The translations under genes and the position numbers were made by a program. The notes below the pieces were generated by a model. The model did no database searches. It was given only the letters and a program-made list of their open reading frames with translations, and was not told where the DNA came from. Positions 1 to 64,000 of a stretch of DNA of 64,000 bases are shown here, one piece after another (the stretch's first letter is position 1; every line of letters begins with the position of its first letter). Where the stretch lies: assembly GCA_018902385.1 (NCBI GenBank), contig JABSSW010000034.1, positions 434,001 through 498,000 on the forward strand, read 5' to 3'. This DNA is from Physcia stellaris. Its lineage: Eukaryota; Ascomycota; Lecanoromycetes; Caliciales; Physciaceae.

Positions 1-1
1 G

Positions 2-289
2 ATCGAGGCTGTAGAGGCGCAGAAGGGGAGGAAGGGTGGGCGGAGGAAAGAGGATAGTAAGCCTGCGTTGGTGAAGCGGGAGCTGGAGAGTTTGCTGGAG
101 TATAAGCGGAAGGAGTTGAGGGAGGTGGAGAGTGGGGAGGGGAGGGTGAAGGTGGGGCAGGGGCTGAAGGGGGTGGAGGGGGAGATTGGGAGTATTAGGG
201 AGTTGGTGGAGGGGTTGGAGGGGCATTTGAAGGAGAGGGAGAGGGTGCTTGAGGGGTTGAAGGCGGAGGTGGAACAGGAGAGGAGGTGA
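2..289 (+). CDS. 3' end of a coiled-coil protein, 5' end outside window
   Basis: An open frame enters from the left edge and ends at a stop at 287-289, giving at least 95 residues. The visible part starts with a Lys/Arg/Gly-rich stretch and continues as a Glu/Leu/Lys-rich heptad-like segment (ELESLLEYKRKELREVE and onward), so a C-terminal coiled coil is likely. Codons are strongly GC-rich at third positions, unlike the accessory genes further right. It converges on the SNF2 gene that ends at 971. I do not recognise the protein; with only the tail visible its role cannot be given. Confidence 0.6.
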   Translation: MEAVEAQKGRKGGRRKEDSKPALVKRELESLLEYKRKELREVESGEGRVKVGQGLKGVEGEIGSIRELVEGLEGHLKERERVLEGLKAEVEQERR

Positions 290-970
290 AGAGTGAGATG
301 GTGGAGCTAGGACTACTTCAAGAGGTCAGAGCATTGATTGGTCTGTGTAAGTTCAAAGAATCAAGATGTCACTCTCTTGTTTCTTCTTCCTCTTCGCTCT
401 TCCCACGACTTCGCTATCTACCACTTCTCTTCATCCTCAACCTCTAGCTATTCCATTCACGTATCTCCCCTCCCTTCCATCTCCTACCAACCTCCCTCCC
501 ATCGCTCAACACATCGACTCCCCAGGCACCAGTCGACATCAAATTCCCAAAAATCAAGCATAGAACGCCACAGCTATCCAGATCATAACCTCTCCCAGCA
601 TATGCCAAGTCGTGGCAAAAAAAGGGGTAAATTACAAGCTAGTCCGAATCGAGGTTTTCTATACTTTCAGCATCGAAGATCCAAGGTCCGGAATCACAAG
701 TTCGACTCAACGCGCTAATTCAAATCGAGGTTTCTCGGACTCCAGCGTCGGATTCGGGATATATCACAAGGTGATTTCTGGAATGGTATGTGATAGGGGG
801 TGTGGATTTAGAAGGAATAGATTCGAGAACGCTTCATTCCACCGACTTGAGACCTCCCCAGACGCCCAATGCTTCCTGAGCAGCGGTAGAAACAAATGGC
901 CTGATACCAGCAACATATATGATCAGACACCATGTATACATCCCTCCCCTCCCCAGCCTCCATCCCAAAT
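290..970. other. Convergent intergenic spacer
   Basis: This is the spacer between two converging 3' ends. It holds pyrimidine-rich tracts around 370-500 and a short repeated phrase near 645 and 720 (AATCGAGGTTT). I see no gene. Confidence 0.5.
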
Positions 971-3356
971 TCATCCCAAACTCCCCAGAATATCATCCCC
1001 ACCCCTCTTCGTCTCAATCGTCTTGAATTTATCCCCTCCATCCTCACCCTTCTCCGCCCTCTCATACGCCGCCGGACTCCGATCCGTCAACACCCCCAGA
1101 TCCTCCTCCGTCAAGATCTCTCCCTGCGGATTATACGTCTCGAAATCGTCGCTCTCGGCCAAGATGCGCTGCAGCTCCGTCATATCCTCTTCCTTCTTCC
1201 CCTTATTCTGGTTAAGGATACTCCGGAATTTATCCTTCTGGATAACCAGTTTCTCCAGCCTGCGCTTGCCATCCGCCTTTTCGAGGAGTGTCTGCTCGAT
1301 TGTACCTTTCGTGGCAAGCCGGTATACGATCACTGGCCGCGTCTGTCCGATTCGATGAGCGCGGTCTTGCGCTTGGAGATCTTGCTGCGGGTTCCAGTCG
1401 CTGTCGTAGAGAATGACTGTGTCTGCCGCCGTGAGATTGATGCCTAGCCCGCCCGCTCGTGTGCTCAATAGGAAGAGTTTGCAGTCTGGATCGGTATTGA
1501 AAGCTTCGATTTGATCTTGGCGATCAGAGGCTTTGACGGCGCCGTCGATGCGGCAGACCGTCCATCCGTGCAGGATCTCGGCCCAGTCCTGGAGCATATC
1601 GAGCTGAGTCTGGAATTGGGAGAAGAGGATGACTTTATGGCCCTTTTTGAAGAGAGAAGGGACAAGACGGTCGAGCATGATCATTTTGCCGGAAGCGGTG
1701 ACGAGCGTGGAGTCTGGGTCTGCGTCTGCGGGCCAGGGGCGAGTGAAGTGGTGTGGGGAATTGCATGCGAGGCGGAGCTGCATTACTGGGTTTTGCAACT
1801 TCTTGTGGGAGACTTCTTTCCGGGCTTTGGCCAGGATGTCTTTGCTGGAGCGGGCTTCGGCTTCGGAGGAGTCTTCTGACAGTGAGGGGGAGGTCTCAAT
1901 TTGTTTGAAGTATTCGCGGTCGCTGACTTCTTTGTAGTCTTTCTTTCGGCCTCGGGAGCGGATACTTGATGCTGGTGTGGAGGAGCGAGAGGATTTGGCA
2001 CTTTTATTGGGCGTCGTAGTGCCGGAGTCGGCTTTGCGCTTCAGATTCTGGACGGTGAGATTGCCTACTCCGCCACCAATTCGCTCAATGGCTTTTTCTT
2101 CGAGGTAGGCTCTGATGTCGTCGTTTTGAATCTTCTTGTAGATCTCTTGTTGCAGTGTCGTCATTGGAGCGTAGAGGATGTATTCTCGCTTTTTAGGCAG
2201 ATTAGTCTCGACATCGTTCTTTACCCTGCGGAGTAGGAACGGTTTGAGGATTGCATGGAGGGAGGCTATTGTTCGGCGTTGGCGATCACGCGACATGTAT
2301 TCCTTGTGACCCTCTTTGCCTTGGACGTCGGAAAAGTCAAACATGCTCTCAAAATGTTCGAGATCCGAGAACGCTTCAGGGAGGAGGAAGTTGAGAAGAG
2401 ACCAGAGTTCAGAGAGGTTGTTCTGGAGGGGAGTGCCGGTGAGGATGAGGCGGGACTCGGAGGGATACTGTTTGAGCTCTTTGACCAGCTTGCAATTGAA
2501 GTTCTTCAGGCGGTGTCCCTCATCCTGAAAAATCAGCAGAGAACATTCAGCATGGAGGGGAACTTACCACGACGATGAATTTCCACTGATAATTGGCCAA
2601 GTATTTCTTATCCTTCATGCAAATCTCGTACGATGTACACACCACTGGGAATTTCGATCCTTTGCTGTCTCCCTTCAAGTCCTGCCTCCTTATTCTACCT
2701 CTTTCTTGAGGAGTCCCGTGATACATGACGACTGGAATCTCTGGTGTCCATCTTGCGAATTCATTGACCCAATTCGTGACAGTGCTGAGAGGACCTAGAA
2801 TGAGGAATGGACCATTGGTGCCTTGTTCGCGAAGGAATGCGAGGAAGGAAATGAGCTGGATCGTCTTGCCCAAGCCCATCTCATCCGCTAGAATGCCATT
2901 GAGACCGATCGAGTACAGACATGTGAGCCATGTGAGACCTTCAAGCTGGTAATCTCGCATTTTGCCTCCAGACACGAGTTTGGGTTGAGAGGCCGTTTGA
3001 GTCTTCCTGGCTTCCAGAGCTTGCTTGAGCTGGTCCATGATGGCGGATGAGAAGCCCTGTGACGTTAGTGACCTTACAATGACGGATGATATTCCTACCT
3101 GACTTCTACTCAAGAACCAGTCCAAATCAGTCATCGACTGGCTGTCCTCACTCTCCAACCGCTGCTTCTCCTCCTCTTTCGTCTGCTTCCTCACCTGTTT
3201 AGTCTCTTCCTTCAGCCTTTCCTCCTCTTTCTGCATTTTCTCCACACGAGGATCATACTCTTCGTCTGAGACATGCGCTGAGGGGGGAGAGGAGGGAGGA
3301 CTTGAAGATGGTGACTTGACGTCCGGAGATCCTGGAGTAATTGGTGTTGAGCTCAT
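971..3356 (-). CDS. irc5: SNF2-family chromatin remodeller, IRC5/HELLS/DDM1 type
   Basis: This is an ATP-dependent nucleosome remodeller predicted to act in the nucleus. Two introns are visible: 3057-3098 (42 nt, branch-like CTAAC) and 2525-2567 (43 nt). Splicing gives 766 residues from ATG 3356. Residues 1-85 are Ser/Pro and Lys/Glu-rich. The helicase core has DEMGLGKT near 144-151 (ATP binding), DEGH at 250-253 directly after the second intron, a TGTPLQNN motif, then STRAGGLGIN near 603 and QAQDRAHRIGQ near 634. The C-terminal stretch GEILTEEDLGVLTDRS resembles the conserved tail of HELLS/Irc5. Known family: yeast Irc5, Neurospora MUS-30, plant DDM1, animal HELLS; roles in heterochromatin, DNA methylation or genome stability. 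The whole motif set is present, so the gene looks functional. An upstream in-frame TTG at 3404 lacks an ATG, so I chose 3356. Confidence 0.93.
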
Positions 3357-3759
3357 ACTCGGATTGCCTTGGGCAGGCGACACGTTAAATCGCGGGAATT
3401 GCAATAGGACGCTCTCGCTCCTGCTGTGGCGAACTCGCGGTCTGTAAGTCTTGTTTCAACCGCTGATCACAACGCGAGGACTGCGAAGAATGGGTAAGAT
3501 GGTCTTCAAAGGCAATGTTTCTGTACAATGGACCAGCAACTTAAGGTGTAAACATGTGGTTGAAAAAATGGAGCAACGCGAACGGTATTTCCAAAAATCA
3601 TGATGTCACGCGTTCGACTACGCGTTTGACTGGGTAACTTTAACCTAGCGTGATCGAAGATCTCAGATTAGCGAGATTCGATCCAGATCTGAATATCCAA
3701 CTCCGCTCCTCATCCCGAACGCAATACAAGATTATAAACCCGGTGCTCTGCCATCTTCG
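3357..3759. other. Upstream region of the SNF2 gene
   Basis: This lies between the SNF2 start and the 3' end of the next minus-strand gene. A splice-acceptor-like TTACAG near 3440 on the minus strand leaves room for a 5' untranslated exon. I see no separate gene. Confidence 0.35.
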
Positions 3760-4380
3760 TCATAATGCTGGCGATCCTAGCCTTCGTTTGCCAGTCCCTT
3801 CTCCGCTATCTTCTCCAAATCCAGCTTTCGACGCGGAGATACCCGCTTCGCTTTCTCGACTCGCGCCCGGGTCAGCCTGGGAACAGGTGGATTCTACACA
3901 CTTAGCATGCGCAAGCTCGGGTAGAACTGGGTACGACTTACATGGATATAGTTCCTCTCCCTCATGTCCTTGCGGAACAACCTCTCTTCCTTCGCTTCCT
4001 CCTTCTTTGCCTCCTTGATCTTCCGTATCAACTCCTGCCTCGCCGCTTTCTTCCTCTTCTTTTCTTCTTCAAGCTGAGCGAGTCGTAATATGTCCCGCGG
4101 CGCTGCCTCCCTTGCGATCTCCGCAATACGAATCTCATCCCTTTCCCGACAAGCTCTCCATTCCTCGAGGATCTTCGGCTGCTTCGCTTGGTTCTCGGCC
4201 ATGCGCTTCTGCTGCTCTGCAACCAGCTTTGCATTGAGCTTTTTAAAGTGCTCGTGGGTCATGCGCATCGCCTCGTAGAGGGCCTCGTATCGGTTGTGGG
4301 GAGCTTCAGCCTGCTGCCGTGAGTAAAGGACTATGAGACAATAAAAGACTTACCTCGTGATTAGACTTGGATGGTGCCAT
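3760..4380 (-). CDS. Small Lys/Glu-rich protein, unknown role
   Basis: Three exons are proposed: ATG at 4380, intron 4311-4353 (43 nt), intron 3877-3941 (65 nt), stop at 3760-3762. All exon lengths are multiples of three and give 170 residues. The middle exon is almost entirely helical and highly charged (EEEKKRKKAARQELIRKIKE), with few hydrophobic residues, as in ribosome-associated or nucleolar proteins. The last exon is Gly/Ser-rich and the least certain; without the second splice the frame would end about 15 residues after NYIHV. The gene is co-oriented with the SNF2 gene and lies 404 bases upstream of its start. I do not recognise the family; composition alone does not give a function. 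Confidence 0.6.
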
Positions 4381-5540
4381 TTCGAAAGATATGTGAGGAT
4401 CTAATGGAATATTATCTGCGACAATATAAGCTTCAACTTGCAAATATATAGGTATTCATGGAAGAAGTCGATGAAGGCGCCAGGAATCCGGCTGGGAGTG
4501 AGCACAGGGGGAGGAATGATATGTGGCCTACGATTCAGAATAGTGGGCTGGAGGTGACTACAATGATGAGTATATTGATCTGGATGTTATGGTTGTATAG
4601 ATGGAAGCTAAACAATGATTTCATACGAGTCTTGACGAAACGTTGATGGAATGGATAAATGGCAGAAAAGGTTTACTTTATACTCAAGATGCTGTCAATG
4701 ACCCATAGCAACGGGTGCTTGCGGTAAGTAAAGACTCATTTATAACAATGACTGTTGAGCGGAAGCTACGGAGAAAGCAAACCATGAGTCAGAAGTTGAC
4801 TTCACTGACGATGAAATTAACAGCGATTAGCACGGAAGCGCCCATTCATTTTGTGCAAATGCTGGGTCTCCTAATCAAATGGGTCGGCTGGGTGCGGAAA
4901 GTAGGTCAACACGCTTGGTTCGTTCAAACGTTGAGCGGAGAGTGCCACAATCTGGCCGTCCCACCCGCAAGTCGATTGGCTGGAGTTCTCGGTGGATTGG
5001 AAGTTGAGACTCAACATTTTTGGTTCGGCTTTGGCACCCGTGGCTACCTTACAGTAAGTCAGGCATATACTCCAAGTTAGTTATGCGGTGTCAAGATGTC
5101 TTGCTTCTCGAAATAACCCCAAGTGTTCAGAGGCATTTTTGGGAGAGCTACCTTGGGTTGTTGCAGTCGCACCGAATCTCTAAGAAAAATATGTCATAGG
5201 CGTAGGCAAGCAGCGCTTGAAGAACAATATAAATGACTCATTCCGCAAGATTTTTGAATCCTCGTGTTATAATGCAAATAGGGCGATTTTTAGAAGAAAT
5301 GGGCCTTTTGGTCCAGTGATCCCGATGATGACGCTGAGATTGTTGAAACAGAGGATTTTGTTTCCGATGGTCACAATCTCCGATTGCTAGGCCTGGCAGG
5401 AGTTAGAGCCCGTCAAAGCAGGTTTTCGAACCAGACTGAGGGACTTCATTTTTGCTCTTCTTTTCATGAAGTCTTTTGCTTTTATTTCATCAAATAGATT
5501 TCGCCCAAGAAGTCTTTCAGTCGAGTGTCAATACGGGCAA
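4381..5540. other. Spacer without a convincing gene
   Basis: Short open frames exist (for example 4715-5080 on the plus strand) but none shows family features or clean splice context. From here to about 32 kb the non-genic DNA is made of diverged low-copy repeats. Confidence 0.4.
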
Positions 5541-5601
5541 GCTGATGGTTTCCCGATTTAGGGTGCTCGTTTGAGAGCAAGCTCACAACGCTCTCGGAGA
5601 T
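5541..5601 (+). repeat. Dispersed repeat, copy 1 of a pair
   Basis: About 60 bases match 7241-7298 in the same orientation. The shared core is TTTGAGAGCAAGCTC followed by an AACGCTCTC block. Confidence 0.6.
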
Positions 5602-5734
5602 ACTCGTACTTGTCCTAACGATCAGCAACTCGTACGGTTCAATCAACAAGTGTCTGTACGCAAGCTGTTGCACCGTCCTAGACATGACTAGCCTTTTTTA
5701 CGAATAATCTACAAATGAGAACGTTCAGCCCAAC

Positions 5735-5836
5735 ATCGAGCCTTTCGCACTTTCCCTGAGGCGTGGAGCATAGTCGGAGATGGCTTATCGTCTGGTGTGG
5801 TGCGGTATGGCGTTCGATATATCGACCGATAATATA
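5735..5836 (-). repeat. Inverted dispersed repeat (partner at 10122-10236)
   Basis: The reverse complement matches 10122-10236 over about 100 bases, with shared blocks CGATATATCGAA, a CATCAGATGATAA-like core and GTGCGAAAGRCTCGATGTT. On the minus strand the left copy reads as a short protein segment (RYIERHTAPHQTISHLRL), so the repeat may be decayed coding sequence. Confidence 0.6.
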
Positions 5837-6589
5837 TTCATCTTGATAATGCAGATTCTTATCGAACCCGACGATGGAAGTGACCTGCATAATTCCAGAC
5901 CACGAGGATTGGTGGACTGCTTGCCTGAGAATTGTTACTGCTTTTCCTGCAGGGGCTCACCCTGTTATATGACATACCTATTTGCGCAGGGACTGCCGCT
6001 GCTATCAATGCCATACCTCTTTCTGCAGGGACTTACACTGTTACAGCCTCTGCCGCGGACTTTTCGATTAAGTCGTCTATGGACACGCAGGTTGTGAACT
6101 CTGGAAGAAATCAGTCAGCGAAAACCGACGAGGGTATGTCATTAAATTCCTACCGCGTGTCACATTAACATTCTTGATAGAACACGAGAAGCTGAAGCTA
6201 GGGGAGAGAGTCCAAGCAATCGCCCAAGCACATATGGACGGACCTGGTGTCGAGGATACCTATGTCGGATGCTCTTAAGTGTCAACTGGAGGAAAGAAAG
6301 TTGAAAAAGGGAGCGCTGAAGCAGGCTAAAAGCCAGAAAGCTCACTGCAACGAGGAGGTAAAATAGGCGGAGATGGATTTTCTCTCTGCTGCTTGGTCCG
6401 AAGCTGCTGATTTCATTTCGTGAATTGCATTTTTCAAGCATGAAAGACTTATTGAACGCCTTGAGATAGAGAGCAATGTACCTGGATGGAAACTATGAAT
6501 GCCCTCAAAAGCCGCGTCATAGCCCTCGAAGATAGCATTGTCTGTTAATGATCATATCTCAGGATTAATCTCTATCATCAAAACAGCTC

Positions 6590-6760
6590 TGAAACAACGA
6601 TTGGCCGAGTTTGGAAATATACAAGGGATTGCATCCATGAAAGAGTTGAAAGATAGACGCTTTTCAGAGTCGAAGTCCGCAAGCTCAATTCCAAGTCATG
6701 CCAAAACAGAGTTGGAAAACAGGTTACCCGAGTCTGGAGCAGGATTGCTTCCCTGGAAAG
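6590..6760 (+). repeat. Coding-like dispersed repeat, copy 1
   Basis: This matches 15030-15185. Both hold an AACRRTTGGCCGAGTT unit followed, 110-125 bases later, by an AACAGGTTACCCGAGTC unit. One frame reads QRLAEFGNIQGIASM here and QRLAEFGNIKGIASI at the partner. The conserved reading suggests both are remains of one protein-coding family. Confidence 0.55.
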
Positions 6761-6920
6761 ATCAGCCCTTGATCAAGGTGGCTACAACATCGCGGCATGT
6801 AAATTTTCATCAATCGCAATTTATTGTGTACAGATCATCTTTAGTGGTCGCGACTATATTGTCAATACTGCGCCTGGCGCCCAGGATACGCTCAGAAGCC
6901 TGCAAAAGCACTGCCTGTAT

Positions 6921-7050
6921 AGAGACTTTGGTGGTTGGCCCGGCCAGCGAGCACCGCCTATGCAAGAAAACACCCACAACAAGGGCTCTGCTGGGCAGTA
7001 GCATCGCCGGCTAACTCCCCTACCTACGCGGCCGGGCTATGGAGTTGATA
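6921..7050 (+). repeat. Dispersed repeat, pair with 14141-14267
   Basis: About 120 bases align with 14141-14267. Shared blocks include GGTTGGCCCG, CTATGCAAGAAA, GCAGTAGCATCGCCG and GAGTTGATA/GGTTGATA. Together with the 6590/15030 pair this indicates two related accessory segments at 6.5-7.1 and 14.1-15.3 kb, with their parts in different order. Confidence 0.6.
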
Positions 7051-7240
7051 TGTACATGAAAACGACCCCTCAGGAGCGTGTGAGCGGGAAACAAAAACGT
7101 TCCGAAGAATGAGGAACAGAAAGGGGAAAACAATGGGCGGCCGTCTGCAATATAACGAGCAGAAGGTCCGAGCAATTTCCCTGGCGGTTGGGCCTCCATG
7201 CGCCTTCCCTGCATCAGCACCCCTGTCCAGCAGGCCGAGA

Positions 7241-7298
7241 GCTCATGATTTCCCGACTTTGGATGCTCTTTGAGAGCAAGCTCCCAACGCTCTCAAGG
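7241..7298 (+). repeat. Dispersed repeat, copy 2 of a pair
   Basis: This is the second copy of the repeat at 5541-5601, in the same orientation. Confidence 0.6.
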
Positions 7299-7583
7299 GT
7301 GTGTTGGTGTACAAGATGTGCAGCAAGCAACTGCACCGGCAGAATAGATTTCAGCCTTATGATAGGGCAGACCCCTTTAATTGGGAGATCGTCCATGTTC
7401 ATAGTGGGCTTTGGCGCAGTGGACTCTGTTATTTGAATATGTTCCCTGGTCAGCAAAATAGATTACGACTGTTTGAAGTATTAATGTTCATAACAGAGCT
7501 CACAAATCACAGGCGATCAGCAGGGGTAAATTTGTGGAGACATGGAACGAAATTCATTACTAGAATCTAATCTACAGCCCATT

Positions 7584-7614
7584 GAAGAAGAAGAAGAAGA
7601 AGAAGAAGAAGAAG
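7584..7614 (+). repeat. GAA microsatellite
   Basis: About ten perfect GAA units lie a few bases beyond the stop codon of the minus-strand gene that ends at 7626. Confidence 0.9.
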
Positions 7615-7625
7615 ACCCGTCCCAT

Positions 7626-9377
7626 TCAGAGGTCTCCGTCCTCATCTTCGGGGAGAGCAGCCTGAGCGGCGTCGTCCAGGGCCATGCGGTCCGCTTGGGA
7701 TTCCGCAGAGGGCTGGGAGGGAGGGAGGGGAGGGGCGATACGAGCACGGCTGGCTTCGTCGGCTACGGAGCGGTCATCCTCAATCTCCCGGATACCGTTA
7801 TCGACAGAAGAGAGTATCGCTGTGAATCCAGAGGCGTCAGTGACCGCCGAGATTTGACCCTCGAGGTGATCATCTACATAAGACGCGGCTGGAAGCCGAC
7901 TGATCATTCTCCCAAGGTTGCCGATCAAGGCATCTTGGAGCTGCGTGTCTGCACCGCTCTCGGTAGCTTCAACGCGATTACCCAGGAGCTCGTTCATCTC
8001 CTGCTGAGCAGCAACGAGTGAACTCGACAAACGGTCTCGTGCCCGGCCTCGCGTCTCTACGCGCTCTCGATCGAGTGCGGAGGCGGTCAGCTGCTGCTCA
8101 GTCTTCTGCTGAGCATCCAGAGCCTGCCGAGCCAGCTCTGAAGCCTCCCGAGCCTGCTCCTGCGCCTGCCGAGCCTGCTGCTCAGCCTGCTGTCTAGCCT
8201 GCCTAGACGTGGCCAGCTCCTGCTGGAGCGTGGTGTTTGTCTGATTAGCAGAGGTGAGCTGTCCCTGCTGAGTCGTGACCTGCAGCCTAAGCCGCAACAT
8301 CTCGTTGTCCCGCCGAGTGGCCTCATCGCCTCGCTGCACGATCTCCTGCTCAAGAGCTGAGATCCGCGAGCGTAAGGTATCGGCTTCCCCGACAGCGCGC
8401 TCGTCGGCGGAAGGGGCTGGGATGTCAGTCATAGAGGAGTCCTCGCCCTTTGCCACACCCTCAGTAGTCTTGTCAACAGGCTTGCCAACAGGATTGTCGC
8501 CTTTGCCACCTTCACCTTTGCCTTTGCCTTTGCCTCGACTCCCCTCTTTTTCTTAGCCGCAGGCTCATTCTCGCCCTTCTTCTCCATGGCGGGGCCAGTC
8601 GAGGGGTTGAAAGAAAGGGTGAGAGGGGAAGGCGCTTCATCTTGATTGCTCGACAACGCTTGCTGACGCTTTCGAGCCGCGGCAATGTCATGCGCGAACT
8701 GCCCGGCGAATTCAGTGTTGGTGCGCTCAGCTACGAAGCGACCTCGATCATAGCCCTGCGGGTTGCGCGGCTGGGTAGGAGGATAGCTATGTTACTGGAG
8801 AGCAGAGTTGAATGTAAAAAAGAGGCAAGGGGGACTTTTGCACTGCTCTTGGGGCGTTGACGAGTGCCGGATAGTTTGGTAGGTCGGTATTGCGAATTCA
8901 GCGGCTTCAATAAGACGACAACAGTTCTTCTAGCATCGGCAAGAGGTTGAGGTGCGGCGCTCACGCGTCGAACAATGCCCGCTGCTCGTGACGGTCGGTG
9001 GGGACGTACTGCTGGATTCATTTCGGCGGAAATTTCTTCGGTAAACTCAGAGGAGGCTCGCTTAGGAAGCCAGAAGGAGAAGGGGTTGAGGTAGTGCTCA
9101 GCGCCCCATGACTCGGCCATTGGGTGTTCTGAGCCTCATTAGCACGCTCTTCGCGATTCCGCTTTTTGCCGTCAATAGACTTGCATCTATGCTCTTCGGC
9201 CTTTTTCTTCTCTACCGCCTCCGCCTTCCTCTTCGCCGCCTCGCCCTCCCTCTGCTTCTTTCTCTCCTTCTGCGTCTTCTGCTGCTTCTTCCGCTTCTTC
9301 TCCGTCTCCTCCACCATCATCCTCTGCACCTCCTCCGCCACCAATCTGATCAACTCACTCTTCTCCTCACCAGACAT
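7626..9377 (-). CDS. Lineage-specific coiled-coil protein gene, frame uncertain
   Basis: The ATG is at 9377 and the stop at 7626-7628. Coding sense is clear in blocks but not in one frame. The first block (9377 to about 9130) is a Lys/Glu coiled coil (EKKRKKQQKTQKERKKQR). A middle part reads QQYVPTDRHEQRALFDA, then, after a possible intron, CRLIEAAEFAIPTYQTIR, and after another AFAHDIAAARKRQQ-like sequence. The last 276 residues (8456-7626) are a long Gln/Ala/Glu coiled coil with an acidic end (PEDEDGDL). Two frame changes, near 9130 and in an A5/G4 purine run near 8555, each fit loss of one base; a third change near 9018 is of the other sign or a splice site. The gene may be decaying, or the assembly has small indels. 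I know no homologue. The order of blocks is seen; the exon map is inference. Confidence 0.5.
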
Positions 9378-9550
9378 TTTGCAAACAACGAGTTATTACA
9401 AGTTGAATGCGGGTGCGTGAACAATGCGAATTGATAATGCGTAAACGACTCGAGCTTACTCTAAGTCTAACAGCGATTAAAAGTATAGCGGATTGGATCA
9501 ACAACGAGGCACGAGGAAGGAAAAGAAGATCGCGACCCAGCGAGAAATCT

Positions 9551-9664
9551 AGTGAAAGGGTAGGCTCGGTAGGGTTAGAGACCACCAAATCTGGCTGTTT
9601 CTATTAGCTGAGATTATGTAAGCTCCCGTCCGCCCCTAGAACTAACCCTACCCTTTCACTAAAA
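9551..9664. repeat. Imperfect inverted repeat of about 110 bp
   Basis: AGTGAAAGGGTAGG plus TAGGGTTAG on the left is matched by CTAACCCTACCCTTTCACT on the right, separated by about 65 bases. The left arm has about nine extra bases. It could be a small foldback element; no target duplication is evident. Confidence 0.5.
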
Positions 9665-10121
9665 GTTATCCGAGAGGTCCTGCAGCGAGGAAAGGAATAG
9701 CCAGACTGCACTAGCATTGTTTTAGTCAACTCATTTTAAATTAATGAGGAACGAGACTCTGGGATCTTGATCGCTTGCCAAAAGCTTCCATTACCCAGCC
9801 ACCGTGTCTCACGACGAATTTTAGAGGGTTAAACTGGGACACGCGAGTCCTGCATATCTACGATCAACAACGTAAAATCTACCCGCTTTCTTTGCTGCAC
9901 TCTTTATCAGCATTTTGAAGTGACCTCGAAATGCCGTCAATCATCAGCAGTCTCAGTCTCTATGATCTCATCGCCTGGTAATAGAGTGAGTAGTGCGATA
10001 TTTGTTGCATATCCTGACAGACCTCCGATCACCCGACTCGGGACGGAATCAAGAAGATGATGGCTAATCCACGATATACTCATATATTTTGTATCAAGGA
10101 AAAATCCGCATTTTGTCAACA

Positions 10122-10236
10122 TGAACATATTGGCGATCGATATATCGAAAACCAAACCGCATTACATCAGATGATAAAATATCTGCGACTACGCTAAACG
10201 TCTCAAGAAAAGTGCGAAAGACTCGATGTTTGGCTG
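10122..10236 (+). repeat. Inverted dispersed repeat (partner at 5735-5836)
   Basis: This is the reverse-complement partner of 5735-5836. Both copies contain the palindromic CGATATATCG. Confidence 0.6.
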
Positions 10237-11035
10237 AGGCTTCGATCTGTGCACTGAAGACATTCAATGTTTCTTCTCTGATGTACGAACTCTGTGCTTC
10301 AAACCAGTTCTCGTCAAAGCCTCAGTTGTAAGACAAATGCTAAAATGAGAAAGGTCTATATGTCCCGCTGTAGAAAAAGAATCAAGAAGCAAGCATTTCA
10401 GTTCCTTCAATGATCTGCACAATCAGATCATAATATCTCAACTCCGAGATCGTGATAAGTGACTGAGACCAAGGCTCGGAAGTAATGAATCTCTGATTCC
10501 GATGATTACTGCCTTCTCTGTCCTGAGACCGCATAGTTACTAGCTTTATCGCGAATCGCGAAGAAATAGATATCTACGGGCAAAGCGGAATCATCAAAGC
10601 TGGTATGGTCTGGAAAGATCAACGTCTAAATGATGAACATCTTGCATCGTGCACATCTACACAGACTCAGAACGCTATGAGCTTCATGCCACTAGACCAT
10701 GAGCCTATCCATCGGGATTCAACTTAGTTTGTACCATATACAGGGGAAATATCAGTGACGTACTGATATCGTCGTTGGATGTTGTGGGAAATGCACGATC
10801 CAGTGTACATCTCCAACAAATTGCCCTATGTGGTGTACGAGCAGTTAGTGCAGACGAAAATAAGCAAGCCCAAAATAAAGGAATATCACGACCCTTTCTT
10901 TTCGATATGGAACCGGATCTTTGGATGCCGCGTAAGCCAGGATTACAAACGCTGCGAAAATTTTGCAGAGATTGCCATTTATCGCGAAGCCGGTAAGGGT
11001 AATATATTTAATTCGCATGTAATATCATATATAAT

Positions 11036-11130
11036 GGCTCTCATGGTCTAGTGGTCAAGCGATAGTCTTGTCACGAAGCTCTGTGGGAAGCTCTGCACGC
11101 GTTCGATTCCCAAGGCTGACATCTGCTTTT
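11036..11130 (+). tRNA. tRNA-Asp-like remnant or SINE head
   Basis: The stretch has an A-box-like TGGTCTAGTGGTCAAG, a GTCAC segment where the Asp anticodon would lie, and a B-box-like CGTTCGATTCC. The acceptor and T stems do not pair properly and there is extra sequence between the anticodon and the B box. It is therefore not a normal tRNA; a pseudogene or a tRNA-derived SINE head is more likely. Confidence 0.3.
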
Positions 11131-11934
11131 CAGGTTTTCTCGCGGTATGCCCATTTCTGATGATGACTTCAGGGTTTTCGGACCTGTGGGGCTCTCCCCT
11201 GTAATGTTGACATTGTGTAGATCTACGTGGGCGCGGGGTGTCAACCCTGTTCTGGAGTTTCTTCAGTACTTTGCGAGTAAGTGGAACGTCTCCTTTCCCC
11301 TCCGGTTCCCGCAGAGCTTCAAGAGACCAATTTTTTCGCTAGAATTTTTATTTCTACCACCCAACCGTTCTAATCCTCAGATGCGATTCAAAGATTAGCC
11401 AGAAGGGTAAGACGGAGATAGGCACTAGGGTCTGCAGCCAGGGCTCAACCGAGTAGAAGTCCACCAAAGAGAGGCCGAGAGCGCGTCTCTGCTGCCTCCG
11501 AGAAGGTACCACTGCCTAGCGCAAAGACAGCAATGACAGCTTCGCCCAAACGCCGGTCACTCCTATCATGCGTCGCCAACACTACCTGGCATAAATCACA
11601 AAGATCTCCTAACCTTCTCACCGTGTACAAATCAGTATCTTAAAGGTAGCCAGTTCACCGCGCATATATTCAGCGTTATGACCCGTCTCACGTCTTGAAG
11701 CAAGAGCATACCTCTACCGCGAGTTTCCGTAGAGAAGACGATCCTGAGACTACTTATCAGAAAGGCTTGCATATGCGGAAAGTTGCAACAAAGTGCCAGA
11801 AGAAAGGAGAGGCGGGAAGAGGAGGGGGAGAGGGGGCGAGAATCGATCACGGGAAAGGCACAGTGAATCATTCGAGAAAAATTATATTGAAGCTATATTG
11901 AAGCTATGAAGACAAAGTTTAGCGAGCGTGGATG
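11131..11934. other. Spacer, possible short element body
   Basis: A short plus-strand frame (11147-11398) follows the tRNA-like head. It has no recognisable motif. The rest is featureless apart from purine-rich sequence near 11800. Confidence 0.3.
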
Positions 11935-13470
11935 TCATGGAGTCCAATCTTTTCTGGATGCCATCATTTTGTCAATTTTATCCATTCCGAGTGACAGCGC
12001 TTTTGCAGCCTCCTCCAACTCCGCTTCCAGTTGAGTACTTGGCGGGAGGAGTTCACCATGACGAGCCTCCAAAGCTGCCAGATCTGCTCTCTCCTTTTTG
12101 AGTTCCTCATCCAGCTTTGTTTTCTCTGCCATTTTTGCATCATTTTCGGCCCTCACCTTTTTGAGCTCGTCATCAAGATCGTCAACACTCGAAGCCTCGT
12201 ATATTTGGTTCCCCAAGCGACGAGCCTTCTCGATTTCTTCGATGATTGGCTTCTCATATTGGAGTCGACGCCAATATGTCTGTGCACTGGTTCCCCAGAT
12301 ATATGCAGAGCTTGGGGGTGGAGTTAAAGACAGGGCATTTGGAAGCTCTTTGCTCCATGTCATGCTGCCAGCGTAATAACCATTCAAGCCTCCATGGTAA
12401 TAGTATGAATGGCACAGTAAGGAGCCAACAATCTCCGCCACTCTGCCTAGCATCTCGGTTCTTTCCCACACGGGAAAGAGAAGAATTTGGGTTGGTTGAG
12501 GGAAAGCGAAACCTGCCGGCTTATGCATGCGGAGTATGGCATTTAGTAAGCCGAACAGGTACGTTGTACTGCTGTTATTCATATGCTGTTTGCATCGCCC
12601 TCTGGTACTGACTGCCCAGCCTACTTCCGTAGGGCAAGAAATAAATGGCTCGTCAGGATCGGTCGTATTTGTACAATACGCCTTTTCTGCTTGCTGTATC
12701 CATTTCTTGATGATGACAGGGGCCCGTTTGCCTTGCAGCCAGCGCATTTTGTCTTGCTTTGGAGGGTTCCAAGGGTTCCAAGGACTCAGTCGCTGGTCTA
12801 TATCGACTTGGTCTTGCCTAGGATTTCCATCCGCCTCCACGGTGACATATTTGTTCATTATGTCCAACAATCTCTCCATGTCATTGCCTGACAGCCAATG
12901 ACCGTCGCGACTGTGCAGAATGTTGACATAAATGCCTGGCGCCTCCTCGGGCTGCATGTAGTCTTGGACATACTGACGGACCCTAAAATCCGTATACATT
13001 TGATGAGGAAGGTCACCGCGGAGTAGCGCAGTTATGATGAATGATGGAAGACTATGCAACAGATGCAGAACATGGTTCGTGCCCTGATTCTCGTCTTTTA
13101 ACAGATGATCCCAACTTGTTTTTGCATTCCCTCTTTCCTCGGGATCTTTCTTGTGCAATTCTGCGCGTTCTCTTCGGCCGAAGTCATAAAATGCCTTCTG
13201 AAGCCCTCGGCGGCCATGCACCTCAAATATTGTCTCCCACTCCTCAACGATTTTCGGTCGTTCTGGCTCTGTGGGATCGGTGTGCGTTGGGCGAGGTTGC
13301 TGGCTCGGTCTAGGCCGTGCAGGAGGCGGAGCAGGAGGTGGAGTTGAGGTCTGCTCTGGAGAAGCACCTCGCTCGTCCTGCTCATCATCCTCCGCGCCAG
13401 GAGCCGGCGTGATCAACCTGCCTAGCGATGGTGGAACCGATCGCTGCGAACCGTAAAAGTTTCCAGCCAT
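11935..13470 (-). CDS. Intact 511-aa lineage-specific protein, paralogue of 23516-25058
   Basis: A single exon runs from ATG 13470. Residues 1-75 are Pro/Ser/Thr-rich and probably disordered. About 75-400 form a conserved region: VEEWETIFEVHGRRGLQKAF, SWDHLLKDENQGTNHVLHLL, a GIYVNILHSRDGHWLS block, FISCPTEVGWAV, and VAEIVGSLLCHSYYYHGG. The last 100 residues are a charged coiled coil (EELKKERADLAALEARH). The same layout and blocks recur at 23516-25058, so the conserved region is a real domain under selection at some time. I do not recognise the domain and see no signal peptide or membrane segment. A tandem duplication lies just upstream (13541-13830). Confidence 0.8.
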   Translation of the reverse strand: MAGNFYGSQRSVPPSLGRLITPAPGAEDDEQDERGASPEQTSTPPPAPPPARPRPSQQPRPTHTDPTEPERPKIVEEWETIFEVHGRRGLQKAFYDFGRRERAELHKKDPEERGNAKTSWDHLLKDENQGTNHVLHLLHSLPSFIITALLRGDLPHQMYTDFRVRQYVQDYMQPEEAPGIYVNILHSRDGHWLSGNDMERLLDIMNKYVTVEADGNPRQDQVDIDQRLSPWNPWNPPKQDKMRWLQGKRAPVIIKKWIQQAEKAYCTNTTDPDEPFISCPTEVGWAVSTRGRCKQHMNNSSTTYLFGLLNAILRMHKPAGFAFPQPTQILLFPVWERTEMLGRVAEIVGSLLCHSYYYHGGLNGYYAGSMTWSKELPNALSLTPPPSSAYIWGTSAQTYWRRLQYEKPIIEEIEKARRLGNQIYEASSVDDLDDELKKVRAENDAKMAEKTKLDEELKKERADLAALEARHGELLPPSTQLEAELEEAAKALSLGMDKIDKMMASRKDWTP

Positions 13471-13540
13471 CTCAGTCCTACTGTTGCCTTAGGTCAAATA
13501 CTCCAAATCAACGAGTCAGACTCGTATCAACGTGTAAACG

Positions 13541-13830
13541 TCCGGCAGCAAGGGATAGAAAGAGATCAGATGCTATACATCGACAAGTAATCAATTCGTC
13601 TCGATGTTTGCAAGTGGTCTTGCGTGCGGCTCTCTCAATTTTCAAGTGAAAATCTCAAGATCACAAACACGCGGCAAGGGACAGGATGAGAGGAGCTTTT
13701 TTTGCCTCAGATCAGATGCTACAAATCACAAGTAATCAACTCGTTCGATGTTTGCAAGTGTTCTGGCGTGAAGTGGCTCTTGAAATGTCAAGTGAGACTC
13801 AAGATCACGAACGCGTGGCATGGAAGACAG
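13541..13830 (+). repeat. Tandem duplication upstream of the 511-aa gene
   Basis: Two diverged units of about 145 bases share GATCAGATGCTA, ACAAGTAATCAA, CGATGTTTGCAAGTG and CAAGATCAC blocks in the same order. Because it begins about 70 bases before the gene start it may sit in the promoter. Confidence 0.65.
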
Positions 13831-15538
13831 AAAGAAACAATCAGGCGCGATACTTTCTTTGCTAGATTAGTTCACGGCTCATTATCAAAATTGGTCCCGA
13901 AGCCGGATACTCGTGGCTTGACACTGTGCCATGAGAGCACACGTCAAATATCAGCTTGCAGCTGATATGGGCCATGATCTTCAAGTTGAACACCAATATA
14001 ACAAACATACATCGTCTCAGAGGCTGGATACTGGGTGGCATGAGAGCGCTCTACTTCAAACGCCCGTTCGAAAGGGATTTCACAAACCCAAATTTAAGTC
14101 GTCCTCTTCTGAGCCGCGAAGCAGGGTGTAATGCCAATGGAGACTACTTCGATGGTTGGCCCGCCCGGTGAGCTCTGGCTATGCAAGAAACATCCACACG
14201 GACTCTTCTGAGCAGTAGCATCGCCGACTAAGTCTCTCTACCTGCGTGGCAGAGCTTTGGGTTGATAGCACAATCATGTCATAGCCAGAATAAATAGAAT
14301 GCATCCTTATTTCACATGTCGCTGTTCTTGAAGCTCAAATTACATTATGTCATAGCTAAAGCCTTTGTCAAAACAAAATATTATGTACATGTTGTATGAT
14401 TGATAGTCTAAAAAGCAAAAATTCACGAGCAATCTCGCAAAGAAAACCCTGCGTGTCAACTTCCATCCCTAAACCTCGAACAAACAAATAAATTCGGAGA
14501 CTATGCCTCTGAGACTGAAACCTCTCTGAAACAACGGTTGCCCGAGTCCGGAATCAAAAGTGGGATTGCTTCCATGGGAATTTTGAATAGTTGGGTGAAC
14601 TGCGAACTAGCAAGCTCTTTTGAATATTTCCCAAGCAAGATCTGCTCCTTATCGCTCAAGGCCAAGCCAAAAAGGCGTAATGGATCGAGACTGATGTTAG
14701 ATATAAGCAGACCGCGCTGCGTATGATTCTTGAGGCATTGAACCTTGATCAGAGGGCGCACGATGCTCTGAAGGCTGGCAATGAGACATTGATGTCAAGA
14801 CTTGGCTTGCTCGACTCTATAACAGCAGCAGCACTCATCCAAGACGAGGAAGTTGATCTCGCTGCGGCTCTAATTCGCAAGCTGATGATAACGATGCACC
14901 GTTGTTGCTGATATGATACTTCGATAGGTCGTTCCAGAAGTTCAAGCTAGCATCGTCCGTCAATGATCAAGGCAACTCTGATCATTTTCCAGGAGCTGAT
15001 ATCGAAATTTCTAGCCTAGAAACGGTTCTGGATCAACGGTTGGCCGAGTTCGGAAACATAAAAGGGATTGCTTCCATCAAGTTAGACTTGGTTTTCGAAG
15101 TTGAAACTTGCAAGCTCAATCTCAAAAGACATGGCAAAACAGACCTGGAAAACAGGTTACCCGAGTCCGGAACAAGAAGCAGGCCAGTTCTCAGATGACT
15201 TCAGAGACATAATATCGACTTTTGTTGAGATATCAAGCTCAGAAACAGATATGGAAAAGGTGTTGGCCGACTTCGGTACCAAGCAGTGAACCTCAAAATT
15301 CAATGCTTTGGCAGGCTTTGCCATGATCCTCGCTGGTCCATAAAGGGAGTAGATGCGAAAGGTGCGTGTCAGTATTCCAAATGACCCCGCGAATCGACGC
15401 GCTAGCTTTTTGATAGAAAGATTTGTGTTGAACCTCAATTTTAGCGCGGACGCGTACATTTATCATTGAGAAGCTTCCACTTCCAGCTCTCTTTTACTTG
15501 TATGTTTCACACTTGCCTTCGTACACTGAAAGTCCATC
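13831..15538. other. Repeat-rich spacer with decayed coding copies
   Basis: It contains the partner of the 6921-7050 repeat (14141-14267). It also has four copies of the CCGA(G/C)T(C/T)CGG unit near 14531, 15041, 15152 and 15266, the last three about 111-114 bases apart. Open frames here are short and probably decayed. Confidence 0.45.
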
Positions 15539-17413
15539 ATGGCTACACGTCTACCCTTAATACTACCTCCAGGTGGGAAAAGGGCAAAGAGTCTCGTTGA
15601 TGAGTATCTTGAGTGTGTCGAAGAAGGTGTCTACGAGGGAGTCTCTGCCGATGAGGAAGAAAATCGCCGTCGATGGACAACTTCTCAAGAGAAGAGGCGA
15701 AAATACTTCAAGGCAATTCCCAAAGAAGATCTCGCCGATATTGCAAGAGACGGAACAAGGCATGCAGCCTGGCAAAAATTACATATCAAACATGAGCTGG
15801 CACAGCAGCGTAATATCATTCGTGATATTCGATTGGGCCAAAAATCTCTTGAAGAGGTTAGGCGAGCTAAAGATCATTTCTCCGAACGGCTTGCAGAGCT
15901 TGACCCTCGGATCGCTGTTGCTCCTGGTTCTGATATGGAGAAGCATGTCCAACTCATCAAGAGAATGATGAGTGCCATGCCTAGAATAGCTATCGAGGTG
16001 TTAGAGGACGCTCAGCCGGCGCTCAAACGAGACTTCCATCTGGCTTGTGATCAACTGCGCGACAAGATCGCGGCGATTGAAGAACATGTCACGGAAGGAG
16101 CGATCGACGAGTGCCTGGCGCGCGTTCTCATGCCCGAGAGCTGGGACCAAATGGTCGAGCACTTCCGGATGACCAATGCTCCGAAAGCAGCTCTGGAGGA
16201 ATCCCTCGAGCTTGCTGATATTCGTTTAGAGCTGGCAGCCGTAAAGCAGGATCTCGAGCTTCAACGGGATCGCGCCGATGAGAATGCTGAGCGGCTCGCA
16301 AATGAAAAGTTTACTCGAGAGCAGACAGAGAGCAGTCTCTCGAATGCTGAGGCACTTCTTCAGGAGCAGAAGAGCGAGCTTCGTGATCTGAAGAAAGTTG
16401 AAGCTGAGTTGGCCGATGTTCGGCAAGCTTTTGACTCGGAGTGCGAGGAGAAACGCGAGCTAAACCGAAAGCTGGCTGCTTCTATCTCAGACAAACGGTC
16501 CGCTCAAGAGGCTGCCGAGGAAAAATTAGCTGTGGTCGAGAAAGCTCTCTGGGATGAGAGATCCGCTCTCGAGAGTCAGCGTCAATCTGTAGATGCCTTC
16601 TTGGAGCACTTCACCGCGTCCCTGGCCCAGGGTTCGGCCTCTTTAATAGTCGCTCCTCGCGCTCAAGAGCTGACGACCCTGTACACCGATCGCAGAGAAC
16701 AACTTGCTTCAGACCAATCTGAGCATCTTCCAACGATCGTGATCGCTTCTGGCCACTTGCCTGCAGCCTTTTCGTATCTCTATCTTGCGTCTGGTGGTGT
16801 ACTAGCTGGCAGTCGGTTCAACCGTGCCGTTACCTCTTCAGACTTGCCGTGGCTTTCAGACACTATGGACCGTGTCGTTAAAGCTGTTGTTGCTTCACGG
16901 GAGCCCGTTCCCGGTGCTATGCTTATAGTTTTGCTGCAAGGCATTGCTTATCTTCACCTAGCTACGAGATCTACCTCTGCCACAATGACCCCGAGGCCAT
17001 CGGATATGCTTAGCTCCTTGTACAAATTGATTCCGAGAACTCCCCAGAGAACTGTTCTTGCTACTGTCTATCGACTAGTCGGCAGGCTTGTTCATCATAA
17101 GAGTCCAATTACTTCTTGGATTCTCGATGACAGCCCACTTGACAGGCGAATAAACTCTAGCAACAGTGCTCTGCCAGAGGGGATCACCTTGATACATAGT
17201 GCTGGCTATCTTTTCCTGCAGGAGTCGGCTACTGATGGCGAAAGACTCTTTATCATTGAGCCAGAAGCTGTGCAGATCGTGACGCCTCAAGTGGGACACA
17301 CTGACATGATCTTGCCGCCTGTCAATGGCTTCAATCTCCGTCGCCTGGAAATAGCAAGAAAGCTGGAGCATGCTTCTACTTCGAGCTGGCTGCGTGATAA
17401 TGGGCTTATGTAA
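15539..17413 (+). CDS. Intact 624-aa coiled-coil protein, unknown family
   Basis: A single exon starts at an ATG in good context (CATCATGGC) and ends at 17411-17413. Residues 1-110 are basic and charged (RRRWTTSQEKRRKYFKAIPK). About 220-360 form a long Glu/Lys/Leu/Ala coiled coil (LEESLELADIRLELAAVKQD onward). The last 230 residues are more globular, with hydrophobic helices (PGAMLIVLLQGIAYLHLAT) and a conserved-looking tail (LPEGITLIHSAGYLFLQE). No membrane segment is convincing. A diverged piece of the same family lies at about 21850-22100 on the minus strand. It is one of four coiled-coil genes between 7.6 and 25 kb. I do not recognise a domain; a scaffold or structural role would be a guess. 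Confidence 0.78.
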   Translation: MATRLPLILPPGGKRAKSLVDEYLECVEEGVYEGVSADEEENRRRWTTSQEKRRKYFKAIPKEDLADIARDGTRHAAWQKLHIKHELAQQRNIIRDIRLGQKSLEEVRRAKDHFSERLAELDPRIAVAPGSDMEKHVQLIKRMMSAMPRIAIEVLEDAQPALKRDFHLACDQLRDKIAAIEEHVTEGAIDECLARVLMPESWDQMVEHFRMTNAPKAALEESLELADIRLELAAVKQDLELQRDRADENAERLANEKFTREQTESSLSNAEALLQEQKSELRDLKKVEAELADVRQAFDSECEEKRELNRKLAASISDKRSAQEAAEEKLAVVEKALWDERSALESQRQSVDAFLEHFTASLAQGSASLIVAPRAQELTTLYTDRREQLASDQSEHLPTIVIASGHLPAAFSYLYLASGGVLAGSRFNRAVTSSDLPWLSDTMDRVVKAVVASREPVPGAMLIVLLQGIAYLHLATRSTSATMTPRPSDMLSSLYKLIPRTPQRTVLATVYRLVGRLVHHKSPITSWILDDSPLDRRINSSNSALPEGITLIHSAGYLFLQESATDGERLFIIEPEAVQIVTPQVGHTDMILPPVNGFNLRRLEIARKLEHASTSSWLRDNGLM

Positions 17414-17910
17414 AACATCGGCAGTTATAGAATGAATTAAATGGTCTTTACTCGTTTTTTCCCCCTATGCTCACTAGTGACTCATGACTATAACCGTATG
17501 TGCCTCTGGACTACCCACTTCCAATAGAACTTTAGCTTGATACATCACCTCCTAATGCTCTCTTCTCATGTCGTAACGAAAAGTCCTGCGAATGGTCCTG
17601 TGGCAGGTCCGTATGAAATCCTAGATAGTGCGTGATACTGCTCTTTAAGCATCTTTCTGGGCCTCAAGTTTGACATAGAACCCGTGTGAACAACTGGTTA
17701 CCCGAGTTCGGAAACGGACTGCGCTTGCGTACCATGGAACATACCTAGCTACCTATTTCAAATAACGGGAGATAAGGTAAGGTAGCTAATCTCACCTCGC
17801 CTGACTAGACGATTTAGCGCAACACTAGCACACACAAAAGCTCACGAGACGCGCCTCTTGTCTTTCTTCCCCCTTCGCGACCTGAATCTTGAAAAGCGCT
17901 CAAGCTCTCT
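17414..17910. other. Spacer between two plus-strand coiled-coil genes
   Basis: One copy of the GGTTACCCGAGTTCGGAAA motif lies at about 17697-17715. I see nothing else. Confidence 0.4.
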
Positions 17911-19238
17911 ATGATGGAGTCCACTCTTGATATGGATGATGCTAGGCGTATTGAGAAATCGGTTGATGAGGCCGTGACGAAGATCAATGAACTGAGCGAT
18001 CTAGTGCGAGCGCACGGCTATGTCTCCACATGGCCAAACCCTCTGCCTGCAATTCGCGATCAGCTTTCAGAGGGAGTCACAACTCTCAATAGAGTTCTTG
18101 CTGCTCATCGGAGCGCTCTCGCGGGTGTAGAAACTCAGGAGAGCACCGTAAAGCAAATGAATGAGTTTGAGAAGAATAGATTGAGTGACAAGCAGGCGGA
18201 GCTTGATCGCAAAGCACATGAGCTCAGGGAGTGGGAGCGAAAATTAGACAAGAGAGAAGGCGGTCTCGATGCGACGGAGAGACAGCTCGGAATCCGGGAA
18301 CGGAATCTTGATGCTCGTCAATCCAAGCTCGACCTAGATGCAGAAGCTCACATCCTCGAGCGAGGCCGACTGGCAGAACGAGAGGATCGTCTCAAGACTA
18401 CCCAAGCCGAGTACGAGCAAGAGAAGTCAGAGATGCACGAGGAGCTCAATAAAAAATCCTAGAGGTGCTCAATACAAAGAGACACAAAGTACCAGAGCCT
18501 GCTACGCCTGCACTTACTATACGTGCACCTGCGATGCGTGCGCCTGCTACGTCTGTTACGCTTGAGCCTACCAGGTCTGCGCCTGCGACGCCTGCGACGC
18601 CTGCGCCTGTTGAGTCTGCGTCTTCTACACCTGCGAGTGAGAAGCGTAAACGTGACGCTCTAGCTCAGAGACCACTCAAGCGAGTCGCTCAAGGGCTGGA
18701 CGAGGCATCCGGTGACGGTAGGCCAATGTCCTCCGAGTCTGCAGAGTTCGGCGCCCCCTTGCCTCTAAGTGCAAAGGCGTCTGAGGAAGCTCGCCCAGTC
18801 CAGCCTTCATCTTCATCCACTGTTCAGGGCGCACAGCCAACAGGTGCTTCGTCCTCGTCAACTCAAGTCCCAAGATGGATCAACGAAGACGTGGATTCGG
18901 AAATTAGTGTGCTTTGGTCTAAGTTGGAATTTTTCCAACCCGACCTCTGGACTGATGCCGAAGCCACGAAGTTCAAAGCACTCTTGAAGAGATTCCAGCT
19001 CAGGGGCGGCAGCGACAGGCCGGTGGTCAAACTTGCTACGTGCAGCTCTCAGCAGCAAAATGGCAGAGAGACATGCTACGAGTGCAAAAGTGCCAGCAAG
19101 GGCAACGGCGTTTTTGACCAGGGCAATGACAATGCTTGTCAGACCTGCAGGGCCCTAAGGAAACCATGTGTCCGGGTGACTCGGACAGGTGATGATGGGA
19201 GCAAGTGGCTTATCACTCTGCGCAGCCAGATTAATTAG
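17911..19238 (+). CDS. Coiled-coil protein with C-terminal Cys-rich motif, one frame change
   Basis: The first frame (17911-18462) begins MMESTLDMDD and is mainly a coiled coil (KQAELDRKAHELREWERKLD). It ends at an A6 run near 18450. The second frame (18465-19238) opens in the next phase and continues without a gap in coding character, so one base appears to be missing. After a Pro/Ala/Thr-rich linker and a basic KRKRDALAQRPLKR stretch, the C-terminus has CYEC, then CQTCRALRKPC 17 residues later: C-x2-C-x17-C-x2-C-x6-C. This recalls a Zn2Cys6 cluster with one cysteine missing, followed by KWLITLR. A DNA-binding or zinc-binding role is possible but unproven. The pair could also be two separate proteins, but the 2-base spacing argues against that. 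Confidence 0.6.
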
Positions 19239-19678
19239 ACTGGGTGTTATTGCTTGCGATTCCTAGTACATACTGTAGTTCCAATGACATTCTTCAACTA
19301 TCGACTCAGTTCCTTCTCCGTAGGTGATGTTCTATGCTCCAGTCGTGATCTACTCGCTACTTTTGAGGATCTTACATATATTATTACAAAAGAGAAAAAA
19401 CACCCCGCTAAGGCAACTCCGCGGTCTACTCATATCGGCGAAGCGATTGATCAGTCATAAACTCTATCATCCAGTAATTTTGTCTCGTGGTTCAGGCTCT
19501 ACACTAGCGTGACTTCTGTCAATCTATGTTTCCTGAATCCGTTCACTGTTTTCTGAAGGTTCTCAATATTTCTTAGATGTGTCAAGAGGGTGTCTGCAGA
19601 TTGCCGTGCTACTTTCGGTACAGACTGATATGATGTTGTAACAAGGCAAACGCCTGCAAAATGCAACAGCGCTTTATC

Positions 19679-19693
19679 TTAGGGTTAGGGTTA
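19679..19693 (+). repeat. Short interstitial telomere-like sequence
   Basis: TTAGGGTTAGGGTTA, two and a half copies of the common fungal telomere unit. Copy B has the variant TTAGGGTTAGAGTTA at the matching place. It is too short to prove a telomeric origin. Confidence 0.5.
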
Positions 19694-20064
19694 TGAAACA
19701 TCACCACTTTCGCCACCACCACCGCTCTGTTGTACGAAACACCACATTATGAACAATTCACGATTATACGTTGAGGCGTTGATGATTTTGCGTTCGAATA
19801 TACATACAATTACGTTCAAATCGCAAAAATCGAGCATTTCGTTGCAGTATGGCGTAATTGACTCTTGATGAAATCAACACTCCCCATACCATAATATGAT
19901 ATGATATGATATGCCATGCCATGCCATGACATGCCATGGTATACAATATGATATACAATATACTGTATATCTTCTACAAGAATTCTTTTTAGCGCTTCCC
20001 CTTTTAGCGTCGTTTTTAGCTCGTCGCATGTCGCATGTCGCATATCGTTGATTGCATTACTGCT

Positions 20065-20262
20065 ACGAGACTTGCAACTCAACGGAACAGCGTATTACGA
20101 GGCTTGCAATTCAACGGAACAGCGTGTTACGAGATCAACTACGAAGCTTGCAATTCAACGGGACAGCGTATATACTACGAGACTTGCAATTCAACGAAAC
20201 AGCGTACATATTACGAGACTTGCAATTCAACGAAACAGCGTGTTACGAAATCAACGTGACAG
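20065..20262 (+). repeat. Minisatellite in copy A
   Basis: Five to six units of ACGAGRCTTGCAATTCAACG plus RRACAGCGTRT, with lengths of about 32, 36 or 48 bases. Because lengths vary in steps of four, all three frames stay open over short distances, which makes spurious open frames. Confidence 0.85.
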
Positions 20263-20466
20263 TGTTATCAAATTTTGAGCAATCTCTGATTCAGCTGCTC
20301 AATTTGTATGATAAATTGTATGATAATCAGGCAGTTGATTTGGAGACCCTTTCAAGATTTTCGTCGTATCTCAGAATTCTTAGGCTGAATACGGAATAGA
20401 CTGTTCCGGAATAAGGTTTATCCGCAGGCCGTGCTCCTCACGCTAAAAATCATTCTTGTATTGGGT

Positions 20467-21346
20467 TAACAAGGCAAACGCCTGCAAAATGCAACAGCGC
20501 TTTATCTTAGGGTTAGAGTTATCAAATATCATCACTTTCGTCATCATCATCGTTCTGTCATCACCATCACCGCTCTGTTGTACGAAACATCACATTATGA
20601 ACAATTCACGATTATACGTTGAGACGTTGATGATTTTGCGTTCGAATATACACACAATTACGATCGAAACGCAAAAATCGAACGTTTCGTTCAAACAATG
20701 CTCAATTGATTCTTGATGAAATCAGCATTCTCATTCTCTATATCATATTATATCATGTCATGCCATGCCATACTAATGGCATGGTATACCATACAATATG
20801 GTATACATATATCTTCTACAAGAATTCTTTTTAGCGCTCCCCCTTTTAGCGTCGTTTTTAGCTCGTCGCATGTCGCATGTCGCATGTCGTTGTTCAACTT
20901 CTCAACGGGACAGCGTACTACGAGGCTTGCAATTCAACGGGACAGCGTATATACTACGAGGCTTGCAATTCAACGGGACAGCGTGTTACGAGATCAACTA
21001 CGAAGCTTGCAATTCAACGAAACAGCGTATATACTACGAGACTTGCAATTCAACGGAACAGCGTATATACTACGAGGCTTGCAATTCAACGGGACAGCGT
21101 GTTACGAAGTCAACTACGAGATTTGCAATTCAACGGGACAGCGTTATCAAATTTGAGCAATCTCTGATTCAGCTGCTCAATTTGTATGGTAAATTGTATG
21201 ATAATCAGGCAATTGATTTGGAGACCCTTTCTGAATTTTCGTCGTATCTCAGGATCCTTAGGCTGAATACGGAATAGACTGTCCCGGAATAAGGTTTATC
21301 CGCAGGCCGTGCTCCTCACGCTAGAAAATCATTCTTGTACTGGGTT
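20467..21346 (+). repeat. Segmental tandem duplication, copy B
   Basis: This 880-base copy has the same order of parts as copy A. The difference in length lies mostly in the minisatellite and a trinucleotide-like CATCATCATC stretch near 20540. Confidence 0.85.
20893..21145 (+). repeat. Minisatellite in copy B
   Basis: Seven to eight units of the same family as in copy A, in a different arrangement. This shows that the array changes length after duplication. Confidence 0.85.
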
Positions 21347-21849
21347 AAAGATCGCAAGTCGCAAATACTCGATGCGTCTCTAGCCGATCGGGAGCGGGCC
21401 GAGCGGCTTCGGCCGATCCCGTTTTCTCTTTTTGTTTGAACTCGATGAAACGTAAAAGAGTGTTGAGTCTCTGGCCGGCGAACTTAATTCCCATGCTGGA
21501 TTTTGAACGTAATTTGATAGAGAGTTTGATGACTTTTGCAGAGATCAGCATCTAGAAGACCCAATATGCACTATTATCACAGGACTTTTTGCAGAACTTT
21601 CCACAGGACCTCACAGAACCTCGCACAAAACAGCCCGGAGCGATGGTCTCCTAGCTCGCAAGTCAAAACGTATCCTTTCATGGAGCAATACTGCTCGCAA
21701 TGCCGAACTCGAGCAAACGTAATCCCATATCGCTTTTAAACTGATACTTGATCAAGTTCCCGGCGAAATTCCTGATAATCGAAGACAAGCAGTCCAAACA
21801 GTAAGTCCATATTGCTTTCGAAATAGACCCACCTTTGTTTCAAAGCTGG
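21347..21849. other. Spacer
   Basis: I see no gene or repeat that I can support. Confidence 0.35.
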
Positions 21850-22100
21850 TTTTGACCTATTTCCCGTCGAAGCACGATTATTTCTCTCAATGCAATATCA
21901 TGAATGGTAGCTTCTATGCAGCTGCGTTGACTCATGCTTGATGTTGAGTTCTCTTGAGGTCGCATGCCATATGTTCTTTCTGCTATAGAGACAAGATAAT
22001 TTTTGGCAATTGCCTCAGTCTCGCCTCTTGTCTTGAGAAGTTGTCCATCCACGATGATGTTTCCTTCATTGGCAGACGCTGCTTCGAAAACCCAAAGCAA
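21850..22100 (-). pseudogene. Decayed fragment of the 624-aa coiled-coil family
   Basis: The minus strand aligns with about 15640-15870 of the intact gene. Shared nucleotide blocks include GATGGACAACTTCTCAAGA, GGCAATTGCCAAA/GGCAATTCCCAAA, ATCAAGCATGAG/ATCAAACATGAG and ATTCRTGATATT. The intact gene's frame is broken by stop codons here, so this is a partial relic. It covers only the N-terminal domain, and neither flank matches. Confidence 0.65.
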
Positions 22101-23515
22101 TTATTAACATGCTATCCAGACCTCTCGAAGATCTTTAGGATTTAAGATACCTCAGACTTGCCTCCCAGTAATTGAAGGAAGAGAATGAATATTAATGGTA
22201 TTATAGTACATGTTCCTTAACCGTATCTTGCTTACTGGCACAATGCTCCAGCGTCTGTTAGTAATTTAAGGACTTCGAAGACTGCGCTTTGATATGGCTT
22301 CAAAAGAGTCCATAGATAATCAAATGACCTTTGGAGCTTACTTCACCTCTATGTAGGCTTAATTTCTCAGCAAAAAAAAGACAGAGGCGAGGACAGGATC
22401 AACAGCAGCTGTCCAAAGGGATACTTACAGTAACAATTGCACTCATATGTTACCTTGCTGCCATCCAGTCATTGCTCACTGACACACAAGACCTGAGCTC
22501 TAGCAACGTTCGAGCCAAGCACCAAGAGCACGAGAAATACGTTTCACGAAGCTTGATGTTGGATCTTTGAAGTATCATCTCTTTCAATGGCACAGATAAG
22601 CTGATGTTAAGGGACGCCCTCTTGCACGAAACTGGCACATGAGCTGCAGGGTTTCGAGAAGGCGTCAATATCGCAGTAGGAGCGTCTCTTGATTGTTTGA
22701 CAAATATGGGTTAGTATCTCGTCCATTCGTTTATCAGCTCCTTTACTCTCATGATATCAAAGTCGAAACTTACCACCTTTGAACGCTATCTGACTCACTG
22801 TATATCACATGCACCGGTGGAGGACGACACCATTTTCCAGGACCTGCAGAATGCGTAATACATTAGTGTCCGTAAACTTCGCTCAGCACTGTCCGATGTA
22901 TCTTGAGTGTGTTTCTGGGGCAGGTGCCGGGATTTGCATCACCTGAACCCATAAAATCTCATGGTCTAATGTGGTGCTATCTTGCCTCTGATGTATTGTC
23001 ACTAATACAGTCATTATGGCAAAACGCGTACCCGCCTCTGGTACAAAGAACATGAAGACGAATTGAAGACGACATCATCTTTTGATTTGGTCTCAAGTCG
23101 GGTGACTGCACATCTGTCGGTGTATCATAACAATTAGCATCACTTAGTACCAGAGCGTAGGTTAGAAAGGGTGCCATATCAGTGCATGGGATACTCCTAC
23201 CACAATGATCATCAATCTGCGCTTGCTTGACATTTATGCATACACGATTAGGGTAGATTTATATTTCTACAAGCTCATCGCCTTCTTTATTTCTCTCTCC
23301 GTGAGGAGTAAACATATTTTCATCTAGAAAGCGCCGAAGCGAAACGGTCTGGGTGAATTGACCAGGCCGAAATGACACATTGCTTATCCTTCCGCTTGAA
23401 GTAAAGTGAGCTCTTCCTCCCTCGCCGCCACACAAAAGTGTGATCTTGACGTTTGTGAGCGCTGACGCGAGAGTCATCTTGCTGATTTGAATCTATCTCG
23501 TCTACGGCAGGAAAA
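22101..23515. other. Spacer with a dispersed repeat copy
   Basis: One copy of a three-member repeat lies at about 23050-23140 on the reverse strand (partners about 25290-25370 and 26245-26330). I see no intact gene. Sequence just before 23516 (TACGGCAGGAAAA) leads into the next gene. Confidence 0.4.
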
Positions 23516-25058
23516 ATGGCTAGACGTACCTACGGATCAGGTAGCGCAGCCTCGGAGTGGAGCAGGCTTTTTCGCCAGCACCTCGTGAGGAGAGTGAGAA
23601 CGAGGCAGATGGCAGACCAGCTCCAGAGCGAGTCTCGACTCCGCCGCGTGACCCACCTCCTTCAAGACCAGTGCCGAGCTCGATTCCTCGAGCTGCAACA
23701 GACCCAGCGCAGCCAAGGCAGCCCGAGGTCGTTAAAGAGTGGGAAGCCATATTTCACATGAATGGGCGCAGAGGGCTTCAGCAAGCATTTTATGCATACG
23801 CTAAAGCACAGCTCAGAGATGCAAATACACAAGAAGAATGGCGGGTAATCGAGTCAAACGCGAGCTGGAATCATTTACTGCGCGACGAGAAAGATGGAAC
23901 GAACCATGTTCTGACCCTCCTTCACACTCTACCAGATTTCATGATTCTTACTCTTCTCCGCGGCGAGCTTGCCTATCGTTGTGAGAGCGATGCTAAAGTG
24001 GCTACATATGTCAAGGAGCACATGTCATTGAACTTGGGGCCTGGCATTTACCTCAACATCCTCCATGATCACGACGGTCGATGGCTCTCTAGCAAAGAAA
24101 TGTCAACCGTTCTAGATACCTTGGACGCCTATGTGGATGGTGATGGAAGTGGCTCTCCGACGACATTGCAGATGCAGATAGACCAGGCCATTTATCCTTG
24201 GCCGAGAGTCGGTAATAAGGTCCGCTGGCTGACGTCTGAACCCGCGCCAATTGTTCTGAAGGACTGGATAAAAAGTGCAAGGGAGACCTACTGCAGCAAT
24301 GTGGCAGATCAGACCGAGCGGTTCATATCATGTCCGACAGAGGTGGGCTGGGCAGCGAACGTCGATGATCGCTGCAAGCGGCATCTGAAAAATACCGGCA
24401 CAACATATATCTTCGGCTTGCTGCAAGCCGTACTTCGTTCACCTCCCCCAATCGGGCCTGCATTTCCTCCCCCTTTACAAGTCCTTCTATTCCCATTGTG
24501 GGAGAGAAATGAGGTGCTTTGCAGAGTTGGCGAGATTGTAGGCTCACTACTCTGTCACTCGTACTGGTATCTGGGCGGTTATAACCCCTCCTTTGCCGGT
24601 TGCTTTCAATGGGATGATGATACTGCTTCCCTTCAAGACGTGACCCCTCCACAAAGCACTCGGGCTATTTGGATCAATAGTCTGAGAGTCATGTGGAGTC
24701 GTCTCGAATTTGACAAGCCTCTTCTCGAAGATATTCTTAAGCGTCATGACTGGAGTCAGGACGTCTATGACGCTACAAGGCTCCAAGAGCTGACAGCTGA
24801 ACTCGAGGAGGTCAAAAGGAGAAGCGCGAGAAATGGGGTCAACTCAATGCCGTTAACAAAGAGCGCGACGAGCTTGAGGCAGAGCGTCGGAAGCTTCAGG
24901 CAGAAGCCGATGTCAATCTCAACGTCTCTAGCACTCAGCGAGACAGAGAGGTTGCAGAGGCCTTGAAGGGGCTTTCACTCGTTCAAAAAAAGCTTGACAA
25001 CGTCGTGTCGGACAATAAGGAATGGCGCAAGCACTTCGCTGGTAGTGAAAAGCCTTAG
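23516..25058 (+). pseudogene. Frame-disrupted paralogue of the 511-aa gene
   Basis: ATG 23516 begins MARRTYGSGS, like MAGNFYGSQR of the intact copy. The domain blocks are all present: VKEWEAIFHMNGRRGLQQAF, SWNHLLRDEKDGTNHVL, GIYLNILHDHDGRWLS, FISCPTEVGWAA, VGEIVGSLLCHSYWYLGG. The frame shifts once in a T5 run near 23568 and once near 24810; both fit loss of one base. After the second point the coiled-coil tail (KERDELEAERRKLQAEA) runs to TAG 25056-25058. Without these two changes the protein would match the intact paralogue from end to end, so the decay is recent or the assembly is at fault. Confidence 0.75.
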
Positions 25059-26373
25059 ACCTGTCTGAGCGCATTTTCATTGTGAGCGGATTAGCTTCTG
25101 GAGTGTAGTTAAATTCCAATATACTGATTTGATCCATGAATTATCTCCTCCTACATGCAGTGACTTCAAAACCGTGACAGAGCCTCATAAAGTGACACTA
25201 TCATCCTCACAAAGTGACGCATCATATCGCAGAAAACCTCTTACCCTATTTCTCCAGTGCTAAGACGAGTACCCACCCTTAGCGCAAAGTGATTGAATAT
25301 AATATGAAGAAGACATCATCTCCAGATTCCGTCCCAAGTCGGGTAATCGTACGTTTGTCGAGGAATATCATAGAAAGATGTGTCACAAATAGTAGCACCA
25401 CTTAATGCCAGGCCATGGGATGAGTCTTTATCTCGAAACTTTAGCCATTACGGAACTTGGTAAATCGCTGTGTACTTCGGGATATGGGTGACTGCAGGAT
25501 GTCGAAGGCGGCGCAGTCGCATTAGATCTTTCATGAGGCTTTCACAGTCAACTCAACAAGCGCCAGCCATTGTGACGGACAGCGACCAGAAGATTCAGGA
25601 CATCCCAGATGACGTTTACGAGGCTTGACGATTGTCGAACAGCAGCTCTTCGCTTCCGACAAGCCGGCTATGGATGTCAACTGCGCTACATTTGGTCTTG
25701 TAAAGGTGAAGAGCGATTAAGCATGGAGCCGTAGGCAAATGGGCTCTGCGCATCCCCAAACATCAGTCTAGAATATGTACTAACAGTAAAACGTTCGAGC
25801 TCACAAGTTTATTCTATTGATTCTGGTAATAACGTGATGTGCTTGCTCCGAGCTTATGGTTGGGAATGCTCTGGGGGGTGCAGGAAGTGAATCTGCCCAC
25901 CGAACAGGACGACAACTGAATTAAGCGCTCCGTGGTCTGCAAAGAGATTTATACTAACCTTGCATGCTGCCTTATTCATTATAACGATTCCAAGAGGAAC
26001 CACGTTGAGCTTGTGGACACCGGTCGTTGAATTTCGATTATTAAAAATAAGCTTTCGAAGACGGGACGAGCCGCCGGACCGAGAGACTAATTCCCCACAG
26101 ACTCACTCGGCTACAGTATACTCAGGAGGATTGTACAATTCAGACTCCATCAAATACGGTACAAAATATCCTATAGTCTAATGTGTGCAGTTTTGCTCTT
26201 CATGAATCGCCATTGAAATATGACAAGACGCGAACCCATCCCTAGGACAAAGCACATGAATATGATCATGAATGACTTGTATCTCCTGATTCCGCCCCAA
26301 GTCGGGTAATCGTAGGTCTGTCAGGTTATATACTCAAAGACAGAATCATTTCAAAAAAGAGACAATACCTTAG
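25059..26373. other. Spacer with two dispersed repeat copies
   Basis: About 25290-25370 and 26245-26330 match each other and 23050-23140. The core on the minus strand is ATTACCCGACTTGGG followed by CGGAATC. No full gene is seen. Confidence 0.45.
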
Positions 26374-26613
26374 TTAGACTACTTGACTGACGATCTGCGC
26401 TACTTTAGCACGCCAGAAGTTGTGAAGCGTTTGGCAGACGATCCACTGCGAAGGTATGAAGCCTTTCGCAGACAACATGCACAGTTCCGCAGATTAGATG
26501 TCTATTTTTCACAGCATGTTCTCGTCAGAGGGTGGGAACTAATGTTGATTGAGGACGACATATCTGCTGTGGAAATCCTGTGGGAGGTCCGAAAAAGTGG
26601 GACTCAAAGCTGA
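26374..26613 (+). CDS. Small exon-like ORF with a STPE module
   Basis: The frame opens after an acceptor-like CCTTAG and ends at 26611-26613, with about 79 residues. It reads LRYFSTPEVVKRLADDPLRR, then a helical Arg/Gln-rich stretch (FRRQHAQFRRLDVYF) and LVRGWELMLIEDDIS. A related reading lies at 30923-31180. No ATG is in a good place, so it may be the last exon of a gene or a fragment. Function unknown. Confidence 0.45.
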   Translation, partial: LDYLTDDLRYFSTPEVVKRLADDPLRRYEAFRRQHAQFRRLDVYFSQHVLVRGWELMLIEDDISAVEILWEVRKSGTQS

Positions 26614-26639
26614 AATAAATATCTGGCGTTAAGTGCTGG

Positions 26640-26722
26640 ATAATCGCAGTGAAAGTGGCATCACGCTAAGGGACTTATGAATAATTTGCTTGATTTCAGC
26701 ATCATTGATCATACAGTGAATC
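26640..26722 (+). repeat. Dispersed 80-bp repeat, copy 1 of 3
   Basis: GTGAAAGTGGCATCACGCTA is followed by AGGGACTT, then GATTTCAGCATCA and GATCATACAGTGAATC. Partners lie at about 45888-45962 (nearly the full length) and about 30708-30735 (first half only). Confidence 0.7.
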
Positions 26723-28493
26723 TGACTTCAATACTCCATTAATTTCCTTCTTCAACCACCTCCCAAGGCACAGAAAAAACCCAGGAAAGACGCCGAACAA
26801 GAAGGGAAGATAGTATGTGGTCTCAAAAACAAGAGATGAAAGATGCAGAAACCAGAAGCTCAGGGGGAAAGTCGCCTATATAGGCGTGCCAAGTCCCAAT
26901 CACTGCAATTTCGTCTCATCCCAGCCAAGCGCGTCATCGAAAGCTTCTATTGACAGGGTGGTCGTCGTATATTGCTATTCGGAGAATGCTGCCGTGCCAG
27001 GGTTTGAGGCACGATTTGTTTGTACCAAGGATGGAATCGCTTCTTGTCAGGGTGGACATATTAGCGGCGAGACATCGAAGACACAATCGCGTCAGACCAG
27101 ACCATGGGATATCTCCTCCAAGCTGAACAGCCGGAAAATGCGCAAGGTCAGCGGTGCATGACAGGGGCAAAGTGACTAGAGGCTGCAGTGGAGCAGGTGG
27201 TTATTCCTGTGGCAGTTCGGCATTGAGATTCGAAGAAGATGGATACGCTCGATTTTTCACTAGGAATTGGTGGCCATTTGTATGGGGTCGAATGGAAATA
27301 TGGCAGGCTTCTCCTGCTTCTCTTGTTTCTCGGCTTTTTCTGCTTCACAGGCTTCGGAGGTTGGATTTCTCCCTTCCTCCACTCTCTAAAAATGTCTCCG
27401 CCTCCTGTCATACCCGCAACACTTTTTATCTTGCAGATTGGGAAGGAATTTCGGTAGAATCTAAGACGCCGCTGGGCTCGTTGAAGAAATTACCATGGAA
27501 GGTATTGTCGCTTTCGAGGCCGAGCAAGACAAGGAGAAGTCGATCGAAAGTTTTGGGATGGGTGAACATCAGATTGCCTAGGTATGCAGCTCTTCACCAG
27601 TTATCCCAAATTGCAATGGCATTCTCGCCTTTGATCAGCGAACCCTTGTTTCAAGCATCTTGGGTCGAATTGTTGAGACCTCAAAATATCCCCGCTTCTG
27701 CATTAGGTAGCAAGATCAAATTGTAAGCGGTTCCTAATCCTGTCCATTTGGCGACAGTTGTTATAGGGCGAATTTTCACCTGGCTTTGCGTATTTAGCAT
27801 GCTTCCAGTGAGCCTAAGTTGTCCTCTAAAAGCTGAGATTAAGGGAAGTGTGGATTTGGAATCGATATCGCGACGATTGTCTTGTACTAATGCAAACCGG
27901 AGTTAGAGAATTCCACCCATGTCATGATGTAGAATTGGTGATCCGATTCAGACTCACCAAGTATCCAGCTCTTTAGAGTCAGGCTATCGCGCGGTGAAGC
28001 GAGTCTCGTAGAGGGGCATTCTCTACGAACGTATTGGTCGTATGTGGCCTGTAGGTGCTCTTATGATATGAAGCGTTAACGATATCCGAAGAAGGGGTAC
28101 TGTTGGTTCACCGCGATGACATGCTGAGCGATCTCACCCGCTGCTTACGGTAACAAGGTGTGCAGGTACGGAAATCCAAGTGATCGTTACTGCGAAACCA
28201 TACTTACTAAGCTACAAGGTCCTCCGATGACGAGCAATCTGCTGTCTCCCAGACGTTTTCATTGTGCTTCGAACCAGGATGTGTCCATTCCGCACAGCAA
28301 GCGATTTAATACACATCATCGACCCGCAAAGGGCAATGAAGGCCGTTGAGCCAACGAACTTTGGCACGCCGAGTTTTCACGCAAGTAGATAACAGCGCCC
28401 ATTGACCCGCAGCAAGAAAGGTAAATACTTCTGTTATTGAGCGGGGAAGAGAGATCTGACAATCATTGGATTACAGATGGCCCCACAAACTTT
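26723..28493. other. Spacer, no supported gene
   Basis: Short frames at 26817-27161 (+) and 27148-27411 (-) have some coding feel (the latter Lys/Arg/Pro-rich) but no motif or repeat support. I leave them uncalled. Confidence 0.35.
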
Positions 28494-28790
28494 TCACCAT
28501 CGCTCAGCTAGAACCGGGTCACTGTCGGTGGGCTCTACCAAAACCCTCCTGCTGAGCCGGGTTTGGCGTCCATCGAGGATTATGGACAGAGCGACGTCAG
28601 CCTTCGCGTAGTTCCAGCCACGATACCCACAGCCAGTCCCAATATCCTTCGAATCGAATTGCCGGTCTGGGGAAGCCTTCCTCAACCGAGCATTTGAGCC
28701 AGGGCATTCAGCATTACGAAGGTGGCTATGGAGCTTGTTTTTTGAGGCGAAAGACGTTGTACAACGACGACAGGTAAAGAGGACTGGCAA
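28494..28790 (-). mobile_element. Ty3/gypsy fossil fragment: C2H2 finger and start of protease
   Basis: The minus strand encodes a C2H2 finger (CRRCTTSFASKNKLHSHLR) followed by a GCGYRGWNYA segment, as found between gag and protease in a group of fungal Ty3/gypsy elements. The 34318-41773 element has the same finger at about 39000. This piece is a fragment of ordinary base composition, far from full length, with no LTR in view. Confidence 0.6.
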
Positions 28791-28831
28791 GGTGAAGTGG
28801 TTAGCTGCCGGCTCATGGTCAGAGTCAGCTT

Positions 28832-29067
28832 AAGCTAGAAGAACTGGACTGTCTGCCTGGCCAACGTACTTCTGTTCGAGGGGTGGAATATTTCGTGCGA
28901 TGGAAGAGCTGGGGCCCGGAACATGACGACTGGGGAAGCCTTCCGGTACTCGGCAACACCATGGCTCTGATCATAGAGCACGGAGTGGACAGAGCTGCAA
29001 TACTGCCTACTGCCGCCTGCAAGCAGTATCGTTCGAATCAGCGCTTTGCTGTCTTGATTACTCGGTG
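28832..29067 (+). mobile_element. Ty3/gypsy fossil fragment: chromodomain
   Basis: The plus strand reads LEELDCLPGQRT, then EYFVRWKSWGPEHDDWGSL, the core of a retroelement chromodomain. It lies in opposite orientation to the adjacent gag/protease piece, so the two are rearranged fragments, not one element. Confidence 0.6.
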
Positions 29068-29559
29068 ACGGGACTACCCTCAAATCGACGGCGTCAGTTT
29101 CAACTCGGAAGTCTTTCGCAGACAGGCCTTTGACAGCTCAGATCGGCACACGGACTCTCTATGTCGCTCGCTCCGCTAAGGCCTATCACGGCGCTCTCAC
29201 TTTGGCTCAAAAGCCTATCGCAGAACCCTCAGTGTCGGTTTGCCAATGACGCTTCGGTATGTTGATGTTGAAACCCTGCCGGCGCAGAGTGTAGGCGTGT
29301 CTGCTTGAGTGCGTGCCATTGGGGGAGAGACCTTCTGTCAGCATAGTTTATGAGCATACAAGCCGGAAGTTCTGCGTAAGAATAACAATGCAGCTTCTAT
29401 CACCCTTCACTCGTTGTCACGGACAATTGACAAGGAAAGATCAGGAAGTGTTACGGTGATGGACGGGCGCGGTCGCTGCTGGTCACAACATAGTCTTGTT
29501 CAGTCGCGAGCGCATGCAAAAGTACTTTTGGTCCGCTCCAGTGCAATGCGAGTCACTTA
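29068..29559. other. Spacer
   Basis: Ordinary composition; I see no gene. Confidence 0.35.
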
Positions 29560-29770
29560 GGCTTGTAGTTGCACATCTGTTCCGACCTGCCACGAGATTG
29601 ATCACATCATGATATTAGAGTAGGCATGAATGCAGGCAATCCAGCTTTGATTGCTACCTAGAGTGCGAGAGACTGAGAAAATCTAAAGCGACGGGAAGGT
29701 GTCATCGCTACATGGTGTGTTTATTGCTTTTTACATCCCGAAACGTCCTTTGCGCTTCTCCTCGGCCTGC
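29560..29770 (+). repeat. Duplicated 3' flank, copy 1
   Basis: About 200 bases match 31918-32140: CTTAGGCTTGTAGTTGCACA, TCTGTTCCGACCTG, TAGAGTGCGA and GAGAAAATCTAAAG, and then the 3' coding end of two related minus-strand genes. The duplication therefore carried a gene tail and its downstream flank. Confidence 0.75.
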
Positions 29771-29782
29771 TTGGCTACATTT

Positions 29783-30572
29783 ACGCGGATTCAAAGACCC
29801 GGAGAGGCTTGCTTCTTCATCCCGAAACGTCTCTTGCGCTTCTCCTCGGTCTGCTTGGCTACGCGGATTCAAAGACCCGGAGAGGCTTGCTTCTTTATTG
29901 GTACAAGGCCAGTCGTATCGCGCCATGACTAGGTAGATTCAGTCAGCCAAGCAGACAGAGATAGAAGACAAGGACAGATTAGACTTACCCATGCATCCAA
30001 GGTGTCGGGAAGATTGGCCAGAGAAACAACATTGGCCTTGCTGAGTTGTTTCTTGCGTTGAGATCTGTCTTTCTTCTCAACATATGGGTTGGGAAGGGCG
30101 ATGTGCTCTGCGATGCCAATATTGAAGTCCTCGAGCAATGTCGCAACTTGGTGACGATCCATGTTCCCGGTGACCTTGCGCATGTCAAGAGACACTCCCG
30201 CAATCTGAGTTATTTTGCCGTTGTTCTCCTTGCTGGACTTCGAAATGCTTTCAATATCCATGAAGACGAAACGAGCGGAAGCGCGAGGTTCGACGCGGGG
30301 AAACAACCCCGAGGAAGAATGGCGATAAAGGATGCAAGAATACAGCATCCCGCGGATTCAAAGACCCGGAGAGCCCAACCTTACGCGGATCAAAGACCCG
30401 GAGAGCCCAACCTTACGCGGATTCAGAGACCCGGAGAGATCCAGCTTGTGAGCCGGTCATCGGGATAACCATAGTAAAGCTGAGCGTCGGACTCGTAAGG
30501 AATGTATTCTGAGGAGGACATGATGCGGAAAGAACAGGATGAGATCCTGCACGGATTCAAAGACCCGGAATG
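29783..30572 (+). repeat. Six copies of a GATTCAAAGACCCGGAG repeat
   Basis: CGCGGATTCAAAGACCCGGA occurs near 29785, 29863 and 30351, with variants near 30382, 30414 and 30551. The first two are part of a tandem duplication of about 76 bases that also repeats the gene tail (AAACGTC...CTTCTCCTCGG). Confidence 0.75.
29869..30348 (-). CDS. Small two-exon gene, tail paralogous to the interrupted gene
   Basis: The ATG is at 30348, with an internal ATG at 30261 (MDIESISKSS) as an alternative start. The donor TGG|GTAAGT and acceptor CTAG define an intron at 29929-29988 (60 nt, in phase); the stop is at 29869-29871, giving 139 residues. The body is charged with no known motif (LLEDFNIGIAEHIALPNPYV, KKDRSQRKKQL). 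Downstream, in another frame, lies AEEKRKGRFGM, which equals the tail of the gene at 32107-32299. The 3' end has thus been duplicated in tandem and the original terminus may be further downstream. Function unknown. Confidence 0.45.
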
Positions 30573-30922
30573 ACCCATAAGATCAAGTGATCAAGTGATA
30601 ATGAGATCAAATGATGAAAGTCGAAAGATGAAAAAGAAATGAAGAAAAATTTAATTTGAAGATGAATCGATTTCATAAGTATTTCACGGCGAATGCCGGG
30701 TAAGTCAACGGTGAAAGTGCTTCACGCTAAGGGACTTCAAATTTTGAACATTGTGCGAGGTTGTATGAAGATTGATGATATACCGATTTCGCAGTTTGCG
30801 TTCTCTTCGCATCACGTTTTCTTCTTTGCATTCTGTCTTTAATTGCATCACGTTTTTCTTTTCTTCGCATCACGTCTTCATCTTCGACGAGTCAAAGTGC
30901 TCACTGTTACGAGCGTGCCCGA
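30573..30922. other. AT-rich spacer
   Basis: Contains the half copy of the GTGAAAGTG...CACGCTAAGGGACTT repeat (30708-30735) and a GCATCACGTTTTCTT phrase repeated near 30810 and 30845. Confidence 0.4.
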
Positions 30923-31180
30923 CTGAGTAGCACGCCAGAAACAGTGCTATCGAATCAGTCAATCAGGAGTCAGTATCTGACTCACCAACAGCAGAATCAA
31001 CTGCTATACCAGTACGAGTACGCTCTATTACGACGGCTCGTACACCATTGGCCGCCTTCCCAGCTGAATCGGCTCGTCAACAACCTAACGAGCCAACAAC
31101 CCCTACCTACTATTTGCTCGGCAACCTCCCCAGTTACCGCACGAGGATCCCGCCCATTACAGCCCGAGAAAGATCCTTGA
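30923..31180 (+). CDS. Second STPE module, exon-like fragment
   Basis: It reads LSSTPETVLSNQSIRSQYL, then HQQQNQLLYQYEYALLRRLV and NNLTSQQP before a low-complexity end and a stop at 31178-31180. The order STPE, Gln/Arg-rich helix, LLRR/LVRGW-like block parallels 26374-26613. The NNLTSQQP end recurs on the minus strand near 31500 as NGLTSQQPA. It is probably a fragment of a small dispersed gene family. Confidence 0.4.
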   Translation: MSSTPETVLSNQSIRSQYLTHQQQNQLLYQYEYALLRRLVHHWPPSQLNRLVNNLTSQQPLPTICSATSPVTARGSRPLQPEKDP

Positions 31181-31917
31181 ATAGCGTTCGCCAGCCAAAT
31201 CGACGCGTCCTCTCACCCTCTTGCTTGAGTTCGGCAGAAGCCCAAGTGACAGTATCAAAGGCTGTGCGAGCGGCCTGAAAGAAGGGTCCGTGAAGGTCGG
31301 TGTATGTCTGTGGCCTTCTAGAAGAATCCATTGTGAAGCCACGCCAGTACTGAATCTAGGCTGGTCCAGAATGCACGGGAATCCCTTGTCCCAATAGCTG
31401 ATGGCCGCCGATTGAATGCTAGTCCGAGTGTTATCTCAGGTTGGGGTCGGGTTTCATGCCGCTCCATCATAAACCAGTCCAACATGACTATCGAGGCCGG
31501 CTGTTGTGATGTAAGACCATTGACGACTTTGTCCCGAGAGAGCAAGGTGGTACCTGCGCGCCTCGCATTTGTGCAAGAAGCACCTCTCGTTGGTGGAAGG
31601 TAAGCTCACAATATATCTTTGAGCCGATTAGCAGGATCTGAGGCTTCTCGGGGCTTCTTATCAACAGAGCTTAACAAACAATATGGTAATTAAGTGTGAA
31701 ACATCTCTTAGGGTCTTTCTCGCTTGTAACCTGCCCTTCGTGAAAAGGGCTGTGGATCAGCTTTGCGCAGGCTTGCCTGCCGCAGGAAGACATCGTGTGC
31801 ATTGGACTGGACTTGTTTGGCTTTGCGCGGACTTGCACGCCGCAGGAGGCGGTGGTGAAACAACGTTCAGAATGAAGTCTTCGATTGCGAGTCGGAAAAG
31901 CACAGTGCAATGCGACT
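31181..31917. other. Spacer with repeats
   Basis: It contains the near-identical 90-bp repeat at 31584-31673, and two diverged tandem copies of a GGCTTTGCGCRGGCTTGC-like unit at about 31745-31845. No gene is supported. Confidence 0.4.
31584..31673 (+). repeat. Near-identical 90-bp dispersed repeat, copy 1
   Basis: Over 85 bases almost match 46131-46217: GGTAAGCTCACAA, CTTTGAGCCGATTAGCAGGA, TCTGAGGCTTCTCGGGGCTT. High identity over 14.5 kb separation, unlike the diverged neighbours, points to a recent or conserved element. Confidence 0.8.
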
Positions 31918-32140
31918 CACTTAGGCTTGTAGTTGCACATCTGTTCCGACCTGCTACGAGACTGATCGCATCATGGAATTAGAGTATGCATGAACGCAGG
32001 TAGATCAGATTTGATTGCTGGTAAACCAGATTTGATTGCTATCTAGAGTGCGAAAATAAATGAGAAAATCTAAAGGGAAGATGCCATCGCCAGGTACAGA
32101 GTACATTCATTGCTTTTCCATGCCGAATCGTCCTTTTCTC
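31918..32140 (+). repeat. Duplicated 3' flank, copy 2
   Basis: Partner of 29560-29770. It includes a short internal duplication (AGATTTGATTGCT twice). Confidence 0.75.
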
Positions 32141-32299
32141 TTTTCCTCGGCCAGCTTGCCCGTGAAATCATTGAGCTCCTCCATGCCTCCCTTCTCCAGT
32201 GACTCTGCCATATCATATATCTCTCTAGCGAATAGCTTGACAGACCTAGTAAAGTCAAGAAAATCTCGGCTGGAACAGACGAGGAGCTCTCCCGCAATA
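32107..32299 (-). pseudogene. 3' part of a host gene split by a transposon
   Basis: The minus strand reads from the transposon boundary AGELLVCSSRDFLDFTRSVK, then LFAREIYDMAESLEKGG and LAEEKRKGRFGMEKQ, to a stop at 32107-32109. The frame is open and continuous right up to the TA at 32298-32299. The matching upstream coding sequence resumes in the same frame at 43937 on the far side of the insertion. The tail matches the AEEKRKGRFGM tail of the gene at 29.8-30.3 kb. Confidence 0.75.
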
Positions 32300-32400
32300 C
32301 AATCGTTTTAAAAAAGGTTGACGGTCGCGCGGACCGAGATTGAGAGTTTTCTCATCACACATCAAAATTGAGTGAGAGACGTGAAAAATCTCATCGTCAT
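32300..32400 (+). repeat. Left terminal inverted repeat
   Basis: Matches the reverse complement of 43836-43936 along its whole length, with about a dozen differences, mostly transitions. Confidence 0.88.
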
Positions 32401-34317
32401 GTAAAGTAGCCATTATATCGTAATAAAATTCTGTATAATTTTTCTTGATGTTGCATTTTTTCGATTTGTGATTTTTTTTGCTGTCGATATGACATTTTCA
32501 TTGAACGACATTGTTCGTGCGAACGTTCAATATTATTTCGATATCGACAAAAATCATTGATACGTTTTGAATCACATCAGCATTAATTTACGTCAAACGA
32601 AACGAATGTATAACAATTAAAAACAATGAAAAAAATAATTGATTTTTACACGAAATTTTTTGATCGTTTTGTCGTATTGCAACAAAAACATTTCGACGTT
32701 TTTTGAAATACGTTGCGATCAAATTCTCAATTTATTTCGACGAATTGATTTGATTTCTGTACGATGATTTCGATTTCGTTGTTTGTGAAATCACAATTTG
32801 AAACAATCTGAAACGTTTAAAATGAAGCAAAAAATTTTTTTTCAAAATAATCGCAAAACGTAACGTCGCATTTCGTGCTAAATGAACGTTGAAATTTACT
32901 CGTTGAACGATTAAACAATTAATTTTCATCGACGAGTTTGCTGTCAACGAACGTACGAACGATAAAAAAACGAATTGATTTTTTGTTGAAACATCGTTTT
33001 ATGTAATTCAAAAATTTCATCGAAACAAAAAATAAAATATTTTATCGATTTTCACAATTGACGATTACATATTTCATTTAATACATCATGACAACATCAT
33101 CGTCGTTATTTTCAACGATTTCATTCGATACAATGTTTTTTTTCAATGTTTCATCGACGAAATGAATTTTCGAAACGTGTTCATCATGAATAACGTCAAA
33201 ATATATCGCAATGACGAATTGCGAACGATGTGCGTCGAAATCAACGTTTAATTCGAATATTTATTTTCGTACTTTTTCGATTACAATTTTATCGAAATTT
33301 TTTTCTTCATTTTGAAAATTTGAATCAAAAAAAACATATATTTGACGAAGACGTACACGCAAAAACTCGAAAATTTCGATCAATTTTTGAACGATGCAAT
33401 GCAAAAAATGCAACGAATATAAACGATTAACAAAAATGATAAAAAAAATTTTGATAATTTGTTTCGTTTTGCAAACATTATTTATTCGTAACATGCAAAT
33501 TATAACAATAAAATTCAAATCGTAATATGTTTGCAAAGCGATAAAAATCGTTTTTTCAACATAAAATATGTGTCATTATTGCGTGAAAATGAGTAAATCA
33601 ATTTTAAACACGTGATTTTTCGACGCGTTGATTTAAAATTATGCGATATCGAAATCAGATTCGCGTCGATTTTGAAAATACATTGACGAAAAAAATTTAA
33701 CGTGAAAAATTCTGATATTGATCATGTTACGTTGCAAAAATTTCGAATTTGAACGTTTTTATTTAAATGTTGATTGTCAAAAAGAATTGTTATTTGTATA
33801 ATAAAACATGCATTTTTTTGTCAAATTTCGTTTGATAATTTTTCAAATCGCTTTTCACACGATTTTGAATGAAATAAAAATTTTCGTCAATATTTTTTTT
33901 TTCAACATTTTGCGTTTCGTTTTCATCAATCGACGATTCAAACGATTTTGATTCAAACTGTCGATTAACAAATTGTCGAAAGAATTTTTGCGATTGTTGT
34001 TTTCGACGTCATTTTTCGAAAATTTTGATTCTACGATTGAATTGCACTTTTATGAAAAATTTCGACATATCGACATTCATTCATGTTTTAATACGAGCGA
34101 ATGCAAATTGAATTTTGTTGTATTCATAAAATTCATCGAAATTCATATCGAACGTATGTTTCAAAAAATCAAAATCATCGACATAATTTTGTTGTTTCGA
34201 CGATTCACGAATAATCATTCAATTTACGTATTCGTTTAACGAAATTTCATTTTTCATCGAATTGTTTCGCATCGAATCTGGAATTTTCGAAACAAAAATT
34301 TTTTTGAAAAAGAAAAC
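32401..34317. other. Left interior of the DNA transposon, mutated
   Basis: Extremely AT-rich, almost free of CpC, CpT, ApG and GpG. Open frames are short and have no family signature. Confidence 0.5.
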
Positions 34318-34511
34318 TGTTAAGCGTGATGTGTGAATTGATTGATTTAAAAATTATGAAAAACAAAATGTCAATTTATGTACAGTAATTGCGAATCAAT
34401 TGTCTGATCATCACTTATTTAGTATGAAATAACGACAGAATTCTTGTCAAAAGTCATGTCAAAATATTTGATTTAAATTCATATCATTTAATCTGATTTT
34501 GTGTCATAACA
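34318..34511 (-). repeat. LTR of the nested Ty3/gypsy fossil (3' LTR by orientation)
   Basis: 194 bp, TG..CA ends, paired with 41580-41773. Confidence 0.88.
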
Positions 34512-37500
34512 ATCTGTCAATCAAAAAAAAAAATCAATATTTTTATTGAGTTTCATGTTTTATTATCATGCGTAATCATATCATGCATCAATTTATTTTT
34601 TTCGTTTTTCGTTTGTCGTTGCGATCATTAAAATTTTGCGAATGATTGAATTCGTATTGTTGATGAAATTCTGAAAATTTTGTAATTCGAAAATAGATCG
34701 TCATTCGTCATATTTCGATTCATAGTCGATTCATTTGATTAGATATTGAATTACGAGAATTTTGTTGTATTTTCTGATACGTTTGTCGATTAATTTCTCG
34801 ATTTTATAAAATTTATACTGATTCGTATCGTTTTCAATCTCAATGAAATCAAAATAATGAAAACGAAAACGATTGTAAAAATCAACGTCAACAAATGTTG
34901 ATTCGAGCTGTGCAATAAACACAACGAAATGAATTCGTTATGTTGATGACAATTTCAGTCAATATGTTAAACGTTCGATACGTTTAAGAATTCGAAATGA
35001 TTCGCAACGTTGTTGAAATAGTTTCGAATTTGACTTGTCAAACAGTTTGTAATTTTTGTTGAATTGTAAATAGATTTTTTCATCTTGTTTTAATCGAATA
35101 AAAATATAACGTGAATCATAGTATATTTTGATTTTGACAGTTGCAAAATTCGTGACATCGACAGTTTTTCGCTGATATTTCATGCGTTAAACTGACAAAT
35201 TCTGTACATTTGCTGTGTTAAATTCGATTAGATTTGATATCGCGTTTTTGATTTTGAATTCGTATATGATTTCATTGAATGATAAATCTGTAACGATGTT
35301 AAACGTGTTGTTTAGCTGAACTTGAATTGCAAAAAGAATTAAAATGTAATCGATGTTCGAAAATTCGATGACGAAATATTTGATAACAATTTCAACAATT
35401 TGATTGATTCGTTTTGACGAGTCGTTCGTTTGCGAATGATATGTCATTGAAATTAACAATTTCGTGCTTAACTTGATGAAAAACATTTGTCAAAGATTCG
35501 ACATGAATTTTGAATCACGATCGAAAATTATAATTTCAAACATTTTTCAATCGACGATTAATAGCTTGTTCAGTAATGCGTTGATTCATTTTTTCGTTTC
35601 ATAAATATTCTTGTCGAAAATCAATGAAACTCGACGAAAATGTTTACAAATTGCGAACATAACAGTGTTCATTTCGTCGAACATAGTTAGAATGAAATCA
35701 ATGACAATGATGTGAAACGAACGCGAAACGAATATAATAAACATGAATTTTTCATACGATCGATGACGTTTGATTTGTGTTAATTGACAAATAAAACAAT
35801 GTTCGATGTATTTTTTAATTTTTCGCGAAAATCGAAATATGTATAACGTATTGAAAATTTTGTCATAACATCGATGAATTTTTGAATGCTAATTCGTATC
35901 GTGAATTAAACGAAATATTTCGCGTTTCATAACAACAAATATACACGATCGACGCGTGTCAATGTCAACATGATATATAATGTCATTCGTATTCAACGCG
36001 AAATTGATTTCTGTTTTGAATTTTCTTGATATAAATTTCGTATCGTCATTTTTTTGTTCATTGACGTTTCGTTTCGTTACGTTGTTTCTGAACGACGATG
36101 AAATTTGAAAATTTCGAATCGACAATTTTTGTTTTTTTTTGCATTCGAATCGTCAACGATTTTAACATTTCGATCATGTTTCGTCATTTTTTTTTCTGAT
36201 ATTCGTTCTTGATTTTTTTCTTTAAATTTTTCGACATTGCGATGAATGTGTTTTGAAAAACGTAACAATCGAAATTATTCGAAAAGTCGATTATTTCGTC
36301 ATGATATGTGTTTAAATCAAATTTATTTTTTGAATTCTTGTCGATTTGCTCATTTTCAAAAATTAATTTTGATAGCGCATTCGAAACAACATGATTTTTT
36401 TTTTGATTTATATTTCATTTTCAATTTAAATTGTGACAGATAAATTGAAACACGAACGAAACGAAAATTGAATTTATCGATGTTGTTCGAATTCATCGTA
36501 ATTTGTTTAGCGATAAAAATATTGACGACATAATTCGTGAACACAACAATGATAATCTTGATTGTTTTTATCATATGTCGAATTTTTTTGACAATTCATA
36601 TTAAGTCACACATTTCGAATTCGATGAATCAATATTTGATTTCGATTTCGTTCAATATTTTGCTTAAAAATAAAATGAATTCGATGTCGTTACGTTTGAA
36701 TTTGTCTGAATTGCTGTTTGTTTTAAAATGATAAATCATCGCGTCGAATTCGCGTCGTTTAAACGCGTCGATATCGATGTACAATTTTCGATCGAAATTG
36801 AAATATATCAAAAATGAGATTTTGCTAAACGTCTTTTGCAATAGTCGATATGATTTTAATTTCTCAATTGAAAAATTGTTCATTACAATTTTTGCGAATA
36901 GATTTTGCGAATCGTCTTTTTTGTTGCTTGAAAATTGACGTAAAAATAAAATTTTGCGACGTTGTAATGCGTTCGTTTTTGAACATAAAACGCGACGAAA
37001 TTTCGTAATCATTTTGTAAAATCTAAATAAATTTTCAAATTCTTGAAAATATAAAAAAATTCAATTTAATTATTGTTTTCAACTTGTCGATTGCGATAAT
37101 GAAATCAAAAACATCAATTTTTGATCAAGAAATGCGATCGTAAAATAGTCGAAAAATGATTTTTCGACGACAAATTAATTTTATAAATATTCAATCGTTC
37201 GAATATCGAATGTAAATGAATCATATGTTTTTCAAAAATATTGAAAAAAACAACAATATCATTTACGTAAACACGAGCAAACTCGCGAAAATTTCGAAAA
37301 ATAACGTCGATTCGTCGTTGTACGTATGATGAAAAATTTTTGAATTTCATCATTGCGACGTTAAATTGTTTTTGTTCTTTATGTAAAACGACGATAAATT
37401 TATGTCTGTCTGCAAACTTTATCAATCATTGATGAAAAAATTCGTTGCGTCGAAAACAAAAATGAATTTGCATTCGACGACAATTGAAATAATGTTTGAT

Positions 37501-40500
37501 TAAAAAAACATAAAATAAAAATCGATTAAAATGATTTTGTTTAATTCGCGTATATTCACGACGACTTGATTTTTGCGTTTTGAATCATTCGATTCAAATA
37601 TTGTTTTTCATACGACGAAAACAAAATAATCATGCGAAATGAATTGATTGATATATTTCATGCGATTTTGAACGTGCAATTTGTCGAAAATTTCGTCAAT
37701 TAATTTTCGATTTGCGAAGTCGAAAGAATAGATTTTTGTTGTTTCAATTTTGACGTCGAGTTTGAACTCAATTGACATTCATTTTTCAAACGAAATTCGT
37801 ACAATGAATTCGTTATCATTTCACAATTCTGAATAAATTTCGATTACATTTGCAAGTTTAATTCGTGCGTTAATATCATCGTAAATCGTGATATTTGCGA
37901 ACAAAATTTTCTCAACATTAATGTTTGAATTTGAAACAAAATTGTTAAAATTTTCGCACGAATTAATTGCAAAATTGATCGTAAAATTGAAATTTGAAGC
38001 GACGAAATTAAACGCGATCGCATCGTGCAAATTTTCATAATTAATCGCGATAATCGCGTCAACGATCAAAATCGAAACATCAAATTTCATAACTTGTTTG
38101 AATCAATTGCGTGAAACAAATTTATGAACATTAACAATTAAATGCGCGTATTTCGAATTAACTAAATAACATTTTTTTTTTTCGTATTTTTGTACGAGTC
38201 TCAAACGCGTATTTTTGAAAATGTAAACATTTTCAAAATTGATGTTGTTAACTTAAATTATTTCTGTATGTGCATCAATGATATAAAAAGTACGTTTTCA
38301 TTTGAATTTAATCGTTCAATTCGCGAGAACGTGAACATAAAATCGCGTTCAATAAATAAACTATTCTTTTCACGTAATTTGAAAAAGATCGTAAAAATTG
38401 ATTTAATTGAAATTTTAATAATCTCGTTAACACGAACAACGCGTTTGACTTGTGAATTTGCATTAATGACATTGAATTGTATTTTAATGTTTTTGCAATT
38501 TTCAATGATAATTATTTGTTTGTTTACATTTATATTCATTCGTTTTGAATTCAATATATCATTGTCAAGAAAAAATTTTGTTTTTAATTTTTTTATTATG
38601 TAAATTTGTCGAATGAACGTGACAATCGCATTTTCGTCATCAATCGAAATTTCAAAAACACGAAAAATTAATGAAATATGATCAATTGTTGTGACGACGA
38701 CGTTTTCAATGTCGCGAATTTTGAAAAATTTCATAATTTGTCGCGCATGAATTTGATAATCAAATATTTTTTGCATCAGAAATTTACGATCAATTAATGA
38801 CGTATCGCATTCGATATCGACGCACATATTCGTGAAAAATTGTTTTATGTTTGTTTTCATCGTGACGTAACGTCACGAACGAAATTCGAAATTGAATCGT
38901 GTATTTGCTTTGACGTTTGATTGTATTGTAAATGTCTGATAATTATAAACATTTTTCGTCGATGATGTGTCAAATTTAGTCGAAACTGTTTGACACGAGC
39001 GCAAATGTCGATAAAACTTGTTATTAAAATAAAATTCCGATTGACAACGTTTGCATGAATAAATTTTTGTTTGTTTGATTGAAATATTCACAAAATATTC
39101 AAATGATTCATGAATCACAAAATTCTCGTTAAATTTCTGAATTTCGAAATGCTTTTCGTCATGATATTTATCATTTATCGCAAATATTTTCGACGCGTTT
39201 TCAATATTCATGTTGTGATCGTTTTGATAATTTTTTCGTCGTTCGAATAATTGTTTTTTGTTTTTCATTCGCAAAATACGTTCGTCGATATGATGTTTCA
39301 TTTTGATTAAACGTTTCATTTTGATTGAAATAAATATCTTGCTTAGACGAAAACGGAAATGAATTTGAAAAATCAACAAAATATTGATTAAAACGTAAAG
39401 ATTGCGAATATTGAAATCGCGAATCGAACGTGTTTCGATTTTTTTGAATTTCGTCTTGTTGCGTTTGTTGAAATCGATATTGTTGATTTTCGTATGAACG
39501 TTTTTGCATATTTTGTGTCGATTGTTGTCGATTTGAATAGTTTGATTGATATGAACGTTGTTGAAAAATGTAAACGTTATTTTGTTTTTCAAATTGATAC
39601 GATGTCGAATATTGAATTTGACGAAATTGCGAAAAAAATTCATTGAAATTTTCGTAATTTACACGTTCATTGATAGCAAAAAAAATATTATACGAATCGA
39701 ATGATGTTGACAAAACTGATAATTGAAAACGATAAATGAATTGAAAACGACGTTCGTTTTCGAACAAATAATAAAATCGATATCGATTTTCGATGTTTTA
39801 TCATATTTTTTTTATCATCAAATTGTTGAAAAAATTCATTCATTGTAATTTTTTTTGTCGATTTAATCAAATCTCGTCGAAATTTCAATTTCAATTCATT
39901 GTAAATTAAATACAATTGCGAATAAATTGACATCATTGTCGATTTAATTTTTTTGATTATAATTTTAACGAAATCGAATGATTCGCGATGTCGACGAACA
40001 TTTTTTATCGTGTATTTTTTTTTCGTGATGATCGTCAACGTTGTCGATGACGATTTTTTTCATCGTTTCAACAACAAACGTTTTCATTTTTTTACGTCGT
40101 TTTCGAATTTGATCAATCGTTTTTGATCATCGTTAATTATTTTTGTGTATCAACGTAACGCGTGATCACGCATGCAATTATAAAAATTTGTTCGAATCAT
40201 ATCAGCATCTTTGAACAATGTCATATTTTTAATTTTTTCAATGTAAAAATGAATATTTCGAAAATATGTATTTTTGTTCGAATGCTCGATCGAATTGTCG
40301 ATGATAACGTTTTTTTCGTATCACGAATCAAAAATTTTGTTTTTTGAATATTTCATTTGACGTCATCATCATTGTCAGAAAATTCGATTGAATTTGATGA
40401 TTCGACGAGTTTTGAAAATTTTGTTTGAATGTTGTTTTTGATATTTTCGAACAAAATTTGAAATGTTTGTCATTGTTGTTGAATGAATTCAATGTTTTGT

Positions 40501-41090
40501 CAATTGTTATTTTCATTCGTTATGTTTGTATTAAATGCGAAAATAGATTCGATATTTTCTGTGTTTCGAAAAATAATATTTAACGAAACTATGATATTGT
40601 CTCGTCGTTGAAAAGACGACGTCGACGAAATGATTTGAAATTTACGACGTAAATTTTTCGAAAAATGAATATAAAAAATATCAAAAAAAATATTTGCAAT
40701 CGTCGATTTTAAATCAAAAATGAATGACGTAACACGATCACTAATTCAATCGAAAAATGATTGATTATTTCGATAAATTTCGATAACGATCACGAAAATT
40801 TTAAAATCTTTGCGAAAGCGAATTTTGTCGACGATTCATTTTGTTGAATAAACAATATTCGTCGAAATTGAATAACTAATAATTGACAACGATGTTGATT
40901 TAAAACAACTAATTACGATGCTGTTCACAGTAATTTTTGTCGATGTATTGACAAAATAAATTGAATCAACGATATCGATGTAATCGAATAATTCAAACGC
41001 AATGCGAATGATTTGTGATGTGAAAACAATCAAAATGACTTAAATGAAAATAATGTGTCGTATTGAAATCTGAAATAGAATGATGATAAA

Positions 41091-41118
41091 CAAAAAAAAA
41101 AAAAAAAAAAAAAAAAAA
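41091..41118 (+). repeat. Poly-A run
   Basis: About 28 consecutive A. It lies inside the LTR element and is the longest homopolymer in the window. Confidence 0.9.
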
Positions 41119-41579
41119 GCGAATTGAAGTTTTCAAAACTTGTTGAACAAATTATCTGTTGATGAAAAAACAAATGAAATCGTTAAATTGAATTGTTCGA
41201 ATCAAACAAAAATTTAAATGTGAATTGACATTCAAATGTGTCGTCATTGAACGATGACAATGCGAATTTTCACGAAAAATCGAAATGTTTTGAATATTTG
41301 AATGAGAAATCAATCGTTTTTGCTGAAAATTGTAAAAAATTGAAAAAATTTGATTGAAATTTTCATTTTCAACTAGATGTTTGTTATTGATGATTGATTT
41401 CGATCGACACGTCGAATCGAACGAACAATAAAGTTTTCGACAACGACAACGAAAAAAATATTGATGAGCAAATGACTTGCGTACAAAATGCAAAACTGTT
41501 CGAAAATTGATACGTTAAAAAACAAAAAATGATGTCGTTTTGTTTACGTACAAATCATCGCTTGAATGATGCTATCAAT

Positions 41580-41773
41580 TGTTAAACGTGATGTGTGAAT
41601 TGATTGATTTAAAAATTATGAAAAACCAAATGTCAATTTATGTACAATAATTGCGAATCAGTTGTCTGATCATCATTCATTTAATATAAAATGACGACAG
41701 AATTCTTGTCAAAAATCATGTCAAAATATTTGATTTAAGTTCATATCATTTAATTTGATTTTGTGTCATAACA
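41580..41773 (-). repeat. LTR of the nested Ty3/gypsy fossil (5' LTR by orientation)
   Basis: 194 bp, TG..CA ends, paired with 34318-34511. Confidence 0.88.
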
Positions 41774-43835
41774 AAAACATTTCGTTCGATTCGTTTTCGT
41801 CATTCGTGCTCAACAAATCAATCGATATTTTTCGATTGAAATGTTTTTTTTTTTTTGAATTTACGACGATTTTTGACACGTTCATTGTGCAAAACACGAG
41901 CATTTTTTCTTTGTTGTTGTTTCAGAAAGTGAATCATCATAATCGACGTCATTTCAATTGCATTCGAAACAAAAACAGAAAATTTTTCTTTTTTTACGAT
42001 TGTTTTGAACTTTTTATTCTCAATACGTTTCATTTTATCGTCACGTTTTTTTCATTGAAACAGCATTGATTTAGACGATTTGTTGATATTGACGTCGTTT
42101 GAGTTTTCATCAATAATTCGTTGTCACGTTTTAAATTTCATCTCGATGACTGACATATGACGTTGAGTATCGAAATCAATATAACAATATCTTGTTTTTG
42201 ACGAGTTTTTGCAGTTTCGAAATTTGCAAATATGTTTGTTTTGCAAAATCATTATTTTGTTGTCAAACTCAATTTTATCGAGCGCTTTTTCGATCAATTG
42301 TTGAAACATTTGAAAAATTGTTGATTTTTTCGTTTCAGAAACAAACGCATTTGTTTTATTTTTAATTTTCGATTTTTTTTTGTTGATTTCATTCGTCGCA
42401 ACGACGATAACGACGACGATTTGCTGTTAAATTTGAACGTCAAAAAAAACAATATCGTTCACATATTTCGAAAAGCGATAATTTAACAGCAAAACAAAAT
42501 TTTTTTCTGAATCGTTTCGCGTGCAACGAGTTTTCAAACGAAATTCTGTCTTTCAAAAAAAATTTTCGTTTGTGAAATTCGAAGAAATTCGATCAGCAAT
42601 TTTCATGCGATCAAATATAACGACGATGATTATGTTAATTATATAACAAATTAATTCTGTTTTATCTGTTTTTTTCTTTGCGATATTTGTAATTCAACTT
42701 TTTTGAAACGTTCAATTCAAATTCACGATCAAATCAATGCTTTCAAATTTGATCATAAATGTATCATTAAACATTTCTTTATCGTCGAAAAAAATTTTCG
42801 ATCGAAACTCAAATTCGAAAAACTGATCGAAAATAAAACGAATTGATTGAATTGCAGCGAAAATGATTGATCGAATTGTAACAATTGATTTCGATTCGAT
42901 TGTTTGTTTGAAAAATGATTTTGAAAATGATTTTGAAAATGACGAAACGTGTAATTTCTCGAACGATTTTATGTCAAAAAAATCGTCAAAATGCGTTTTT
43001 TTGACGTGCTTTTCGAACATTTTTGAATTTTTTGAAAACTCGAATTTATCAAAAAAAATAAACGAAAAATCAAACGAAATATCGAAATTCAGATTATTTT
43101 GAAACAAATTTCTCAATATTGACGAAAATGAAATATCGAAATTCAAATTATTTTGAATCAAAAGTTTCAATATTGACGAAAACGAAAATACATCGCTTTG
43201 TTTGTAATATTCAAGCAATTGAGTCATTTGCTGTTGAATCATTGAAAAAAACGAAAAAAAATCGTTCGAAAATTTCAAATTCGTTTCATTTCGATTTAAA
43301 TTTTTCGAAATATCGTTCATCGTATCGAACAATTTTTGAAATTGCACGTTTTCAAAATATCGATTTTGAAAATCAGAATTATCGTATTTCATGACGCGAA
43401 AATCAAATCTAAAATACAGTTTTTTCTTAAGCGTTTTCTTGAAAATCTTCGTCTCAATGAAAATTTCATTTCGTTCACGACGAGAAATTTGAACGATATC
43501 GACGTTTGCAAATCTCGTCGATTTGTTGATGAAACATTTCGAAAAAAATTTTTTTTTTTTTTCTTTTTCTTTCGCGAAATTCGCAAAAATCTTTTTCGAT
43601 ACGAAAACAATGAATTTGAATTTTGATTGTTTCAATATGAATTCATTCAATTGAATCGACGACTTTTTTTTGCGTAACGATTGAAAAAATTTATCAAACG
43701 TCAATTGAATCGAATTCGTGAATTTGATTTTGAAAAACATATTGCGAATCACGATTCGAAAATTCAACATCACGAAAATTATACAGAATGAAATTACTAC
43801 GAATTATTTATATATTGTTATGAAAACGAAAACGA
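41774..43835. other. Right interior of the DNA transposon, mutated
   Basis: A minus-strand frame of 353 residues (43773-42712) survives. It is Phe/Lys/Asn/Ser-rich, has an internal duplication (two IQNNLNFDISF-like segments at about 43070-43180) and shows no transposase signature. Its composition is set by the mutation bias, so I do not call it a gene. Confidence 0.45.
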
Positions 43836-43936
43836 ATGACGATGAAATTTTTCAGGCTTCTCATCCAATTTTGATGTGTGATGAAAAAACTCTCAATTTC
43901 GGTCCGTGCGACCGCCAACCTTTTTTAAAACGACTG
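43836..43936 (-). repeat. Right terminal inverted repeat
   Basis: Partner of 32300-32400. Confidence 0.88.
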
Positions 43937-44737
43937 TAACGGCAACACGAGCGGCATCGCGACCGTCTTCCAAAGATTTCAGTCCGCGTCGTAGTTCGAA
44001 GATGAAGCTTTCGCAAACGCGATCGTTAACCTGAAAAAGCTTTTCTTGGAACGGTTTCTCCTGGGCGGCTTCAAGTGCGATTCGAATTTTCTTAGAAGGG
44101 CGCGAATTTGCTATGCTCTGGCGCAATGAGTTGAGAAAGATTTACCCAGATCATGAATAGGAACACAGTCCCCGCTGATTGAACATCCTCATCTTCCTGC
44201 CAGAGTCGGGTAACCTGTTTTACATGTCAGTTTCTCATTGAGATCTGACAAAGTCTGGAAAGTTCACGTCGAGATACCATTGACCATTATGTTCCCAGAG
44301 TCGGACAACCTCAGTTTCATATCGTTTCTGAGCCGAATATCCCAATAGAACCGGAAATTGTGCCCCCAAAAGCGTCTGAAAGCCATTCTGCTCTGTTTCT
44401 CGATCTCGGGTAAATGGCTCTCCAAGTCTGTTTTCAATTGGAAGTTTGATTGATTCCTGATCACCGGACCTAGTTATTACCAAGTAGAGGGTTAAGGAAA
44501 TGTTGACGAGTCGCTATTGAAAAGGTGCATCGACATGGTAGGAGTTTCGTGGCTCCAAAGGGCAACACACCACATCCGATTGTCAATTTGGACATTGGAC
44601 GAGCTGGCTACGGGCATGACAAGAGTCTGAGGTTCAGTGGATAGACTGACTTCGGGGTTTGCTATGCTGTTGATGTTGCCTCTGCTCCATTTGCTGGGTG
44701 AGTTGTCACTGTTCTGGCCACCGCGCTTGGTTGACAT
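43937..44737 (-). pseudogene. 5' part of the host gene split by the transposon
   Basis: ATG 44737 begins MSTKRGGQNSDNSPSKWSRG. Further coding blocks follow in changing frames, probably separated by short introns: FQTLLGAQFPVLLGYSAQKR with VVRLWEHNGQWYLDVNF, then VTRLWQEDEDVQ, then SKKIRIALEAAQEKPFQEKL with FELRRGLKSLEDGRDAARVA just before the insertion. A likely acceptor is AAAACAG|GTTACC near 44215. The two V(V/T)RLW blocks look like an internal protein repeat and match a motif dispersed elsewhere in the window. With the insertion the normal C-terminus is lost. I do not know the family. Confidence 0.6.
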
Positions 44738-45234
44738 TCGGATGCTAGCAACACAAAAAGAGTGATGGGGTGTAACGGTAGCAAGAGAAGTTTGTAGATG
44801 TAAGGGAGGAAAGGTTGATGAATGTGGTTTGTGACGAGAAGCTATTTGAGAAGCAAAAGGTGAGCGCGTCACACCTGAGCATGGCTAAACCGTTGATTTC
44901 ATGTATCAGAGCTCATGGTAGGGCTGATCAGTTCGTCAGCACTATGTTGACCGACCACGACAATGTGCTCCCATCAGAGCGAGCGTAATCCGGCGCAGTG
45001 ACAAGGAGGTGAAGCGATGCGTCGATGTATGGCAACGAGATAGTAATAGAGCGATCAAGAGCAGAGTAGAGCAGCTATCAAGACTTCATGAAGAACAGCA
45101 AAATATCCAGCAGAAGGTACGAATATAGCATGAGCATGAAATTCAATGGTGATTGATTTTACGAAACTCCTGCGCTAATGTTTCCATGACTATCATCAAG
45201 CAGAAGAAAATCTCATCATTTCACAAATTATTCA
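44738..45234. other. Spacer between two minus-strand genes
   Basis: It contains the presumed promoter of the split gene (an upstream frame without ATG runs back to 44872). I see nothing else. Confidence 0.4.
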
Positions 45235-45743
45235 CTAGCGACGTCCCCTATGATGACTGGAAATTTGATGATAGCAATATAGACAGACTATGATCCCACA
45301 GTTTCCACACGCCGTCCGAGTTTTTCCGCGCTGGATCGTACTATAGATTGATCAGTCGGAAACTGAGTCGTTATCAAGAGAGTAAACGCTTACATGTCAC
45401 AACCCTCACATTGGATGCCTTTTCCATTACTAACATTCCAAACTTTCGGGTATCTAGGATGATGAAGGCATGACGCCTTGAGTGACGGGGAGACACCCCG
45501 AGTGAAAGATTCAGGTCGGCGAGAGGGAGGAACAGGGAGAACAGGATGCGACCGATTGAGTTCGAGAGGAACGGCTGCATCTAATAGATGAGATTCAGAA
45601 GAAGAGAGGAAGCGAGCCGAGTATGAGAGAGGATTAGGCTTGCGTGTATATCCTGCCATATGTATTAGACATGATCTACACTTCTCACAGTGAAGCGACT
45701 TACGACATGGATAAAGGTCGATGAGATCATAAGGTTGAAACAT
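45235..45743 (-). CDS. Small two-exon Cys-rich, probably zinc-binding protein
   Basis: ATG 45743 (MFQPYDLIDLYP), intron 45341-45393 (53 nt, GTAAGC..TATAG), stop at 45235-45237; 151 residues. The N-terminus has CRKSLHCEKCRSC. The middle is Ser/Pro/Arg-rich. The splice joins CEGCD to ITIQRGKTRTACGNCG and VCLYCYHQ, giving C-x2-C-x12-C-x2-C-x5-C-x2-C, a treble-clef or RING-like spacing. Similar tails end fungal piggyBac-type transposase relatives, but I cannot confirm a relation. The motif appears only when the intron is removed, which supports the splice model. Role unknown; binding of zinc is inferred from the spacing. Confidence 0.6.
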
Positions 45744-45887
45744 GATGAAGATATGAGTCGATGCTTGAGATGTGTGATTTGTCTTATAAATGTGAAGATA
45801 GAGATGTGTGATATATACGAAAATGAAAAAATATGAAAAAGTGAGAGGCAAAGCTGAAAGAAGTACTTGACGGCAAGTTCCGGGTAA

Positions 45888-45962
45888 TTCGAGTGAAAGT
45901 GGCACCACGCTAAGGCACTTTGATTTTCTCGATTTCAGCATCACTGATCATGCAGTGAATCG
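45888..45962 (+). repeat. Dispersed 80-bp repeat, copy 3 of 3
   Basis: Closely matches 26640-26722, including GATTTCAGCATCA and the CAGTGAATC end. Confidence 0.7.
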
Positions 45963-46130
45963 TTTATCATGAAATGATTGCTGTCACGACTCATTTTAAT
46001 CGAATGTTCTTTTATATCATCTTTTCAAATCTTTCTAGCTTCTCATTTCATCGATGCAAATTCAGTCAAGTCGTGTCCTCAACATAGCAAAAAAACCTCT
46101 TGTTTCAGTAAGTCGTGTCTCTTTAGCATC

Positions 46131-46217
46131 TCTCGTTGGGAAGGTAAGCTCACAACACATCTTTGAGCCGATTAGCAGGATCTGAGGCTTCTCGGGGCTT
46201 CTTGTCAACAGAGCTTA
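46131..46217 (+). repeat. Near-identical 90-bp dispersed repeat, copy 2
   Basis: Partner of 31584-31673. Confidence 0.8.
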
Positions 46218-46314
46218 CGCTTAAAAACATGCATGCAGCGTTGCTTCTAAGTGTTATCCGTCTATCTTTGACTTCTATGCTCCATTGACTCCCCTCTCCC
46301 ACCTCCACGTTCCA

Positions 46315-47581
46315 TCACTCCTCGAAAGGATCCCGATAATTCACACGACGATATGCATTAACGGGCTGGGCGACACCAGATAATCCCGACTCCTTCATAA
46401 CGACCTGAGCAGAGCCCACAGAAGCCACTCCACTCTCAGCCTCCTTCACAGCTGCCTCAATAGCGGCCTCTCTAACCTTGCCTTTCCCCTTCTTAGTTTT
46501 CTGCTCCGCTTTCTCCACCCCAGCGGCCATCAGTCTCTTCCGCGGCTGGTAATCCGGCACAAGCCGCTGCCTCGCGTATTTAACCCGCGTGGAAATCATC
46601 CCCTTGTTGATCTCCTTTGCCGGACACGTCTCCGCAATCTCCCTCGGCGTCCAAGTTTCCAGAAGGTTAAGCAGGGTTTGGCCGTGGAGGTGGTTCGGGT
46701 AGCAAGTTATGATTTCTTCGCTTCCAATGTCGGCGGGGAGGGGCGCGGTGCTGTGTGGGTAGTTGGGGATTTGGCGCCTACGGATAGGTCTGATGCGCTG
46801 GGAAACGTATTTTGGGGGTTGATCGGTATCGGAATCGGGGATGACGTTGGGTGGGGAAGGCTGATGGCTGGAGATGGAGTGGGTGTCGTCGGTGAGAAAT
46901 TGTTTGAAACGAGGAGACGATTGTGTGAAGCCTTGCTGACGGAGGTTATCCTGATGAGTAGATACTGAAAGGCCTTTGTTCTTAGCTCTTGAATCAGACA
47001 ATGAGCCATTTGGAAGATGCTCCTGACGGCTGGAAACCGCAAGATTCTTGGCTTCGGGCTCGACGGTAACTTGAGGTGATAAGAAGTCTGTGAAGTTTTC
47101 CTCACGAGACACCGCAAAGCCATTGTTAGGCTCCCCTAGATGGGGTAATGAGTAGTCCATATTCTCAGACTTGTCAAAATCGGGCGTGAAGCCTATGACG
47201 TCCTGCAAGGGTGACACCGCGTTGACACTGTCTTTGGGCTCATCGTTGGAATAGGGCGATAAGAAGTCTGTGAAGTCCTCCTGAGGGGTGGACACGTCAA
47301 AGTCCTTGTCTGGCTGCTCTTCAATGACTTCCGGTAATGTATCTTCGGGCTTTTGCTTGACTTCCTGTTGCTTCGCCAAGTCAGCTCACTTCCCTGGATA
47401 ATCAGATTGAAGCACTTACTCGCTTGTGATGGGCAAGGACCTGAGCCCATCTGCCGGTGTAATCAATTGCCTCCCATGTCGACTCAAAGGTTGGACATCG
47501 ATAGTAAGGCTGCTGAGTTCTGGATTAGCTGGCACGCCACAGGATACTGGACACAATATAGCTTACTTGATCTGAGTTCAT
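46315..47581 (-). CDS. 384-aa nuclear-type protein with helix-turn-helix-like segment
   Basis: Three exons: ATG 47581 (MNSDQ), intron 47510-47566 (57 nt; 47513 is an alternative acceptor), 30-residue exon (PYYRCPTFESTWEAIDYTGR...), intron 47365-47419 (55 nt, branch GCTGAC), then 349 residues to the stop at 46315-46317. All joins keep phase. The N-terminal half is acidic and Ser/Pro-rich, with two copies of an E(D/N)FTDFLSP motif about 60 residues apart. Near residue 255, LLNLLETWTPREIAETCPAK and the following GMISTRVKYARQR look like a helix-turn-helix or Myb-like fold. The C-terminus is Lys/Ala-rich (KAEQKTKKGKGKVREAA). A regulatory, DNA-binding role is plausible but inferred; I do not recognise the family. 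Confidence 0.65.
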
Positions 47582-48180
47582 GGCTGGTCGTCGTCTTTGG
47601 TATCTGTCAATTGGTATGCTTTGGCCTTGAGTGGAGGCGTGAGAGGGGAAAAACCGGAAAAATAAGAGCACTCCTTGGTTGTGATATGGATACTCCTGCC
47701 AAGTAACACAGATGAAAAGCTCAACACCAAAAAGGCTTCACCCTACAAGATGAATAGATGAATGATGGATCACACCATGTGCACACCAAGGAGAAGTGAA
47801 CAACAAGCTGCACCACGTCTAGCACACATGGGATTTGGAGGAGGTTTTCTCCTTGCAGTGTGAACAATAAGTTCAGTCCGTTTATCCACCACTCGCAGTT
47901 GTTCCACAATCTGGTACACTGTGTTTTGCACAGTTGCATTGATAACATATGCCCTGCAGAGGCTTTGGATGTGAAGAGGTGCGTAGGACTGGTCATATAG
48001 GAGCCCTACACCACAGCTAGATTAGAGTTGTGATATATAGTATATTGAGAGGCCCTACTGCAAGAGAATCCTCCAAACCAGCCAGACACCCTTCTTTAAG
48101 TATTGTCGATGGTCTTCGCAGCTATCTAGCGGCATATGTGCTTCCGCGGTGAACACCTATTCCTCTCGTCCTATCACATC
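47582..48180. other. Spacer, no supported gene
   Basis: A minus-strand frame at 47996-47721 is Cys/Leu-rich and without support. A partial unit of the 151-bp repeat may begin near 48110. Confidence 0.35.
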
Positions 48181-48633
48181 GTCAGTCTGATGAATGAGGA
48201 CTCACGTCCGATCGAACAGCGAGGTGATTCGCCTGAGCTCCAGCATCAGTCACATATCTCAGATTCCCAGTGACCACAGCTCAATGAAGCCTTGCCTTCA
48301 ATCACTCGCCTCGAAGGAATCCTATCACACTGTCAATCTGATGAATGGGGACTCACGTCTGATGAAACAGCAACTTGATTCACCTGAGCTCCAGCATCAG
48401 TTACATATCTCAGATCTCCCAGTGATCACAGCTCAGTGAAGCCTTGTCCCCAAATATTCGCCCCGGAGGAACCCATCACGCCGTCGTTCTGATGAATAAG
48501 AACCCACACGTCGGATCAAATAGCAGGCCATCCCATCCGTCCGAGCTTCAAGAAATCATAACCCCAGATCTCTCTAACGACCACAGCTCCACAAAGTCTT
48601 GTCTCCAAGTGCCACGAAAACTGAGCCCCAGAA
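48181..48633 (+). repeat. Three tandem units of 151 bp
   Basis: Units start at 48181, 48332 and 48483, each with GTC..TCTGATGAAT, ACTCACGTC/ACCCACACGTC, a GAGCTCCAGCATCAG block (changed in unit 3) and CACAGCTC(A/C). Divergence rises from unit 1 to unit 3. The period is not a multiple of three, so it is not a coding repeat. Confidence 0.8.
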
Positions 48634-48843
48634 GAAGTTGAAAACCCAAACCTGATAGTCCATTCAGGGACAAAATGGGGTATGAAAGGATATTTGAAGG
48701 CTAGCAGTATACGGACCCTCATCTTGGTAAGTGGACGCAACGCGTTCGGTTAATGGACTCCCTACGCGGAAGCCAACCCCGGATCGACCCCGGAGGTCTT
48801 CCGACATACTCGTATTCACCCGGAAGTGGGTCAGACCCAGTAG
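48634..48843. other. Ordinary-composition border of the AT-rich block
   Basis: GC-normal DNA (CCCCGGATCGACCCCGGAGG) runs up to the left LTR of the next fossil element. Confidence 0.5.
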
Positions 48844-48991
48844 TGATGGAGTGCAAAATGCACCTTTCTCAATTAGCCTAGCCTAGCAGTAGCATAAGTG
48901 GCCATCTGGCCATCAGGGATTTTCTCTCATTATCATACAATGCATCTTGATTCTAGTCATTGATTTCTATTCATCAATGATTAATTTTTCA
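48844..48991 (+). repeat. Left LTR, little mutated
   Basis: 148 bp with ordinary composition, for example TAGCCTAGCCTAGCAGTAGC. Confidence 0.88.
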
Positions 48992-51900
48992 ATGAGAATC
49001 GAACAAAAATCGTAACAAATTGATGCTGCAAACTCAAACAAAAGTACGTGTTTGAAAATTTTTCATTCATTTTGCATTTTATTCGTGTTGTTTCGATCAA
49101 AAGAATTTGATCGAAAAAAATCTTTTCATTTAATTATCGTTACGTGCATTTTGTCATAATCAGAAAAATTTAATTGAACAAAACTAGAAATTATCGAAAA
49201 ATCGAATAATTTATGACGAATCGAATATTTCATTTTTCATTTTTCGAAAAAGACTTGCAAACTACATCAAAATCTAAAAAAAAATCATTTTTTTTTTGTT
49301 AAACAAACGATTGCTAACAAAATTAAATCATTTTTCAAACGTGATTTTTTTTATTCATTCGATCAAAATCAATTTTACACAATTTTTTTTTTTGAAAATA
49401 GTTTCGAAGAAATTTCGTCATCGCTAAAAGAATTTGCTTTTTCGAAAAAAAATTCATTTAACAAATCAAAATTCGATTTAATTTTTTTTAAATCAATCAT
49501 TTTCGATTCGTCAAATTCAATTTTATTTATTATGATTTCAATCAAAATTCGATTCTTTAAGAAATTTCGAAACGAAAAAAAAAAATTCGAAAAAATACAT
49601 TGAAAACATAAATTGAACATACGAACGAAATTTCAAAACAATTGACGTCGATGAAATTACGATTAACAAATTCAAACGAATGCTGTTTCGTCAAAATTTG
49701 AAAAATGATGTTCATGTTTGATACAAAAATTTGAAATCAAATTTCAAACAAAATTGATTTAAATTGCTGAAATTTTTTTTAAAATACTATGAGATTTTCG
49801 TGAAAAATGCTCAGACTAAAAAGTTTGAATTAAAAATGCAATTGATTCAATTGAAACAAAAAAATCAAGAATTGATTTTCGATTATATCAAACGAGTTTC
49901 AGATATTTCGCGAAAACTATTTAACGACGAAATTGATGTCGAAATGACTATTTTGCGAAATATGAAAAACGTTTCGAAAAAAAACAGATAAACTTCGAAT
50001 GTCAAAAAAAACAAAATTACAATTTTATCGTTGTGAATAAGTTGATTAAAACAGTTTACAATAAAATAAACAAATTCAATTCATTTGATTCGAAATACAA
50101 AAAAATTATGCAAATGATGTTGTTTCATACAACAAATTTTGATCAAATCAATGATGAATTGCTTAAACAAATTTTAATTAATAGTAATCAAGTTTTTTCA
50201 GCGATGTTTCAGACATTACGTTTATTGAATTTCAATTTTGATCAGTTTACGAGTTCGAGTCAACGAAAATTTACGAATACGCAACAAAACGACAAAGATT
50301 TTGCACATATAATTTGTTACATATGCAAACAATCAAATCATTACGTTCACATTGTTCAAATCAATCAAAACAAAAATTTAAAATCACGAAAATCATCAAT
50401 CACGCAATGATATCAATTAATCAAATACAATTTCAACGACAAACGAAATATTCATTTGCTTCTAATCAATCATTTTTTTCGAATGAATTGATTCGATTGA
50501 ATGTTATTTTTAATCAATCATTTCATAATCAAATTGTCAATAAATTACAACATGAATTTAAATCAACAATGTCGAATGTCGTAATTTTAGTATCATCATT
50601 GTCGATTTTGAAAAAAATTAAAATAAAAAATTATCACATCGACGACGAAAATAATGATCAAAATTTTTTTTATCAATGATTTGTATTTTATCAACACAAA
50701 AATTATATTTGATCACAATCATGATTGCGCAAAATGTTAAAAACAAACAAAAAGTTAATCAAGCAACGACGATTTCGTTTTCGAAATCAAAAAATCAAAA
50801 TTTCGATTGAATTCGTCAATTAAAATCTCGAAAAAAAACGTAAAATATGTGTTCAATGCGAAAAGTCAAAATGATGAAAAAAATAAAAAAAATCAAAAAT
50901 CAAAAAAATGAATATCTCGAAAGATAAAATTGACGAAAATGAATTTACGTTCATTTATCAATCGATTTCGCAATCAATTTTTTGAAAAAATAATCGATCA
51001 TTCATTTCACAATTGTTTCAATCGATATCGCAAAATTCAACTCAATATGAATTTCGAAATTCGTCGTCAATCAAATTCAATAAAAAAGAAAATTTAATTC
51101 ATTTGATTTCGTACAAGTTTTCAAAAATTTTCGATTTTATTCGAAATTTATTCGAAATTAGTCGATTCAACGTAAATATTATCATGAATTTGTTTTTGAT
51201 TTTGTCGTTGAAACAATTTTTCGACAAATTCGATGTGATCAAATTAAAATTGACAAAAAACATGCAAAAATTTATTGCGAAATATCGAATTCGAAAAATT
51301 AATGAACAAAATCGAAATCAACAAAAAACGACGACGTCATTGATTATGACGATCACAAAAGCTAAAACAAAATCATCAATCATTATAATTCATGTTCACG
51401 AAAATGATGAACAATCGCAATTTTTAATAATTATTTTTGAATAAACAATGTGAAACTGTCAAGAACATTGATAAATGAAAAATCGATGATGAAATTGATT
51501 AATCGTCAAAAACTTTTAATCATGAAATTTGCATTTTTGTACGAACAAACGATCATTTTCGAATTAATTTAATCACGAATCACGTTGAAACGTTCACAAA
51601 TTACATCGTATTTTTTGTTAATGTCGAAAAAATAAAAATTGTGATTAAAACGTATATCGTGAACAATCAGATTTATGATTTGCTATTGAGTATTTCATGA
51701 ATGAAAAAAATAACTTTTAATTCGCATTATGACACAGACGAAATAATCATAACTGAAAAAAATGAAAAAAAACGAAAAATGTCAACGCAGATTTTTTCAA
51801 TTCATGTTGATTTATTAACGATAAAAATGAATAACGACGACGAAATTAACGATTTGATCGACGTTGTTTGTCATTGTTTCTAAATGAACAATTAAATTGA

Positions 51901-54900
51901 ATACGTATTCAGCGAATGATCGCTCGTTGAAACGTGAATGTCGCAAAATTGATCAAAATAATTTTAATATATTTAGTCAACAATCGTTAACGTTCATGAC
52001 GACTATCATTATTTTTATTTTCGTGATTACGAAAACAGAATTTATCTTATCGAAATATTCGTTAAATACAAAAAATGACTTTTCGACGCAAAAAAAATCA
52101 ATATAAGAAAACTAAATAATGAAAACATGAATGTTATTGAAAAATGATTCGAAAAAAATGAAATTATTATAAAATTAAACGTTGATACAGAAAAGAAAAT
52201 GATTAAAACGAAACGATTAATTTATATTTGAAAAAAAATATTTTGCAATAACAATTAAAAACATACGAATTACAAATTTTATTGAACATTCAATCGATTT
52301 TATTTCGAATGCGAAATCAATTCGAAATACGTTATTTAAATACATTTTCAAAAAAGAAAATTCGCAAATCGAATTTTTTCAAAATTAAAAAATGCAAACA
52401 TTATAGTCAAAAAAAACAATTCATGAGAAACTAAAATCAAATTTTCTTTCAAAAAAAAAAAAAGTCAAAACTATTGCGAATAATTCATAATTTTATATTT
52501 ATCAACAAGTACATTATCAAATCAATTTACTCTATGCATCATATGAAAAAAATTATAATTATTTTTTTGAAATTCAAATTTTCGATTTATTTTTGCTCGA
52601 ACGCAACAAATGATTATTGAGCGATTTCAATCAAAAAAAATAATGAAAATAAAATTGAATTTATTATTTTCAACGATCAATGAATATATCTAAAAATGAA
52701 TCAAGATTTTAAAGAAAATTCGTTTATTTATGCGCAATTTTCGAATTTGATATTTGATTTTTTGTCATTCAACGACGTCGACGTGATTAAAATAATTACA
52801 ATAATTGATGATCATGACGAGTTAATTTTCGCAATATTTATGAATGATCACGAAACGTCGATTACAAATTACGAAATTTTATTTAATTTTTTGCACATTC
52901 AATATTTTTTCAAATGTGTTTTTGATTCAATGTATTTATTTGATTTTAAAACGTATTTGTTTTCGAACAAGTTAAATTTTTTAAAATTTGAAAAAAATGC
53001 AAAAAATTTGAAATCAATTTTCAAACATCGCAACAAAATTTTGAACTGATTTGTTTTAAAAATCGAAAAAAAATTAAATGCGTTTTTATGATTAACGTCT
53101 TTTTTACGAATTTTTATATTCGAAAGAGCGAAACTAATGCTAAAAATGAAAAAATTTATTTCATGTTGATGTCAAACGAACTCAAACTCAAAAAAAATCA
53201 TGATGCAAAAATGAAATCATGCGACGAAAATTTGATTAAATCACATAAAACGTTTCGAATAAAACGATCAATCATTCAACGCAAATATGTGAAAAAAGAT
53301 ATTTTCGATTGAAAAACAAGTCAACAAAAAACATTCGAATCGATTAAAGAAATTATAATTAATAATGTTATGACAAAAACAAATTCAACATTTCAATTTC
53401 ATTTGATCACGAATGTTAACGAAACGAAATTGAAAATTTGTTTATTTCAATTGCAAAATATTGAAACAGAAATTGAAATTATTTCGAAATTGTTAATTCA
53501 TGAAAAAATGTTCATGTTTTTGTTTTATCGTCTGAACGACGCAAAAACACGATATTCGAATTTTGAACGTGAATGTTATATCATAATGAAAAATTTAATC
53601 GAAATTAAATGATTAATCATGAACAACAAATTTTCAATAATGATGTATATTGATTATGAAACGTTGAAATCAATGTTCGTCATAAAACAAACAAAAAAAA
53701 ATAATAATTTCATGATTAAACATGTTGAAAAAATTCGATTTCAAATTACATTATCGATTCAATAAAAATCAACACATAAATATTGCTGATGAGTTTAATC
53801 GAATGTCAACTAAATTACAAAATGTAATTTTTATTCGAAAAAGAAACGTTTAATCATGTCGATGCTAAACGTGAATTTACGAAACTTTAACATTTATTTG
53901 TCGAATGAACAATTTGATCATTCATTTGAAATTGATAATGAACGAAAATCAAAATTGAACGAAAAACAAAATCGTTATCTATTTTGTCTTTTGAAAAGCT
54001 GAATAAGTATTATAGATTTTCAATGTATAGTCAATTGATGAAATATTTCGAAAAAAAAATCAAATGATTTGAAAAAGCAAAAATTGATCGCTAAAAAAAT
54101 AAAAATTTTCGAAAATAAAATCAATGTTTATATTTTATTTTCACACGTTATCACAACTCATTTACTTTATCGAGAAGCAAACGAAAAAATAGCATTTGCA
54201 TAATCGAAAAAGAAATATCACGATTTTTCAAAATAATTTACGAAAATCATGATTATTTCTCGTCAATTTTAACATTCGATTTCTTGATAAAACGAATTTA
54301 TTGATTTACAAAAATAAAAAATATTGAAAAATGATGTAAAAATTGTCATTTTTGTCAATGTCGATTGAAAAAATCAATTCAACGCATTTCGTTTAATATT
54401 CAACATTTTCAATTAATGATTATGATCGATTTAAATTGACTAAAATTTATATCGTTTTTTTGTTCAATTACAAATGTTTAATATGTTTATTTAAAACGAG
54501 ATGATTGAAACAAATTTAATTGAACAAAAATTTATCGTACACATATTGTTTTGAAAACGTTAAACTTTTTACGAAAACATATTTGTTCAATTTTCGAATG
54601 ATCAAAAAAAACGTACATTGACAATGATTTTCATTTCGTTAACAACGATGTTAACGCAATGTTTATTGAACATGACATTAATTATTTTACAAATTCAATA
54701 TCGCATTTTTCATCGATTGATTTTTTGAAAAAAACAATTCAAAAAATGTTGAATTTTATTGCAAAAAATTGTATAAATCGAAAAACAACAAATTCGTGAT
54801 TTTTGTTTATTCGAAATTATATTTTTACAATGAATATTAAATCAATCAAAACATTAAATTATTTTTCGATTATGTTGATGTTAAAATTTGAATTCAAACA

Positions 54901-57451
54901 ATATCATTTCGATATAAATTCAATAATTTTTTCAAATTCAACAAATGTTGAACAGTTTTTGTCAATTCATCAATATCAAATATATATCGCACTAAAAAAA
55001 AAAAACAAATTGTTAACTAGTGAAACAGTCAATTATACTCACGACTATCAAAAAAAAAAAAAAAAACAACGACAGCAAAAAATATTCAATTTTGACGATT
55101 TAGTTTTAGTCAGAAATCATCAAATCGATAAAAAACATGAAAAAAAATTGAAATCGAAATGATTAAAATTTCGTATAATGTTAAATTGAATTTATCATGA
55201 ACAAAACGTTCACATCAAGTCAATTCACGAAAAAAATCAAAAAAATATCATATCGATGATATTATAATTTATCATCAACGATCAATTTTGACAAATTTAT
55301 TGATTTCGATCAACGAAATTTACGACAATATACGAATCATCATCAGATTTGAACAACGAACACTATGTCTAGTCATCAATTAAAAGAAAATTACACATCG
55401 TTCGCAATGACGTTAAACTAACAAAAAGTAAAAACTTCAAACGAATACGAGTCGATTTCGTTTTTCGTTGTCGTCGTTTTTTTCAGCGAATACGAATCGA
55501 TTTCGTTTTTCGTTACAACATTTTTTTATCGAAATTAACGCGTTTGATTAATCGCGATGAAATTATTCAATTTTTATTTTACAATTTATTTCACATTTTC
55601 ATTTTGCAATTCATCAAACATTCACATTTCGTTTTGTTTTACAATTTTATTTTGCAATTGTTTCAAACGATATATATTAACGATTTTACGAAACATTTTT
55701 TTAACATCGATCAAATAAAATGATCGACAATAAAATCAATGTATTGATCGAAATTGACAACAAAAAAAATCGAAAAAAAATTAAACGTATCGAAACACGA
55801 AAACGATTCACAAAACAAAATTTATTTATTTTTTCGAAATTACAAATTCAAATTAAAAATCGTAAAAAAATTAATCAAATCATCAAAAGCGAAAAAATTG
55901 AAAATAACGAATTATTAATCGACGAAAACGACATTTTCAAAAAAAAAATTACATTTAAATCAATTTTTACAAAAAATCATAAACGAATTAACGAATCGAA
56001 ATTAATTGAATTAAACAAAAAAAAAACTAAATTGATTAACAAACAAGAATTAATGACATCACACGAAAAAAATGTGATCAAAATAATCAAAATTGAATTT
56101 CAACGAAATTCGAAAATCGATTTGTTCGTAATTTTTCGCTGTGAATTCAGCACGATGTATCTATCAATTAATTCAAATCGAAAAAAAAATCATTCATTTT
56201 TGAAATTTAGTTCATCAACATTTGAAAAATGTGTTCATCAAAATATTCGACGAAATGTTCGAAATCAAATTTGAATCGTATATTAATTTATTTATCGAAT
56301 TTGCAAATATCGCATTTTCAAAATTTTTAAATTTCAATCAAAATTTAAAATTAAATCAATTGTTCGTCGTTGAAAACAAAATTTATTTCATTAATTACAA
56401 CATTTATTTAATTAATATTAAACAAAATTTAAATGCAATAATCAAAAATCAAATTAAAACAAAAAAAAAACACATTGTTGTCGAAAAAATACGATTGACG
56501 AAAATAATTCACGATTTTTCAATCGATTTCGTTTTTTTGAAAAATAATTTTCAATTAACGAACATCAATTTGATTTACAATGTTAACATGTTGACGAAAA
56601 TATGCGAATTCATTAAAAAAAATTTTTTAATTTATGAAAATTATGTTTCGCAATTTAATCAACAAATTATCGATGACAAAACGATGATTTTCGATGTTTG
56701 TTATATTATTGACAAATTGTTAAATTTTTTTTTAAAAAATTATGATCACGAATAGCGACAAAATTAAAAATGTTATGAAAATCGACGACGAAATCACGAA
56801 TCAAAATAAAAAAAAACACGATCATTTCAACGAAATTGAATCAAAAATCATTCACATGAAATGCGATCGATGTCATATAAAATTGAAAAATCAATTTAAA
56901 TCGTCAAAAAAAATATCATTCAATTTTTTGATTTTAATAAACGCGCATTTATGTCAATGTTCAAAATGCGATTTTGAATTCGAAATTAAAATTATAATCA
57001 TGATTACGTTTGCGACGAAAATCAAAATGAAAAATAAATGATCGAAAAAATATTGAACGAAATATTTGAAAATCAAACAAAATACATGAAAAACAAAAAT
57101 GAAACAACAATTCAAAAAATAACGTTTCAAAAAATTGAAAAAAAAAAAACAAATTAAAAAAAAAATTGAATTTATATTAAATCAATCACAAATTGATCGA
57201 CAAATCAATAAAATTAAACAAAAAATGAAAATTAATTTAATCACGAATTACAATTTTTTCAAAAAAAATTTCAACAAGTTGATGAACGAAACGATAATAA
57301 AACGATAAAAAATTATAAATTATGAATGAATCGATGTTACAAATTTTAATCGATTAAATTTAAAAAATTGAATATTAAAATTACACACATTTCGATAATT
57401 ATTTCGAAATTATTTACGAAATCGTAAATTTTTTTTTGATATTATGTGAAC

Positions 57452-57599
57452 TGATGAAATGCAAAATGCATCTTTTTCAATTAATTTAATTTAACAATAA
57501 CATAAATGATCATTTGATTATCAGAAATTTCTTCTCATCATCATACAATGCATTTTGATTCTAGTCATTGATTTTCATTCATCAGTGACTAGTTTTTCA
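57452..57599 (+). repeat. Right LTR, heavily mutated
   Basis: 148 bp, collinear with the left LTR without gaps. About 30 bases differ, all by transition. Confidence 0.88.
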
Positions 57600-58260
57600 A
57601 TAATGAGTCACGAAATAGAATTATTTGCTTAGAAGTCAAAATTTAATTCTGACGAATATTTATTTTTGTCGATAACTCTAATTCGTGATTCATTACTGAG
57701 TTTGACTCACTTTCGAATGAATACGAATATTTTCTATCAAAGTTCGATATTGTCATACAAGAAAAATCTTTTTGTGAAAAATATCTCATAGCAATTTATT
57801 TACAATCTATCTTTTTATCTATTTATTTTTCTATCTGTTTATTTATTTACGTCGATATCTCGTTTCGTCGACGCTTATTGATGTATTCTCGAACGAGGAA
57901 TTCTCAGAAGAGGAGGAGAATCATTGAATGTACGATTAATAAAAAATCGAAATTTTCAATTTGAATCGATGTGATTTGCAAATCAAGTTTCCAGATCAAA
58001 TTCGAAATAAATGAGTAAATGAATAGATAAATTGATCGAAAAATCTCCGAAAACGATTTCGAAAGACGAAACGATTTCGAAAAAGATTTTCGAAACGTTC
58101 ATTTATCAAAATGAAATTCGTATTTCATGATCTGATAACAAGTAATGCTATTTGAGAAACATCGATGTTGAAAAGAAATAACAGAAAACTGATTGAAAAG
58201 TCAATTGACAAAGTGCACGTGATTAACCTTATATGTTTGACATTCGATTTTTTACATAAT
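57600..58260. other. AT-rich island with ordinary dinucleotide make-up
   Basis: AT-rich, but CpT, ApG and even GpG are present (for example AGAAGAGGAGGAGAATC near 57905), in contrast to the blocks on both sides. No gene is seen; it may be unique DNA between two elements. Confidence 0.5.
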
Positions 58261-61200
58261 TTTTTGTAACATTTTTCTGTTTAGTCATAATTGAAGTCAT
58301 TTTACATTTGTTTCATTGAATTTGATAATTGATTTTATTGAATTTCGATTTCGTACGATTTAAATTTGTGTTAATTATTTTTTTTATTGATGTTCATTCT
58401 CGAAAAACGATTGACAATAAAAATCGTCGTTGATCGTTCATTGTTTATTTTTTAAAAACAACAAAATCGAATTTTTTTATTATACGACAATCATTTTATC
58501 GATTGTTTATTTTTTCGAACGACGAAATTTTTTATATCATTATTATCGAATTTCGAAATTTTAATTGCATACGATTTGAATTGACGACGAAATTCAAATC
58601 AACACGTTGCATTTTTCGTTGTTAAATTTTTCGAATTGTTTTTTGATTTGATATTTTACATCGTTTGTAAACAAAATATCAAACATATTTTCAAATCGAT
58701 TGTTGAAATTTTCATTACGAATAATGAAAAAAAAAACGATTACGAAAAACTGTTATTATTGAACAAAATAATTTCTGAAACGATTCAATTAAAACGCACA
58801 TTCATAAACGATATCAACAGAAACATTACGTATTGTTCAACGATCAAAACATTTTTTTTTTACGTTAATGATCAAAAAATTCAAAAATATCATATTGAAA
58901 ATTACAACGAATTGTTCGAATTGCGAAATTTTTCGATCACACATATATTACGATTTCAAAATTTTTTGCAACGATTGCAAATTTTGAATTACATTTACAA
59001 AAAATACAATCAATGAAAATTATTTTCATTTCATTTCGAAAACATTTACGCAATTTGCAATCGATATTTTTTTTTTTCAAAATTTCAATCAACAACGTCT
59101 GTTCATTTTATTCGCAAATTCTCACGCAAAATGTTTAGAAATTTCGATGATTTCTTGTAAAAACGTCAATAATTCGTGAATTTCAATCACGAATTCAAGA
59201 AAAATTTAACGTTTGAAAAATACATTGAAAATGTTTGAATTTTGTTCGTTGAAACATTCAAAAAATGAATTGATAACGATAAAATGATTCAAACATTAAT
59301 CGACAAAAAAAAAATGTCATCGAAAAAAACAAAAAAAAATTCAAAAAAATGATTTGCGATAAATATTTTGTCAAAAAAAAATTCATTTTTATTGATAACG
59401 AACGCATCGATCGAATTTTGAATACAATTCAACAAATAAATGAAATTTTTCGAAAATATTACGAACGATTCATTAAAATTTTTATCGAAAACGACGATCA
59501 AAATTACATCGTGAACAATATTTTGATTGAAAATGAACGTATGTTTTTGATTTTTTTTATCAAACAATTCATCAATGATATTCGAAATCTGAAATTTCGT
59601 CAGCGAATATATGTTAAATATATTGAAAATATGATTGCAAAAATGAAAAATTTGACAAAAATTTGCGTTTTTGCAAAAAAAATTTTTAACGTTATGCAAT
59701 TCGATGAACGTTTAAAATTTCAAACACAAAAAACAATTAAAAACGAACGATTTAAAATTTTCGAATTTTATTTTGAACAATTGAATTCAATCGATTTCAA
59801 CGTCAAAACGAAAACAATCAAAATCGTGCAAAATGTATTGATTGAAAAAAAAATTTTTATCGACGTGATATATAACAACAATCGACGTTTTCAACGACAA
59901 TCAATCATAATTTCGAATAACGAACGCATTCAGAACGTGAATTTTGTCGAATATACAAAATTATTCATTTCGAATATTTCAAAGTTACAACAATATTCAG
60001 AATATTTTTCACAAAATTCTCGTAATCAATCACAAATTATTATATCATTTTTTCGTGACGAAATCAAATGAAAAAAACAACGTGAAAAAACAAATCGAAA
60101 ATTCAACGTTCAAATTCATTTCAATCGTTTCATCAATAAAAATATGACGTACAACAAAATAAAACACGATATTTGCTGTCATACATGCGACGAATATAAT
60201 CATATTTTCAAAAAATGCACATGTGAAAAACATCAGAAATTTATTTCGATTGCACAACGTCGTTTACAACAAATCATTGCATACAAATCACGTGAAAAAA
60301 TTATTACAATTCGATTTTTATATTATCAAAACAATTATTTTCAAACATATTATTTGTTTTTACATTATATCAATCAAAATTATACAAATCAGACGAATCA
60401 ACAATATTATTTTCGCAATCGAATGTATTTGATTCTTTGCGAAATCGATCACATATTACATCGAAATATTCGAAAATCATTTTTTTGCAAATTTCGTCGC
60501 ATCATTTTTTCACATCGATTACATGTACGAAAACGACGATGATTTTATCAATTGTTGTGAATTTGCGTTTCGTTTTTTCACAATTGACATTTCAACGAAT
60601 TACATTGCGAATGCAAATTCAAAAAATATTTTTTTTTTTTTTGCAATTCATTTTGTCACATTTCAATCAAACATTATCGATTCAATCGTTCGAATTCAAT
60701 ATTTTGCAATAAAAACAATCAAAAAAAAAATCAAAAAAAATAATGATAAAAAATCGAATGAAAATTCAATCAAATTTTTCGCAAAATTTTCAACAACAAT
60801 TTCAAATCGATCGAAAAAAAAAAAATGAAATAAAAAAACGTCAAAAAAATTTTGAAATTTATTGCGAATATGATTGACAAACAAAAAATTTGTAAAAAAT
60901 TCAGAATTCAAAATTTGCAAAAAATGCGAATCGCATCTCGATTGTTAAAAATTCAAATTTTGCAAATTCGAAATATCAAATCGATTATATCATGAAACAA
61001 ACAATTTCGTTATATTAATAAAATCAACGCAAAAACGATTAACGCATCGATATTTGCGCATATGCGACAATTAATATATACGTTGTATTTAACAGAACGT
61101 TTATATAATCAATTTTTTGTAAAATAATTAGTTTTGCAATTATTAATTTACGAACAATATTATTTTTCATTACATTATACATTTTTGATGCTCATACGTT

Positions 61201-64000
61201 TTACATTTTAATAATTACAATAATTTACGATTAACATCATTCGTGTATAAATTAAATATCATTTATGATTACACGTATTTCGTCATCATTGTTCGACAAC
61301 GAAAACGTTTTGTCAAAATTTGATCGAAACGCAAATCAAATCGAATGAAAAATTTATAATCGACAACAAATGAATTTAATCATCAAACGTATTCAAGTCA
61401 AATATCAAATTTTTGTTGTTTCAGCAATTTTTCGTTTTGACAAATTTTATCATATCAAAATCATTGAGCAAACATTTGCTTTTTATATCGAAAAATTTTA
61501 TGTCGAATGAATGTTTTACATTCGATTCATGAAAAATCAATTCAAAATCAATCAATGTGATCGTTTTGCAATGAATTCGAATGACGTCAAATTCGTGTAT
61601 GTCGAAATTTTTTGAAAAAAAAAAATCACATTCACACATGTTATGAAAAGCAAAAATCATTTCGAAATCAAACAAAAAACGTATTTGAATCGATTTCAAA
61701 AAATTTTTAAAATAAACGTTCAAAAAACATCGACGAAAATGAAAAATATTTACGATAAATATTTGAATTATAAACAAACAATTAAACAATCAATCATAAA
61801 TTATGATGTTTATCGAATTGTTTTAATAACATAATTCATTTCGAATTTGAAATTTAATAGCAAAAAAAATTACAGAATTTCGTCAAAGAATTATTATCGA
61901 AACATAAACGTTTTTTTGCAAAAAAACGCGATATGCATACTAAAATAAAATTTTTGAATCGTTTCAAAAAAATCGAAAACGCTGATTATCAAAATAATTT
62001 ACATAACAAACAAAAATTTATCGAAAATTATAAAAATAACGAATGAAATAAATGAATTTCTTGATCGTTTTGAAAATGTTACGAATTTAAATATCGAAAT
62101 TTTTGTTGTTGTTTTTGATAAAATTGTTGTTAAAATTGTTGAAATTATTGATAAAATTTTATTTTTTTTTCTATTGAAATTTCGTTTCGAAACGTTTTTA
62201 ATTATTTTTTTCGTTGTCGTGACATGATGTTGACGAATATGTTCGTGCAATTTATTTTTTGAATCGAAAATTTTTTCGCATTGTTTGCAAATCGTTTTCT
62301 GACAAATAATTTTTTGAATATATTGCAAAAATCGAATCAATGACGAAAAAAACGCAAAACAATTGAAACAAAAATAATATTGAGACGAAAAACGAAAAAA
62401 CGAATTCGATGTGAAAATTTCGAATTTCGAAAAAGAAAAATTTGCAGAAAATTTCGTAAAAAATGCAATGATCAAAACTTTTAATCATTCGTTTAAATTT
62501 TTCTTGACGATTTCGATTTCGAATTCGTTTTGTTGTTTATATCAAATCAATGCAAAATTACGAAAACATTCGAACAACAAAATCAACAAATTTGATTCAC
62601 GATATTGATGTTGACATTGTCGAAATTGTTGCACAAAATTCGCGATTTCGCAAAACAAATTGAATTTCTGAATATCGCACAGAAGAATTGCATCGAAATA
62701 ATCGATATTGGCAACAACGAAAATGAATTTCGAAATTTCGATTACAATTTCTGAAATTTCGAATTTCGTCGTTTCGAATTGTATAGCGAACGAACATTCA
62801 AATGATTTCTGAAAATGTTTCTTTAATGATTCAAAATTTCGATTTCTCGTTATTGTTAACGAACAATGCATACATTTTGTTCTGTATTTATCGTGAATGT
62901 TTCTGAATTCAACGATTGTCACTGTTTTTTTATTTAACGAATCGAATCAGATTCAATTCGTTAAAATTGTCAATCTCTTTTCGTATGTGTTCAGAAATTT
63001 GATGAACGAAGCAAAAACAAAAAAAAATTCGATTTTCGACTTTTCAACGATTTTTTCGACTCGATTTCTTGTTGAAATTGTATGACGAACGAACAATGTG
63101 ATGCTTTGTGAAAATGTTTTTTCAACGATTCGAATGTGAAATATTCATCGTATATTAACAACGAACAAATGATGCATTGCATGACGTTGAAATTTGAATT
63201 GTCATTTTTGAAAAGTCAACGACGATCATGATTGTTTTGAAATGACGAAATGTTTCAAGAAATTTCAAACAAAATTTCAGAATCGCTAATCGCTCGTCAT
63301 ACGTGAATAACGATTTCAAAGAAAGAAAATTCGAAATTTTACTGTCACAAAAAAACAGAAAAATAAAATTCATGACGAGCGAATTGAAATCGAAAAGATT
63401 GAAAAATTTTCTGAACAAAAACGAAAAAAACGAATCGATTCGACGTGCAAACGCGTATATTTTGATCAGATATTTCAAATTGTATTGAAAATATGTTCAT
63501 GCAATTGTTGAAAAAGATTGTCGAACAAATAAAATAATGAATAAATGAAATGCGAACGAACGAATCGAAAAACTTTTTCAAACGAAAACAGAAAAAACGC
63601 GTTTATTCGATTTGCAAATGCGTGTATTTCAAAATCGTTTTCGAATTGTAATGAGTAAAATACTCGTGCAATCATTGAAAAAGTTGTCGAACAAATAAAT
63701 AAATAAAAATTGAAATGTTGATGATTCGTACGAATCGAAAAACTTTTTCGAACGAAAACGAAAAAAACGCGTGAATTTGACTTGCAAACGTGTATGAAAT
63801 GTCATGCATTGATTGAATTAATACATAATTACACGAGAATTTTTAAATAAAAAACAAATACATGAAAATCTGTAAAAACATATGTAAAAAATTAAATCGT
63901 TTGAATGCGTCAAGACGATTTTCGACTTTAACATTCGATGTGATAAAATAACGATGTTAACACGATGTTAATTTGTCAGATGTTGAATTCGATGCACGTT
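58261..64000. mobile_element. Retroelement remains, at least two pieces in opposite orientation, right side cut by window
   Basis: The plus strand holds a gag-like frame (59349-60071) followed by a CCHC knuckle (CHTCDEYNHIFKKC, about 60177-60218). The minus strand from about 63.2 to 62.0 kb holds repeated zinc-finger-like segments (CIICSLLIYDEYFTFESLKK, CMHCSLTITRNRNFESLKKH) and CKQCEKIFDSKNKLHEHIR, the last like the finger in the 34.3-41.8 kb element. No LTR pair is in view. All of it shows the same mutation bias and is broken. Family: Ty3/gypsy-like, with moderate confidence. Confidence 0.55.
63388..63810 (+). repeat. Tandem repeat, period about 170 bp
   Basis: CGAATCGAAAAACTTTTTC occurs at 63561 and 63731, with a more diverged unit starting about 63388. 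Each unit continues with AACGAAAAC..AAAAAACG, then TGCAAACG or TGCAAATG, then TTGTCGAACAAATAAA. The third unit is partial. Confidence 0.7.

Follow-up and report, generated by a model that had tools for sequence, protein, structure and literature searches.

Organization of the locus

We analysed a window of 64,000 nucleotides from Physcia stellaris (contig JABSSW010000034.1), which holds two blocks of mutated DNA, block 1 (32340-43860) and block 2 (~48.97-64.0 kb). Judged by their sequence, transposable elements make up block 1 and, in block 2, its first half. The features that we recognised were the following:

19639..21348, plus strand: ~830-bp tandem duplication in normal DNA (copies 19639-20469 and 20467-21348), partly mutated at CpC/CpT (CpY)
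32298..43938, no strand assigned: outer element of block 1, seen from its dinucleotides and inverted repeats (32298-32400 and 43836-43938, 103 nt, 89% complementary)
32298..32400, plus strand: left terminal inverted repeat; CpC/CpT sites stay frequent out to 32410
43836..43938, minus strand: right terminal inverted repeat, in which many CpC/CpT sites are found from 43854 outward
34318..34511, minus strand: LTR of a nested Ty3/gypsy-like element, 194 bp, TG...CA, 93% identical to the other LTR
41580..41773, minus strand: second LTR of this element, a repeat pair with 34318..34511; target-site duplication
35586..35888, minus strand: mutated ORF, integrase zinc-binding domain (Pfam Integrase_H2C2, E 4.7e-5; 23.9 bits, short of the 25.5 set as curated cut-off)
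37114..37425, minus strand: mutated reverse-transcriptase-like ORF (Pfam RVT_1, E 0.0037; 17.5 bits, short of the 29.6 set as curated cut-off)
48844..57601, plus strand: first LTR-like element of block 2; LTR-like pair 8.6 kb apart, 79% identical, with an RNase H domain within
48844..48993, plus strand: left copy of the LTR-like pair, almost free of mutation up to ~48967 and so close to its state before mutation
57452..57601, plus strand: right copy of the LTR-like pair, mutated, differing from the left one at 31 positions
53313..53612, plus strand: mutated RNase H domain ORF (Pfam RT_RNaseH_2, E 5.7e-7; 30.0 bits, above the curated cut-off, 29.8)
57602..58290, no strand assigned: intermediate segment between two heavily mutated stretches (CC 4.4 and CT 37.7 per kb)
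58300..64000, no strand assigned: more sequence depleted of CpY, which continues past the end of the window (CC+GG = 1 in 5.7 kb)

The outer element of block 1 comprises ~4.2 kb of its own sequence and a nested 7.46-kb retrotransposon, with CpY depletion nearly throughout. The original prediction had placed the mutated DNA at 32340-43860, which matches this element, whose outermost ~85-110 bp are incompletely mutated; at the three element ends checked, mutation stops ~85-125 bp inside the termini. A 5-bp target-site duplication (AAAAC) flanks each LTR of the nested element on the outer side, and no target-site duplication was established for the first LTR-like element of block 2. When 20 ORFs of the blocks were run against Pfam, the three retroelement matches of the list above were obtained, together with others below the cut-off at 36629-37060 (RT_RNaseH_2, E 0.025) and 53313-53612 (RT_RNaseH, E 0.018) and some weak, chance-like matches.

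In nine ORFs from normal DNA, one from block 2 and a further ten, only SNF2-related and helicase C-terminal domains, both in one gene, scored above the Pfam cut-offs, the other matches being weak and below them. Rfam gave no matches at the gathering score in the whole window. The protein encoded at 11935-13488 had no relatives in genome_contigs or viral_contigs, and the mutated integrase (35586..35888) had none in viral_contigs.

CpC and CpT are depleted on both strands of the mutated blocks

CpC, CpT and their complements had been described as nearly absent from 32340-43860. This was accurate for CpC and GpG, with 3 of each left in 11.5 kb (CC+GG 6, against a mononucleotide-shuffle mean of 431 and minimum of 381 in 200 shuffles), but overstated for CpT and ApG, of which 159 and 121 remained, a reduction of about six-fold. 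The accompanying hand count for 35941-36000 was reproduced exactly (CC, CT, AG and GG 0; CA 6, TG 4, CG 7). Compared with the flank at 1-32339, densities per kb per strand were 0.3 vs 51.9 for CC and 12.2 vs 70.4 for CT (CpT/ApG at 17% of the flank value). As proposed, CpA and CpG were spared, both lying near flank density (62.5 vs 67.4 and 61.7 vs 53.5, respectively). From ~48.97 kb onwards, block 2 presented the same CpY depletion, including one 8,980-bp run without any CC or GG, and its CpG density was 47.7/kb (flank 53.5). Neither block 1 (61.7/kb) nor block 2 (47.7/kb) showed the pattern of CpG depletion with TpG/CpA enrichment that characterises methylation-deamination of the Basidiomycota type (MIP). 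Both strands of the gypsy-like element were affected about evenly (CT 98 vs AG 75, CC 2 vs GG 1).

The search for CpY depletion outside the blocks found none, the ratio of CpY to CpR (CpA and CpG) being ~1 in 400-bp windows. Before 48.8 kb and outside block 1, just four 400-bp windows fell below 0.65, all of them over the tandem duplication at 19639-21348; at the start of block 2, the 400-bp window at 48801 had a ratio of 0.62. Within the window, the identified mutated blocks are transposons, the flanks are normal and the sole ~830-bp duplication is partly mutated.

The base 3′ of the cytosine determines the target

We simulated C-to-T mutation by 3′ base on flank DNA under several models (CpC+CpT, CpA+CpT, CpA only, CpG only, context-free and four free rates). 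The CpC+CpT model fitted closely (KL 0.0045 in block 1 and 0.0077 in block 2), against 0.079 and 0.075 for CpA+CpT, 0.149 and 0.132 for the context-free model and 0.320 and 0.360 for CpA only. On this fit, the context-free, CpA-only, CpG-only and CpA+CpT models were rejected. Four free rates improved the fit further (KL 0.0032 and 0.0006), with hazards of 3.96 for CC, 1.79 for CT, 0.07 for CA and 0.00 for CG in block 1, and 4.31, 2.08, 0.14 and 0.04, respectively, in block 2; a small CpA rate (0.07-0.14) was therefore left in the free fit.

The fraction of C kept relative to the flank, with A, G or T as the 5′ base, was 0.000-0.011 before C, 0.09-0.16 before T, 0.77-0.94 before A and 0.79-1.30 before G; 5′ C was omitted from this table because CC is itself a target. 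Each measured against A, the 3′ base had an effect of >50-fold for C and ~5- to 9-fold for T, and the 5′ base (A, G and T compared) changed the loss within CpT by <1.5-fold.

Differences between aligned repeat copies fall at CpC and CpT

BLAST yielded 29 repeat rows in the window. We tabulated 18 (4 test pairs, 12 pooled controls and 2 unpooled pairs inside block 2) and left out 11 (six rows from minisatellites in the tandem duplication, one nested row and four short pairs). In aligned copies, C/T differences of the four test pairs fell at CpC/CpT rather than CpA/CpG (Mantel-Haenszel odds ratio 9.6). Changed sites at CpY vs CpR were 9/16 vs 3/82 in the nested-element LTRs (p 1.3e-6), 28/39 vs 4/54 in the block 2 LTR pair (p 6e-11), 10/31 vs 3/83 in the block 1 inverted repeats (p 1e-4) and 34/239 vs 13/427 in the tandem duplication (p 2e-7), p-values that serve as guides since they come from four test pairs in one window of one genome, with the sites of both copies counted. 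The 12 short control pairs leaned slightly to CpY (120/871 vs 95/959, odds ratio 1.5, p 0.011). Inside block 2, two repeat pairs that have diverged further had many CpR changes, at 8/43 and 20/120 sites, presumably from older divergence, and CpY changes at 2/5 and 6/10.

The 31 differences in the block 2 LTR pair were all transitions, with 0 transversions in 150 ungapped columns. The first 22 were all C-to-T or G-to-A, 21 at CpC/CpT and 1 at CpA, and 24 of the 29 CpY sites of the left copy were changed, including 10/10 CpC. At the two occurrences of GGCCA, the first C was changed in both, and the second, which precedes A, was kept in one and changed in the other.

In the tandem duplication, CpC was the most affected (CC 24/92, CT 10/147, CA 10/231, CG 3/196), and CpT was not significantly above CpA (p 0.35). 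With regard to the length threshold of RIP, under which short repeats escape, the CpY odds ratio was 1.5 in the 12 pairs of ~90-370 aligned bases, a small context bias, and 5.3 in the ~830-bp pair, the only long pair.

A RIP-like mutator is the probable source

We consider it likely that these transposable elements were inactivated by RIP-like, repeat-directed C-to-T hypermutation, on both strands, of C before a pyrimidine by an enzyme of the C5-methyltransferase type. The target would be graded, with CpC first, CpT next and CpA and CpG essentially spared. Repeats would be recognised by homology, and the mutator may be a RID/Masc1- or DIM-2-like C5-cytosine-methyltransferase with altered target recognition, since it is the 3′ neighbour of the C that sets the specificity, the 5′ neighbour having little influence. 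As originally suggested, we infer with good support a defence enzyme of different specificity.

Persistent non-CG 5-methylcytosine in the CpC/CpT context (DIM-2- or CHH-like) in transposon chromatin, followed by slow spontaneous deamination and no dedicated mutator, would likewise yield two-strand, 3′-context C-to-T changes in transposons, and excerpts of one report describe non-CG methylation for ascomycetes with RID and DIM-2 (PMC7862722). However, in the block 2 LTR pair 24/29 CpY sites are changed and none of the 150 columns holds a transversion, which implies an estimated rate hundreds of times background and exceeds usual 5mC deamination. At CpG, 5mC deamination raises the rate about ten-fold. 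The partly mutated ~830-bp duplication also matches repeat recognition better, and we regard this route as improbable. Somewhat less probable still are two overlapping activities, one CpC-specific and one CpT-specific, in place of a single CpY enzyme: the hazard of CpC is about double that of CpT (3.96 vs 1.79) and other fungi are known to carry CpT signatures (PMC4352252), but CpC and CpT are both reduced in every tabulated mutated segment, heavy or partial, and a single enzyme with graded preference is simpler.

Editing of transposon DNA by an APOBEC- or DddA-type cytidine deaminase is very unlikely. The CpC loss by itself resembles a CC-preferring deaminase; these enzymes, however, read the base 5′ of the C, which here had a <1.5-fold effect at CpT against >50-fold (C) and ~5- to 9-fold (T) for the 3′ base, and in GGCCA the first C was changed in 2/2 cases and the second in 1/2. 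Deaminase editing of retroviral-type cDNA is strand-biased, whereas here the strands are about even and an inverted-repeat element and a tandem duplication are also mutated. For this window, compositional bias, a foreign origin of the DNA and an artefact of assembly can practically be dismissed: AT-rich isochores exist in fungi, but the flanks are normal, the edges are abrupt and coincide with element ends (on which ground regional AT bias was rejected), target-site duplication and nesting are intact, the LTR pair is nearly a before/after state and context-free C-to-T fits poorly (KL 0.149).

Comparison with known hypermutation systems

The published systems are cited here from excerpts of the reports. 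Like canonical RIP (Neurospora crassa and most Pezizomycotina; RID/DIM-2), the mutation seen here consists of C-to-T transitions on both strands of transposons and duplications, and within the window repeated DNA was hit and unique, adjoining DNA was normal; apparent leakage between neighbouring mutated stretches is a further likeness. The CpA preference that usually marks RIP was absent (CpA hazard 0.07-0.14 vs ~4 for CpC). The described orders are CpA>CpT>CpG>CpC in N. crassa and CpA and CpG first, CpC last, in T. reesei (PMC5496416), unlike the CpC>CpT with spared CpA and CpG found here. The usual RIP indices were also negative, as anticipated, with 0/127 1-kb windows positive (TpA/ApT at least 0.89 with a substrate index of at most 1.03); TpA/ApT was 0.42 in block 1 and 0.46 in block 2, without the raised TpA expected of RIP. 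Ratios suited to the CpC and CpT contexts, (CpC+GpG)/(TpC+GpA) and (CpT+ApG)/(TpT+ApA), are defined in RIPCAL but omitted from its default output (PMC2621366).

CpT-signature RIP has been described in Magnaporthe oryzae, Botrytis and Sclerotinia, with a RID-specific motif suggested as its basis (Amselem et al. 2015, PMC4352252), and also in Colletotrichum truncatum and Anisogramma anomala. CpT is likewise among the targets here. In those fungi, however, CpA is also a target and TpA/ApT is raised (~1.6-1.7 for the C. truncatum CpT families and 1.3-1.7 for the five largest A. anomala families), whereas here CpC is the chief target, with TpA/ApT at 0.42; the three papers, on M. oryzae, Botrytis and Sclerotinia (PMC4352252), on C. 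truncatum and on A. anomala, do not contain the word CpC. The CpG/TpCpG hypermutation of Basidiomycota (Microbotryum, Rhizoctonia; PMC4352252, PMC4014442) is also C-to-T in a non-CpA context, but its target, CpG, stays at about flank density here. A C5-methyltransferase-type CC preference is known from engineered bacterial M.MpeI, in which one deletion and three target-recognition-domain substitutions turn a CG enzyme into a CC-preferring one without CT activity (PMC10899764); in the excerpted text, mutagenesis by this variant is not reported. We found no report of CpC-first, CpA-sparing RIP in full-text searches and excerpts of openly licensed literature. CpC is mentioned beside RIP in several papers (e.g. 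PMC3688495, PMC7493409, PMC3017866), and a 2025 survey of 1,239 fungi describes RIP-like defences as sharing CpA preference (PMC12543289).

We give an even chance to the wider proposal of a naturally occurring mutator that is directed at repeats and reads a switched code, in which CpC moved from last to first and CpA from first to spared, CC/GG is essentially erased from duplicated DNA, frames lose Pro, Gly and Trp and gain few stops, and the genome is scored as RIP-free by standard surveys. If true, the target code of the mutator evolves, index-based surveys undercount RIP, and this lineage offers a natural comparison from which the residues behind RID/DIM-2 specificity could be traced.

Consequences for coding frames

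In the mutated regions (32420-43840, 49000-57450 and 58300-64000), the 77 stop-to-stop ORFs with 70 or more residues, overlapping frames included, comprised 8,629 residues, with 1 Pro, 0 Gly and 0 Trp, and living transposon genes were rejected for the blocks on this composition. In the genetic code, one CpT change never makes a stop codon and one CpC change does so solely at Trp. A CpY target would thus damage coding frames mainly by missense, Pro, Gly and Trp codons vanishing, and not by stop codons. If so, the defence kills mainly by missense and long open frames remain, which gene finders may annotate as genes. Across six long ORFs of normal window DNA, possible stop-creating changes amounted to 0/1,257 at CpT, 45/1,021 at CpC and 188/1,117 at CpA.

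CpC and CpT are depleted in two blocks of the window

The original prediction described RIP-like mutation at 32340-43860 (block 1), with C before a pyrimidine as target (CpY, that is CpC or CpT) and CpA and CpG (CpR) spared. Its hand count of dinucleotides at 35941-36000 was exact on recount, and the depletion was confirmed across the block and extended beyond it. Per kb per strand, CC in block 1 was 0.3 against 51.9 in the flank (1-32339) and CT 12.2 against 70.4, with CA at 62.5 against 67.4 and CG at 61.7 against 53.5; CC and GG together occurred 6 times, compared to a shuffle mean of 431. The same signature was present from about 48.97 kb to the window end (block 2). At 48917-57897, 8,980 bp in succession lacked both CC and GG; in 1-32300 no such stretch exceeded 193 bp. 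The G+C content fell from 0.49 in the flank to 0.27 in block 1 and 0.24 in block 2.

We then simulated C-to-T changes on both strands of flank DNA, letting the 3′ neighbour of each C determine its rate. A CpC+CpT model approximately reproduced block 1 (KL 0.0045; trinucleotides 0.012), and the other restricted models were far poorer (none 0.348, uniform 0.149, CpA 0.320, CpG 0.342, CpA+CpT 0.079). Four free rates gave a KL of 0.0032 in block 1 (CA 0.07, CC 3.96, CG 0.00, CT 1.79) and, in block 2, of 0.0006 (CA 0.14, CC 4.31, CG 0.04, CT 2.08) compared to 0.0077 for CpC+CpT, indicating that a small CpA rate, about 30 to 60 times lower than the CpC rate in the two blocks, improved the fit. Mutation was approximately equal on the two strands, and a 5′ A, G or T had little effect on CpT loss (fraction kept relative to the flank: block 1, 0.11-0.16; block 2, 0.09-0.13).

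Copies in four repeat pairs differ mainly at CpY

Repeat pairs compared, with changed sites at CpY vs CpR (sites of both copies added up)
34318-34511 / 41580-41773, 194-bp LTRs of the element nested inside block 1: 9/16 vs 3/82
48844-48993 / 57452-57601, LTR-like pair at the start of block 2: 28/39 vs 4/54
32298-32400 / 43836-43938, inverted repeats bounding block 1, 89% complementary: 10/31 vs 3/83
19639-21348, tandem duplication: 34/239 vs 13/427

The nested LTRs were flanked by a 5-bp duplication (AAAAC), and minus-strand frames of this element matched an integrase zinc-binding domain (4.7e-5) and a reverse transcriptase (0.0037), both below the Pfam curated cut-off; judging the motif by eye, we take 35187-35489 (-) to resemble a segment of the gypsy integrase core. 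The outer element (32298-43938), about 4.2 kb when the nested retrotransposon is subtracted, possibly has TA on its flanks, and its 363-residue open frame at 42712-43803 (-) had no Pfam match. An RNase H domain lay between the block 2 copies (5.7e-7, just above the Pfam cut-off). This assignment to elements covers block 1 and, within block 2, the first LTR-like element (to 57601).

As predicted, C/T differences fell far more often at CpY than at CpR in all four pairs; the counts for 12 short control pairs were 120/871 vs 95/959. In the block 2 LTR-like pair, the left copy was almost unmutated and the right copy mutated. At all 22 differences between 48849 and 48918 the left copy has C or G where the right copy has T or A, respectively; 21 of them lie at CpC/CpT and a single one at CpA. 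To the right of this stretch, changes ran in both directions, partly because the left copy there had lost sites that the right copy retains. The main rival explanation is slow deamination of CpY methylation, but a fast process is favoured by this pair, in which the 31 differences in 150 ungapped columns were all transitions, with 0 transversions, and 10 out of 10 CpC sites had changed. For two more pairs inside block 2 (BLAST identity about 75%) the counts were 2/5 vs 8/43 and 6/10 vs 20/120. The latter CpR count came from a tandem repeat of about 170 bp (63398-63795), whose copies, unlike the LTR pairs, also differed at CpA/CpG, probably through older divergence.

Mutation appears to be directed at repeats

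From the outside in, CpC/CpT sites turned rare after about 110 bp at the left edge of block 1, 85 bp at the right edge and 125 bp where block 2 begins, and the DNA outside these three ends was normal. Within the window, CpY depletion was absent from normal DNA, a CpY/CpR ratio below 0.65 occurring outside the blocks only in four tandem-duplication windows and the edge window 48801. The tandem duplication, which contains 36-bp minisatellite arrays (20064-21144), was partly mutated, and its changed sites (CC 24/92, CT 10/147, CA 10/231, CG 3/196) put CpC in the lead; since both copies are summed and their sites depend on one another, the p-values should be read as a guide (CC vs CG 1.6e-10, CC vs CA 8e-8, CT vs CG 0.019, CT vs CA 0.35). 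Between two heavily mutated stretches, 57602-58290 was intermediate in its present composition (CC 4.4, CT 37.7, CA 50.1 and CG 46.4 per kb), a state that may correspond to linker mutation between repeats. Within the window, the pattern is that of repeat-directed rather than regional mutation. Transposons underwent two-strand C-to-T change before a 3′ pyrimidine, near saturation at CpC.

For this one window, a RIP-like process with altered specificity, as originally proposed, is the best explanation and a likely one. Because the CpA signature of canonical RIP was not found, we call it RIP-like. Repeats would be recognised by homology, as in RIP. The mutator may be a C5-methyltransferase-type enzyme, since the target choice of such enzymes depends on the 3′ base and that of APOBEC- and DddA-type deaminases on the 5′ base. 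CC specificity has been described for a C5-methyltransferase with one deletion and three substitutions in its recognition domain (PMC10899764).

Comparison with known systems

The reported order is CpA>CpT>CpG>CpC in N. crassa, and in T. reesei CpA and CpG lead with CpC last (PMC5496416). CpT is mutated alongside CpA in Magnaporthe, Botrytis and Sclerotinia (PMC4352252) and, with raised TpA/ApT, in A. anomala (PMC10998396) and, depending on the family, C. truncatum (PMC6180176); even where RIP is of the ordinary kind, CpT can come out as dominant when alignment methods are used (PMC2621366, PMC7882544). Monilinia shows CpC-to-TpT double mutations in addition to CpA (PMC8959702). In Rhizoctonia AG8, C/T variants per base are commonest at CpC, but the authors emphasise CpG, and genes are affected as well as repeats (PMC4014442). 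Cladonia rangiformis is described as having, like the window, abrupt boundaries where genes adjoin mutated transposons and a genic G+C near 48%; the words "CpA" and "dinucleotide" are absent from that text (PMC12542154). No report of CpC-first, CpA-sparing RIP was found in searches of open-licence literature, which does not prove its absence from print.

Coding consequences and other features

We scored single C-to-T changes in six long ORFs, taken from stop to stop, in normal DNA of the window; stop codons resulted from 0/1,257 changes at CpT, 45/1,021 at CpC, 30/946 at CpG and 188/1,117 at CpA. As CpY changes create few stops, long frames persisted: block 1 has 16 and block 2 has 22 that run from stop to stop over 100 residues or more, whereas 20 first-order Markov copies of each block had on average 2.2 and 2.85 such frames, and at most 5 and 6. 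In the three mutated cores, 77 ORFs were 70 residues or longer; with overlapping frames counted, their 8,629 residues included a single Pro and neither Gly nor Trp.

In normal DNA, the long ORFs 11935-13488 (-) and 23545-24966 (+) were related (DNA identity of about 65% across an alignment of 382 positions), neither having a Pfam match at E 0.001. A 95-bp repeat (31579-31673 / 46125-46217), 94% identical, lay in normal DNA on either side of block 1, and no CpY bias was found between its copies. The window also carries, in normal DNA at 971-3455 (-), an SNF2 remodeller gene of the LSH/DDM1/HELLS family, which plants and mammals need to methylate their DNA; no link to the mutation is implied. 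In the PDB, the larger ORF of this gene best matched lymphoid-specific helicase (8e-112) and DDM1 (about 1e-99).
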